A stretch of 40,232 nt of DNA from a virus, in IMG/VR virus record IMGVR_UViG_3300031566_000143, positions 1 to 40,232 of that record. The stretch is one strand, 5' to 3'. The position numbers and the translations under genes are program-made. Below are positions 1 through 40,232 of this stretch, piece by piece. Numbering within the stretch: position 1 is the stretch's first letter; every line of letters begins with the position of its first letter. The notes beneath the pieces were generated by a model. That model was not told the origin of the DNA and did not search any database. It saw only the letters and a list, made by a program, of their open reading frames with translations.

Positions 1-517
1 CCGCCCACGAGAGCGGCCCCGTGAAGATCGTCCACTCGGGCATGTTCTCCCGGATGTACGCATACCATTGTTTGGCCTTGTCGTCGTAGGGCTTCTCGCT
101 CCACAGGTCGACGCCGAAGATCGCCTTTTGCGAGTAGAGATACTGGAGCCGCCCGATTACCTTTTCGTCCGGGTCCTTCGACGGCCCGAGGGCGAATATC
201 GCCGGGAACCCCCGCCCCTTCTCTGGGTCGTCGTGGTAGCCGCTGGTCACAAAGCGCCCCCAGGTATACCCCCGCCGCTGCATCCACTCCCACTGCTCGC
301 TCGGCAGCCGCCGGTACTCGTAGACCCCTGCCCCCGCCGGCACCACCAGGTCCGGCTCGGGCTCCGGTTCCGGTTCGGGCGCCGGCGCCGCCTCGTGGAT
401 CTCCAGCGTCACCGGCCCCGCCGAGGTCCGGATCGTCACCGTCTCCGCGGGGACCTCGACGATGGCCCAGCAGAAAAGAAACGCGACCAGGGCCGCCATC
501 ACCATTCGCTTTCTCAT
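1..517 (-). CDS. Secreted hypothetical protein, 3' end beyond the left edge
   Basis: The reading frame is open from an ATG at 517 to the left edge (172 codons, no stop reached). An AGGAGG-like Shine-Dalgarno lies just upstream. The protein begins with a signal peptide: basic MRKRM, a hydrophobic stretch (AALVAFLFCWAIV) and a plausible cleavage site near VPA|ET. A short beta-rich stretch and a Pro-Glu linker (repeated EPEPEP, about residues 48-56) follow, then a Trp/Tyr-rich globular part (SEQWEWMQRRGYTWGRF, later KQWYAYIRENMPEW). I recognise no family. Export to the envelope or outside is likely. Its position at the distal end of the early leftward block would suit a lysogenic-conversion or superinfection protein, but that is only inference. 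Confidence 0.72.
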   Translation of the reverse strand, partial: MRKRMVMAALVAFLFCWAIVEVPAETVTIRTSAGPVTLEIHEAAPAPEPEPEPEPDLVVPAGAGVYEYRRLPSEQWEWMQRRGYTWGRFVTSGYHDDPEKGRGFPAIFALGPSKDPDEKVIGRLQYLYSQKAIFGVDLWSEKPYDDKAKQWYAYIRENMPEWTIFTGPLSWA

Positions 518-530
518 CTCATCCTCCTCT

Positions 531-584
531 CAAAAGAGCCCCGGGGACCTCGGGCAGTCACAGGGGGTATGAAGCCCCCGGGGC
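531..584 (-). terminator. Candidate rho-independent terminator after the zinc-finger gene
   Basis: A perfect 9-bp GC stem (GCCCCGGGG at 538-546 and CCCCGGGGC at 576-584) is followed on the minus strand by CTCTTTTG (531-537). It lies between the stop of the zinc-finger gene and the start of the secreted-protein gene. The 29-base loop is long and the T-run short, so termination may be partial. Confidence 0.5.
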
Positions 585-593
585 GTGGGGTGG

Positions 594-1022
594 CTAATGG
601 TCCTCCGACTCACTGGCCGGCTTGTGTTCTTGGCAGCGAGGATTTATCTCCTCGTCCGGGTCGTAGTCGTCCGTGTCGTCATCGTCCTCGTCCCCTGCGG
701 CCACCTTGTACGCGCACGCGCTGCAGAGGTCGGGGTGCACCCACCAGCAAGGCCCACCGTCGTCCGGGAGGCAGGAGTGGTCGTCGTCACAGCCGCAGAC
801 GCGGCAAACCCGCCGTGCCGGTTGAAGCGCTTTCAATTTCGCCTGTTTCTGCTCTTCGGCCTGGGCGTCCGCCTGGGCGAACAGGCGCCGCGCCGCGGCC
901 TTCTTGTCCTCCCACGGCCACACGGTAGCCAGGAGCGTGACGCCCATCCGGAAATTGCTGTAGCTCTCGAATGGATGATTGAACGTCCGAGAGCTGTGTG
1001 CCTCGATTCTGAAAATGTGCAT
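594..1022 (-). CDS. Phage zinc-finger protein with acidic tail
   Basis: This 142-aa protein starts at an ATG preceded by a strong AAGGAGGAGG. The N-terminal half is soluble and helical, with an Ala/Lys/Gln-rich segment. The centre holds a Cys cluster of the form CxxCxC...C...C...CxxC (CRVCGCDDDHSC, then GGPCWWVHPDLCSAC), which should bind one or two zinc ions. The Cys/Trp pattern resembles small phage proteins of unknown function that I recall from many GC-rich phages. The C-terminus is strongly acidic (DEDDDDTDDYDPDEE), perhaps a DNA mimic or a protein-interaction tail. It is the last gene before a hairpin terminator in the early leftward block. A nucleic-acid or protein-binding early function is likely, but no activity can be assigned. 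Confidence 0.8.
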   Translation of the reverse strand: MHIFRIEAHSSRTFNHPFESYSNFRMGVTLLATVWPWEDKKAAARRLFAQADAQAEEQKQAKLKALQPARRVCRVCGCDDDHSCLPDDGGPCWWVHPDLCSACAYKVAAGDEDDDDTDDYDPDEEINPRCQEHKPASESEDH

Positions 1023-1041
1023 CTATCCTCCTCCTTACGCC

Positions 1042-1872
1042 TCAGCCAATGCCTCCAGAAACGCGCTGTGAACTGCACACGAAGCCCCGGCGGTCCGGGC
1101 TGTCCTCTGTGTGCTCTTGGCCGCCGGCCACTGCCACAGCATCAGCGACAGCGGCCCGATGGACATTTGCAGACAGCGGATCCCCTCGACCGGCTCGACG
1201 AGCTGGGTAAACGGCTGCCACCCCGCCCTCCCCTCTATCGTTGAATAGGTCCGCGCCGAGCACTGCCTCTCTCATCTCGTCCCAGTTCTGATTCCGACTC
1301 AGTGTCGTGCTGTCGACCGAGTCGGCCCCTATTTCCCGCGCCCATCTGATACGGTCGCGCGTGCCCACGCCGCCGATATGCGCCTGCTTGCCTACGTCAT
1401 GCGCGAATTCGACCCACATCTGCGCGGTTGCCAGCTTCCAGGCCATAGTGCCGCCGACGAAAATATGGGTGAACCGCTCAAGATGGTATGGCGTGAGGTC
1501 CTGCGGAAGCATCCCGTCCTGCACGGCAAGCGCCAGCCGCGGCGCTGTCAACAGTTGCCCGTAGGCCCAGCCGACGCTAAAGCCGAGAGACGCGCGGCCG
1601 CCGGCGACGATGTCAGGGGCGACTATGAAGTCGACGCTGAGACCCCATCGGTGCGCCCCCTCAATGGCTTTGAGGAACGCGCCCTCATCGAACGGAAGCC
1701 CCCGTTTCCAGCATCCCCAGGCGCCGTTGTCGAGCGCGCACCGCACGCCCCTCATCTGCCCCCAGCGCTTGCTCGGGCTCCAGCTGCGGGAACTCGAAAG
1801 CATGACGCCACATCCCAACTCGCGCACGTGCTCCAGCCCCTTACCGACCATCGCTCCGATGTAAATCAGCAT
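1042..1872 (-). CDS. TGT/DpdA-like guanine transglycosylase (phage type)
   Basis: Members of the tRNA-guanine transglycosylase superfamily swap guanine for a 7-deazaguanine base. Short phage members related to DpdA act on DNA. In this 276-aa protein I see an LDNGAW motif (about residues 47-52), FIVAPD (82-87), LAVQDG (115-120), HIFVGGTMAWKL (136-147) and GADSVDSTTLSRN (182-194). The last aligns by eye with GxDxxDxxxPTRN of TGT, which places D187 at the catalytic nucleophile. The Cys3-His zinc site of tRNA-type TGT is absent. Start at 1872 is chosen because GGAAGAGAG precedes it; the frame is open up to 1929. The last ~70 residues are low-complexity, and another frame looks more protein-like there (see findings). 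No preQ0 synthesis gene lies in the window. Confidence 0.72.
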   Translation of the reverse strand: MLIYIGAMVGKGLEHVRELGCGVMLSSSRSWSPSKRWGQMRGVRCALDNGAWGCWKRGLPFDEGAFLKAIEGAHRWGLSVDFIVAPDIVAGGRASLGFSVGWAYGQLLTAPRLALAVQDGMLPQDLTPYHLERFTHIFVGGTMAWKLATAQMWVEFAHDVGKQAHIGGVGTRDRIRWAREIGADSVDSTTLSRNQNWDEMREAVLGADLFNDRGEGGVAAVYPARRAGRGDPLSANVHRAAVADAVAVAGGQEHTEDSPDRRGFVCSSQRVSGGIG

Positions 1873-2059
1873 CTCTCTTCCCACGAAACCGTCACCTCTA
1901 CCCTGGGGTTTTCCTTGTCGATGTTCCATGCCCCGTGGCAGCCCGCGACGTATTTGTCCACCCGAGGCACGGCGGGGCGCACTTGGTTGGCACGGCGGGG
2001 CGCACTTGGTTGGCCCTGCGGTCGAGGTCGTCCATCTCGTAACCCTGTCCCATAGTCAT
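1866..2059 (-). pseudogene. Small gene frameshifted by a 23-bp tandem duplication
   Basis: An ATG at 2059 with a good AGGAG upstream opens a 53-codon frame that stops at TAG 1900-1898. Inside it a 23-base unit occurs twice in tandem (1966-1988, 1989-2011). With one unit removed, the frame runs on to encode a 56-aa protein that continues VPRVDKYVAGCHGAWN and ends VEVTVSWEERC. Its TGA (1868-1866) would then overlap the ATG of the downstream transglycosylase gene at 1872, the tight coupling seen through the rest of the operon. The present form is therefore probably the disrupted version of a real small gene. Product function is unknown. Confidence 0.7.
1966..2011. repeat. Perfect 23-bp tandem duplication (two copies)
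   Basis: The unit starts GGCACGGCGGGGCGC and ends ACTTGGTT. It occurs at 1966-1988 and 1989-2011 with no mismatch. Its length is not a multiple of three, so gain or loss of one copy shifts the frame of the small gene it lies in. Confidence 0.95.
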
Positions 2060-2073
2060 AGAGCGCTCCTCTC

Positions 2074-2763
2074 CTACTTAGGCCTCTTATGAACATAGTC
2101 AAAAGCCGGCCCGCCGGGGCTCGCGTCGGCGACCTCGGCCTTCCTGGGGCGGTTCTTCTCGATGATGTCGATGCAGTGGCAGACGGCCTCGGCGAGGGTC
2201 GACCCGCCTTTAGCGTCGCTGGACGCGTCCGAAGAGATGTCCTCTCCTGACCTGACCTGTCCAGGGGCCAGGTCAGGAGAGGAATGACATGACATGGAAG
2301 GACATGGAAGGGATAGGCCGCCGTTGTCTGCCACTGTCTGCCGTTGTCCGCCGCTGTCCAGACTCGCGCCGACGCGCTCCGGGTCGAACTTCCCGCGCAG
2401 GCTCGCAAAGCCCGGCTCCGGCGGACCCTTGCCCCCGGCGTGGCGCTTCTGCGCCCGCTGGATGCGCTTGTGGATGAACTCCCAGCAGTGGTCGTGCCAG
2501 TCGTGGACGACGAGGCGATGGACAGGGTGGCGGTCCAGCCACCGGCACTCGACCATCGCCTCGATCATCCGACCTGGTTCCCCTGCCCAGCCGGCGGCGT
2601 GCTCTATGGCCTCGTCGGGCCAGCGGCCGATGTCCCCCCTGTAGGCGAACGCCGCCGCAAAATGCCAGGTATGCTCCAGGAGGCCGCTGGTCTCCGCCGC
2701 GCCGGTGCCCAGAACGCTCCGCAGGTGGATGTGCTTGGGATGCTCGGGCGTCCCCAGTTTCAC
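2074..2763 (-). CDS. Phage replication-type protein (N-terminal domain like replisome organisers)
   Basis: This 229-aa protein starts at a GTG with AGGAGG upstream. The N-terminal ~110 residues match a pattern I know from phage replication initiator or organiser proteins: a winged-helix-like segment with WPDEAIEHAAGWAG, then ECRWLDRHPVHRLVVHDWHDHC. The rest is a polar, Ser/Gly/Asp-rich linker and a short helical C-terminus (AEAVCHCIDIIEKNRPRK). It lies in the early leftward block downstream of the Cro- and Xis-like genes, where lambdoid phages carry replication genes. The stop TAG lies among the upstream sequences of the next small gene. A regulatory DNA-binding role is the main alternative. 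Confidence 0.68.
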   Translation of the reverse strand: MKLGTPEHPKHIHLRSVLGTGAAETSGLLEHTWHFAAAFAYRGDIGRWPDEAIEHAAGWAGEPGRMIEAMVECRWLDRHPVHRLVVHDWHDHCWEFIHKRIQRAQKRHAGGKGPPEPGFASLRGKFDPERVGASLDSGGQRQTVADNGGLSLPCPSMSCHSSPDLAPGQVRSGEDISSDASSDAKGGSTLAEAVCHCIDIIEKNRPRKAEVADASPGGPAFDYVHKRPK

Positions 2764-2787
2764 GGTATGGCCCTCCTGCGGATGTAA

Positions 2788-2916
2788 TCAGTCGAACCTG
2801 CAGAAGAGCATCACGATCACGGCGTACACGGCGGCCGTCACGACGAGACAGACGGCACCGTACCAGACAGCGCGCAGCACCGCTCTCACGGTGAGCCCGT
2901 CCTCTTTGCCGCGCAT
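2788..2916 (-). CDS. 42-aa single-pass membrane peptide
   Basis: An ATG at 2916 with GGGGAG at good spacing opens a 42-codon frame ending TGA at 2788. The first ~17 residues are polar and basic, followed by a hydrophobic helix (GAVCLVVTAAVYAVIVMLF) and a short CRFD tail. It fills the space between the Xis-like gene and the replication-type gene. Function is unknown; small early membrane peptides of phages may act on the host envelope or in superinfection exclusion. Support is the start signal, membrane segment and neat spacing. Confidence 0.6.
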   Translation of the reverse strand: MRGKEDGLTVRAVLRAVWYGAVCLVVTAAVYAVIVMLFCRFD

Positions 2917-2949
2917 GGCACTCCCCTTTTCCCCCCGTCCATAAAGTCG

Positions 2950-2982
2950 CCCGGCGGGGTGGGAAGGAGCGGCCCCGCCGGG
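2950..2982 (-). terminator. Strong 10-bp GC hairpin after the Xis-like gene
   Basis: CCCGGCGGGG (2950-2959) and CCCCGCCGGG (2973-2982) pair perfectly around a 13-base loop. On the minus strand CGACTTTATGG follows, so the U-tract is weak. It could attenuate early transcription between the Xis-like gene and the membrane-peptide gene. Confidence 0.45.
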
Positions 2983-2990
2983 CCCAAGCG

Positions 2991-3359
2991 TCAGGAGCTG
3001 GGGGGGTGCTCCCGGACGCGTCTTAGAATATCATCAGCGCGCTCGCGGCCCTGGGCGACCAGTTCGTTGTTCTCCCCGCTCCGGCGGTGCGCGAGATAGA
3101 ACGCCTCGAGGTCGGTCAGGCTGAACCGCCACGCGCCTCCCCACTTGGCCCCTCGCAGCTCTCCCGAGCGGGCGAGCTCCCGGACCTGGTACTCGGACGT
3201 CTTGAGCAGCTTGGCCGCCTCGGCAACGGTGAGCAGGGGATTGACCACGTGGTGGATCCCCCCGGTGCGGTAGTTCTCGAGGAGAAATTCGCCCCTGCTG
3301 CCCTTCTCGCGCAGCAGCCGCCCCTCGATTACCTTCCCGGCCCTCATCACTCCAGGCAT
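2991..3359 (-). CDS. Excisionase-like helix-turn-helix DNA-binding protein
   Basis: This 122-aa protein carries a central HTH of the MerR/excisionase (HTH_17) type: NPLLTVAEAAKLLKTSEYQV, then RELARSGELRGAKWGGAWRF and a DLEAFY recognition tail (about residues 40-90). Such proteins bend DNA at att sites or act as small regulators. Being one gene from the Cro-like repressor and ~1.5 kb from integrase and attP, it is the best candidate for the excisionase that reverses integration. ATG 3359 is used; an in-frame ATG four codons later is possible. The N-terminal 40 residues are basic and without a recognisable domain. Confidence 0.72.
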   Translation of the reverse strand: MPGVMRAGKVIEGRLLREKGSRGEFLLENYRTGGIHHVVNPLLTVAEAAKLLKTSEYQVRELARSGELRGAKWGGAWRFSLTDLEAFYLAHRRSGENNELVAQGRERADDILRRVREHPPSS

Positions 3360-3385
3360 CCGGTCCCCCGCACCGCAGCGCTGCG

Positions 3386-3610
3386 CTACGGCTCGGCCTC
3401 AAAAAAATACTCGATCCTCCGCCCCAGGCGTCCCGCGTAGACCGCGAGGATGTCCGCCTTCGGCTGGGTTTTGCCCGTCAGGTGATTTTTGACCGTCGCT
3501 GCGTCCACTCCGGCCGCCGCGGCCAGCTGGGTTGGCGTGACGCCCGCCCGGGCGACCGCGGCCGCAAGACGCTGCACGCTGTACCTTACACCGTACCTCT
3601 TCCCCTCCAT
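3386..3610 (-). CDS. Cro-like HTH repressor
   Basis: This 74-aa protein contains an XRE-type HTH: GVTPTQLAAAAGVDAATVKNHLTGKTQPKADIL. The start at 3610 has GGAGGG just upstream. An earlier in-frame GTG at 3631 lies almost on the predicted transcription start and is less likely. It is the first gene of the early leftward transcript and is divergent from the CI-like gene, the classical cro position. It probably competes for operators in 3632-3778 to favour lytic growth. The short C-terminus (RRIEYFFEAEP) may mediate dimerisation. Confidence 0.78.
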   Translation of the reverse strand: MEGKRYGVRYSVQRLAAAVARAGVTPTQLAAAAGVDAATVKNHLTGKTQPKADILAVYAGRLGRRIEYFFEAEP

Positions 3611-3640
3611 GATTCCCTCCACGCGCCGCACCGCAGCGGT

Positions 3641-3668
3641 ATGGTACAGTGTTCTTTCGGCGCGTCAA
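3641..3668 (-). promoter_or_regulatory. Predicted early leftward promoter (PR-like)
   Basis: On the minus strand TTGACG (3668-3663) and TACCAT (3646-3641) are separated by 16 bases. The predicted start near 3634 would drive the cro-like gene. The -10 overlaps a GGTATGGT repeat that recurs by the CI promoter. Confidence 0.55.
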
Positions 3669-3700
3669 GGGGAAATCTAAAGTTTTTTCACAAATAATTC

Positions 3701-3728
3701 TTGACCGCTCCGGTGCGCTCGCTATAAC
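3701..3728 (+). promoter_or_regulatory. Predicted repressor promoter (PRM-like)
   Basis: TTGACC (3701-3706) and TATAAC (3723-3728) with a 16-base spacer form a near-consensus sigma70 promoter. Transcription would begin near 3735, about 45 bases before the repressor ATG. Confidence 0.7.
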
Positions 3729-3778
3729 ACCCTCCTGGGGTATGGTCACGGTTTCGGGTCCCACGTAGCAGGTCACTC

Positions 3779-4465
3779 ATGGCAGCAGCGCCGCGGTTCG
3801 GAGAGATCATCAGGCAGTACCGCACGCGCGCCGGTCTCGGGCAGCGGGAGCTCGGCGAGAGGATCGGCGTCTCGGAGTCGTGGGTCGCGGCGATCGAGGC
3901 CGAGCGCCACCGGCCGACCATCGAGCGCCTCGAGCAGCTGGTCGTGGCGCTCGGATGCACGTCAGGGGAAGCCGGGGAGCTCAGGGAGTTGAACCTGAGC
4001 CTGCGCGCCAACAGGGAGGGCCGCGAGCTCGCGGAGATCCTCATGGCGCGCGCGGGGAGCGCGGGGCAGAGGGGGACCGAGGGCGTCGTTCGCCACCGGT
4101 TTGTTCCGGTCCTTATTCTGGCTGTCGGGGAAGATCCGCGACTTGGAGGTGGTATCGTGACCGAGAGGTACCCGGTCGCCGAAGACACCGGCGACGAAGA
4201 GCTGTTTCTGTGGAGTGTCATTGGGGACGGGATGGCACCGCGACTGTCGGCCGGGACGCTTGTAGTCGTCTCGCCGGGTACGCAGCTGCGCGCGGGGGCG
4301 CCGGCGCTCTGTATGCTCACGAGCGGGCTCGTCTGTGCGCTGTGGAGCGGCGAGGGCGACAAGTGCCGCCTGGGCTTTCTTAACCCGGACCATCCCGCGC
4401 GCCTGGTCCCGCGCGACGAGGTCGTCTGGTGCTACGCTATCGTCAAGGCCTACGTGGACGTCTAA
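3779..4465 (+). CDS. CI-like phage repressor with degenerate S24 domain
   Basis: This 228-aa protein should maintain lysogeny. Residues ~8-62 form an XRE HTH (GLGQRELGERIGVSESWVAAIEAE). Residues ~140-228 resemble the LexA/CI S24 peptidase fold (ELFLWSVIGDGMAP, then SAGTLVVVSPG, then LGFLNPDHPARLV). In active members the motif is GDSM and a Lys follows about 37 residues later. Here the Ser position is Gly151 (codon GGG, 4229-4231) and the Lys region reads CALWSG, so both dyad residues appear lost. RecA-stimulated self-cleavage is unlikely; induction may need an antirepressor or another signal. It has its own promoter and is divergent from the Cro-like gene. Confidence 0.85.
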   Translation: MAAAPRFGEIIRQYRTRAGLGQRELGERIGVSESWVAAIEAERHRPTIERLEQLVVALGCTSGEAGELRELNLSLRANREGRELAEILMARAGSAGQRGTEGVVRHRFVPVLILAVGEDPRLGGGIVTERYPVAEDTGDEELFLWSVIGDGMAPRLSAGTLVVVSPGTQLRAGAPALCMLTSGLVCALWSGEGDKCRLGFLNPDHPARLVPRDEVVWCYAIVKAYVDV

Positions 4466-4472
4466 GCTGTCT

Positions 4473-4491
4473 TGTGGAAGTTTTGTGGAAG
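4473..4491 (+). repeat. Left arm-type integrase sites (P arm), two TGTGGAAG repeats
   Basis: TGTGGAAG occurs at 4473-4480 and 4484-4491, in the same orientation and 11 bp apart, one helical turn. The same pair with the same spacing occurs on the other side of the tRNA-like core (4738-4756). Tyrosine integrases of the lambda class bind such arm sites with their N-terminal domain. Confidence 0.7.
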
Positions 4492-4634
4492 AAAGCGCCT
4501 CCAGGGGCCGCTGCACCGCCACACAGCCCGACGCCTCCCAACGGGGCGACGGCGGACCTAACCCCTTCGGGGGCCGCTGGTTGTCACTCAACGCCCGCGC
4601 CCGTCGAGACTTACGCCGGACGCCCCGAAACGTT

Positions 4635-4679
4635 TTCCTAAACCGGGGGTCGCAGGTTCGAATCCTGCCGGGCGTACCA
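4635..4679 (+). other. attP core: 3' half of tRNA-Arg(CCT)
   Basis: The segment has the anticodon loop TTCCTAA (CCT at 4637-4639), anticodon stem 3' strand ACCGG, a 5-base variable loop, a perfect T-arm (GCAGG, TTCGAAT, CCTGC), the acceptor 3' strand CGGGCGT, discriminator A and CCA. The upstream half is not a tRNA: the D-arm is lacking and the anticodon stem 5' strand mismatches. Phages that integrate into tRNA genes carry just this 3' half in attP, so that the gene is restored on integration. The predicted attB is the host tRNA-Arg(CCT). Confidence 0.8.
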
Positions 4680-4705
4680 TTTAACTTCTAACGAGAACGC
4701 GACTT

Positions 4706-5869
4706 ATGGCAAGGGGCAGAAAAGCCGCCGACGGGCCTGTGGAAGAATTGTGGAAGGGTCGCATCGTAAAGGTGGGCCGCGTGTCGGTATACCGGCGGGG
4801 GAGATGGTACCACTGCTACTTTCATCTGGACGGAAAACGACACCGCGAACAACTCGACACCGACGACGCGCGAGTCGCCCTTGAAACCGCCAGGACGGTC
4901 GACGCCAGCCTGGGGCACGAACGCCCCTCAGAGGTCATGCGTTCCCTGGCCGACCGCGCGGCCGGCGTTCCCTCGCTCCGCGTCTCCGCGCTGATGGATG
5001 CCCTCGAGGCCAACCGCAAGGCGGCCGGACTCAGCAAGTCCTATCTCAGCTGGCTCGGCTGGCGCCGGCGCCAGGCCCAGGGGCTCCTCGGCTCGCTCAA
5101 GGTCCGCAGTATCGCCCGCGCCGACTGCGAGGGTGTCCTCTCGGCCGTCACGGGCCGGCGGGGCATGGCTCAGTATCTTCGCACTCTCCTACGCTTCGCT
5201 GTGGCCGTCGGCTACATCGACCGCTCGCCGATGTCGGACGTCCGCGTGCCGGCGCCGGGCCGCAGCCGGCTCCCGATGCCCTTCCACGGCGCGCCCAACG
5301 TCCCGCAGTATCTCCTGCCCGGGCAGGTCGCGGAGTACCGCGGGGTCTTTGCCGGCACGCTGCTCGATGGCCCCTATCTCCTGGGCCTCTACGCCGGGTT
5401 GCGCCTCCAGGAGATTGTGTTCCTGGAGTGGCCGCGCGTGAGCCTGCGGTCGCACACGCTTCAGGTCGCGGCGGTCGGCGAGTGGCGCCCGAAATCGAGA
5501 CAGGCCCGGACGCTCCCGTTACACGCCGAGCTCTACGCGTGGCTGTCGGCACACCGAAAGCGGTGGGGACCCGTCTGTCCCTCCCCGGAAGGAAAGCGCT
5601 GGCAGCCGCGCAACCTGCGGCGCAAGGCCGATATGATTATTGACGCGGAAAACAGGCGGCGAAAGGCGGACAACCCGAGGGCGCGAACCTTAAAGCGGCT
5701 GGGCTTTCACACGCTCCGGCACACCTTTGCCGTCGCGGCTGCCGGCGCGGGGATCCCCCTTACCACCATCCAGGCGTGGCTCGGGCACGCCGACCTCTCG
5801 ACCACCCAGCTCTACGCCCATTTTTCGCCGGCATACCAGCGCGAGGGCATCGAGCGCGTCGCGTTCTGA
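4706..5869 (+). CDS. int: Tyrosine site-specific integrase
   Basis: This 387-aa recombinase catalyses attP x attB integration. The N-terminal ~70 residues form a beta-rich arm-binding domain (VSVYRRGRWYHCYFHLDGKRHREQL). A SAM-like core-binding domain follows (about 90-175), then the catalytic domain. Catalytic residues are visible: R233 (LYAGLRLQEI), K263 (RPKSRQARTL), H335/R338 (FHTLRHTF), H361 (WLGHADLSTTQLY) and nucleophile Y370. It starts 26 bases after the attP core. Its first codons contain the right-hand arm repeats, so VEELWK is encoded by binding sites. No strong Shine-Dalgarno precedes ATG 4706; a GTG at 4783 with AAGGTGGG is an alternative start. The 3' end overlaps the glycosyltransferase frame on the other strand. 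Confidence 0.95.
   Translation: MARGRKAADGPVEELWKGRIVKVGRVSVYRRGRWYHCYFHLDGKRHREQLDTDDARVALETARTVDASLGHERPSEVMRSLADRAAGVPSLRVSALMDALEANRKAAGLSKSYLSWLGWRRRQAQGLLGSLKVRSIARADCEGVLSAVTGRRGMAQYLRTLLRFAVAVGYIDRSPMSDVRVPAPGRSRLPMPFHGAPNVPQYLLPGQVAEYRGVFAGTLLDGPYLLGLYAGLRLQEIVFLEWPRVSLRSHTLQVAAVGEWRPKSRQARTLPLHAELYAWLSAHRKRWGPVCPSPEGKRWQPRNLRRKADMIIDAENRRRKADNPRARTLKRLGFHTLRHTFAVAAAGAGIPLTTIQAWLGHADLSTTQLYAHFSPAYQREGIERVAF
4738..4756 (+). repeat. Right arm-type integrase sites (P' arm) inside int
   Basis: TGTGGAAG occurs at 4738-4745 and 4749-4756, again 11 bp apart and in the same orientation as the left pair. It lies 59 bp beyond the core within the first codons of the integrase gene, so integrase binding here could also reduce its own expression. 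Confidence 0.68.
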
Positions 5870-6985
5870 CCTGCGCCCCATCAGCCACACCAGGCACAGG
5901 CTCCCCGGAAAATAGAGGCCGAGCTCCAGCGGCCCCAGGTACGCCGGCACCGGCCTGTTGATGCTGAAGAAGGTACCCAGCGTCAGCAGCGCGCACCACC
6001 ATGCGACCGGTCGGAACCACTGCGCCCTGCGCGCGGCCACGAGCCCCGCGGCGAAGAGCGGCAGGACCGGCCAGGCGGGTACGGCGGTCCGCGTGAACTC
6101 GAGCCAGCCCATCGGTCCCGTCCACTCCTGCCGCATCCCGATGATATGCAGCCTGCGCTGGATCATATCGAGAAGCGGCTGGTACGGAGGGACGCCGCCC
6201 ATAAAGACGACCGGGTTCAAGAGCGAGAACGCCACGAGGGAAACGCCGATCGCCGCCAGGGGCTTGACGAGCCTGTCGCGTCCGCGGCAGTACGCGACCA
6301 GGTAGCCGACCAGCGCAAGCACCATGAGGGCCCCGTTGAGCTTCGCGCCCGTGGCCAGGCCCGCCAGCGCCCCCAGGTAGAGGACCACCTTGAGGCTGGT
6401 CGCCTCGGCGCGAAGATGCCAGTACGTCCAGGCGGCAAGCATCGCCGCCATCGCAAACGCGAGGAGCGCATCGGGGCCGGCGCGCGCGACCACATCAAAC
6501 ACCTGTATCTTCGAGAACGCCAGCGGGACGACGGCCAGCGCGGCCCAGGCCGAGGCCCTGGCCGTCCCGACAGAGCACCCCAGCGCCATGCGCGCGGTCA
6601 GCCACAGGAGCGCCAGCGTCGCCAGGTAAGCCGCGACGTTGACCGACCGCATTACCATGACGCCCTGCCAGGGAGGCAGGCGCCCCTCGAGGATGTTCTG
6701 CGCGTGCGACTTGCTGTAGTCCGCCCGCGGGCAGGGGAGCTCCGTCAGCCGCGACAGCCGCAGCGCGGCGCCGTAGGCCCAGCGGTTGACCGCCGGGACG
6801 TCCACCGCCGCGTTGTAGAGCCACCCGCCATACGGCCGGCACTCCGCCGGCCAGCGGCACGACCGCAGGTACCACAGGTTCTCGTCGAACGGCCTCAGCG
6901 GCGTCGCCATCGTCTGCCACAGCAGCAGCAGGCCGTAGAGCACGGCCAGAGCGGGAAGGGCTACTCGTCTAACGGCCTGTCTCAT
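5690..6985 (-). CDS. Membrane glycosyltransferase, GT39/ArnT-PMT (GT-C) type
   Basis: This 431-aa protein has roughly nine or ten hydrophobic segments. TM1 (ALPALAVLYGLLLLW) is followed by the short loop RPFDENLWY, whose Asp-Glu pair is the usual GT-C catalytic motif. AGLATGAKLNGALM and SKIQVFDVVARAGPDALLAF are typical of PMT-like enzymes, which transfer a sugar from a lipid-phosphate donor to a protein or glycan outside the membrane. Start 6985 is preferred (GGGGGA upstream); ATG 7015 lies almost on the predicted transcription start. The last ~60 codons are antisense to int and become hydrophilic, so the original C-terminus may have been lost. With its own promoter it looks like a lysogenic-conversion gene that alters the host surface. 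Confidence 0.75.
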   Translation of the reverse strand: MRQAVRRVALPALAVLYGLLLLWQTMATPLRPFDENLWYLRSCRWPAECRPYGGWLYNAAVDVPAVNRWAYGAALRLSRLTELPCPRADYSKSHAQNILEGRLPPWQGVMVMRSVNVAAYLATLALLWLTARMALGCSVGTARASAWAALAVVPLAFSKIQVFDVVARAGPDALLAFAMAAMLAAWTYWHLRAEATSLKVVLYLGALAGLATGAKLNGALMVLALVGYLVAYCRGRDRLVKPLAAIGVSLVAFSLLNPVVFMGGVPPYQPLLDMIQRRLHIIGMRQEWTGPMGWLEFTRTAVPAWPVLPLFAAGLVAARRAQWFRPVAWWCALLTLGTFFSINRPVPAYLGPLELGLYFPGSLCLVWLMGRRSERDALDALALVCRRKMGVELGGREVGVPEPRLDGGKGDPRAGSRDGKGVPERVKAQPL

Positions 6986-7025
6986 TTCCGCGTCCCCCAA
7001 TATGAGAAAGCGCATACGCCGGAAG

Positions 7026-7054
7026 TTTATACGCGCCACGGAAAGAAACGTCAA
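7026..7054 (-). promoter_or_regulatory. Near-consensus sigma70 promoter for the glycosyltransferase gene
   Basis: On the minus strand TTGACG (7054-7049), a 17-base spacer and TATAAA (7031-7026) lie directly after the stop of the giant gene. Transcription should begin near 7019, giving a ~34-base leader to ATG 6985. An independent promoter within a long operon is typical of moron genes expressed in the lysogen. Confidence 0.72.
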
Positions 7055-7064
7055 GAGAAAAACT

Positions 7065-10000
7065 TCAGCGGCTGCGGGATCCCCGGCCCCGCCGGCCCCT
7101 GCCCGCCGTCTCGGGCTCCTCTTCCAGGGCGCCTTTCGTCCAGATGAGCTCCAGCGGCTTGCCCCTGCGGATTGCCCTCTCGGCCTGCACGAAGTAAGGC
7201 GTGGGGACGCCGGCGATCTTGCCGAAGCCCTCGGCGGCGCGTTCGAGCGCCAGGATGAAGTCCGCGCTCTGTACCATGTCCAGGACATTCCCCCCGCGCT
7301 CGACGGCGCGCCTGGCCGACGACGCGGCCTTCAAGAGGTCGTCGACGGACGCAAAAAGCGGACTGGCCTGGTAGCCCCAGGGCTCCTTGAGGAGCCGGTC
7401 GAAGATCGTCTGCGCGAGCTGTCCGAACACCAGCACGTTGTTGAGCGGTCCGAGAATGAGCGGCCTGAGCTGCCGGCGGGGCCGGTACTTCAACCCGTCG
7501 GCCAGCAGCTGAAACAACGAGGGCAGGACGACCCACACGAGTATCAGGTTGGAGAGCGCCTTGACCCTGGATCCCCGGCCGTACCGCAGCGCCCGGGCGT
7601 AGGTGGCCTCGCTGCGAAAATACTTGTTGAGCTGCGACTGGAACATCGTGAACATCTTGGCCCAGGACCCGCCGCGCTGGAGGGAGCTCAGCGTCTCGAC
7701 GTTCGACGTGGGCTGGGTCCTTTCTGTGACCCTCTCGGCAAAGCGCCACGCCTGGGCCTCGGACTTGCCCGTCTTGAGGGCGTAGCGGTACGCCGCCCAG
7801 GCGCCCTGCATCACCGCGAGCTGGTCGCCCTGGCGCGTCAGCAAAAGGTAGAGGTCCTCGACGCTCCCCTTGCCGCTTGCGACCCTCGCGGCGCGGCGGC
7901 GCCCGCGGCCGGCCAGTGCCGCCCGTATGTCCCTCTCGAAGCCCGCGCGGAACCGCTCGGCAATGAGAGGCGACCCCTCGATAAGGTGCCGGTAGTGGTC
8001 CAACGGCGCCCTCCAGAAGTCGGCAACGCCCTGGAAGAACCGGCCGGCAGGCATCTCCAGCATATACGCCAGGACGCTCGGGACCTGCTTTGCCGCTATG
8101 ACGGGCTTGAACCCCAGCAGGGCCTTGATGGCGTTGCGCCGCAGCCAGTCGAGCACAAAGACGCTGCGGGCCCGCGTGACGCCGTCGCGCGCTATGTCGT
8201 TGAGGAAGTCGTCGACCTTGGCGAGGACGTCCGCGCCGCGGTACTGCCGTATGGCCTCGCGGACGTCCCTGTGCTGGAAGAGGCGCCTCATCTCCCGGAC
8301 CGGCACCGCGAAAGCCCGGTAGTGCTCCATCTGGAGGATATGGTTGACGAGGGTGCCCGTCGCGGACGTGTACATGAGCGGGTGCAGGTTGGGCACGCGG
8401 GTTTTCAGGGAGCGGCTCGTGACGGCCGCGTAGCGGCTGGTCTCCTGGCCCATGAGCACGTTTTCCGGGATCCCCGCCTCGACGTCCCTGGAGATCGGCG
8501 AGTAATGCCTGTTGTGGGGCAGGTTGACGCCGTTCATGTCGCGCCACACCGCGTTAACGCCGTGGTAGTATCGCTGGTAGAACGCGAGCTGCCACCGGCC
8601 CCAGGCCTTCTCCTCGTCGCTCAGGCCCCCCTCGATGGCCTTCAGCATTTTCGGAGTGAGGGCGTTGCCCCTCGGGTGCATGAGGGTCTCCGTCAGGGTC
8701 GGGTCGTGCATCTCCTCCCACTTTTTCAGCATCTGCTCGGCGGTCAGCTTCAGGCGGACGAGCTCGCCCCGGGCGTTGACGAACTCGCCCAGGTCGAGTT
8801 CGACCATCTCCATCGTGTTGAGTATGCGGTTGAGCTCGCCGGTGTCCTGTGTGCCGAACACGACCTCGAGGCCGACCCGGACCTCCTTAAAGACGTCCAT
8901 CGTCCCCCGGGCCTGCTCCGTGCGCGCATCGTGGATCACGTTCGTCAGCTCGAAGAGGGCGCCCTCGTACGGTTTATGGCCGCGCTCGCGCTGGGAGAGC
9001 TTCTCTATAAGCTCGTCCCAGCCGTACTGCGCGTTGAGGAACTTGTCGAGCCAGGTCCGCTGCGCCTCGCGCTGGGCGCGCGGGATCGTGCCGGCGCCGG
9101 GCTTGAGGCCTTTGCCCTCCGTAATGACGCCAACGGCGACCTCGGCGTTGCGCTCGGTGTTCTCGCGCGCCAGCTGGCGCTTGGCCTCGGCCAGGCCCAG
9201 CCCCGACCTCTTGATATGCCGGATCTCCTCCAGGGCCCAGGCCGCCTCCTCCGCGGTCATCTGGTTAGTCCCCCACAGCTTCATCCGCTCGATCTTGTCC
9301 ATCATGTCGTCGTAGGACGCCGGCGTGCCCCCCTGGGGCGACTCGTAAGCCTCTATGGCGGCGTCGATGGAGGCGCGGACCTGGTCGCGGTCGTCGTTGC
9401 GGTGCGCGCGGATGTCCTCCAGCTTCTCCTCGACGTCCGCGGTCCGGCGCCCCTGGAGGTATCCCCTCTCCCCGCTGCGGGGCTTGCCCCTGGCGAGCTC
9501 CCGCTGTATCAGCCCGCGCAGGTCCCGGGCCTGCTCCTGCTCGGCCATCTTCTGCCCCAGGGTCATTACCTTTTCCAGGCCCTTCTTGGTCGTGACCTTG
9601 TCCAGGTGGGGCAGCAGCCGGCCGCGGGTTTTAGTTCCGACGTGCTTTTTCAGGAACTCGGCCAGGGCGGCGCGCAGCTCCTTCTGCCTGACCTTCTCGT
9701 CCATGAACTGCTTGCGGACCTTCGCCGCCGCGTCCTGGGCGGCTTCCTTGCGGATGAACTCCTCGGCCTGCTTGAAGTCGCTCCTCACGTGCGCGAGCGC
9801 GCGGCGGGCGTCGCGTACCTTCTTCTGGAGCTGCTCGCGCGCCACCGACTCGCCGGCCTGGCCGGCCTTGCGTACTGCGGCGAGGACCTTCGCGCGCAGC
9901 GACTCGGTAATAAACGTGCGTTTCGTCCTGGTCTTCGTGGAGGGCCGCAGCAGGGAGCTCTCTATGTCCGCCTCAGTGGCCCCCTGCTCCATTGCGACGT

Positions 10001-13000
10001 CCACGAGCGTAGAGTTGATCTCCTCCAGCGTGTAACCCTCTTTCAGCCCGGAGTATTTTGCCCAGGCGAACTCCAGGCCCGCGTCCCCCATCTCGAGGGC
10101 CTGGTCGAGCGCGTAGGCGTTCACGTTCCCGTATTTGCGCTTGGCGGTGACGACCTGGTCGAGGAGCTCCAGGAACGTCTCGATTGACTCCCCGCCCCGA
10201 CCCATGGCGTCAAGCGTCTCGTCCCACCCCTTCTCGGTGCCGACCGCGCGGTCGCTGCGGATGATATGCCGCCAGAGGTACTGCCGCCCGCCCTTCTCGC
10301 CGGGTCGGCCGACAAACTGCATTACCTCGCCCTTCCACTCCGGTATGCCGATCCGGTAGCGGGTGTGCGCGTTGATCCCCTCGATCCCCCCGACGCCCTC
10401 GCCCGCTCCCTCGGCGCCGACGAGCATCTCCCTGTAAGACCAATTCTTCAAAATCTCCTGCTCGGCCTCCCGGACCATCGACGCGCGGGTCTGGACCGAG
10501 ACCTCCCGCGGCGGCTCCAAGAGGCGCGCCAGGTCCTCGACGATCTGTTCGATGGGGGCGCGCCGCGCGGCGGTCTCCGCGGCCTCCTGGTCGGTCTCCG
10601 CGGGCGCCGCCGGCGTCTTGGGCGCGGGCTCGAGGGGCAGCTCGCCGCCGGCCTCGCGGACCTGGAAGCCGGGCAAGCTCTCTCCGCCGGCCAGACCGAG
10701 CCACTTTTCTATCGCCGCGGCCACGTTCGGCGCGTGTTGTTCACCGCGGGCTGCCTGGTCTCGCGCCCATTCAAGCGCCTCTTGCGCCGCCGCCGCGACG
10801 GCCTCGTCTCGGGTCTCATAGCCTTCGTCCCTGCTCGAGGGGCCCATGAGCGCGCCGCTGTGTGACCCGTAATGCTGCTCCAGTTCTACGCCCCAATGCC
10901 AGCGCCGGTCCTTGTACCCCTTGACGACGCGCAGAGTAACCTCGGTCCTGTAGGACTTGGGCAGCCGGATATGTATCTTCTCGCTCCGCGTGAAGGCCCC
11001 GTACTCGTTCGGCGCCTCTCCTTCCGGCGCCGGCGGCTCTTGCTCCTCGCGCTCCCACCGCGCCAGCTTTTCCATGAACTCGCGGCGGTCTTGTGCCACG
11101 GCCTCGGACTCGGCCGCTTGCTCCGCGGCCTCGGCCGTCGGCGGCTCCGCCAAGAGTCCGCGCTTCGGCGGCGCGTCTCTCAGGGCGAAATACGCCTCCC
11201 CCCGTGCGTCCCACATGACCGCGAAATAGTCCCTCATGTCCTGGGCGACCAGCCTTGTCAGAAACGCCCTCGACTCGGCCTTCCTCGGCTGGAGCTTGCG
11301 GGCGAGGACCTCTATACGTTGCCAGGGTCTCTTCGCCAGGGCGGCCGCGGCAGGCTGGAGATACCGGCGTGCGAGGTTTTTCGCCGTCGCGCTATTGCCC
11401 CCCTGCTCCATTTCCTTACGCACGAACTCGTCGAACATCTCCCTCTCGGCAATCTGCGAGAGTCTCTCCTGGGCCCAGGGCTGGGCGCGATACTCGAGAA
11501 GTACCTCTCGCGGCACGCTTTCCCCGTCGCGCAGCGCTTTCTGCAGGACGTCGCTGTGTTCTACCTTGCCCCCCTTCGCGTCGACGCCGTAGTAGAGCCA
11601 CTTGCGGACGGGGTGGGTGCCTCTATCAGACCGCCAGGGGTGCCGGACCCTGCCGCTCTCCCACTCGGCACGCGTCATCTCCCAGGGTTCTTTCCCCTCG
11701 ACCTCCGCTCGCGCCGCCTGCGCGGCGGCGACCTGGGGCGGTAACGGCTCTTCTTTCTCGACCTGCGCCTCGGCCCTTTTGCGCCCCGCCTCCCTCTCCC
11801 TGGCGCCCAACCACGCGGCGACTTCTCCCTCGGCTTCGGGCGCCGCGGACCGAGGCGCCTCGGCAAACCCCAGGTCGGCCGGCCTCAGCTTCTGCCACTT
11901 GTCGGCCAGGGCCCTCGCGGCGTTATACAGGAGCGTCGTTGCGCGGCCCACGCCGGCGCGGCGGTCGTTGTAGAAGTTCTCCGCCGCGACGTCGAGGTCG
12001 TCGGAGATCTGCCCCTTCATCGACGCGAGCTGCCTGACCATTCTTGCCGTCTCGTCGTCCCCCCGTTCCCGCAGCTCCCTCTCCGCCTGGCGCAGGAGCG
12101 CCTTGCGCTCCTTCCCGAGATGCCTGGGTGCCTCCTCCCCGCCGAAAAGCGTCTCCCTCTTCTCCTCGACGATGGGCCCGGGCTCGGTCTCCTCGAGGCC
12201 GCCGGCAAAGAGTGACGGCGCGGGCTCACCGGGCCTGGCCGGTCGGCGCCGGCGCTCGGCTATCGGCCTTCCAAAGAGGTCCACCGGCCCCGCCGCCTCG
12301 GCCGGCCTTTCCTTCTCCGGCTCCTGGCCGAAAAGCCCCGCCTGGCGGACCTGGAAAGAGGGGAACCCCACGCGCAGCGCCGAGTCCTTCATGGCCGGCG
12401 TAAGTGGGAAGCCCCAAGCGGGCGCACCCGACGAGACCTTTGTGAGGAGGACCTTGCCGCCGAAGCGCTTGACGAGCTTGCGCGCGGTGTTGACGAGGAC
12501 CTTGTCGTAAAACTCCGCCAGGCCGCCGGCCCCCACCTCTATGCCTTCTCGCTCTATGACGATGGTGTGCGTCGGGTCCGACTCTATGGCCTGGAGTACC
12601 TCCGGCCCGAGCTGTCCGCCCAGGCCCGCGACGAGGGCCTGCCGGGATGGAAAGCTCCAGCTTTGGACCAACGCATTCGGCGCCCCGGTCCGGTAGCGCT
12701 CGCCCGCGGATTGGTACAGTTCGACGCGATAGACTCCCTCCCTGGTGCGCGAGGCCTCGATCATGTTCCCGCGGTAGGTCTGGCCCCACCGCTGGTTCTG
12801 CTGCGCCCCCGTCGTCCAGGCCACCATGTCGTAATCGTTCTCGGCCGCCCACCGTATCATCCGCTTCAGGCACAGTTCGGGCCAGGTGTGGCGGAAGGGG
12901 GCGTCTGGCACGCCGCCCACTTGGCGCGCCGTCATCTGGCGCGCGGCCTTTTCTTGCGCTTCGGCGTCAGTGTCGGCGTACACGGTCAGCGTGCCGTTCG

Positions 13001-16000
13001 TCGGGTGCCTGACGATGTAGGCATATCGCCCCGCTCGGGCCAGCGCGTGTGGCGTCCAAAGGCCCGGGCTCCGCTCGACCACGGTCCACTCCTCCGGACG
13101 CGACTTGACGATATACCCGTCCTCCCTGCCCTGCTGGTGGAGGTCGCTCTGGATCTCCTCGATAAAGAGGACCTGCCGGCCCGCCTCGTCGGTGGTCCTG
13201 TCGAAACGCACGTGCGCGACGACGCCCTGTTCTGTCCAGTGCGGCTGCTCGTAGTCCATCGCCTCGTCTACGCGAAGGAGCAGCTCCGTGTAGTGGGGGC
13301 CCGCGCCCATGAGCGTGTATTCAGGGTATTGTACTCTCCTGTCCTCGGGGGCCTCCGCGGCCGTTTCCTCCCAGAACTGCACCATCCAATGAGCGGCCTG
13401 GTCCCAGGCGTGGCTTACGTTGTAGGCCGTGATTCGCCAGGCCGCGATCTGGTCGAGCTCGCCATACGGGCGCAGCTCGTACCTGCCGCGGCCTTTCTCT
13501 ACCACTTCAACGGGTATGTCGATCGAGTCCGTCCGCCAGACGCCGGGGTGTTCCTCGTACCAGGCGAAGTCCTTCTCCTTCGGCGGTTTCTCGTACTTCT
13601 CGAGCTCGTCGACGATGATCTCGTTCTGGCGCATGGCCGTAAGGAGCTCGTCCTTGCTGACCATCCCGTCCCTGGTGAGCTTGCCAAGCGAGCTCCCGAG
13701 CTCCGTCCAGAATATCTCCTCCTCCTTGACGCCGGCGTTCTGGACCATCCTCATGACCTCGTCGGGGCGCGCCCGCTCGCCCATCTTTTCCTCGAGGACG
13801 CGCAGGAGTTTCGAGTAGAACACCGGGGCGAAGTCGGCCTCCTCGGCCCTGACCTGGTAGGACGGCCACAGGCGCCCCTGCGTGCGCTGCTCGAAGGGAG
13901 GGGTCGCCGGGCCTGGGGGCTGTATTTCGCGCGAGGGAGGCGCTTCAGCGCCGAAGGCTTGACGCCAGAGGTCTTCGAGCCATATTGGGTGGGCCGTCGC
14001 CCGGAAGGTCCGTATACGCGCCAGGAGCGCCCGCAGGGACGCCCTCGCGCGCTCGAAGAGATGCCGGATCGGGCCGACGCGCTCGTGGAGCTTTTTCGAG
14101 AAGATAAAGACGGCCCCCTCGTCGCTGAAGTGCTCGCTTACCCGCCTGGGGTCCTGTGTGGCGGCGTGCCACTGTTCGACGCGGCGCTGCTCGGCCGCGG
14201 GCAGGCGCCTCCAGAACCGTTCCAGAAATTCATGTACGGCCGTTTCCGCGTCGGCCCCCTGCAACAGGCGCACGGTCGTCTGAAGCACGCCGGCCTGGAG
14301 CTTGGCCTCAGTTACGCCGTGGACCTCGTACTTGACGCCCGGGCGCGGGACGATGCCCTCGGCCGCGAGGATCTCCGGCGTCGCCTCCATCACCGAGGAG
14401 AGGATCTCGAGCCGGCTGTTCTCGTCGAAGTCGGGGGCGACCTTCAAGAGGTAGCGCAACAGGCGCGCCTCGCCCGCGGAGATCCTCCCGCGCTGGCGCG
14501 CCTCGCCGACCTGGTAGGCCGCGCCGCCCCCGCGCACCTGGCGCCCCGCTGCGGGGGCACGATAAACGTAGAACTCGCCCTCGCGGACATAGCCTTCTGG
14601 CAGGGCTAACGGGTGTCCGCCTCCCAATGGCGACGCCTGCGCCGCGTTCACATTGTCAAACAGCTCGGCATTTATTCGTTCGCGTCGTTCCATGCCCTCT
14701 TTGAGATTCGCTCGGGCGCCTGTCAGAACAAGGACATCTTCCCCTTGAGCCCTGGTGAATAGAACATTGCCTTCGGCGTCGTAGCGAAAAGGAGCGCGTC
14801 CCTCCTGAACGGCTTTCGTACCGTGTTCTCCACGGGCAACTCTGCGATCTAAGTCCCAATGCGCGTGTTCTTCTGGCGTCATCTCCCACGGCTGCTTCTC
14901 GGCCTTCGCTTCCGCACGGCCAGGGCGCCGGCTTATGTGGTCGGGCGGGCCCAATTCCGCTGCCCCAGGAGCCGGCGCCTCCGCCGCCGCGGGCTGCGGC
15001 GCAACACCCGGCGGCGGCGGTTGCGGCTTCCGCTTCCTGACGAGGCGCGCTTCCTTCTCGTCGATGAAGAGCTTGCCCATGCCGGCCTGTACGATCCACC
15101 CGCGCTTGCCCTCCCCCAGGTCGACGAACTTCTCGGCCCAGCCGCGCCCTCGTTCGCCCTGTATGAAATCCCCGACCTCGATTACCTGTCCTGGTGTTTG
15201 AAGTGCTCCACCTGGGCCAGGCGCTTCACGGCCTTCGCCTTCGACGGGTAGGGGCCCCCCAGGTTCTTGCCCTTGTGGCTCCTCACGTGCCACCCGTCCT
15301 TTTCCTTCCGTACCATACTGACCTCCTCTCGGGACTATGCGCCCCGCTCGTACCTCGACCTCCGCCCCGGGCAGGCGCACCGTTTCCGCAGGCACGATTT
15401 CCGGGACGGGGTAGCTGACTGCCTTGGGCGAGACGACGCCGGCCGGCGCCGCGCCCATTTGGAGCTGACTGACGCCTCGCGCCGCCCTGCCCTCGAGCGC
15501 GCGGTCTATGCGAGAGGCGCGCCTCTCGGCCTGAGCGCGGGCCTTCTGGACCTGGCGCGCGCCTCCGACGGCGGTTGTGACGTCCACGCCCTGCCCGAAG
15601 GCCATGAGCACCGGGATGGAAAGCCCGGCGTCCACGAGCTCGCTGACGCCGGCGCGCATCTGGCCTTCGAAGTCGATGTCCAGGGGCCTGCCGGACGCGC
15701 GGGAGGCGTAGCTGGCCGCCGCCTGGGTGCCGAGTTCGACGGCCTTCTGCGCGACCTCTTCGGACCATTCTTTCCCCAGGACGACCGCGGCCTTCCCCGC
15801 GCTCTTGACTATCTGCCCCATCACCGACTTCGCGTAAGCCTGCCTGAACGCCTTCAGCGCGCCAGCGGCGAGGCCCGTCGGCATCATCTGTCTGACCTGG
15901 AGGTCCTCGATTACCGCCTCGGCCACAGCGGCCCCCAGGGCGAATATGTTCGCCTGGACGGGTTCCATCCCCGCCGCCAGGAGCTGCCTCCTCCTGTCCG

Positions 16001-16688
16001 GCCAAATCTGCGTCACCCAGAACGCCGTCCCGCCCATCGGGGCCCCCGCCGCGGCGACGCCGCCGTACAACATCGCCGGGGCCATCCTCGCGGCGCCGAA
16101 GACGCCCCTGCCGACGAGCTGGCCGACGGCGCCCGTGTCCGGCTCGGGCTTTACCGGGCGCAGCTCGTCTTTCAGTGCCTGGTAGACCTTCTGCGACTCG
16201 ATTTTCCCGGGCGTCCACCCCTGGAGGGCTCCCTTGCCGCCCGCGATCTGCCCCGTCGCGAGTTGGATGAACTCGATTTCATTGGTGCCCAGGTCGACAT
16301 AGCCGCGCTCGACCTGGTCGGCGATCTTGCCCAGGACGCTGCGGGCCTCAGGCTCGGCCAGCACGCGCGCGGTCTGCTGTGCGTGCTCGAGCTCGGCGTC
16401 TCGTTGGATGGCGGGGGCGTTCATGACACCGTAGGCGAGCTGCGGCTGCGGGCCTCCCTGCCACGGCGCCGTGCCGGAAAGCCCCTCGGTGAGGTCGAGG
16501 GCGCCCGGCGGCCCCACCGGCAGGGCCGCGGCGACCGCCGGCTGGCCGTATCCGAACTCCAGGGGCGCCAGGCGATTGACCTCCGGGGTGTCCAGGGACG
16601 CCAGGCGGTTGCGCTCGGGCTTGTCGAGTGACGCCAGGCGGTTTTCCTCCGGCTCGTCCTCGACGAGGCTTTGAAGGCGGTTGGTCAC
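7065..16688 (-). CDS. Giant polyvalent virion protein (3207 aa)
   Basis: Such multi-domain proteins are packaged and ejected with phage DNA. Four NRLxxL repeats open the protein (residues 3-43), then hydrophobic helices (~190-340). A module PWEMTxxE occurs near residues 596 and 1668. A zincin-like segment near 815 reads VHEFLERF in place of HExxH. Residues ~940-1450 match a domain common in phage polyvalent proteins (GPHYTELLL, VLFIEEIQSDLHQQ, KRMIRWAAENDYD, AWTTG). A Lys/Glu-rich helical region follows (~2100-2700). The C-terminus resembles the LPD38-type domain (PLDHYRHLIEGSPL, MFQSQLNKYF) with a hydrophobic stretch near 3050. The GTG start overlaps the previous stop by four bases. DNA protection or transfer during ejection is the likely role; no enzyme activity is certain. 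Confidence 0.85.
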   Translation of the reverse strand: MTNRLQSLVEDEPEENRLASLDKPERNRLASLDTPEVNRLAPLEFGYGQPAVAAALPVGPPGALDLTEGLSGTAPWQGGPQPQLAYGVMNAPAIQRDAELEHAQQTARVLAEPEARSVLGKIADQVERGYVDLGTNEIEFIQLATGQIAGGKGALQGWTPGKIESQKVYQALKDELRPVKPEPDTGAVGQLVGRGVFGAARMAPAMLYGGVAAAGAPMGGTAFWVTQIWPDRRRQLLAAGMEPVQANIFALGAAVAEAVIEDLQVRQMMPTGLAAGALKAFRQAYAKSVMGQIVKSAGKAAVVLGKEWSEEVAQKAVELGTQAAASYASRASGRPLDIDFEGQMRAGVSELVDAGLSIPVLMAFGQGVDVTTAVGGARQVQKARAQAERRASRIDRALEGRAARGVSQLQMGAAPAGVVSPKAVSYPVPEIVPAETVRLPGAEVEVRAGRIVPRGGQYGTEGKGRVAREEPQGQEPGGPLPVEGEGREAPGPGGALQTPGQVIEVGDFIQGERGRGWAEKFVDLGEGKRGWIVQAGMGKLFIDEKEARLVRKRKPQPPPPGVAPQPAAAEAPAPGAAELGPPDHISRRPGRAEAKAEKQPWEMTPEEHAHWDLDRRVARGEHGTKAVQEGRAPFRYDAEGNVLFTRAQGEDVLVLTGARANLKEGMERRERINAELFDNVNAAQASPLGGGHPLALPEGYVREGEFYVYRAPAAGRQVRGGGAAYQVGEARQRGRISAGEARLLRYLLKVAPDFDENSRLEILSSVMEATPEILAAEGIVPRPGVKYEVHGVTEAKLQAGVLQTTVRLLQGADAETAVHEFLERFWRRLPAAEQRRVEQWHAATQDPRRVSEHFSDEGAVFIFSKKLHERVGPIRHLFERARASLRALLARIRTFRATAHPIWLEDLWRQAFGAEAPPSREIQPPGPATPPFEQRTQGRLWPSYQVRAEEADFAPVFYSKLLRVLEEKMGERARPDEVMRMVQNAGVKEEEIFWTELGSSLGKLTRDGMVSKDELLTAMRQNEIIVDELEKYEKPPKEKDFAWYEEHPGVWRTDSIDIPVEVVEKGRGRYELRPYGELDQIAAWRITAYNVSHAWDQAAHWMVQFWEETAAEAPEDRRVQYPEYTLMGAGPHYTELLLRVDEAMDYEQPHWTEQGVVAHVRFDRTTDEAGRQVLFIEEIQSDLHQQGREDGYIVKSRPEEWTVVERSPGLWTPHALARAGRYAYIVRHPTNGTLTVYADTDAEAQEKAARQMTARQVGGVPDAPFRHTWPELCLKRMIRWAAENDYDMVAWTTGAQQNQRWGQTYRGNMIEASRTREGVYRVELYQSAGERYRTGAPNALVQSWSFPSRQALVAGLGGQLGPEVLQAIESDPTHTIVIEREGIEVGAGGLAEFYDKVLVNTARKLVKRFGGKVLLTKVSSGAPAWGFPLTPAMKDSALRVGFPSFQVRQAGLFGQEPEKERPAEAAGPVDLFGRPIAERRRRPARPGEPAPSLFAGGLEETEPGPIVEEKRETLFGGEEAPRHLGKERKALLRQAERELRERGDDETARMVRQLASMKGQISDDLDVAAENFYNDRRAGVGRATTLLYNAARALADKWQKLRPADLGFAEAPRSAAPEAEGEVAAWLGAREREAGRKRAEAQVEKEEPLPPQVAAAQAARAEVEGKEPWEMTRAEWESGRVRHPWRSDRGTHPVRKWLYYGVDAKGGKVEHSDVLQKALRDGESVPREVLLEYRAQPWAQERLSQIAEREMFDEFVRKEMEQGGNSATAKNLARRYLQPAAAALAKRPWQRIEVLARKLQPRKAESRAFLTRLVAQDMRDYFAVMWDARGEAYFALRDAPPKRGLLAEPPTAEAAEQAAESEAVAQDRREFMEKLARWEREEQEPPAPEGEAPNEYGAFTRSEKIHIRLPKSYRTEVTLRVVKGYKDRRWHWGVELEQHYGSHSGALMGPSSRDEGYETRDEAVAAAAQEALEWARDQAARGEQHAPNVAAAIEKWLGLAGGESLPGFQVREAGGELPLEPAPKTPAAPAETDQEAAETAARRAPIEQIVEDLARLLEPPREVSVQTRASMVREAEQEILKNWSYREMLVGAEGAGEGVGGIEGINAHTRYRIGIPEWKGEVMQFVGRPGEKGGRQYLWRHIIRSDRAVGTEKGWDETLDAMGRGGESIETFLELLDQVVTAKRKYGNVNAYALDQALEMGDAGLEFAWAKYSGLKEGYTLEEINSTLVDVAMEQGATEADIESSLLRPSTKTRTKRTFITESLRAKVLAAVRKAGQAGESVAREQLQKKVRDARRALAHVRSDFKQAEEFIRKEAAQDAAAKVRKQFMDEKVRQKELRAALAEFLKKHVGTKTRGRLLPHLDKVTTKKGLEKVMTLGQKMAEQEQARDLRGLIQRELARGKPRSGERGYLQGRRTADVEEKLEDIRAHRNDDRDQVRASIDAAIEAYESPQGGTPASYDDMMDKIERMKLWGTNQMTAEEAAWALEEIRHIKRSGLGLAEAKRQLARENTERNAEVAVGVITEGKGLKPGAGTIPRAQREAQRTWLDKFLNAQYGWDELIEKLSQRERGHKPYEGALFELTNVIHDARTEQARGTMDVFKEVRVGLEVVFGTQDTGELNRILNTMEMVELDLGEFVNARGELVRLKLTAEQMLKKWEEMHDPTLTETLMHPRGNALTPKMLKAIEGGLSDEEKAWGRWQLAFYQRYYHGVNAVWRDMNGVNLPHNRHYSPISRDVEAGIPENVLMGQETSRYAAVTSRSLKTRVPNLHPLMYTSATGTLVNHILQMEHYRAFAVPVREMRRLFQHRDVREAIRQYRGADVLAKVDDFLNDIARDGVTRARSVFVLDWLRRNAIKALLGFKPVIAAKQVPSVLAYMLEMPAGRFFQGVADFWRAPLDHYRHLIEGSPLIAERFRAGFERDIRAALAGRGRRRAARVASGKGSVEDLYLLLTRQGDQLAVMQGAWAAYRYALKTGKSEAQAWRFAERVTERTQPTSNVETLSSLQRGGSWAKMFTMFQSQLNKYFRSEATYARALRYGRGSRVKALSNLILVWVVLPSLFQLLADGLKYRPRRQLRPLILGPLNNVLVFGQLAQTIFDRLLKEPWGYQASPLFASVDDLLKAASSARRAVERGGNVLDMVQSADFILALERAAEGFGKIAGVPTPYFVQAERAIRRGKPLELIWTKGALEEEPETAGRGRRGRGSRSR

Positions 16689-17776
16689 TTGCCACCCTTC
16701 AGGAGGCGCAGGATCTCCCTGACGTTGGCCGGGTTCTCCGCGAGTTTCCTGTTGGCGATGTCGATTTCCGCCCGCGACAGCTCGTTCCTGGCCGCCATGC
16801 CCTGCAGTTCTGCCATGCCCGCCTCGATTTCCTGCTGCGTGACGGGGCCGCTCGGTGCGGGGGCCTGCTTGGGCGCTTCGGCCGGCGCGCGAGTCTCTTT
16901 AGACGCCTTCCCCTTCCCCTCCTGGGCAGCGTAGTATTTGGCGATCGCCACGCGGTCGCCGGCCTCCAGGTCCGTCCAGGGGATAGTGTCGCGCTCTCGC
17001 GGCGCCCTCCCGAAGGGTTTGACGGGCGCCAGGGGCTTGCCTGTTGCGGCCTCGTAGTCGACCTTTGAGATGGCAAGCGGCCCGCGGTTGCTTTCCATAG
17101 ACCCCTTGTTTTCCAGGTCGAGCTCGCCGATGATCTCCGTCCAGCTGCGCGGCGCCGGCGGGGCCGTCCCGATAACGTTACCTTCGCTGTCCATGAGGGA
17201 CCCCCCGGCGCCGACGCCGATTACGCGCGGCGGTGCCGTGCGCTCGTAGACGACCTCGCCGGTGACGGGATCGAATAGCGCGCCTCCCTGGCCCACGGCG
17301 ATGGGCGCCCGCGGCTTGTATTCAGGCGGGACGGCCGCCTCCTCGACGCCCCCAGCGGTGAATCTTCGCTGCCCCGGTCCGAGGGTGTAGGGCTCTCCGG
17401 CCCCCGGCGCGAGGCCGAGCTTTATCCTCATGGCGCGGTCGCGTTCCTCGTCGCTGATGCCGCCGAACTGCATGGTGTCGCCGACGAGGCTCCCGACCAG
17501 GGACTGCGTCGCCGGGTCGAGGGCGCCCCCGTAGGCCCCTGCCGGGTTGAAAGCGTTCAGCGCCGCCCCCAGCAGGCTCTTGGGCTTGCGCGTGACGACA
17601 CCCTGGACGTTCGCCTTTATCTCCGCGGGGGTCTTGCCCGCGAGCGCGGCCTCGAGCGCGGTTCGGCTCATGCCCTGGCGCCGCGCCTCGTCGAACTGGC
17701 TGAGCATGTCCGAGAGCGCGCCGAGGTTCGTCTCCTCGTAGGGGAGCCTCGTCGGCAGCTGTCCTATGTACGGCAT
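16685..17776 (-). CDS. Internal virion / DNA-ejection protein
   Basis: This 363-aa protein starts at ATG 17776. The N-terminus is helical and polar (ALSDMLSQFDEARRQGMSRTALEAAL). A Gly/Ala-rich middle follows with a beta-structured repeat-like segment (GQGGALFDPVTGEVVYERTAPP, then GAGGSLMDSEGNVIG), and a charged helical C-terminus closes it. I recognise no enzymatic domain. Size, composition and place between another internal protein and the giant polyvalent protein match ejection-protein clusters of P22-like and T7-like podoviruses. The stop overlaps the giant gene's GTG start by four bases, implying coupled translation and perhaps a fixed stoichiometry. Confidence 0.65.
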   Translation of the reverse strand: MPYIGQLPTRLPYEETNLGALSDMLSQFDEARRQGMSRTALEAALAGKTPAEIKANVQGVVTRKPKSLLGAALNAFNPAGAYGGALDPATQSLVGSLVGDTMQFGGISDEERDRAMRIKLGLAPGAGEPYTLGPGQRRFTAGGVEEAAVPPEYKPRAPIAVGQGGALFDPVTGEVVYERTAPPRVIGVGAGGSLMDSEGNVIGTAPPAPRSWTEIIGELDLENKGSMESNRGPLAISKVDYEAATGKPLAPVKPFGRAPRERDTIPWTDLEAGDRVAIAKYYAAQEGKGKASKETRAPAEAPKQAPAPSGPVTQQEIEAGMAELQGMAARNELSRAEIDIANRKLAENPANVREILRLLKGGK

Positions 17777-17789
17777 CGTGGTCTCTCCT

Positions 17790-18665
17790 CTATCGGAACG
17801 AGGGTGTCGTTCCTACGCCCCCCCACTGGTAGCGGGCGTCGTATTTGCCGGACGGGCTCGCGCCCGAAAGCTGATTCGTCGCGGCCCCCGCCGCACCGCC
17901 AAGGCCGCCGCCCAGGAACGGCGCGACCATGGAGCCGATCTGCCCCGCAGTTCCCATCAGCTGCGAGAAACCGCTCGGCTTTCCCTGCGTCATGTAGGAC
18001 GTCGGCTGCATCTGCCAGAGGTTGCCGGCGATCCCGGCGCCGGTCGTGTACGGGAGCATCACCTTCTGCAGCAGCGTGTTGTACTCCGCGTCGCGCCTGG
18101 CCTGGTCGAGCTCCCTCGGCAGCGCGCCGTACTGCATCCCTACGCCGACGCGGTTGACCGGCTCCTGGCCGTACTGCATTATTTGAGGCACGGCCCCCTG
18201 CATCCTGGCGCGCTCGGCCTCGTAGAGGCTCCCGAGAAGCGCCGACCTGTCCGCCCCGTAGCGCGCCCTCAAGTCCCCCTCGGTCCTCATGCTCGGCTCG
18301 GAGTAGTACATCCCGCCGGCCTGGGCGCCGCGCCGCAGTCCCGCGACGGATTTCGCCTCGTCGAGCGCGGACTGCTCCCTGAAGCCCTTCCAGTACTCCG
18401 AGGCCAGCGGGTCGTACCCGCCCCCCAGGGTGCGCTCGAGCTCGGCCATGCCCGCCTCGTAGCCGCGCGGCGCCTGCGAGAGGTATTGCTCCAGGAGCGT
18501 CTGCGCCTGCTGCTCCGCGCTCCCCATCCCGGCCACGCCGAGCGTGGGTATGTCCACCTTGCGGGACTGGCTCAGCAACCGCCGCAGGTAGTTCTGCGCC
18601 TGCTCCTGCTCGGGCGTGAGCGGGATCGTCTTGAGCTTGGGCGCCTCGCCTGTGAAGAATCCCAT
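17790..18665 (-). CDS. Internal virion protein, amphipathic helices and Gly-rich tail
   Basis: This 291-aa protein starts at ATG 18665 with an AGGAGG-like site. Long helices rich in Glu, Arg and Gln dominate residues 15-200. AGGMYYSEPSMRTEGDLRARYG and AERARMQGAVPQI are patterns I associate with podovirus internal or DNA-transfer proteins. The C-terminal 80 residues are Gly/Ala-rich and hydrophobic (GTAGQIGSMVAPFLGGGLGGAAGAA), suggesting membrane insertion during ejection. It sits between a 55-aa coiled-coil gene and another internal protein gene. No catalytic motif is visible. Confidence 0.68.
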   Translation of the reverse strand: MGFFTGEAPKLKTIPLTPEQEQAQNYLRRLLSQSRKVDIPTLGVAGMGSAEQQAQTLLEQYLSQAPRGYEAGMAELERTLGGGYDPLASEYWKGFREQSALDEAKSVAGLRRGAQAGGMYYSEPSMRTEGDLRARYGADRSALLGSLYEAERARMQGAVPQIMQYGQEPVNRVGVGMQYGALPRELDQARRDAEYNTLLQKVMLPYTTGAGIAGNLWQMQPTSYMTQGKPSGFSQLMGTAGQIGSMVAPFLGGGLGGAAGAATNQLSGASPSGKYDARYQWGGVGTTPSFR

Positions 18666-18677
18666 GTCTGTAGCCTC

Positions 18678-18845
18678 CTACGGCCCTTCGAGCACGGCCA
18701 CGCGCGCCTCGAGGGCCTCCATGTCGCTGCGGTTGCGCCTGTGCTGCTCGTCCAGCTTCCTCATAAGCGCCTCTATGACCCGCCGGGCGTCCGCCAGGTC
18801 CCGGATCTCCACCGGCACCGTCACGGACTTCGCGGTCGTCGGCAT
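18678..18845 (-). CDS. 55-aa coiled-coil protein
   Basis: The frame runs from ATG 18845, which shares its first base with the stop of the propeller gene, to TAG 18680-18678. The product is a short beta start (TAKSVTVPVEIRDL) followed by an amphipathic helix with heptad-like spacing (ARRVIEALMRKLDEQHRRNRSDMEALEARVAVLEG), a probable coiled coil. Small proteins here in podovirus late operons are often minor tail or ejection components. The tight overlaps and the good Shine-Dalgarno of the next gene support it as real. Confidence 0.68.
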   Translation of the reverse strand: MPTTAKSVTVPVEIRDLADARRVIEALMRKLDEQHRRNRSDMEALEARVAVLEGP

Positions 18846-20608
18846 CAGTAGTACCCCACAAGTTCAAAGTCAAAGACCATGCCCAGGAAGGCAAACGGCG
18901 CCGAGCAGCTCACCCTGACCTGGAAGCTCTTGGCCCTTACGTCGCATGGGAACTCGACGACCTGGTACTCGAGATCCCCCCCAAACTGGATGTCCGCGAC
19001 CCGCTCCCACGTGGCCGCGCCGTCGGCCTTCACGTCGACGGCTACGTCCGTGACGGTCTGCGAGGGCCTCCAGTACGTCTGCACGTAGAGCAGGCGCTTG
19101 TACTGCGTGATTTCCTGCTTGGCGGTCAGGTCCGTCTCTATCACAAAATGCGCCTGGACGTCCTCGCCGTCCGAGGAGTTGGCGCCGTGCACCGCGTACA
19201 CGTAGCCGTCGTAGTCGGCCGAGAGGTCCACCGTGTAGCCCTTGTCGCCCTCCACCGACTCCCAGGTGTCCCAGGCCCACTCCTCCCAGGTCGAATATGG
19301 TAAATCTTCCCAAACCATGCTCGACTGCCGGTTAAAGCGCCCGAAGGAGCTGACGGGCAGGTCGGACTTGTTCCACACCCCGCCGCCGAACTTGAGGATC
19401 CTGTTGTTGGTGGCCTGGCCGGAGCTGTAAGGTACCGCCCACCAGACTTCGTTATACTCCTCGATAAACGCGCCCCTGATGCCCGGCAGCGCGTCCGGGC
19501 CTATGTCCCTCACCAGCTTGTCGATCGACTGAGAGATCTCGCCCTCGACGACCTCGCGCATATTCCGGTCCGTGCCGTAGAAAAAGACCCGCCCCTCGCC
19601 GTCGACGACGACGCTGTCGGGCGCGCGGCAGCCGATGCCCAGCAGCACCGGGGCGTTGTTGAAAACGTCCTCCGTCGTCACGAGCCAGAGCTTATGTATC
19701 GACCTTTCCTTCAAGATGTAGAGGAGCTCCGCGGTCCCGCCAAAGCCCCCGGAGATCGCGTCGTTGCCTGTGATGTCCGCGTTGCCCGCGTTCCCGCCCG
19801 CCCAGGTGGTGTCGTCGCCGAAGTCGCACCAGGCTATGCGCTGTCCGTAGACCGTGGCGCCGGCGGTGATGTGGCCGAACATGAGGACGTTCTCGAAAGT
19901 CGTTACGAACTTGGCCTTGTCCACGACGCCGGCCGCGTCCGCCAGGGAGCCGCAGTGCGATCCCGGCGCGCTCGAGAGCCACTTGAGAGGGGCGTCCGAG
20001 TTGTTCGTCGAGACGACATTGTCGCAGAAGTTGACGCTCTGCCAGTACTCGCACCCCGCGCCCGCCGCCACGGTCCACTCGACCGTGAGCACCGACGAGG
20101 TCGGGTTCCAGGAGAAGATGTTGTAGGCCGTGTAGACGAAGAAGTACTCCACCCCGCCCGCCGCGGTGACGAGCTGGTGCATATGTATTACCGGCGTGGT
20201 CCCCTCGAAGACGTTCCCGTCCGCCGTCGCGGTGTTGATGTCCTCGACCAGGACGATGTCGGTGTGGTCGGTGTCGAACGTGGCCGAGACGACCGTGTAG
20301 AGGCCGTCGTTGTCCGTCGAGCCGTTGCAGCGGATCGTCTCGCCGGCGGTGAAGTAGCTGGACTGGTCTCCCGCGACGGTGAACGTCTTGGCCGCCAGCG
20401 CGGTGATGGGGAATACGCGCCGCGGCAGGGCGATTTTCTCAGCGGCGCCGTCGTAGAACTCGCGGACCGGCCCCTTGCAGCGGTGGACCTCGCCGTCCAC
20501 CAGCCGGCAGTTGTCGTTGTCAGGCGCGTACGCCTCGGACAGGGCTATGCCCGGGACGTTCGTCCTGAGCCCCATTACGGGGCTTGCTATTCCAAACCTC
20601 GGCATCAT
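18845..20608 (-). CDS. Beta-propeller tail/connector protein, P22 gp10-like
   Basis: This 587-aa protein starts at ATG 20608, overlapping the previous stop by four bases; a second ATG follows at once. Repeated blade-like units rich in Trp, Tyr, Phe and Gly run through it (YFFVYTAYNIFSWNP, NVLMFGHITAGATVYGQRIAW, AELLYILKERSIHKLWLV, RVFFYGTDRNMREV, DGYVYAVHG). The layout resembles the P22 gp10 packaged-DNA stabilisation family and T7 tail tubular protein B relatives, which seal the neck and form the tail tube of short tails. The C-terminal ~90 residues are a beta-sandwich-like domain. Position after the fibre and adaptor-like genes fits. Family assignment is by pattern only. Confidence 0.68.
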   Translation of the reverse strand: MMPRFGIASPVMGLRTNVPGIALSEAYAPDNDNCRLVDGEVHRCKGPVREFYDGAAEKIALPRRVFPITALAAKTFTVAGDQSSYFTAGETIRCNGSTDNDGLYTVVSATFDTDHTDIVLVEDINTATADGNVFEGTTPVIHMHQLVTAAGGVEYFFVYTAYNIFSWNPTSSVLTVEWTVAAGAGCEYWQSVNFCDNVVSTNNSDAPLKWLSSAPGSHCGSLADAAGVVDKAKFVTTFENVLMFGHITAGATVYGQRIAWCDFGDDTTWAGGNAGNADITGNDAISGGFGGTAELLYILKERSIHKLWLVTTEDVFNNAPVLLGIGCRAPDSVVVDGEGRVFFYGTDRNMREVVEGEISQSIDKLVRDIGPDALPGIRGAFIEEYNEVWWAVPYSSGQATNNRILKFGGGVWNKSDLPVSSFGRFNRQSSMVWEDLPYSTWEEWAWDTWESVEGDKGYTVDLSADYDGYVYAVHGANSSDGEDVQAHFVIETDLTAKQEITQYKRLLYVQTYWRPSQTVTDVAVDVKADGAATWERVADIQFGGDLEYQVVEFPCDVRAKSFQVRVSCSAPFAFLGMVFDFELVGYY

Positions 20609-21540
20609 GACACCGCGTGGGGGAGCTCCACCACCGTCAGAACGCGTTTGGTCCCCCAGGTCGTACAGCTGCACAGGGGGTTATAACTCGTCAGTTTCTT
20701 CCACTGGACCTTGACCGTGTAGGTGTCCGCGGCCAGGCCCGTCTCGAGCCACTGGACGGACACCGGGACCTTGTCGTCGGTGGTCGCAGGCGCCCAGGTG
20801 GTGCCGGTCTTTGCCACGCCGCCGACGAGCAGCTGGGCCGCCCCGCCGTGCTGGCAGGGGAAGGAAGCCACGATGAGCAGATCCCCGCCGGTGGTAGTGA
20901 TGTCCACGTCCATGTCGGCCATGTCCGCCCAGGCGCCGGTCGCCTCGGAGATGTTGCTCGTGCCGGAGTCCTGCAGCGCCTGGCCGAGGACGCCCGTTTT
21001 CACCTGTACGCCGCTGCCTCCGATGGCGAGCGTCTCGCCATCCACGAAATCGCCGGCGCCAGTCTTGAGATGCCCAGCCTGGACGCCGTTGGCCGCGTCG
21101 CCGGATTTGAGCTGGAGCTTGCCGCCGCTCACGTCGATGGTCAGGTCGTCGGTGATGGCCGCAGCCGCCGCGGTGAAGTCCTTGCCCTCGAGGTTGAGGA
21201 CGTGGACGCCGCCGGTCTGGATGGTCACGTCCTTGACGAGCTCGTCCTCGTCGACGATGCTGACGCCGACCTTGCCCCCGATCTCGCTGGCGAACATGAC
21301 GGCCTTGTTTTCCCCGACCGCCGCCGGCACCGCCCTCTCCCTGAGCGTGAGCTGCCGGTGTTCTCCCGTGTCCGCGTCGTCGACCTGCCCCGCGCCCGGC
21401 GTGTCGGCCGGGAAGTAGTGGTCGACGTCGAGCCGCTCCTGGAGCGCTCGCTTCATCTCCCGGATCCGGTCGTTGCCCAGGCTGGGACGCTCGGCGTATT
21501 CCGCCGGCGTGTCCGTGTTTAAGGTGTCGCCGAAGGCCAT
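20605..21540 (-). CDS. Tail fibre/appendage protein
   Basis: This 311-aa protein starts at ATG 21540 with GGAGAA upstream. The N-terminal ~50 residues carry a motif common at the start of phage fibre proteins, NDRIREMKRALQERLDVDHYF. The middle is a beta-repeat shaft rich in Gly, Asp and Val (GGKLQLKSGDAANGVQAGHLKTGAG, LAIGGSGVQVKTGVLGQAL). The C-terminal ~110 residues form a beta-rich tip (TGGDLLIVASFPCQHGGAAQL). It probably attaches to the virion by its N-terminus and contacts the host. No chaperone or hydrolase motif is visible. Confidence 0.68.
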   Translation of the reverse strand: MAFGDTLNTDTPAEYAERPSLGNDRIREMKRALQERLDVDHYFPADTPGAGQVDDADTGEHRQLTLRERAVPAAVGENKAVMFASEIGGKVGVSIVDEDELVKDVTIQTGGVHVLNLEGKDFTAAAAAITDDLTIDVSGGKLQLKSGDAANGVQAGHLKTGAGDFVDGETLAIGGSGVQVKTGVLGQALQDSGTSNISEATGAWADMADMDVDITTTGGDLLIVASFPCQHGGAAQLLVGGVAKTGTTWAPATTDDKVPVSVQWLETGLAADTYTVKVQWKKLTSYNPLCSCTTWGTKRVLTVVELPHAVS

Positions 21541-21549
21541 GTCGTTCTC

Positions 21550-22464
21550 CTATATGTCGATGTACCTTACCCGCGCGAGCTCGTGCTTGGTCCGAGGCGC
21601 CAGGACCGTCATTTCCCCGTTGAAGGCCGTCAGCCACTTCTGCGCCTGGGCGTTGAGGTCGTAACCCTCGGCCACCTTCGCCGTGGTGAGGCAGTAGATG
21701 GCCTCGCGGAACTCGTCCGGCAGCAGGACCGTCGAGACGTCCCCGGGGTGGTAGCGGAAGTAGTCTATTCTGACGGTCACGTTTGCCGCCGGCGACCTGT
21801 CGAACAGGACCTCCCCCTTGAAAACGCAATACATCTCCGGCGTGCCGGCCAGCGCGCCCGACCCGGTCCCCTCCAGGTACTCGGCCAGGCTCATAGGCAC
21901 GAGGCTGACGCCGTCTATCGACACCTGGCGCATGGCCTTGTAATCCGCAGGCAGGCTGACGGCATCCTCGGTCGCCAGGAGTACGGGGCTCTCCGTCGCC
22001 TCCAGGAAGTTGCCCAGGCCGGTGATGTCCTTGAGCGCAGCCCGCAGCTCCTCGTCCACGCCGGTCTCCCGGCGCCGCAGCCGCTTGTTGACGGCGGCGA
22101 GGACGTCCGCGGGCCCCACGGGGCCGGTAGTGAGGTCGTCGGCGACCTCGGCCCGCAGGCAGAGGAACGCCCAGCTCTTCTGTATGGTGACGCCGGCCAC
22201 CAGGCCCTCGACGTAAATGGTGTAGGTCTTGTACGGCTCGAAGCCGCTCGAGGCGGCGAGAGTTATCGTCTCCGCGTAAAACCCGGTCGTCGAGGGGTCG
22301 TCGAGCTTGCTCATGGTCCCGGTCATAATGGGCGTGCCCGTCTCGTCCTCGTAAATCCGGTACGTGGGGCTCGCGTCCGCGTCGACCGCGCCGCCCGAGG
22401 CGTTCCTGGTCGTGACGCTGAAGGTCAGCGTCTTGGACAGCACGCCGGTCTGTGGGCATCCCAT
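21550..22464 (-). CDS. Ig-like domain fused to head-tail adaptor-like domain
   Basis: This 304-aa protein starts at ATG 22464. Residues ~8-110 form an Ig-like beta domain similar in layout to BppU-type N-terminal domains (TLTFSVTTRNASGGAV, TGFYAETITLAASSGFEPYKTYTIYVEG). Residues ~150-304 resemble podovirus head-tail adaptor proteins: LPADYKAMRQVSIDGVSLVP, MYCVFKGEVLFDR, then a helical end LLPDEFREAIYCLTTAKVAEGYDLNAQA. The second part would form part of the ring below the portal. The fusion of the two domains is unusual to my knowledge but I cannot check its distribution. Confidence 0.58.
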   Translation of the reverse strand: MGCPQTGVLSKTLTFSVTTRNASGGAVDADASPTYRIYEDETGTPIMTGTMSKLDDPSTTGFYAETITLAASSGFEPYKTYTIYVEGLVAGVTIQKSWAFLCLRAEVADDLTTGPVGPADVLAAVNKRLRRRETGVDEELRAALKDITGLGNFLEATESPVLLATEDAVSLPADYKAMRQVSIDGVSLVPMSLAEYLEGTGSGALAGTPEMYCVFKGEVLFDRSPAANVTVRIDYFRYHPGDVSTVLLPDEFREAIYCLTTAKVAEGYDLNAQAQKWLTAFNGEMTVLAPRTKHELARVRYIDI

Positions 22465-22481
22465 GTGTCTCTTCCTACTCT

Positions 22482-22498
22482 GCGAAGTCTCGCTTCGC
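22482..22498 (-). other. Small intergenic hairpin
   Basis: GCGAAG (22482-22487) and CTTCGC (22493-22498) pair across a 5-base loop, next to the palindrome CTACGTAG (22498-22505). They lie in the 48-base gap between two late genes. No U-tract follows, so this is not a terminator; it could be an RNA-processing or stability element. Confidence 0.35.
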
Positions 22499-22512
22499 TA
22501 CGTAGCACGAGC

Positions 22513-23085
22513 CTATTCCATCGTCGGCATACCAGACCCGCCGCCGCCGGCGGGCGCCTGTTCCAGCGCGTTCGCCGTCAGCCGGTGTATGGGGCCGTCG
22601 ACCTCGAGCATCTCGTCTATCTTGTCCGTTACGACCTTGACCGCGTCCGCCACCGCGTCTATCACCCCGAGCTGCGAGTCGATGCTGGTGTCGTCGGCAG
22701 GGGCCGCCGGCAGGTTGTCGGTCTTCGCCTGGATAGCGTCCACCACGGTCTTGACAGCCGAGGTAGTCCGGTTCTCGATCGAGAACATGGCAAGCGGCGA
22801 GTACACCGTCCTGGTGTCTATCACGGCGCCATTCAAGACAACGCTGTAGTCGTGCCCGGGCAGGTAGAACGCGTCGGCGCTCAGGTCGATCTTGCACATG
22901 TGAAGGCCCGTGAGCCCGTCGAAATCCTCCGTGTCCGTCACGCCGGCGACCGACTCCGTCGTCCCGTCGTCCTTGTAGACCTGGACGGTGCCGTTGGTGG
23001 ACCTCGTGATGCTGGCGCCGTTCGTGTCGTTGGTTCCCCACGTGAAGTAGAGCACCGAGTCCTCGACGTAATCGCCCAGGTACAT
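22513..23085 (-). CDS. Late structural-type protein, beta domain plus coiled coil
   Basis: This 190-aa protein starts at ATG 23085, directly abutting the previous TAA. The N-terminal ~105 residues form an Ig/BppU-like beta domain (YLGDYVEDSVLYFTWGTND, TVQVYKDDGTTE, FDGLTGLHMCKIDLSADAFYLPGHDYSVVL). A heptad-rich helical part follows (VKTVVDAIQAKTDNL, VIDAVADAVKVVTDKIDEML) and a Gly-rich tail. Proteins of this architecture are common beside structural genes in environmental phages, but I know of no assigned function. The beta domain is similar in style to that of the next gene, so both may be parts of one appendage. Confidence 0.6.
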   Translation of the reverse strand: MYLGDYVEDSVLYFTWGTNDTNGASITRSTNGTVQVYKDDGTTESVAGVTDTEDFDGLTGLHMCKIDLSADAFYLPGHDYSVVLNGAVIDTRTVYSPLAMFSIENRTTSAVKTVVDAIQAKTDNLPAAPADDTSIDSQLGVIDAVADAVKVVTDKIDEMLEVDGPIHRLTANALEQAPAGGGGSGMPTME

Positions 23086-23883
23086 TTACGCAGCCCTCCT
23101 CCTCCGCTCGATTTCCCGGTACTGACGAAGCGCCTGCGGCCCCGACACGAGCCCGCCGCGCGAGCATCCGCCCGCGAGGCTGCTCGATACCTTCCCACGC
23201 GCGCGCTGCCCCGGCGGCAGGGGGCTGGCCTCGTCGTCCCACACAACCGCATCGAACCAAGTCGTTAATCTCGACGCCTCATTATCCTTGTACGACGGGC
23301 CCAGTTTAATGCGCCCGATGTCCCCGTCGTAAGTGTCCACGCCGGAGAACTGCGCCCAGCGCGTCCCGTTGACGAAGAGCTGCCCATAGCCGGCGGTGTT
23401 GTGCATGTAGTAGTAGAGGTCTATCAGATTCCACGTCTCTTTCTCGACCCCGTCGCTCGAATCCCCGGACCCTGAGACAACATTGGTGGCGACCCGGAGT
23501 TTTTTACCGTGGCTCGCGCCGTTAACCGATGTCATCTGCAATAGCAGCCCCTTGCTGCTCGTCGCGTTTGTGCAGGAAAGCAAATTGACGGAGCCGGAGG
23601 GCACCGCCGGGTCGTACGAACTCGGTAGGTCGTCCTTATCCCGCACTGTCATAAAGGCGAACCCAACATGAAACGTGGAGCCGACCGGCAGCGCGCCGGC
23701 GATGTCTTTGTAGCCGCGCGCCCATCCCGCCGTAGCGGCCACGCCCCAGCACCAAGAGTACGTGCCCTGGTACGGCGACCAATACTCCCAATCCTCATCC
23801 AGTCCCTCGTATCCGCTGAGGCTGACGCCGTGGCCCGTCAGGTCCGTCCAGTTCTCGGCGTTGCTCGACCAGTGCGTTGTCAC
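23086..23883 (-). CDS. LamG/concanavalin-like virion surface protein
   Basis: This 265-aa protein starts at a GTG that overlaps the previous stop by four bases. Most of it (about residues 10-215) looks like a jelly-roll lectin-like domain of the LamG/laminin-G type: repeated Trp/Tyr-rich strands (EDWEYWSPYQGTYSWCWGV), STFHVGFAFMTV, WNLIDLYYYMHNTAGYGQLFVNG and RLTTWFDAVVWDDE near the end. These domains bind glycans and commonly decorate phage capsids or tails. The C-terminal ~45 residues are basic and low-complexity. It may mediate adsorption or adhesion to polysaccharide. Confidence 0.62.
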   Translation of the reverse strand: MTTHWSSNAENWTDLTGHGVSLSGYEGLDEDWEYWSPYQGTYSWCWGVAATAGWARGYKDIAGALPVGSTFHVGFAFMTVRDKDDLPSSYDPAVPSGSVNLLSCTNATSSKGLLLQMTSVNGASHGKKLRVATNVVSGSGDSSDGVEKETWNLIDLYYYMHNTAGYGQLFVNGTRWAQFSGVDTYDGDIGRIKLGPSYKDNEASRLTTWFDAVVWDDEASPLPPGQRARGKVSSSLAGGCSRGGLVSGPQALRQYREIERRRRAA

Positions 23884-24146
23884 GGGGACACCTTTGACGC
23901 AGCCATCGGGTCTTTCTCAACCCACCACTCCGGGTCGGGCTTGCCCTCGCTCTGAATCTGGATGCTGCGCACGTTTCCGGCCGGGTCTTTGTCAACGTAA
24001 ATCTCCCCCAGGGTCGGGTCGAGTATCCTCGCGTCGGCCGTGAGGTCGGCGGCCTTGCCGTCCGGCGCGACGACAACCGCGCTGCTCACCTGCAGTTGGA
24101 CCCCTCGGTCGAAGAGGAGCCTGAGCTCTCGTATGCCTCTGAACAT
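23880..24146 (-). CDS. Small hypothetical late protein (88 aa)
   Basis: ATG 24146 shares one base with the previous stop, and the end overlaps the lectin-like gene by four bases. The sequence is beta-rich (VQLQVSSAVVVAPDGKAADLTADARILDPTLGEIYVD) with a Trp-Trp pair near the C-terminus (DPEWWVEKDP). I recognise no family. A minor virion or appendage component is plausible from the position only. Confidence 0.6.
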   Translation of the reverse strand: MFRGIRELRLLFDRGVQLQVSSAVVVAPDGKAADLTADARILDPTLGEIYVDKDPAGNVRSIQIQSEGKPDPEWWVEKDPMAASKVSP

Positions 24147-24601
24147 CAGCCGGGACCCTCTACCTGGGGCACGATCGCGTCTATGGCCGCGAGGATGCCC
24201 GCGACGATGTCCGCGGCCTGGGCCGCGGCCCGGGCCTCCTCGGGCGTCCTCGCCCGCGCCTCGACGCCTATCAAGAGGCAGTAGACGACGTCGCAGACGA
24301 GGGAGCGCTCTTCATTCGTGAGGCTCCCTCCCCAATTACCTATCTCCTCCTCGACCATCTCGGCCAGGAGCACCGGCGCCTTCGCCGGCTCGGCGCGCAG
24401 GATCCTCTCGAGGTACACCAGGTACGGCCGCGCCAGCGCCAGCTCCACCTCATTAACGGCCTGAACCCGCAGCGCGACGACGACCGCGGTCCGCCCAAGG
24501 GCCATGTTCCCCCTGGCGGTACTGCAGCCGGCGCACACCAGGCCCGCAATGGCGAGGATCGCCACCAGGGGCACAAACATCTCCATCTTGTAGCGTTTCA
24601 C
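24146..24601 (-). CDS. Probable lipoprotein or membrane-anchored late protein
   Basis: This 151-aa protein starts at a GTG overlapping the phosphoesterase stop by four bases (24601-24598). Residues ~7-25 form a hydrophobic signal (VPLVAILAIAGLVCAGC). The Cys after CAG could be lipidated although the -3 position is Cys rather than Leu, so the lipobox is imperfect. The mature part is helical and Ala/Glu-rich (VELALARPYLVYLERILRAEPAKAPVLLAEMVEEE) with no known domain. With the holin-like gene two genes upstream, an outer spanin or lysis accessory role is possible but unproven. Confidence 0.58.
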   Translation of the reverse strand: MKRYKMEMFVPLVAILAIAGLVCAGCSTARGNMALGRTAVVVALRVQAVNEVELALARPYLVYLERILRAEPAKAPVLLAEMVEEEIGNWGGSLTNEERSLVCDVVYCLLIGVEARARTPEEARAAAQAADIVAGILAAIDAIVPQVEGPG

Positions 24602-25389
24602 GCCAGCGCCCTCCAAAAGGCTTCTCTTACCTCGATGAGTTCGACTTCCATCGCATCGACGACGACCGCGTATCCCAGGCCGCGGCGCGTCCAGCAGCCC
24701 GCGTTCGCAAAAACCGCCCCGTCGCCGAGTTCCACAAGCTGCGGTCCGTGGGTGTGCCCGCAGACGTACAACAGCTGCGGGAGGCGATCTTCGGCCCGCG
24801 CTGCCTCCATCCTCGCGCGCGCGTCCTCGATGTAGAGCGTGTTGTCGTCCTGGCGCAGCGACGCCGTTTTCCGCCGCCGCATCACCGCTCTCAGCGCGCG
24901 CTCCTTGAGGCCGCCCAGGAGCTTCCCGAGTCCTACGCGCTCGAGCGCTCCCCACACGGCCGAACCGACCTTGTCGAGCCTGCCGGCGCCGCTGCAGGCC
25001 GGGTCGAGCTGGTGGCCGTGCCAGGCGTGGATCTTATCGGTGGAGAACTCATAGAGGTATTTCCGGTCGCCGTCTACGTCGTCGTGGTTGCCGGGCAGGT
25101 CGATGGTGTCGACGCGTCCCATGATCCGGTCGACGACCAGGTTGTTTCTCGCCAGGCGCGCGCCGCGGGGCTCCTCGAGTCTCTCGTGCCGGTCCCCGGC
25201 GATAAAGAGAGTCATGTCCCGCCCGTTCTCCTCTATCAGTTGGAGCAGGAACTCCTTGAAGAGGCGCGCCTGGAAATTGTCGTGGCCGCCCCTGCTGTTT
25301 TGATGGAGGTCGGACACCACAACGAGCACTCGGTCCCATACGGGAGCCCCGAGGCGCGCCCTCGCTATGACCCTCGTAGTGATCTTCAT
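24598..25389 (-). CDS. Calcineurin-like metallophosphoesterase
   Basis: This 263-aa enzyme has all dimetal motifs: D27/H29 in SDLHQN, D66/H68 in GDRHER, N101/H102/D103 in LPGNHDD, H126 in WHGHQ and H212/H214 in CGHTHG. These bind two metal ions and hydrolyse phosphodiesters or phosphomonoesters. Order and size resemble the UDP-diacylglucosamine hydrolase (LpxH-like) and serine/threonine phosphatase-like groups, but the substrate cannot be told. ATG 25389 overlaps the previous stop by four bases. A phosphoesterase between a holin-like and a lipoprotein-like gene, far from replication genes, is unexpected and might act on nucleotides or lipid-sugar phosphates late in infection. Confidence 0.85.
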   Translation of the reverse strand: MKITTRVIARARLGAPVWDRVLVVVSDLHQNSRGGHDNFQARLFKEFLLQLIEENGRDMTLFIAGDRHERLEEPRGARLARNNLVVDRIMGRVDTIDLPGNHDDVDGDRKYLYEFSTDKIHAWHGHQLDPACSGAGRLDKVGSAVWGALERVGLGKLLGGLKERALRAVMRRRKTASLRQDDNTLYIEDARARMEAARAEDRLPQLLYVCGHTHGPQLVELGDGAVFANAGCWTRRGLGYAVVVDAMEVELIEVREAFWRALA

Positions 25390-25685
25390 GGCGCCGCCCT
25401 GACCAGTTTTATCACCCAGATTATGACTTCAAGCACGGCGACGATCCCCACGCTCGTGCCGCCGACCTTGAGATAGCCGATCGCCTTGAGCCGGCCGAGG
25501 TCCTCGCGGACGTTGCCGTTCTTTCTCGCCACGCAGGCCCGGTCCTCGCGCATGAGGTAGAAAATCTTGCCCACCTGTTTCTTAACGTCGCCAAGCCCGC
25601 CCTCCATGGCCTCCACCGTCGCCCGGGTCGAAGCGACGTTTTCCGCCATCTTCATATGCTCGCTGCAAAACTCACGCTGCGGCAT
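25386..25685 (-). CDS. Holin/XhlA-like small membrane protein
   Basis: This 99-aa protein has a soluble helical N-terminus with coiled-coil character (ENVASTRATVEAMEGGLGDVKKQVGKIFYL) and one C-terminal membrane helix (GGTSVGIVAVLEVIIWVIKLV) ending in a short basic tail. That topology resembles haemolysin XhlA-type proteins, which associate with holins. It overlaps both neighbours (14 bases with the Maf-like gene, four with the phosphoesterase). No endolysin gene is visible nearby, so the lysis role is inferred from topology only. Confidence 0.55.
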   Translation of the reverse strand: MPQREFCSEHMKMAENVASTRATVEAMEGGLGDVKKQVGKIFYLMREDRACVARKNGNVREDLGRLKAIGYLKVGGTSVGIVAVLEVIIWVIKLVRAAP

Positions 25686-26871
25686 GACGTTGTCCTTTCA
25701 GCTCGTACTCCTCGAGCACGGCCGCGAGAGTCATGTGCTCGCAGCCCCTGCGGAGGATCCCGCCCTCGGTAGCGTTGATAAACCGGGGCCGGCGCCTCAC
25801 ATGGATGCGAGACAGCGCCGTCTGGAGCTCCATCTGGCCCTGCACGTGCACGGCGGCCTGGTAGAAGTCCGTCGTCGTCCAGGTGGGCCGGCCGGCGATG
25901 TCCTGCTCGATGAGAAAACGCGACTGCGGCAGAGGGGCTCCCGCCTCGCTGGCGAAGCGCGCCATGGACGGGTGCAGGCGGAAAAAGCAGCTCGCCTCGT
26001 CCTCCTCGCTGAAGTCTATCGGCTCGCCCGGGTGCATCTCGGGCTCTTCGCCGAGGGCCAGGTCCTGCCCCACCAGGACTATCGGCCGGCACCCCCACAG
26101 AAAGGCCGCGTGCAAGAGGCGCGTGAGGCTCAGGTGCCACTCCACCGTCGGCGTCACCCACGGGAGCGCGCGCTTGATTTCTGCCACGAGGCGGTCGCCC
26201 CGGTAGGAAGCCCTCAGCCACATCCTCGCGCGCCAGGGCGCGTCGGCGACGTGCCATGCCACGCGGCAGTCCAGAAGCGCCGTCATGGACCTGGTATCGA
26301 GCCCTTCGACGAAGCTGCGCCCGGAGCGGTCCCGGCCGAGGTGGTCGACGCAGGCGTAGTACGCGCCGTCGGTGCGGGCCCCCTGGGGGACGCGGTTGGT
26401 GTAGATCACGACGGCCCTCGACGTGTCGACGGTCTCCAGCAGCGCGGCGTTTTTCGCCAGGCTCGGGCCGTTCCCCACGATAAGGCACGGACGGCCGGAG
26501 AAAGCGTCGGTCACGACGGTAGCGGGCCCCTGGGAGGCGCGCCGGCGGTCCAGGCGCGCGAGCGTCTTGTTTCTGGTCCAGTTGTGCCGGGTCCTGATGT
26601 ACCGCCGCGCAAAATTCCTCCAGTCGTCTCTCGTCATAAGCTCCGCCCGGGCCTCGGGGTCCCGCTTATAGACCGCGGCGTCCATGAGGTCCTGCATCGG
26701 GTCGCCGCCCTGGAGCCAGCCCCCCATCTCGCGCTCGGTGGCCGCGAGGTCGGAAATGACAATGCCGAGCCGCCCGTCGGGGTCTCTGGTGAGCGCGACG
26801 TGGTCTACGCCGCCCGAGTGGAATATCTGCCCGGGTTTTACCTGGTCGACCGGCACAAAAGTCAGCGTCAT
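25672..26871 (-). CDS. Maf/DUF115-like putative glycosyltransferase
   Basis: This 399-aa protein starts at ATG 26871, 16 bases after a strong terminator hairpin. The core motif RPCLIVGNGPSLAKN (residues ~127-141), followed by RAVVIYTNRVPQGARTD and, later, PIVLVGQDLAL, is diagnostic of the Maf_flag10/DUF115 fold. Relatives glycosylate flagellin with nonulosonic acids or, as MptE, form a pterin diphosphate. The N-terminal ~115 residues are an extra domain. The gene follows the major capsid gene directly and overlaps the holin-like gene. Modification of a virion protein or host surface glycan are both possible; the location favours a virion-related role. Confidence 0.7.
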   Translation of the reverse strand: MTLTFVPVDQVKPGQIFHSGGVDHVALTRDPDGRLGIVISDLAATEREMGGWLQGGDPMQDLMDAAVYKRDPEARAELMTRDDWRNFARRYIRTRHNWTRNKTLARLDRRRASQGPATVVTDAFSGRPCLIVGNGPSLAKNAALLETVDTSRAVVIYTNRVPQGARTDGAYYACVDHLGRDRSGRSFVEGLDTRSMTALLDCRVAWHVADAPWRARMWLRASYRGDRLVAEIKRALPWVTPTVEWHLSLTRLLHAAFLWGCRPIVLVGQDLALGEEPEMHPGEPIDFSEEDEASCFFRLHPSMARFASEAGAPLPQSRFLIEQDIAGRPTWTTTDFYQAAVHVQGQMELQTALSRIHVRRRPRFINATEGGILRRGCEHMTLAAVLEEYELKGQRHAAA

Positions 26872-26886
26872 AGTCGCCCGTCCTCG

Positions 26887-26925
26887 AAAAAGCCCCGCAG
26901 GGCCGGCTCGCGCCGGCCCCACGGG
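26887..26925 (-). terminator. Strong rho-independent terminator after the capsid gene
   Basis: GGGCCGGC (26900-26907), loop TCGC and GCCGGCCC (26912-26919) form an 8-bp stem, extended by CCCG/CGGG (26894-26897 with 26922-26925). On the minus strand it is followed by CTTTTT (26887-26892). It begins 11 bases after the capsid stop codon. Confidence 0.88.
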
Positions 26926-26935
26926 TCGGGTCCGG

Positions 26936-28120
26936 TTAGTCAGGCTGCACGCACGTGTCGACAATCCACACCGCGAAATCCTCCTGCGCGGTGTCGGTCG
27001 ACGGGGGCGTGTGCAGGCTGAACTGCGTCTTGCTCGCGCCGTAGATGCAGTCCAGGGCCACGATGGGTTTGGTCCTGACGTCCTCGAGGTCCTCGGTCCA
27101 CGTGGGCATCTTCCCCCACGCGAGACACGCGGCCTGCATCCCGAGGAACAGCGCCCGGGCGATCGTGATGCCCGTATGCGCGGGGTCCGTTGTCGCGGTC
27201 TTGCCCGTGTTCAACAGGAACCCCTCCGCCAGCCCGTCCGAGCCGGCGCCCAGGCGCGTGGGTACGCGCTCGTACTCGCGGAGAATGACGCCGTCCCACA
27301 CGCCCACCGCCCCGGAAAAGAGCGGGTTGGTCTCTCCGCGGACGTTCGCGGCGGCCTGGATCTGCGCCCACCCCGTCGCTCCCGTCTCCTGCCGCAGCGC
27401 CTTGACCTGGAAGGGGTGCAGGAGCATGACGAAGTACTTTTTCCCGCCGATCTTGACGGGTCTGAACTTGGGCGCAACGAGCTGCGCCTTGCGCTTGATC
27501 AGGGAGATGACCCTGGTCCCCATCAGGTAGCACTGGGGCTGCCACGCCGACCCGGCTATGGGATAGCCGAGGGACGCGTCGTAGGTCCTGGCGGGCGCCA
27601 GGCTCCCCGAGATCGACTGCCCCCCGAAATACTTCCGGGAGGCCGACGGCTTCAGCTCGTTGACCGTCGATATGGCCGAACTCTCGTTGTACAGCCCCGC
27701 CAGGGCCGCAACCAGGTCGTTTTCCATCTTCTCGGCCAGCCAGTCGCCCAGGGCGTCCCGCGCCTCGCCACGGATGTCCGTGTCGGTGCGCTTCTCGCTC
27801 ATGGGACCGCTGGACGCGACCGAGTGTTTCCTTTCGTGGACGGGCACGCGGAAGTTCATGATGCTGAGCGCTTCGGAGTATCCGCTTGTGATCCCGTCGT
27901 CGCCGACGCCGGCGCCCGTCAGGGGCTTCCGGATCTTGAACACGACCTTGTCGCCCGCGCCCTTGGTGAGCTCGTTTGCGACCTGTATGACGTTGTCGCT
28001 CCCGTCGCCCATGAGGCCGCCCTGCGTCAGCTCCATGTTGAGCAGGGCGTACTCGAAGAGCTTTTTGGACCACTTGGTCTGCGTTCTCGGGTCAGCGGTG
28101 CCGAACGTAGTCGTCGCCAC
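26936..28120 (-). CDS. Major capsid protein, N4-gp56/DUF4043 type
   Basis: This 394-aa protein starts at GTG 28120 with GAGGAGG upstream, only three bases after the scaffold stop. The N-terminus (TTTFGTADPRTQTKWSKKLFEYAL), the segment VIQVANELTKGAGDKVVFKIRKPLTG, the following SMSE-type region HSVASSGPMSEKRTDTDIRG and DALGDWLAEKMENDLVAALAG match the N4-gp56 family of HK97-fold coat proteins. It would build the icosahedral shell. It is flanked by a scaffold gene and a strong terminator, so it can be transcribed at a level different from its neighbours. Confidence 0.88.
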   Translation of the reverse strand: MATTTFGTADPRTQTKWSKKLFEYALLNMELTQGGLMGDGSDNVIQVANELTKGAGDKVVFKIRKPLTGAGVGDDGITSGYSEALSIMNFRVPVHERKHSVASSGPMSEKRTDTDIRGEARDALGDWLAEKMENDLVAALAGLYNESSAISTVNELKPSASRKYFGGQSISGSLAPARTYDASLGYPIAGSAWQPQCYLMGTRVISLIKRKAQLVAPKFRPVKIGGKKYFVMLLHPFQVKALRQETGATGWAQIQAAANVRGETNPLFSGAVGVWDGVILREYERVPTRLGAGSDGLAEGFLLNTGKTATTDPAHTGITIARALFLGMQAACLAWGKMPTWTEDLEDVRTKPIVALDCIYGASKTQFSLHTPPSTDTAQEDFAVWIVDTCVQPD

Positions 28121-28123
28121 TGT

Positions 28124-28954
28124 TTAGTCCTCCTCGGGCTCTCCCACCAGCGCCCGCACTACCGACTGCGGCGAGTTGGCCGGGCCGAGTATCTGGCGCT
28201 GGGTGAGAGGGCGTTTAGGTGGTGGTTGTCCCGCGGGCGGCCTGGTGGCCGGCGCGGGCGTCTCTCCGCTCATTTCCTGGAGCGCCTTCTTCACCGCGGC
28301 CATGAGCGCGCGCTGTCTGAGTTCCGGGGTGCGCTCGATAGCCCGTTCGTAGGCGAGCTTGGCGGGGTCGTGCGAGTGGGCTATGTCGAAGCGGTCGCCC
28401 GGCGTGAAGCTGCGGCCGCCGGCGTTGATAACGCTGGCGTAGTCGAGGCCCTCGCCGGCTGAGTCCTTCGTGTACTCGGCCACCGCCCGGGCCTCGCTCT
28501 GCGCAAGGTTCTGCTCAAACCCCTCGCGCTCTGCCTTTTGCTGCTTGGCCGTTTCCAGCCGCCTGAACTCGCCGACCGTCAGCAGGTCGTCGTCGTCGAG
28601 TTGGTCGAACGGCGAGGCCTCCTCGGCGGGCGGCGCGGCAGTCGGGGCCTGCGCCTCGGGCGGCTTGGCCGCGTCGAGTCGCGCCAGGCGGTCCTCCGCG
28701 GCCTGCCTGCGCGCACGCTCCTCCTGCAGGTCCCGTATCAGTCCCGCTTGCGCGGGATCCGGGACCGGCTCGGGCGCGGGCTCGCCTTCGGGCTCACTCT
28801 CCGCGGGGGCCTCGTCGGGAGCCGCGGGCTCTGGCGCCGGCGCCTCGTCGGGGGTGTCGCCCTCGACCGGCTCAGCAGCCTCGGCCAGCTCCTCCTCGGG
28901 GGCGTCGTCGATGTCCTCTCCCGAGACGTTCTTCACCCAGCTTGTCTCGCTCAT
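28124..28954 (-). CDS. Scaffold-like protein
   Basis: This 276-aa protein starts at ATG 28954, eight bases after AAGGAGAG; the open frame extends further upstream without a start signal. Residues ~10-95 are highly acidic and Pro/Ala-rich (EEELAEAAEPVEGDTPDEAPAPEPAAP). A long Arg/Glu/Ala coiled-coil stretch (GLIRDLQEERARRQAAEDRLARL) and a second helical part (FRRLETAKQQKAEREGFEQNLAQ) follow. This composition and position directly before the capsid gene are typical of podovirus scaffolds, which guide coat assembly and are then lost. The C-terminal part (RQRALMAAVKKALQEM) could bind coat subunits. Confidence 0.75.
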   Translation of the reverse strand: MSETSWVKNVSGEDIDDAPEEELAEAAEPVEGDTPDEAPAPEPAAPDEAPAESEPEGEPAPEPVPDPAQAGLIRDLQEERARRQAAEDRLARLDAAKPPEAQAPTAAPPAEEASPFDQLDDDDLLTVGEFRRLETAKQQKAEREGFEQNLAQSEARAVAEYTKDSAGEGLDYASVINAGGRSFTPGDRFDIAHSHDPAKLAYERAIERTPELRQRALMAAVKKALQEMSGETPAPATRPPAGQPPPKRPLTQRQILGPANSPQSVVRALVGEPEED

Positions 28955-29090
28955 GGCTCTCTCCTTCACGTTCCGCTTGACGGCGCGGACGGCCGCACCT
29001 GCCTTGCCCCGGCAGTCGGGGAACCCGCGAAACTCCCGTCGCGGTGGCGGGAAACGCCCGCAAGGGCGATTACTGGCGCGGGGCGCGCCC
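28955..29090 (-). other. GC-rich structured leader upstream of the scaffold gene
   Basis: No gene fits here. On the minus strand several short hairpins follow the terminator: CGCCC-TTG-GGGCG followed by TTT, and CCCCGactgcCGGGG. I see no sigma70 promoter. The region ends in the scaffold Shine-Dalgarno. It may hold a promoter for a phage- or host-specific sigma factor, or RNA structure that sets capsid expression. Confidence 0.35.
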
Positions 29091-29131
29091 AACAAAAAAA
29101 GGGCGGCCTGGCTGGTGCACCAGTACCGCCC
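29091..29131 (-). terminator. Strong rho-independent terminator before the scaffold/capsid unit
   Basis: GGGCGG (29101-29106) pairs with CCGCCC (29126-29131), with the inner palindrome CTGGTGCACCAG (29112-29123). On the minus strand seven T follow, then GTT. It separates the 92-aa gene from the scaffold gene. Confidence 0.85.
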
Positions 29132-29190
29132 TCTGGATGTCCGGCATTGCCCGCGACGGTTGATCCGACCGTCCCGGGCCGCCCCGGTTT

Positions 29191-29469
29191 TTAAGTTGTC
29201 AGCTCGCTATCAGCACCCTCGTCGTCGTGGCGCAAGTCCTCCTCGGCCAGCAGCTCAGAGACCTCGTCAATAATTGCCTGGCACTGGTCGATGCACTTGC
29301 TCATGTTCCCGTGCCACCGTCGTTTGAGCGCGTTCACTCCCGGCAGGATGTCCAGGCGGGCCACCACCACCACGACCGCGTCCCCGCGAGTCATGAGCTC
29401 CTCGACGAGGTCCTGTGTCGGCGCGTACTCCAGGGGGCGCGGGAGATCCTCCTTTATGTGAAACGTCAC
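29191..29469 (-). CDS. Small hypothetical protein after portal (92 aa)
   Basis: The start is taken as GTG 29469, which overlaps the portal stop by four bases (GTGA). The frame is open further upstream but only inside the portal gene. The sequence begins TFHIKEDLPRPLEYAPTQDL, then a hydrophobic strand GDAVVVVVARLDI, a basic turn (KRRWHGN) and an acidic helical C-terminus (IIDEVSELLAEEDL). I recognise no family. It is the last gene before the terminator at 29091-29131, so it belongs to the terminase-portal transcript. Confidence 0.6.
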   Translation of the reverse strand: MTFHIKEDLPRPLEYAPTQDLVEELMTRGDAVVVVVARLDILPGVNALKRRWHGNMSKCIDQCQAIIDEVSELLAEEDLRHDDEGADSELTT

Positions 29470-31496
29470 AGCGGCCCTCCCTGGACGGGTTCCGCCTGGG
29501 GGCGCCTCGGAGCCCTGCCGGCTACAGGCGGTCCGGTCGGCTCCCTGAGCCGCTCGATAATCTCTTCCTTGTTGTGCAGGCCCGTCGCCGCCACGAAAAT
29601 GTCCGGCGGGATCGAACCCGGGTAGGCCTGGTTGCACTCGGAGAGTTCCGCCAGGTCGGCCATTCTCTGTGTGGGCGAGCTCGGAGACTGCTGGACCCGC
29701 ACGTCGTACGAACCCTTCTTGATGTCCGCCAGTTCGGCCAGAAGCAGCGCCTCGGCGCGTCTGGTCACGGTGGCCGTGTACCGGTCCATGAGCGCGGCGT
29801 GGGCCGTGGCGGTCTCCTGGTAGGCCATTGATACCTTCGCCTGGTCCTCGGGCTCCAGCACTGCGAGCGCGTCGGGATTCGGTGGGGGCGGCGCCTGCGG
29901 CGCGGGCCCCACGGTCTCGGCCGCCTGCCTCAACAGGTCCGCGTCGACCAGGTCCGCCTTCTCGACGATGAGTTTTATCTCCTCTTCGCTGTAGAGTCCC
30001 GCGTAGCGGACCAGGTCGACCAGGAGCTGTCCGAAGAGTTCGCTGGCGTGGTCGAAATTCGTGTGCATGAGCTGTGTCGTGACGGCGCCCTGGCGCTGCT
30101 GGAGGGCCAGGGCCCGGCCGCTTGCCGGCGCGTTGGGCGCGTAGCCGAGGCTTTCCGTGTTGACGCCGGAGATCTCCCTCATGTCCGCGGCCGCCAGCTG
30201 CGCGAGCTCCATGTGTCCACGGCTCAGCTTGGCCGGCTCGATCCTCTCAGGCCGCTTGCCGGGCTTGTGCTCTATGATGATGCCGGGCGAGGCCCCAAAC
30301 TGCCGCATCTCGTCCAGGACGTCGTCGGACACCGCCCTCTCCTCCACCATCCAGCCGGAGTTAGCCGACTGGTTCAGGTTGTGGAGGGCCTGGCTTCGGC
30401 GCTTGTTTTCCTCCTCCTGCGGGCTGATGAGATTGTCCACCATGCCGAAGCACCGGCCGGCCTCGTGGTAGGCCGGGTAGCGTACCGCGGGGTACCGCGA
30501 CACGCCGCCGAACGGGTCCTCTTTCCTCTCGACCAGGACGTCCTCGACCAGGACCGCCTTGTGCAGGACGGCCACGACCGCCTCCGCCACGGCGAAGCGC
30601 TTCGGCTGCTGCCGGGTGGCCTTTTTCGCCTTGGCTATATCCGAGGCCTTCGTCAGGACCATCGAGCTCTGCATGATGCGGTCCGACCAGGTGGCCTCGC
30701 GGCGCCACTCCTTCCACCAGGCGGTGACGACCCGGAAGCGGTACTTGTCGGTGAGGCCGTCGACGTCCTCTTCCTCGGGCCTCTGTTTGCGCAAGCGGCT
30801 GTACCAGCGGTTCAGCATCCCGCGTACCTTCTGCGCGACGCTCGCCGCCGGCGTCGGGACGTAGGCGCTGCGGCCCATGTCCTCAGCGTACTCCGGCCAC
30901 AGCTCCCTTGCCCTCTCCTGGATAATGTACTCCGTGACGAACACGTATCGCGCGCCGCTGTCCGGGTCGTTGAGGTCGAATGCCTTCGCCGTGGGGTCCT
31001 CGTCGACCGACTCCGGCAGGAGGCTCGAGATTACGAGGTCGCCGTGCTCGGGGTCTTTCGAGTAGTCCACGCGTGCGTAGTACCATCCCTTGCCGGTGAC
31101 GATGCCGTTCTTGAAGACGTCGCCGGCGTGGTAGGTGCCGTTGGAGAGGTCCATGGCGTGTTTGACCAGCGCGGTGAGCATGCGTGCAAGCGTCGTGCTG
31201 CCCTCCCTGCGGGGAAACGCCCGGTAGTCCTTGGGGTTTTGCGCGTGGGCGCCGCACACCTGGTTCGTGATGGGGAGAATGTGGTTTATTGTGAGGTGCG
31301 GCCTGTTTTCCCTCTCGAGCATCTGCCGCACAGTGGGATCCCACTGGTCGCCGCGGCGGAACCGCTGCGCCTTGGCCGCGTCGTCCCTCCAGTCGCCGTT
31401 AGCCTCGATCGCCTCGGCGTGCCACGTCAGAAGCCTGCCTGCGAGCTCCTCGTCGGTCAGCTCGCTCGGCTTTTTCTCCTGAACGTCCTCGCTCAC
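29466..31496 (-). CDS. Portal protein, P22 type
   Basis: This 676-aa protein starts at GTG 31496, overlapping the previous stop by four bases. The N-terminal third carries the pattern of the P22-like portal family: RFRRGDQWDPTVRQMLERENRPHLTINHILPITNQVCGAHAQNPKDYRAFPR, of which I rely on DQWDP, NHILP and NQVCGxxxQNPxD. Then FKNGIVTGKGWYY and a helical wing with DNLISPQEEENKRRSQALHNL. Residues ~450-600 are helical with a Pro/Gln-rich linker, as in the P22 barrel region. The dodecameric ring would form the DNA entry vertex and terminase dock. The length is close to that of P22 gp1 (about 725). Confidence 0.9.
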   Translation of the reverse strand: MSEDVQEKKPSELTDEELAGRLLTWHAEAIEANGDWRDDAAKAQRFRRGDQWDPTVRQMLERENRPHLTINHILPITNQVCGAHAQNPKDYRAFPRREGSTTLARMLTALVKHAMDLSNGTYHAGDVFKNGIVTGKGWYYARVDYSKDPEHGDLVISSLLPESVDEDPTAKAFDLNDPDSGARYVFVTEYIIQERARELWPEYAEDMGRSAYVPTPAASVAQKVRGMLNRWYSRLRKQRPEEEDVDGLTDKYRFRVVTAWWKEWRREATWSDRIMQSSMVLTKASDIAKAKKATRQQPKRFAVAEAVVAVLHKAVLVEDVLVERKEDPFGGVSRYPAVRYPAYHEAGRCFGMVDNLISPQEEENKRRSQALHNLNQSANSGWMVEERAVSDDVLDEMRQFGASPGIIIEHKPGKRPERIEPAKLSRGHMELAQLAAADMREISGVNTESLGYAPNAPASGRALALQQRQGAVTTQLMHTNFDHASELFGQLLVDLVRYAGLYSEEEIKLIVEKADLVDADLLRQAAETVGPAPQAPPPPNPDALAVLEPEDQAKVSMAYQETATAHAALMDRYTATVTRRAEALLLAELADIKKGSYDVRVQQSPSSPTQRMADLAELSECNQAYPGSIPPDIFVAATGLHNKEEIIERLREPTGPPVAGRAPRRPQAEPVQGGPL

Positions 31497-31687
31497 GCGC
31501 TGGTCCCCTTGTACGCCCAGTCCCTCGCCTCGAGCTGGCGCATCCTGGCCAGTTGGCCCGCGTCAAGGTACGGCCCGCGCCGCGAGCTCTGCGTTTCCCT
31601 CATCTGCTCGAGCTCTACCTTCTCCGACGCCGTCAACGGCGCCACTGCCGCCTTGGCCGTGCCGGCGGCTTTCGCTTTCTTCGCCAT
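31493..31687 (-). CDS. Small basic protein between terminase and portal (64 aa)
   Basis: ATG 31687 has GAGAGGAGAG just upstream; an adjacent GTG at 31690 would add one residue. The N-terminus is Lys/Ala-rich (AKKAKAAGTAKAAVAPL), followed by a helix (ASEKVELEQMRETQ) and a short basic end. It overlaps the portal start by four bases. Function is unknown. It could bind DNA or tune the terminase-portal contact. Confidence 0.62.
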   Translation of the reverse strand: MAKKAKAAGTAKAAVAPLTASEKVELEQMRETQSSRRGPYLDAGQLARMRQLEARDWAYKGTSA

Positions 31688-31703
31688 CACTCTCTCCTCT
31701 CGG

Positions 31704-33083
31704 TTACGTCGCCATCGCCGGCCTCATCCGGTGCCGGCGTCTGCCTGCCTTCGCGCCCTTGGCAACCGGACGCGCGTACTGGAGGGCCCACAGGCCCATC
31801 ACGTAGGCGTCGGCCTCGTCGGGGGAGCGACCCAGCCGGGCCTTGATCTCATCCTTTTCCTCAACGTACATCCGGCCGCGCTTGAACTTGTACGTCGGAC
31901 AGCACAGCTGCGCCTTGAGCTGCGCGTCGAGCGGGTCGGTGTCCACGTCGCCGGCCGCAAACATCTGCGCGACCGTGTCCCATATCTCCGCCCGCAGGTT
32001 CCCGTAGCGCGCGTCCGAGCTCGCGGCCTGGGAGTTAACGCCCAGGACCTCGTCGCCCATGTCGCGCAGGATGTCCACCACCCCCGACCCCAGGCCCGCC
32101 TCGTCGACGACGATAAGACAGCCGCCCGCCTCGTGCGCGAGGATGTGAAGGTTGTTGGCCGTGTAGACCAGGTCCTTCTTGCCGTAGATGAGCGTTTTTA
32201 AGATCTTCGCCTCCGAGAGGACGTAGCACGCGGTCTCGTCGTCCCCGAAACGCGCCGGGTCGCACGTCACCAGGACCCGCTCGGTGGCGTAGTACCGCGT
32301 CTGCTCCTCGGCGGCCCTCAGCCACGACTCGCGTACGAGTTGGTCGTCCGACGCGAACGCGTCCCAGGAGCCGTGCAGGTACGCCTCCAGGAGCTCGGGC
32401 CTGTGCGCGAACGCTTTCTCCAGCGTGCGCACGTAGTCCGGCGGCAAATTCGGGTTGTCGCTCGGCAGCGCCTGGATGAACCGGCGCTCCGGGTCCTTGC
32501 CCTCGACAAACTCATCCTTCAGCCACCCCTGCCGCGGGTTGGCCGTCCACAATGCCTTGTACTTCGGGTGTCGCCCTCCGATTTTCCGCCTGAGCGTCGC
32601 CCTCAGCAGCGCGACCGGGTCCTCTCGGCCCTTGCGCCGCACGAGCTCCTCGGCCTGGTCGATAAAGATGAAGGCGAACTCCGCTGAGTTGAACTTGTTC
32701 ACGGCCTCGGTCCGGTCGAACCCGCCGAAGTGTATCGCAACAGCCCCTCCGATTATGACCTCATGGGCCTGCTCTTTTATCGTGTACAGCCCTCCGGGGA
32801 TCTGCTCCTTCCACGTCTCCAGGGTGGTGTCCCCGAAATCCGTACCTACAGCCCTCCCCATAAACCCGATCGGTATGGGGTACTTCCTCGGTTCGAGTTG
32901 AAACTCCTCGATTATTTCCAGTGCCCTCGCCGCCACCCACACGCAGCCGAGGACGCTTTTCCCGCCGCCTTTCGCGCCGCCGTAGAGTACCTCTTTTACG
33001 GTCGGGTCCTCGAGCGTTTCGAAGGCCTGGGTCTGCCTCACGCTGAGCGTTATGGGCTCGCCCGCTGCATTTCGCTCGATCAC
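31704..33083 (-). CDS. terL: Terminase large subunit (ATPase-nuclease)
   Basis: This 459-aa packaging motor starts at GTG 33083, overlapping the terS stop by four bases. The Walker A motif is GGAKGGGKS (residues 35-43) and Walker B is FAFIFIDQAEE (136-146). The C-terminal RNase H-like nuclease shows acidic motifs LVTCDPARFGDDET, LIVVDEAGLGSGVVD and SPDEADAYVMG. It translocates DNA into the prohead and cuts the concatemer. Length is within the usual 420-550 range. I cannot decide between headful (P22-like) and cos packaging. Confidence 0.93.
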   Translation of the reverse strand: MIERNAAGEPITLSVRQTQAFETLEDPTVKEVLYGGAKGGGKSVLGCVWVAARALEIIEEFQLEPRKYPIPIGFMGRAVGTDFGDTTLETWKEQIPGGLYTIKEQAHEVIIGGAVAIHFGGFDRTEAVNKFNSAEFAFIFIDQAEELVRRKGREDPVALLRATLRRKIGGRHPKYKALWTANPRQGWLKDEFVEGKDPERRFIQALPSDNPNLPPDYVRTLEKAFAHRPELLEAYLHGSWDAFASDDQLVRESWLRAAEEQTRYYATERVLVTCDPARFGDDETACYVLSEAKILKTLIYGKKDLVYTANNLHILAHEAGGCLIVVDEAGLGSGVVDILRDMGDEVLGVNSQAASSDARYGNLRAEIWDTVAQMFAAGDVDTDPLDAQLKAQLCCPTYKFKRGRMYVEEKDEIKARLGRSPDEADAYVMGLWALQYARPVAKGAKAGRRRHRMRPAMAT

Positions 33084-33598
33084 TTCTTCTTATCCCCGTC
33101 GTAAGACTTGACGATGTTGAGCTGGACCTGGTAGGATTCCCCCTCGAAGAGATCCTTCTTGAAGACCCCCAGGTGCTCGCCCAGGAGGCGCAGCGCCGCC
33201 ACTTTGTCGTGGAACTTCAGGCGGATGTTCCTGCGCCCCGCGGGGCCGTCGACCTGGGCGACCTCGGCCACCGCGGCGAGCTGCTCGGGGCTGAGCTTCG
33301 AGGAGTCCTTGAGCTTCACGCCCTTGGGCCCGAAGCTGGCGAACTCCGCCGGGCAGGAAAACCCCAGCCGCCGCAGCTCCTCGAGGACGTCCTCGGCCTT
33401 CACCATGCTGCGCTGAGCGCGGCGGTCGATGAGTTTCTTGAGGCGCCGGCGCACACCGACATTCTTCAACAGCCGGTAGGCCTGGGAGTACGCGGTTTTC
33501 CTGGAGTAGCCGGCACGGAGGGCGGCGCGAGTGGCGTTCAGGTCCTTGACGTACTCGAGGCAGAAGCGGTCGGCGCGTTCGCTGAGGGCCTTCGCCAC
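33080..33598 (-). CDS. terS: Terminase small subunit
   Basis: This protein matches the Terminase_2-like small subunit pattern: ALSERADRFCLEYVKDLNATRAALRAGYSRKTAYSQAYRLLKNVGVRRRLKKLI, of which ATRAALRAGYS and AYRLLKNxxV are the key parts of the N-terminal HTH. A helical oligomerisation region and a beta C-terminus (NIRLKFHDKVAALRLLGEHLG) follow. It recognises the packaging site and loads TerL. GTG 33598 is preferred (GGAGAGGAG upstream, 172 aa); ATG 33625 would add nine residues. Directly followed by terL. Confidence 0.88.
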   Translation of the reverse strand: MAKALSERADRFCLEYVKDLNATRAALRAGYSRKTAYSQAYRLLKNVGVRRRLKKLIDRRAQRSMVKAEDVLEELRRLGFSCPAEFASFGPKGVKLKDSSKLSPEQLAAVAEVAQVDGPAGRRNIRLKFHDKVAALRLLGEHLGVFKKDLFEGESYQVQLNIVKSYDGDKKK

Positions 33599-33659
33599 GG
33601 CGCTCTCCTCTCCCCCGACGTACATAGTCGGTCGGAAAGCGCTCTTCTACAACGGGGCG

Positions 33660-33678
33660 GGTTACGCTAAATGTAACC
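33660..33678. repeat. Inverted repeat upstream of the terminase genes
   Basis: GGTTAC (33660-33665) and GTAACC (33673-33678) are separated by seven bases, in the 79-base gap between the zinc-ribbon gene and terS. It is the most AT-rich spot nearby and could be a regulator site for the late operon. Confidence 0.4.
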
Positions 33679-33884
33679 TACTCGCCGGGCGTGAACTCGA
33701 TAGTGAAGAATCGCGTATTGCAGCCGCGGCACGTGTGGCGCCTCTTGCGCCATGTCCCGCGGTTCTGGCTCGTCCGAAACTTCCGGCAGTAATTGACCGG
33801 GCAGGCGATCCTCCCCTGCCAGTACCGCTTCCCGCATTTGGGGCACTCAACCCGCGGGTAGAGACGTTCCGGTGCTTTTACCAT
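33678..33884 (-). CDS. Zinc-ribbon protein, NrdR/Ogr-like
   Basis: This 68-aa protein starts at ATG 33884 with AAAGGGGAG upstream. It has CPKC near residue 14, CPVNYC in the middle and CRGC near residue 53, followed by NTRFFTIEF. The order of paired Cys and the R-rich stretch before CxxC-x-x-RFF-TxE resemble the zinc-ribbons of NrdR and the P2 Ogr/Delta late activators. It probably binds DNA or RNA polymerase. Lying directly upstream of terS, it is a candidate activator of late transcription. The start overlaps the end of the preceding gene by 38 bases. Confidence 0.7.
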   Translation of the reverse strand: MVKAPERLYPRVECPKCGKRYWQGRIACPVNYCRKFRTSQNRGTWRKRRHTCRGCNTRFFTIEFTPGE

Positions 33885-34056
33885 CAGCTCCCCTTTCCGC
33901 GGCCCCGTCGCCCTCCTGCACCCCGCCGGCCGGCCCCCAGGCGCACTCCGGACACAGCGGCCTTATCGCCCCGTCGACCCACTGCATCGAGAACGAGCGG
34001 CGCGTCCTCGGGCTGTCCGGATTCCCCAGCGGCTTTTTGCACTTGAAGCACTGCAC
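33847..34056 (-). CDS. Small zinc-finger protein (69 aa)
   Basis: GTG 34056 follows GGCGAGGAAG at good spacing. The first half has CFKC and CPEC pairs about 30 residues apart with a Trp-containing beta turn between them (FSMQWVDGAIRPLCPEC). The second half is Gly/Ala/Glu-rich and low-complexity. The C-terminal 38 bases overlap the next gene, so the tail may be little constrained. Probably binds zinc and nucleic acid or protein; no family recognised. Confidence 0.62.
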   Translation of the reverse strand: MQCFKCKKPLGNPDSPRTRRSFSMQWVDGAIRPLCPECAWGPAGGVQEGDGAAERGADGKSTGTSLPAG

Positions 34057-34061
34057 GGCCG

Positions 34062-34721
34062 TTACTTCCTCGCCCCCCCCAGGATCCCCCGCAGCCAGCC
34101 GACCTTCTCGGGCGGCTTCACGAAGACGGCCTTCCGTACGCCGGCGACGTGCTCGTCGACAACCGCGATCTGTTTCGACACCGCCTGGTGCGCCCCGTCG
34201 AGGACCTCGATCTGCCTCGACAGCCCCTGCTGCGCCCCGTCGATGTGCTTGTCGACGGCCCCTATCCGCTTCGACAGGCCCCTGTGCATGAGGCCCACCG
34301 TAGCGCGCAGCTCTTTGAGCTCCTGTGTCGCGGCGCTTTGGTACGCGGTGTGCCTCGCCTCGCTCTCCCGGCTTCCCTCCAGGAACTTCTTCAGGTACTC
34401 CCGCAGCGCGATTACCTCTTCCCTGACCCTTTCCGCCACATCGCGCATCCTTACCTCCTCGCGTACCCTCCCTCGAAGGGTATCCAGCTCTTTGGCCTGC
34501 GCGGTCAACTGCGCCTCAAGCTTCTCGGCCGCGCGCAGGCCCTTCTCCGCCTCCTCGAGCGCCTTTCGCAGGGCGCTCAGGTCCCGGGCCTGCCCCGTAA
34601 TGACGGCCTCGGCGGCCTGCGTCTCTCCGCCGCAGCCTGGACACGGCTCCCCTGTGTATCCAAACCTCGCCTTCGCGCACACCGGGCACCAGACGATCGT
34701 CGCTTCCGTTTCCGGCGTCAT
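34062..34721 (-). CDS. Coiled-coil protein with N-terminal zinc ribbon
   Basis: This 219-aa protein starts at ATG 34721 (AAGGAG eight bases upstream); an in-frame ATG at 34751 lacks such a site. Residues ~8-35 form a zinc ribbon (WCPVCAKARFGYTGEPCPGCGG). A long coiled coil follows from ~45 to 200 (ALRKALEEAEKGLRAAEKLEAQL). Near its end is a three-fold repeat of about 14-15 residues: GLSKRIGAVDKHIDGAQ, GLSRQIEVLDGAHQAV and SKQIAVVDEHVAGV. The C-terminus is basic (GWLRGILGGARK). Function is unknown; a regulatory or structural tether is possible. Confidence 0.7.
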   Translation of the reverse strand: MTPETEATIVWCPVCAKARFGYTGEPCPGCGGETQAAEAVITGQARDLSALRKALEEAEKGLRAAEKLEAQLTAQAKELDTLRGRVREEVRMRDVAERVREEVIALREYLKKFLEGSRESEARHTAYQSAATQELKELRATVGLMHRGLSKRIGAVDKHIDGAQQGLSRQIEVLDGAHQAVSKQIAVVDEHVAGVRKAVFVKPPEKVGWLRGILGGARK

Positions 34722-34773
34722 AAAGCGCTCCTTTTCTCGTAACGAGTCCATACAGCCGCCACAGCTTCCTCCC

Positions 34774-35043
34774 TCAGTTCCGCCCCTTGCCGATACACAT
34801 GAGCGCCCCGGCCTGCGCTCCCATCAGCTTCCCCATGCCATTCAAGAGGACCACCAGCCTGTCGCTCGGCTTGCAGACGCTGTCCGGGATCGTGACCCCG
34901 ACGTCCCGCGCGACTACGTCCGTCCACCGGCGCACCTCGCGCAGCTCCTCCGCTATAGTCCTCACCGCGTAGACCGAGTACTCCTCGAGCTCCACTACCC
35001 GCGCCTTCAGGCGCGCCACGTCCTCGCCCTTCGTCTCAGGCAT
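34774..35043 (-). CDS. MPETK-family small protein, paralogue 1 (89 aa)
   Basis: ATG 35043 has GGAGGAAAGAGGGAG upstream. The protein is nearly the same as the N-terminal 85 residues of the gene at 35985-36602: shared MPETK, LKAR, ELEEYS/ELEDYS, YAVRT, VGVTIP, VCKPSDRL and VLLNGMG. It has a heptad-like helix (DVARLKARVVELEEYSVYAVRTIAEELREV) and a C-terminal helix. It follows the winged-helix paralogue 1 gene. Not recognised; the shared core suggests a protein-protein adaptor retained in two copies. Confidence 0.72.
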   Translation of the reverse strand: MPETKGEDVARLKARVVELEEYSVYAVRTIAEELREVRRWTDVVARDVGVTIPDSVCKPSDRLVVLLNGMGKLMGAQAGALMCIGKGRN

Positions 35044-35067
35044 CTCCCTCTTTCCTCCTCCAGCAGC

Positions 35068-35988
35068 CTATACCAGAATCGCCAGCGACTTCCTCACCCA
35101 CTCGCGCGAGGCCACAAACTCCATATTCACGCCCACGCCTACCATCGTCACGCGGATCGCCTGCACCCTGGACCCGCCCAGCGCCCGGTCTGTGGCCTGC
35201 AGTTGCCCCAGCTGCGCCTCGTGCAGCCCCATGCGTTGCTGCAGGCCCGTCAGGCCGAGGGCTTCCTGTTGAAACCCGCTCAGCTCCTCGCCTGGCGCGA
35301 CCGCGTCCGCCCCAGGCGCGACCGCGTCCGCCCCGGCCTCGCCGCTTGTCTGCGCCGGCGCCCTCTCCTCGCCGACCCGGAAGTAGTAACCGGCCCTCTG
35401 GTTGCTGACGAGCGTCCCGGGCATTTTGTCGGCGTACTTCCTGATGGCGTACCTCACCGACTGGACGTCCGCGCCCAGCATCTCGGCTATCTCGCGCGTC
35501 CTCAGCGCGTTCTCCAGGCCTACGCAGTGCTCGAGGACGCCCACCAGCGCCTCGAACGACAGCAGTTCGTGTTTGGCCTTCCTTGACATCGTCTGCTCCT
35601 CTCTAAGGCATTCCCGTCTGACTGGCGCCGGCCGCGCCGGCGTGATTACCTGCTCTCCGACGACCTGTTTCTTCATCTGGAGGCGCGCCCCGAGCTCCAG
35701 GACCTTCGCCTCCATTGCCGTTGCCACCTTCTCCGCGCGCCCGGGACCGAACCAGTTCTTGACGGTCTGGCCCTTCCTCCACCAGCACAGTTTCCCGAAA
35801 CACCGCCGCGGCCTCTCCGGGTGGTCCCCCGCCTCGTGCGCCGGCGCCGGCGCCCAGCCGAGAAGGCCGATGCCGACTGCCCCGTCGTCCCTCCAGTAGA
35901 AGCCGAGGATCTGGCTCGTGCGAAACTCCCTCGGGTCCCTGCCGACCTCTCTCCAGAACTCCTGGGCGCTTGTCGCGTTCCGTTTCAT
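35068..35988 (-). CDS. Winged-helix regulator-like protein, paralogue 1
   Basis: This 306-aa protein overlaps the previous stop by four bases. The N-terminal ~95 residues form a Trp-rich domain (AQEFWREVGRDP, GLLGWAPAPA, CFGKLCWWRK, NWFGPG) shared with the protein at 38405-39232. Residues ~130-205 form a winged helix (ENALRTREIAEMLGADVQSVRYAIRKYADKMP, then GYYFRVGEE), also shared. A linker with a repeated heptapeptide GADAVAP and a C-terminal domain with VTMV follow. Probably a DNA-binding regulator; the Trp-rich domain is not a family I recognise. Confidence 0.7.
   Translation of the reverse strand: MKRNATSAQEFWREVGRDPREFRTSQILGFYWRDDGAVGIGLLGWAPAPAHEAGDHPERPRRCFGKLCWWRKGQTVKNWFGPGRAEKVATAMEAKVLELGARLQMKKQVVGEQVITPARPAPVRRECLREEQTMSRKAKHELLSFEALVGVLEHCVGLENALRTREIAEMLGADVQSVRYAIRKYADKMPGTLVSNQRAGYYFRVGEERAPAQTSGEAGADAVAPGADAVAPGEELSGFQQEALGLTGLQQRMGLHEAQLGQLQATDRALGGSRVQAIRVTMVGVGVNMEFVASREWVRKSLAILV
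35294..35335. repeat. In-frame 21-bp tandem repeat
   Basis: Two units (35294-35314 and 35315-35335) encode GADAVAP twice in the linker of the winged-helix paralogue 1. The unit length keeps the reading frame, in contrast to the 23-bp duplication at 1966-2011. Confidence 0.85.
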
Positions 35989-36602
35989 ACCTCACCCACG
36001 AGCGCTTCCCGCACCGCGCACGCCAGTGCATAAGCCGCCGCGACGGGCACGCCCTGTGTGAGGAACCGCGCTTTACTCCGGCGCGCCAGCTGAAAATAGC
36101 CTACCTTGTCCATGTCGAAGTCCTCGGGCAGGTCGAAGGCATCCAGAAGCTGCGGCCAACTCAGATAGCGCCCCGCCCCCTTCGTCGAGTGCGCTTGCTC
36201 GGAGGCGTTCCCCGTGATCGTCCGGTAGGGCTTCTGAGCGGTATCGTCGCCGCTGCACGTAGTCCCGTCCCCGAGTATCGTAAAGTATTCGCCCTCCGCC
36301 CCGTCCCCCCGTCCTATCCTTTCGCGCCACTCGCAGCCCCATGCCCTGCCGATGGAGTTCAGCGTCCTGCCCATGGCCCCCATCTGCCGGCCCATGCCGT
36401 TCAGGAGCACGAGCAGCCTGTCGCTGGGCTTGCACACGGCCTCGGGGATCGTCACCCCTACCTCGCGGGCCGCCGCGTCCACCCGCCGGCGCACGAGGCG
36501 CAGCTCGCGCGCGACGGTCCTCACCGCGTACAGCGAGTAGTCCTCGAGCTCCGCAATCCGCGCCTTCAGCCCCGCCATGTCCTCGTCCTTCGTCTCAGGC
36601 AT
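35985..36602 (-). CDS. MPETK-family protein, paralogue 2 with C-terminal extension (205 aa)
   Basis: ATG 36602 overlaps the ParB-like stop by eight bases. Residues 1-85 are paralogous to the 89-aa protein at 34774-35043. Residues ~100-205 are extra: a Gly/Thr-rich segment (TILGDGTTCSGDDTAQ), a helical part LSWPQLLDAFDLPEDF and an Ala-rich end (VAAAYALACAVREAL). Its stop overlaps the next gene by four bases. Not recognised. The shorter copy may have lost this extension, or this copy may have gained it. Confidence 0.72.
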   Translation of the reverse strand: MPETKDEDMAGLKARIAELEDYSLYAVRTVARELRLVRRRVDAAAREVGVTIPEAVCKPSDRLLVLLNGMGRQMGAMGRTLNSIGRAWGCEWRERIGRGDGAEGEYFTILGDGTTCSGDDTAQKPYRTITGNASEQAHSTKGAGRYLSWPQLLDAFDLPEDFDMDKVGYFQLARRSKARFLTQGVPVAAAYALACAVREALVGEV

Positions 36603-38355
36603 CTCCCGCCCTCCCCTCCTCGACTTCGTCGACCGCCTCGCGGATGTCCTGCATCTTCACCCCGCCCCGGCGACGAACGATTTTCGCCCGCTTGGCCTTC
36701 TTCGCTGCAACGCACGTCGGGCAGACCTTCGCCACCGCTTTCTTCAGCTTTTTCTCCCCCCCCGCCTTCGCCTTCTTCGGCGTCCCATCCGCGTTCAGGT
36801 GCGCCCAGCCCTTCGGCTCCGTGAGCCCCTTTGTCTTCGCGACCTCGTCGAACATCTCCTGGACGTCCAGGCCGAGAGCCGAGCCCACCACGCGGATGTT
36901 CGCCACGAGCCAGTCCGGCGTTTTCGTCTTGGGGTCTATCGTGTGCAGGATATGGTCGGCGAGGTGCTCCCTCACTTTCTCCCACAGGTCCCCCGCGGCC
37001 TGCTGCATGGCCTCGCCGCCCTTCTTGCCGGCCAGCGTCAGGAGCTCCCTGGCCCTCGAGGCCTCCTGGCCGAAGGCCCAATGAGCGTCCGTGCCGAACA
37101 CGCCCGCCAGGACCACCAGGGTGACCATCCTGTCGCCCGCCAGGTCTCCGAGGCCGGCCGCTTCAACCTTCTCGACCATCTGCTCGTTGACCCGGGCCCA
37201 CCGCTTGCGCCGCAGCTTCGTGCGCCTTTCCGTCAGCGACGTCGGGCCCTGCGCTTCGCGCCTCGCCGGCGTCGACCGGGAACTATATCCCCGACTCACC
37301 CACAGCAGGCTTCCGGCCTGCGCTCCCGCCATCATCATCGCCGGCCGCGCGCCCTTTGTCGTCTCCTTGCAGACCTCGTACGCGTAGTCCTCGTAGAGCT
37401 CCGCGTTCAGTTTCTGCCTCACAATGCGCTCCCACGGCCAGCCGACCCTCTGCGCGCCGTACCAGAGCCCGACGTTCCCGTGCGCTTTGCGCAGCTCCTG
37501 CATCCGTCCCGAGAGCCACGCGAGCATCTTCGCCTGCCAGCACGCGAGGTCGAGGCACCTGTCGTCTTTGGTGACCTTCTCGGTCGCGATGTCGTCGTGC
37601 CACAGCCCCGGCTCGACGCTCGACCGCTTCCTGCAGCTGCAGCACGCCGGCGCCGACCTCACCAGGCCCACCGCGTCGAGGTCCCACTTCGCGTGCCGCA
37701 GGAACCGCATCTGCTCTGCCAGCTCGGACGTCAGCTTCCGAAACCCCACCGCCGCCATGTGTTCCCTGTTCAGCTCGCCGAGCAGGCCGTCCTGCACGTT
37801 CGCCGGCAGCCGCGCGACCAGTTCCAGGTGCGAGGCCGGCCAGTGCGACACGGCCGACGTCGGCTTGCACACCGCCGCCTTCCACTTCTCGCTGAGGCGC
37901 CGCTCGATCGCCACGCGCAGGTTGACGGCGTTGGGCGGCCAGCCGAGTTTCTTCGCGACCGCCTCGACGTTGCGGCAGCGCTTGAGCAGGATCCCCACGG
38001 CCTTGGCCTCCTCCAGGACCGTGAGGTTCTGCCGCTCGAAGTTCTCGGTGAAGGTGAGCTCGAAGGCGTCCGCGTCGTCCATCCCCTCGTGCACTATCGC
38101 GGGGATGGTGTCGAACCCCGCAGCCTTCGCCGCGGCCAGGCGCCTCTCGCCGGCGCGCAGGTCCCAGAAGCCCTTCTTCTTCGGGTGCTCCCTCACGTGG
38201 ACCGGCACGAGCACGCCGCACTCGGTGACGTTGGCGAGGAAGTCCTCCCAGCCCGGGCCGTCGACTACCGCGGTCCTCGGGTTTTCCGGCGTCGGGAGGA
38301 CCCGCTCGACCGGCAGGTCCTCCAGGCGCGTTTTCGCTTTCTCGGCTACCGTCAT
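36595..38355 (-). CDS. ParB-like protein with large C-terminal extension
   Basis: This 586-aa protein starts at ATG 38355 behind GGGAGGAGG. Residues ~10-110 are a ParB/Srx N-terminal domain: PVERVLPTPENPRT (box I), GVLVPVHVRE, LRAGERRLAAAKAAG (box II, the CTP-binding GERR region in ParB) and FTENFERQNLTVLEEAKAV. An HTH region follows (VEAVAKKLGWPPNAVNLRVAIERRL). The rest contains a Cys pair CCSCRK near 245 and a basic C-terminus with CPTC. Such proteins partition plasmid-like prophages or regulate transcription; the extension is unlike chromosomal ParB (about 300 aa). No ParA is visible. The next gene overlaps its stop. Confidence 0.85.
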   Translation of the reverse strand: MTVAEKAKTRLEDLPVERVLPTPENPRTAVVDGPGWEDFLANVTECGVLVPVHVREHPKKKGFWDLRAGERRLAAAKAAGFDTIPAIVHEGMDDADAFELTFTENFERQNLTVLEEAKAVGILLKRCRNVEAVAKKLGWPPNAVNLRVAIERRLSEKWKAAVCKPTSAVSHWPASHLELVARLPANVQDGLLGELNREHMAAVGFRKLTSELAEQMRFLRHAKWDLDAVGLVRSAPACCSCRKRSSVEPGLWHDDIATEKVTKDDRCLDLACWQAKMLAWLSGRMQELRKAHGNVGLWYGAQRVGWPWERIVRQKLNAELYEDYAYEVCKETTKGARPAMMMAGAQAGSLLWVSRGYSSRSTPARREAQGPTSLTERRTKLRRKRWARVNEQMVEKVEAAGLGDLAGDRMVTLVVLAGVFGTDAHWAFGQEASRARELLTLAGKKGGEAMQQAAGDLWEKVREHLADHILHTIDPKTKTPDWLVANIRVVGSALGLDVQEMFDEVAKTKGLTEPKGWAHLNADGTPKKAKAGGEKKLKKAVAKVCPTCVAAKKAKRAKIVRRRGGVKMQDIREAVDEVEEGRAGDA

Positions 38356-38404
38356 GCCCCTACCTCCTCCCTGTCCTCGCGTCACACGGCCACAGACAGT
38401 TTCT

Positions 38405-39232
38405 TCAGATCAACTCGCACGCGGTCTCCTGAACGCGGCATCGAGGCCCTTCCAGCCGGACCACGACGTCGTTCCGCACCATCGTGACGCAAACCAGCTC
38501 CTTGTCCTCCTCCGTCGCCGCGGGCACGGGGTTGGTCCGAGCCTCCCGCAGGCTCTCCGCCATTGCGGCCGCCTGCGGTGGAAGCGCCGTGCCTGCCGGC
38601 GCCTCCTCGTCGTCGCCCCCCTCGAAGTAGTACCCCAGGGGTCCGGCCGTCCGCAGCTTGCCCGGCCAGCGCACGCGGTGCTCGCGTATCAGCCGCCCGA
38701 TGCGCCCCGGCTTCAAGCCCGTCCTCTTGGATATCTCCGTGGACGTCAGCGCGTTGTCGCGCCCCACGGCCTTCTCCAGCTCCAGGAGAATGCGCTCCGC
38801 CTGGGCTGCCTCGTCCTTCTGTCTCTCCATCTGCTCGCTCCTTTCGGGCCTGCGGCCCTCTGACCAACGCCTGTCGCTCGTTTGGCGCCGCGACTCGCGG
38901 CGCTCGCGCCTCTCGCCAACCTCCTCCCGTTCGGTCACCCGCGCGTCCATCTCGACTGCCCTGCAACACATCCGCTCGGCCAGGACGTCCGGAGCCCCCG
39001 GCCCGAACCACTCCCAGTGGTTCTCACGCTTACGCCGCCAGCACATCTTCGCGAAACACCGGGGCTCGGGCGCCACGCCGCCCTTCGGCGCCGGCGCCGC
39101 CTCCCATCCCAGCTGCCCGAATCCGATTGCGTCCCGCTCGGCCCACTGAAAATGGAGCACGGCCTTCGTGCGGTACGCCATCGGCTCGCGGTTGACCTTG
39201 ACCCAAAACTCCTGCGCGGTACTCACCGTCAT
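38405..39232 (-). CDS. Winged-helix regulator-like protein, paralogue 2
   Basis: This 275-aa protein starts at ATG 39232, overlapping the methyltransferase stop by four bases. The N-terminal ~95 residues share AQEFW, FxWxxxxAIGFGQLGW, CFAKMCWRRK and WFGPG with the protein at 35068-35988. An Arg/Glu-rich linker follows, then a winged helix (RDNALTSTEISKRTGLKPGRIGRLIREHRVRWP, GYYFEGGDD). The C-terminus again holds VTMV. The two copies differ in sequence through most of their length, so the duplication is old. A DNA-binding regulator is likely. Confidence 0.7.
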   Translation of the reverse strand: MTVSTAQEFWVKVNREPMAYRTKAVLHFQWAERDAIGFGQLGWEAAPAPKGGVAPEPRCFAKMCWRRKRENHWEWFGPGAPDVLAERMCCRAVEMDARVTEREEVGERRERRESRRQTSDRRWSEGRRPERSEQMERQKDEAAQAERILLELEKAVGRDNALTSTEISKRTGLKPGRIGRLIREHRVRWPGKLRTAGPLGYYFEGGDDEEAPAGTALPPQAAAMAESLREARTNPVPAATEEDKELVCVTMVRNDVVVRLEGPRCRVQETACELI

Positions 39233-39942
39233 GGCCAAAGCCCCTTCTGCCCGCCCAGCGCCTCCGACAGCGTCAGCCCCTCGCGCGCCGCCTTCAGCCG
39301 ACGCCGGGACAGCTCCACGTACTGCGGCACGACGTCGCAGCCGAGGAAATGCCGACCGTGCTTCTGCGCCGCCACCATCGTCGTGCCGCTGCCCATGAAC
39401 GGGTCTATGACGATGTCGCCGGCGTAATGCTTAACGAGCCAGTCGCAGTGATCCAAATGGCGCGGACATGGGTGCTGCGACCTCGCCGCCCTTGCCTCCT
39501 CGCTGGCCTGCGCGTAAATCCCTCCAGGCAGAAGACCGTGGCTCCCCACACGCTGGGGCAACTCGCCGAATATGTACGCCACATCTCCGCCAAGCAAACG
39601 TCCCTTGCGACTGGCCGGCACGTACTGAAGCCAGCACGTCCGCACAAACGGCAGCTCCCGCGGGATCGCCTCCAGGAACCGGGGATCACTCTGGCAGCCG
39701 AGTATCACGATCACCAGGTCCGCGATCCGGGGGAACTCGCGGGCGACTCGCGCGAAGAGGCCCCAGGGGTCGTCGCTGCCGGCGAGCTCCGGGATGCAGT
39801 TCGGCCAGACGGGGTCCGTGATGATGCTGGTGTGGCGCTCGAACCGCGGCAGGGACTGAAGCCACTCGCCGGCGTCCGCGCAGTACACCCGGTCCATGCC
39901 GCCTGCCTTGTAGAGCTCGCCTGTCACGCCAGCCACAGCCAT
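39229..39942 (-). CDS. Beta-class DNA methyltransferase (m6A/m4C)
   Basis: This ~237-aa enzyme transfers a methyl group from S-adenosylmethionine to an amino group of A or C in DNA. Motif IV reads TDPVWPN (residues ~42-48), a variant of DPPY/DPPW, and the SAM-binding motif I reads DPFMGSGTTMVAAQKHGRHFLGCD near the C-terminus, giving the IV-then-I order of the beta class. GCQSDPRF and GGDVAYIFGELP are typical of a phage branch I recall. ATG 39942 is used; GTG 39945 is possible. It overlaps both neighbours. No restriction gene is nearby, so protection against host restriction is the likely role. Confidence 0.88.
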   Translation of the reverse strand: MAVAGVTGELYKAGGMDRVYCADAGEWLQSLPRFERHTSIITDPVWPNCIPELAGSDDPWGLFARVAREFPRIADLVIVILGCQSDPRFLEAIPRELPFVRTCWLQYVPASRKGRLLGGDVAYIFGELPQRVGSHGLLPGGIYAQASEEARAARSQHPCPRHLDHCDWLVKHYAGDIVIDPFMGSGTTMVAAQKHGRHFLGCDVVPQYVELSRRRLKAAREGLTLSEALGGQKGLWP

Positions 39943-40094
39943 CACTTCGCTTTCGCAAAGTCAACGCGCAGCCCCACGCAGGGGATGGGGAATAGATAGA
40001 GCCGCCTCTTTTCGCGGTTCCAGTAGGCGCCAATCCAGATGTCGAACCACGCGAGCACAATCCGCACTCTTCGATGTATCTGAAGCTCAGTCAT
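39942..40094 (-). CDS. 50-aa hypothetical protein
   Basis: ATG 40094 overlaps the upstream stop (ATGA), and the stop shares a base with the methyltransferase ATG. The product is beta-rich and aromatic (MTELQIHRRVRIVLAWFDIWIGAYWNREKRRLYLFPIPCVGL). Similar short phage peptides of the IWIGAYWNRxxRRLYLxPIPCxG kind are common in GC-rich phages and have no known function. Translational coupling supports it as real. Confidence 0.75.
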   Translation of the reverse strand: MTELQIHRRVRIVLAWFDIWIGAYWNREKRRLYLFPIPCVGLRVDFAKAK

Positions 40095-40232
40095 TGCCCC
40101 GCCTCCACCATCGCCCGCAGGCGCCGTGCCAGGACATCCCGCTCGTAGGCCAGCATGAAGTCCTCGTGCGCCTGGCTCCACTCCCCCGGATCCGTGGCCT
40201 TGCTGAGGTGCTGGATGTAAGGCCCGTCCTTC
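40091..40232 (-). CDS. C-terminal fragment of a protein beyond the right edge
   Basis: Forty-six codons and a TGA (40093-40091) are visible, with the 5' end off the window. The sequence reads KDGPYIQHLSKATDPGEW, then a helix with AHEDFMLAYERDVLARRLRAMVEAGQ. The stop overlaps the next ATG by four bases. No family can be named from this part. Confidence 0.6.
   Translation of the reverse strand, partial: KDGPYIQHLSKATDPGEWSQAHEDFMLAYERDVLARRLRAMVEAGQ

What the first reader, a model, noticed from the sequence alone, without database searches (positions are those of the whole stretch)
1042..1872. Candidate DpdA-like deazaguanine DNA-modification gene
The protein keeps the TGT nucleophile motif (GADSVDSTTLSRN) but has no tRNA-type zinc site and is short, like phage DpdA relatives that place 7-deazaguanines in DNA. 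No preQ0 biosynthesis genes are in the window, so the phage would rely on host preQ0 or on genes outside. Together with the methyltransferase at 39229-39942 it suggests two layers of genome protection.
Basis: partly seen in the sequence, partly recalled or inferred. Interest (0 to 1): 0.65.

Follow-up and report, generated by a model that had tools for sequence, protein, structure and literature searches.

The report
Small phage deazaguanine transglycosylase, DpdA-like
This phage gene very probably encodes a small enzyme that swaps guanine for a modified guanine (a 7-deazaguanine), most likely in the phage's own DNA; it belongs to a widespread but barely characterised branch of a known anti-restriction enzyme family.

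Summary
ORF 1042-1872(-) encodes a TGT-superfamily barrel with the catalytic and base-pocket motifs in order and no zinc site. It belongs to phrog_15826 ("unknown function"; no Pfam or NCBIfam match). Profile comparison links it to phage DpdA1 (E 1.6e-8, far above shuffled controls) and more weakly to tRNA-TGT; it carries the DpdA-type histidine (His196 of phage 9g) in 80 of 80 aligned members. The AlphaFold model (pLDDT 91) matches TGT best. Of 102 family groups, 44 have a preQ0 synthesis or transport gene nearby, often adjacent. The DpdA reading is well supported at family level; a DNA substrate is inferred, not shown. Corrections: the last ~66 residues as called are probably out of frame. 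A near-identical sister contig shows the window is a circular genome lacking ~0.54 kb, so the phage has none of the preQ0 genes searched for. The sister has another gene at this exact site: swappable cargo. The methyltransferase is real and ~1.9 kb away; "two layers" is untested. The window's own subclade shows no preQ0 neighbours. Best filed as a minimal DpdA variant distinct from DpdA1 and DpdA2; DpdA3 could not be checked.

The parts
1042..1872 (-). DpdA-like TGT-superfamily ORF as called (276 aa)
   Evidence: phrog_15826 E 1.6e-27
1237..1872 (-). conserved catalytic barrel, residues 1-212
   Evidence: relatives align over this part; AlphaFold pLDDT 91.2, pTM 0.89; PDB best match TGT
1723..1731 (-). 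D48-N49-G50, equivalent of DpdA1 DSGA / TGT DSGG (acid-base Asp)
   Evidence: profile alignment; D in 79/80
1612..1617 (-). P86-D87, equivalent of DpdA1 LD.I(G) / TGT FDE (base-recognition Asp)
   Evidence: D87 80/80
1513..1521 (-). Q118-D119-G120, equivalent of TGT QGG
   Evidence: Q118 80/80
1435..1455 (-). G140-G141...K146, equivalent of TGT GGL.VGE / DpdA1 GGL
   Evidence: G141 and K146 80/80
1378..1380 (-). H165, aligned with the DpdA1 histidine His196 of phage 9g (Tyr in TGT)
1294..1332 (-). GADSVDSTTLSRN, D187 = nucleophile Asp equivalent (residues 181-193)
1042..1240 (-). C-terminal ~66 codons of the called ORF; coding signal is in the +1 frame here
   Evidence: GC3 shift; no counterpart in relatives
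594..1022 (-). downstream neighbour, 142 aa, Cys-rich C-terminal half by eye, unknown function
   Evidence: no Pfam/PHROG match
2074..2763 (-). upstream neighbour, replication initiation-like
   Evidence: phrog_9474 E 1.7e-14
39229..39945 (-). orphan N6/N4-type DNA methyltransferase, ~1.9 kb from the DpdA-like gene on the closed circle
   Evidence: PF01555 E 7.5e-13; circle

Best explanation
The gene encodes a minimal, zinc-less transglycosylase of the TGT/DpdA superfamily. By homology, Asp187 would attack C1' of a guanosine and release guanine, and the pocket (Asp48, Asp87, Gln118, Gly141) would bind a 7-deazaguanine such as preQ0 and place it on the sugar. The most likely substrate is phage DNA, with protection from restriction as the benefit. 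The phage carries none of the preQ0 genes searched for, so precursor would come from the host or medium. The gene is swappable accessory cargo in the early region. Shown here: homology, motif set, predicted fold, the family-level link to preQ0 genes, and the site swap in a sister phage. Inferred: activity, DNA substrate, identity of the base, restriction evasion.
For: Profile-profile match to DpdA1: score 61.6, E 1.6e-8 (60 column-shuffled controls max 17.5; reversed 14.8); to TGT: 37.1, E 1.4e-4 (shuffled max 21.7). The family HMM finds 7 of 9 DpdA1 proteins and no TGT; subclade members L027 and L018 hit the DpdA1 family phrog_887 directly, E 6e-6 and 1e-3. The TGT catalytic/base-pocket positions plus DpdA His196 are conserved. 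Model pLDDT 91; TGT fills the top 39 PDB Foldseek rows (best E 2.3e-7), and DpdA/queuine transferases are among the best viral matches. PreQ0 genes or a YhhQ-like transporter lie in the flank of 44 of 102 groups; QueC lies within 400 bp on the same strand in 21 groups, whereas a tblastn with a phage QueC found only 85 of 50,697 phage records. Eight bacterial genomes that carry the gene also have a separate normal TGT. Zinc site absent. Phage DpdA inserts preQ0 derivatives into DNA and is needed for the modification (PMC6884629).
Against: No biochemistry. The 12 other rows in the window's own loosely supported subclade (92/84) have no preQ0 gene in their fetched flanks. At two conserved positions the window departs from the family (R168 to G, N170 to G), although TGT also has G-V-G there. 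The called C-terminus is out of frame. Geometry alone does not single out TGT: pyruvate kinase barrels reach the same VIA-align Z of about 15. A phage with a DpdA but no precursor supply (Orion) had unmodified DNA (PMC6884629).
Confidence: 0.72

Rival explanations
1. It is a phage-borne transglycosylase that modifies tRNA (or another RNA) rather than DNA.
For: The fold and motifs are those of tRNA-guanine transglycosylase; no DNA assay exists.
Against: No zinc/tRNA-binding subdomain; closer to DpdA1 than to TGT and carries the DpdA histidine where TGT has Tyr; hosts of the family already have a normal TGT; the family often sits next to DNA methyltransferase genes.
Confidence: 0.12
2. It is a broken or inactive remnant in this phage: the frame disruption near 1240 or the R168/N170 changes abolish function, and no precursor is supplied.
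For: GC3 frame switch at ~1240; no preQ0 genes in an almost complete genome.
Against: The disruption lies after the conserved domain, which ends near residue 212 in relatives; all catalytic positions are intact; strong coding signal up to there.
Confidence: 0.1
3. It is an unrelated TIM-barrel enzyme (for example an epimerase, lyase or phosphodiesterase) that only resembles TGT.
For: Weak sequence-profile hits to GP-PDE and N-acetylneuraminate lyase at E 0.05-1.5 and none to TGT; pyruvate kinase barrels tie on Z.
Against: Profile match to DpdA1 and TGT well above shuffled and reversed controls with all motifs in register; direct hits of subclade members to the DpdA1 family; tight preQ0 gene linkage.
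Confidence: 0.04

Closest known systems
Phage DpdA (DpdA1; phage 9g, CAjan, Rosebush type; phrog_887/phrog_7068)
   Same: Same motif set in order (DSGA, LD.IG, H.GE, GGL, HGFG, VDSS), histidine His196, no zinc site, preQ0 genes as neighbours, found in phages.
   Different: Different PHROG family; barrel of only ~205 aa; QDG instead of H.G, WK motif, DNGAW instead of DSGAF; separate 100/100 branch in the tree; often with a single preQ0 gene or a transporter rather than the full set.
Bacterial tRNA-guanine transglycosylase (TGT, PF01702)
   Same: TIM barrel, catalytic Asp pair, QGG and GGL pocket motifs in register.
   Different: No zinc site or tRNA-binding extension; His instead of Tyr before the G.G motif; no Pfam TGT match.
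DpdA2 (Vibrio phage nt-1, YP_008125322)
   Same: Superfamily and presumed function; weak structural match.
   Different: No profile similarity (hhalign prob 0.07); 464 aa; DpdA2 lacks His196 (PMC6884629), this family keeps it.
Arthrobacter phage Sonali gp81 / Aoka gp40, annotated 'DpdA-like tRNA-guanine transglycosylase'
   Same: Members of the same family as the window protein; phrog_15826 checked for Sonali gp81.
   Different: About 28-30% identical to the window protein; Sonali also has a separate DpdA1 (gp87) with QueC/D/E and FolE.

Membership tests
Phage DpdA (DpdA1) | TGT-type TIM-barrel fold | tested here: met
   AlphaFold pLDDT 91.2; Foldseek PDB top rows all TGT, E 2.3e-7; caution: other barrels tie on VIA-align Z
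Phage DpdA (DpdA1) | catalytic Asp pair and base-pocket residues of the TGT superfamily | tested here: met
   profile alignment in register; conservation 79-80 of 80
Phage DpdA (DpdA1) | conserved histidine equivalent to His196 of 9g DpdA | tested here: met
   H165 aligned with 9g H196, 80 of 80 members
Phage DpdA (DpdA1) | direct membership of the DpdA1 sequence family (phrog_887/7068) | tested here: not met
   window protein hits only phrog_15826; 9g and Sonali gp87 hit 887/7068; tree separates them 100/100
Phage DpdA (DpdA1) | association with preQ0 synthesis or transport genes | tested here: inconclusive
   met for the family (44 of 102 groups), not met in this genome or in its own subclade
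Phage DpdA (DpdA1) | inserts a 7-deazaguanine into DNA | not testable with these tools
   needs LC-MS or enzyme assay
tRNA-guanine transglycosylase (PF01702) | zinc-binding C.C..C...H site | tested here: not met
   0 of 167 family members, 8 of 8 TGTs
tRNA-guanine transglycosylase (PF01702) | match to the Pfam TGT model | tested here: not met
   no Pfam family at E<=1; note that 9g DpdA itself also has none at E<=0.01
DpdA2 | sequence similarity to nt-1 DpdA2 | tested here: not met
   hhalign probability 0.07 against the single nt-1 sequence; different PHROG, phrog_10773
DpdA3 / DpdA4 (named in a 2023 paper, own knowledge) | sequence membership | not tested
   paper not held, no DpdA3 sequence available; HVTV-1 gp69, a guess at DpdA4, does not match (prob 0.45)

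The most novel reading that the evidence does not exclude
phrog_15826 is an undescribed DpdA subfamily: a ~205-residue single-domain DNA-guanine transglycosylase, carried by phages, plasmids and archaeal elements, that works with only one preQ0 gene, an importer, or a PAPS-reductase-like partner, and may install a base not yet reported.
Probability: 0.3. Interest if true: 0.62.

Novelty: new variant of a known kind. Interest (0 to 1): 0.43.

Why it matters
It turns an 'unknown function' phage family (at least 499 encoding stretches in IMG/VR and 110 in GTDB genomes) into a testable DNA-modification enzyme family. It would be among the smallest DpdA enzymes, and its swap against another gene in a near-identical phage offers a natural comparison for a restriction-evasion test.

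Tried and rejected
The protein alone or the family profile against PDB sequences found no TGT, so the linkage had to go through DpdA1 profiles and the predicted fold. VIA-align Z does not separate TGT from other barrels. A search with the single protein in IMG/VR found nothing; the alignment was needed. Terminase similarity gave no usable host (best 28%). Exact DNA patterns from the gene and a search with the upstream gene found no second copy of this phage that spans the target site. DpdA3 could not be tested because the 2023 paper is not held. No C-terminal repair was attempted; the frame question is reported only.

Full report
What is there. ORF 1042-1872 on the minus strand encodes 276 aa. 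It has no match in Pfam or NCBIfam up to E 1, none in PADLOC, and one in PHROGs: phrog_15826, unknown function, E 1.6e-27. In annotated records the relatives are phage proteins (Erythrobacter R6L gp10; Arthrobacter Sonali gp81 and Aoka gp40, both labelled 'DpdA-like'; ReqiPine5 gp03; Synechococcus phages) and many Pseudomonas and Burkholderiaceae plasmids. With an alignment as query, at least 499 encoding stretches were found in IMG/VR and 110 in GTDB genomes.

Frame. GC at the third codon position is 0.72-0.88 from 1872 down to about 1240, then the signal moves to the +1 frame. Relatives end near residue 212. The last ~66 residues of the called ORF are therefore probably not the real C-terminus. 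The catalytic domain lies wholly before this point.

Family membership. The profile of 80 members aligned to nine DpdA1 proteins gives score 61.6, E 1.6e-8; against 60 column-shuffled versions the maximum was 17.5. Against eight bacterial TGTs it gives 37.1, E 1.4e-4, with shuffled maximum 21.7. In these alignments D48-N49-G50 falls on DSGA/DSGG, D87 on the LD/FDE Asp, Q118 on QGG (TGT) or H.G (DpdA1), G140-G141 on GG, H165 on His196 of 9g (Tyr in TGT), and D187 on VDSSS/FDC. D87, Q118, G141, K146, H165 and D187 are invariant in 80 of 80 rows. His196 is the residue by which DpdA and DpdA2 were contrasted (PMC6884629). Naming these positions as acid-base, base-pocket and nucleophile residues follows established TGT chemistry (own knowledge). 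The family HMM finds seven of nine DpdA1 proteins but no TGT, and DpdA2 of phage nt-1 does not match. Two members of the window's subclade hit the DpdA1 family phrog_887 directly.

Structure. The AlphaFold model of residues 1-212 has mean pLDDT 91.2, pTM 0.89. TGT fills the top 39 rows of the PDB Foldseek search, and DpdA or queuine transferases of phages are among the viral matches. VIA-align gives TGT Z 15.5 (rmsd 3.5 over 206 residues), but pyruvate kinase barrels reach 15.2, so the fold alone would not decide.

Genomic context of the family. Loci were grouped at 75% identity (102 groups). Neighbour clusters checked with Pfam are QueC (PF06508), QueD/PTPS (PF01242), Vut_1/YhhQ-like transporters (PF02592), PAPS reductase-like proteins (PF01507) and DNA methyltransferases. 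Using models built from these, 44 of 102 groups have a preQ0 gene or transporter in the flank; QueC is within 400 bp on the same strand in 21 groups. A tblastn with one phage QueC finds only 85 of 50,697 phage records, which serves as a rough base rate. PAPS-reductase-like genes are in 18 groups; their role is unknown. Eight bacterial genomes that carry the gene all have a normal TGT elsewhere.

The window's own case. In the tree the window falls in a loosely supported group of 13 rows (92/84) with archaeal and viral members, none of which has a preQ0 gene in the fetched flank. No such gene was found in the window. A 16.7 kb sister contig (L190/L195) matches window 1045 to 1 at 98.1% and 40232 to 25276 at 99.96%, with 538 bp between, all inside one gene. 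The window is thus a circular or circularly permuted genome of about 40.8 kb, nearly complete, so the precursor must come from outside the phage. On this circle the methyltransferase at 39229-39945 is about 1.9 kb from the DpdA-like gene.

Swap site. In the sister contig the match stops within a few bases of the end of the DpdA-like gene; upstream lies the end of another gene whose best, sub-threshold Pfam match is DUF5131 (E 0.047). Only 174 bases of it are on the contig, so an assembly artefact cannot be fully excluded, but its stop codon and the following ribosome site are in good order. The DpdA-like gene therefore looks like exchangeable cargo.

Mechanism and limits. The best explanation is base exchange of guanine for a 7-deazaguanine in DNA, as shown for phage DpdA (PMC6884629). 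Activity, DNA substrate, base identity and restriction evasion are inferred. Phage Orion shows that a DpdA gene without precursor supply can leave DNA unmodified (PMC6884629). The methyltransferase is a real orphan enzyme by sequence, but 'two layers of protection' is an untested idea.

Novelty. Some relatives already carry the label 'DpdA-like', so the idea is not new. New here are the tests that link phrog_15826 to DpdA1 and separate it from DpdA1 and DpdA2, the size of the family and its preQ0 linkage, and the swap site. A 2023 paper (own knowledge, not held) names further subfamilies DpdA3 and DpdA4; membership in DpdA3 could not be checked.

Noticed in passing
window 1-517 and 40091-40232; L195 1-1757: The window's two ends are pieces of one gene; a 99.96% identical sister contig bridges them with 538 bp, so the record is a nearly complete circular genome although no end repeats are present.
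   Followed up: yes
L195 1-174 versus window 1045: A near-identical phage carries a different gene (weak DUF5131-like match) exactly where the window has the DpdA-like gene.
   Followed up: partly
L005, L007, L002, L085, L090-L130 flanks: PAPS-reductase-like genes sit next to the DpdA-like family in 18 groups, including plasmids and chromosomes of Paraburkholderia, Caballeronia and Pseudomonas; the partner role is unknown.
   Followed up: partly
Pseudomonas plasmids, e.g. L007, L008: The family is present on 146 Pseudomonas plasmid records, as 'hypothetical protein' in the rows listed, suggesting plasmid DNA modification or protection.
   Followed up: no
window 36595-38385: ParB-domain protein (PF02195 E 1.3e-12) near the methyltransferase; ParB-like genes also neighbour DpdA1 in Sonali, Typha, Saguaro, Mufasa8 and phi3ST.
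   Followed up: no
window 7065-16688: One ORF of 3207 aa on the minus strand, very large for a 40 kb phage; not examined.
   Followed up: no
window 1966-2011: Perfect tandem duplication of 23 nt (GGCACGGCGGGGCGCACTTGGTT, two copies) upstream of the DpdA-like gene.
   Followed up: no
window 34785-36619: Two stretches (around 34785-35061 and 36344-36619) are about 77% identical to each other, an internal gene duplication.
   Followed up: no

What the first reader, a model, noticed from the sequence alone, without database searches (positions are those of the whole stretch)
4473..4756. Complete lambda-type attP with phased arm sites on both sides of a tRNA-Arg core
TGTGGAAG occurs as two direct copies 11 bp apart at 4473/4484 and again at 4738/4749, flanking the 45-bp tRNA 3' half at 4635-4679. 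All four copies share orientation. The symmetry in spacing is hard to explain by chance and gives a full P-core-P' layout that can be read straight from sequence. The right arm lies inside the integrase reading frame, so binding may autoregulate int. An intact attP means this DNA is not an integrated prophage end.
Basis: partly seen in the sequence, partly recalled or inferred. Interest (0 to 1): 0.75.

Follow-up and report, generated by a model that had tools for sequence, protein, structure and literature searches.

The report
Ordinary phage attachment site (attP)
This stretch is the docking site with which a temperate phage would insert its DNA into a bacterial arginine-tRNA gene; the layout is clear but of a well-known kind.

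Summary
TGTGGAAG occurs exactly four times in the 40-kb window, as two same-orientation pairs with 11-bp period (4473/4484 and 4738/4749); no shuffled control had such a doublet at two places. Between the pairs lies the 3' half of a tRNA-Arg(CCT) gene. It is identical over 43 bp (4634-4676) to a real tRNA gene in a Phycisphaerae MAG, the only exact match of a 40-base probe in the genome-contig scan. The match begins at the anticodon loop, so the crossover is probably TTCCTAA (4635-4641). The window is a temperate phage contig. A second contig joins its two ends through 538 bp, so the map is circular and the site is a true attP. Two corrections: the right pair probably lies in the int leader, not inside the gene (better start GTG 4781); and the layout resembles paired-arm attP sites of mycobacteriophages L5, Giles and CrimD more than lambda's, with no IHF-like site found. 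Integrase binding is inferred, not shown, and has no comparative support here. The host is uncertain: attP carries CCA, the 10 matched sequences of the MAG and its relatives do not. Ordinary in kind.

The parts
4473..4480 (+). predicted P-arm integrase site, TGTGGAAG copy 1
   Evidence: exact copy; role inferred from position
4484..4491 (+). predicted P-arm integrase site, TGTGGAAG copy 2, 11 bp from copy 1
   Evidence: exact copy; role inferred
4634..4676 (+). attP common core: 3' half of tRNA-Arg(CCT), 43 bp identical to a tRNA gene in a Phycisphaerae MAG (L003)
4635..4641 (+). predicted 7-bp overlap (strand-exchange region) TTCCTAA = anticodon loop
   Evidence: left edge of the identity block; precedent in PMC8371274 (passages read); inferred
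4677..4679 (+). CCA end carried by the phage; not encoded in the matching MAG gene
4738..4745 (+). predicted P'-arm integrase site, TGTGGAAG copy 3
   Evidence: exact copy; role inferred
4749..4756 (+). predicted P'-arm integrase site, TGTGGAAG copy 4, 11 bp from copy 3
   Evidence: exact copy; role inferred
4781..5869 (+). tyrosine integrase, probable start GTG 4781 (the open frame extends to ATG 4706)
   Evidence: Pfam Phage_integrase E 3e-17; PHROG integrase E 3e-37; start:
3779..4465 (+). repressor-like protein, helix-turn-helix plus S24 peptidase-like domain
   Evidence: (phrog_4, transcriptional repressor)
2991..3359 (-). excisionase-like (Xis) HTH_17 protein, possible directionality factor
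   Evidence: TIGR01764 above its cut-off

Best explanation
It is the attP of a temperate tailed phage with a circular map of about 40.8 kb. Its tyrosine integrase would bind the paired TGTGGAAG arm sites with its N-terminal domain and the core with its other domains, and exchange strands in the anticodon loop (4635-4641) of a host tRNA-Arg(CCT) gene. The phage's 3' half then completes the tRNA gene, with int downstream in the same direction. Shown: the repeats, the exact tRNA match, the integrase and phage genes, the circular map, and that the predicted junction reads as a tRNA. Inferred: integrase binding to the repeats, the exact crossover, the role of the Xis-like protein, and the host.
For: Repeats far above chance. 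43-bp core identical to a real tRNA-Arg(CCT) gene. The integrase start lies 26 bp (ATG 4706) or 101 bp (GTG 4781) after the core. Repressor-like and Xis-like genes close by. Terminase, portal and head protein genes. Window end 40232 is joined through 538 bp to window base 1 in contig IMGVR_UViG_3300031565_007009. Host 5' half plus phage 3' half is read by ARAGORN as tRNA-Arg(cct); attP alone and the predicted opposite junction are not. Precedent: two pairs of 11-bp repeats flank the core in CrimD, and Giles and L5 have pairs in direct orientation (PMC3203893, passages).
Against: No relative with the same arm sites was found: 0 of 32 viral loci that hold the doublet encode a relative of this integrase in the DNA held (1.0-14.6 kb each). 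The two other contigs of this phage that were found do not cover attP. The N-terminal domain matches Pfam Arm-DNA-bind_2 only weakly (E 0.1, 13 bits against a cut-off of 22). The single-sequence structure model is unusable (mean pLDDT 33.7). No IHF-like site with up to 2 mismatches at 4466-4780. No integrated copy was seen, by searches of limited reach.
Confidence: 0.87

Rival explanations
1. The core is attP but the TGTGGAAG doublets serve another protein (repressor operators, DnaA-like boxes or replication iterons).
For: Short tandem repeats one helical turn apart also occur in iterons and operators (recalled). The phage has a repressor-like gene and a replication-initiation-like gene.
Against: No exact copy upstream of the repressor gene or near the replication-like gene at 2074-2763 (one copy with one mismatch at 2469); all four exact copies flank the core.
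Confidence: 0.09
2. The site is an attL or attR end of an integrated prophage, or a displaced tRNA fragment in host DNA.
For: A tRNA 3' half alone is what a displaced fragment at a prophage end looks like.
Against: Repeat pairs on both sides, phage genes on both sides, and the window's two ends joined in another contig. A tandem double lysogen is not excluded.
Confidence: 0.02
3. The repeats are a chance coincidence near a tRNA fragment.
For: TGTGGAAG with up to one mismatch is common in the window (36 matches, 20.5 expected).
Against: 0 of 300 and 0 of 20,000 shuffles give a doublet twice.
Confidence: 0.02

Closest known systems
attP of mycobacteriophages L5, Giles and CrimD (PMC3203893, passages read)
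   Same: Pairs of putative arm-type sites flank a common core (11-bp repeats in CrimD); direct orientation in Giles and L5; in the K1 phages the core lies on the 5' side of int.
   Different: CrimD's right pair is inverted and its core is the tmRNA 3' end; L5 has several additional sites. Here four sites, a tRNA-Arg core, another arm sequence and a distant integrase (29.7% identity over 60% of the query to mycobacteriophage integrases).
Phage Boilgate attP (PMC10865867, passages read)
   Same: 43-bp common core over the 3' half of a tRNA gene, int immediately downstream, a functional tRNA predicted at attL, putative arm sites flanking the core.
   Different: tRNA-Lys(TTT) with five differences from attB; here tRNA-Arg(CCT), no mismatch to the MAG gene.
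Phage lambda attP (PMC4880445, passages read)
   Same: P-core-P' order with an integrase that binds two classes of site.
   Different: Lambda has five arm sites and sites for IHF, Xis and Fis; here four arm sites and no IHF-like site found; Xis and Fis sites were not searched for.
KplE1 argW-intS, STI arrangement (PMC2951348, passages read)
   Same: After integration the tRNA gene and int would follow each other in the same direction with P' arm sites before int, a layout in which int autoregulation was shown. argW is also a tRNA-Arg gene (recalled).
   Different: No promoter-like site was found near the right pair, so autoregulation is not shown here.

Membership tests
attP of an arm-site-dependent (lambda/L5-like) tyrosine integrase | Tyrosine integrase gene beside the site | tested here: met
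attP of an arm-site-dependent (lambda/L5-like) tyrosine integrase | Common core identical to a bacterial site | tested here: met
   43 bp
attP of an arm-site-dependent (lambda/L5-like) tyrosine integrase | Repeated arm-type sites on both sides of the core | tested here: met
   as sequence only
attP of an arm-site-dependent (lambda/L5-like) tyrosine integrase | N-terminal arm-binding domain in the integrase | tested here: inconclusive
   Arm-DNA-bind_2 E 0.1, below its cut-off; no usable model
attP of an arm-site-dependent (lambda/L5-like) tyrosine integrase | Arm sites bound by the integrase | not testable with these tools
   needs footprinting
Lambda attP in the strict sense | IHF sites between core and arms | tested here: not met
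   0 sites with up to 2 mismatches to a recalled consensus at 4466-4780; a host factor of other specificity would be missed
tRNA-dependent lysogeny (PMC10865867) | Phage carries a complete tRNA gene to replace the disrupted one | tested here: not met
   no tRNA gene in the window; 538 bp of the map lie outside it; the predicted junction restores the tRNA

The most novel reading that the evidence does not exclude
attP sits between the repressor-like gene and int, both in the same direction, and no promoter-like site was found between them. Integration would then cut int off from the repressor's transcript and place it behind the host tRNA-Arg gene, with the P' arm pair in its leader. Integration itself would switch int from repressor-linked to self-limited expression, in a phage of Phycisphaerae.
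Probability: 0.2. Interest if true: 0.4.

Novelty: new member of a known kind. Interest (0 to 1): 0.22.

Why it matters
It gives a complete, testable attP and integrase for a phage whose integrase has no close relative in the phage records searched (241 of 241 matching records below 60% identity). If the host is a Phycisphaerae bacterium it could become an integration tool for a group in which I know of few such tools; that last statement is recalled, not searched.

Tried and rejected
Comparative test of the arm sites: TGTGGAAGNNNTGTGGAAG is in 32 viral loci, but 0 of 32 encode a relative of this integrase in the DNA held, so it gave no support. L002, the one relative found by the integrase search of viral contigs (52% over 42 residues), has single tandem 8-mers in bases 901-2700 but no doublet repeated at a second, separate place there; its integrase start and attP were not determined. 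Two other contigs of the same phage, L004 and L054, do not cover attP.

Search for an integrated copy or another copy of attP: nothing with core or junction patterns in viral contigs (the tool says that records very near the window may be left out). No integrase match at E 1e-25 or better in 392 genomes of the MAG's phylum; that cut-off was strict and the tool warns that an empty answer shows nothing. The MAG itself has three distant integrase-family proteins, best E 3.8e-11, none examined as a lysogen of this phage.

Structure prediction from the single sequence failed (mean pLDDT 33.7), so no fold search was made. The sample numbers were not found in papers. 'Planctomycetes phage' occurred in none of the 8 papers listed of 2,661 holding two of three terms. 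Three papers hold 'Phycisphaerae', 'prophage' and 'temperate' (listing and start of abstracts only). Repressor-operator and iteron readings were considered and put low. In one search one candidate start (labelled TTG 4751) was mis-indexed, the in-frame TTG being at 4748; I dropped that row and did not score TTG 4748.

Full report
Observation. TGTGGAAG is found exactly four times in the window, at 4473, 4484, 4738 and 4749, all on the + strand. The two pairs form 19-bp copies (TGTGGAAGTTTTGTGGAAG and TGTGGAAGAATTGTGGAAG), 89% identical and 265 bp apart. In dinucleotide-preserving shuffles the exact 8-mer occurs 0.73 times on average, at most 4 times (300 shuffles). An 8-mer doublet (period 9-13) repeated at a second place was seen in 0 of 300 whole-window and 0 of 20,000 local shuffles. 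So the repeats are real and not chance. The distances to the core are not symmetric: site centres lie at -161.5, -150.5, +103.5 and +114.5 from the middle of the anticodon loop.

Core. A 40-base probe from the core (CCTAA to GTA) gave one exact match in the scan of genome contigs (by the tool's description one genome for each of 84,980 species, contigs under 3,000 bases not held): L003, a MAG titled Phycisphaerae bacterium isolate Bin_76R. ARAGORN calls a tRNA-Arg(cct) there. Identity with the window extends over 43 bp, 4634-4676. It starts at the last base of the 5' anticodon stem, directly before the 7-base anticodon loop TTCCTAA. The review PMC8371274 (passages read) says that the usually 7-bp anticodon loop and its flanking stem match the 7-bp overlap and core-site layout. 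I therefore place the crossover at 4635-4641; this is inference. A junction of the MAG's 5' half with the phage's 3' half is read as tRNA-Arg(cct); attP alone and the opposite junction are not.

What the DNA is. G000 is a virus record of 40,232 bases. It holds terminase large and small subunit, portal and major head protein genes, a repressor-like gene (3779-4465), an Xis-like gene (2991-3359) and a tyrosine integrase. By eye the integrase keeps the expected motifs (GLR, HTLRH, LGH, final Y; motifs recalled, sequence). Contig IMGVR_UViG_3300031565_007009 (L054) matches window 40232-25276 at 99.96% and window 1045-1 at 98.1%, with 538 bp between the two. The two ends of the window are therefore neighbours, and the map is circular at about 40.8 kb. 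The first 174 bases of L054 fall outside these alignments and do not resemble window 1046-1219. With attP inside the window and the opposite junction in another contig, no host DNA is needed to close the map. A tandem double lysogen could also contain such a site.

Integrase start. The open frame begins at ATG 4706, which would put the right pair inside the gene. GTG 4781 is better supported. Its upstream anti-Shine-Dalgarno energy is -7.8 kcal/mol, against -3.0 for ATG 4706 and -6.0 for GTG 4772. The alignments to SfV-group and Serratia phage integrases begin at residue 25-26 of the long form (11 records covering at least 80%). A weak match to Pfam Arm-DNA-bind_2 begins at residue 3 of the short form (E 0.1, below cut-off). 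Against this: 5 of the 22 other phage gene starts scored are weaker than -3.0 (range of the 22: -2.1 to -12.3; these starts are first starts of open frames, unverified), and one PHROG profile match begins at residue 6 of the long form. On balance the right pair lies in the int leader, 25 to 43 bases before the start codon.

How it works. By precedent, the integrase's N-terminal domain would hold the arm sites while its catalytic part cuts the core (lambda: PMC4880445, passages). Paired arm sites flanking the core are described for CrimD, Giles and L5 (PMC3203893, passages). After integration int would follow the restored tRNA gene in the same direction, the 'STI' shape for which autoregulation of int was shown for KplE1 intS and confirmed for several other integrase genes (PMC2951348, passages). 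No promoter-like site was found between core and int; the one match in 3300-4900 is at 3668-3641 on the - strand. By eye a further promoter-like pair, TTGACC (3701-3706) and TATAAC (3723-3728), precedes the repressor gene; the scan's rules leave it out. So how int is expressed, and whether it is autoregulated, stays open.

Host. Against a firm assignment to Phycisphaerae: attP continues with CCA, but none of the 10 sequences matched with up to 3 mismatches, in 9 of 101 genomes searched (the MAG included), continues with CCA. One of these 10, L019, lacks the usual 5' half. The CCA suggests that the core came from a host that encodes it. For Phycisphaerae: the single exact match and similar G+C (window 0.671; the 8-kb L003 0.668), which is weak. 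Distant relatives of the capsid protein occur in 4 of 392 genomes of the phylum (28-38% identity), also weak; no other phylum was searched for comparison.

Verdict. A real, well-formed attP of a temperate phage; a new member of a known kind. The arm-site role is inferred from position, repetition and precedent, without a binding experiment or comparative support.

Noticed in passing
window 7065-16688 (-): Open frame of 3207 aa with high third-position G+C (0.86), no Pfam match at E 0.001; a very large phage protein of unknown role.
   Followed up: no
window 5690-7288 (-): Protein with a PMT_2 (mannosyltransferase-like) domain beside the integrase, no PHROG match at E 0.01; possibly a surface-modifying cargo gene.
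   Followed up: no
window 36595-38385 and 39229-39945 (-): A ParB N-terminal domain protein and a DNA methylase-like protein upstream of the packaging genes.
   Followed up: no
L054 first 174 bases against window 1046-1219: Nearly identical phage contigs diverge abruptly here, which suggests a local replacement between strains.
   Followed up: partly
   Followed up: partly
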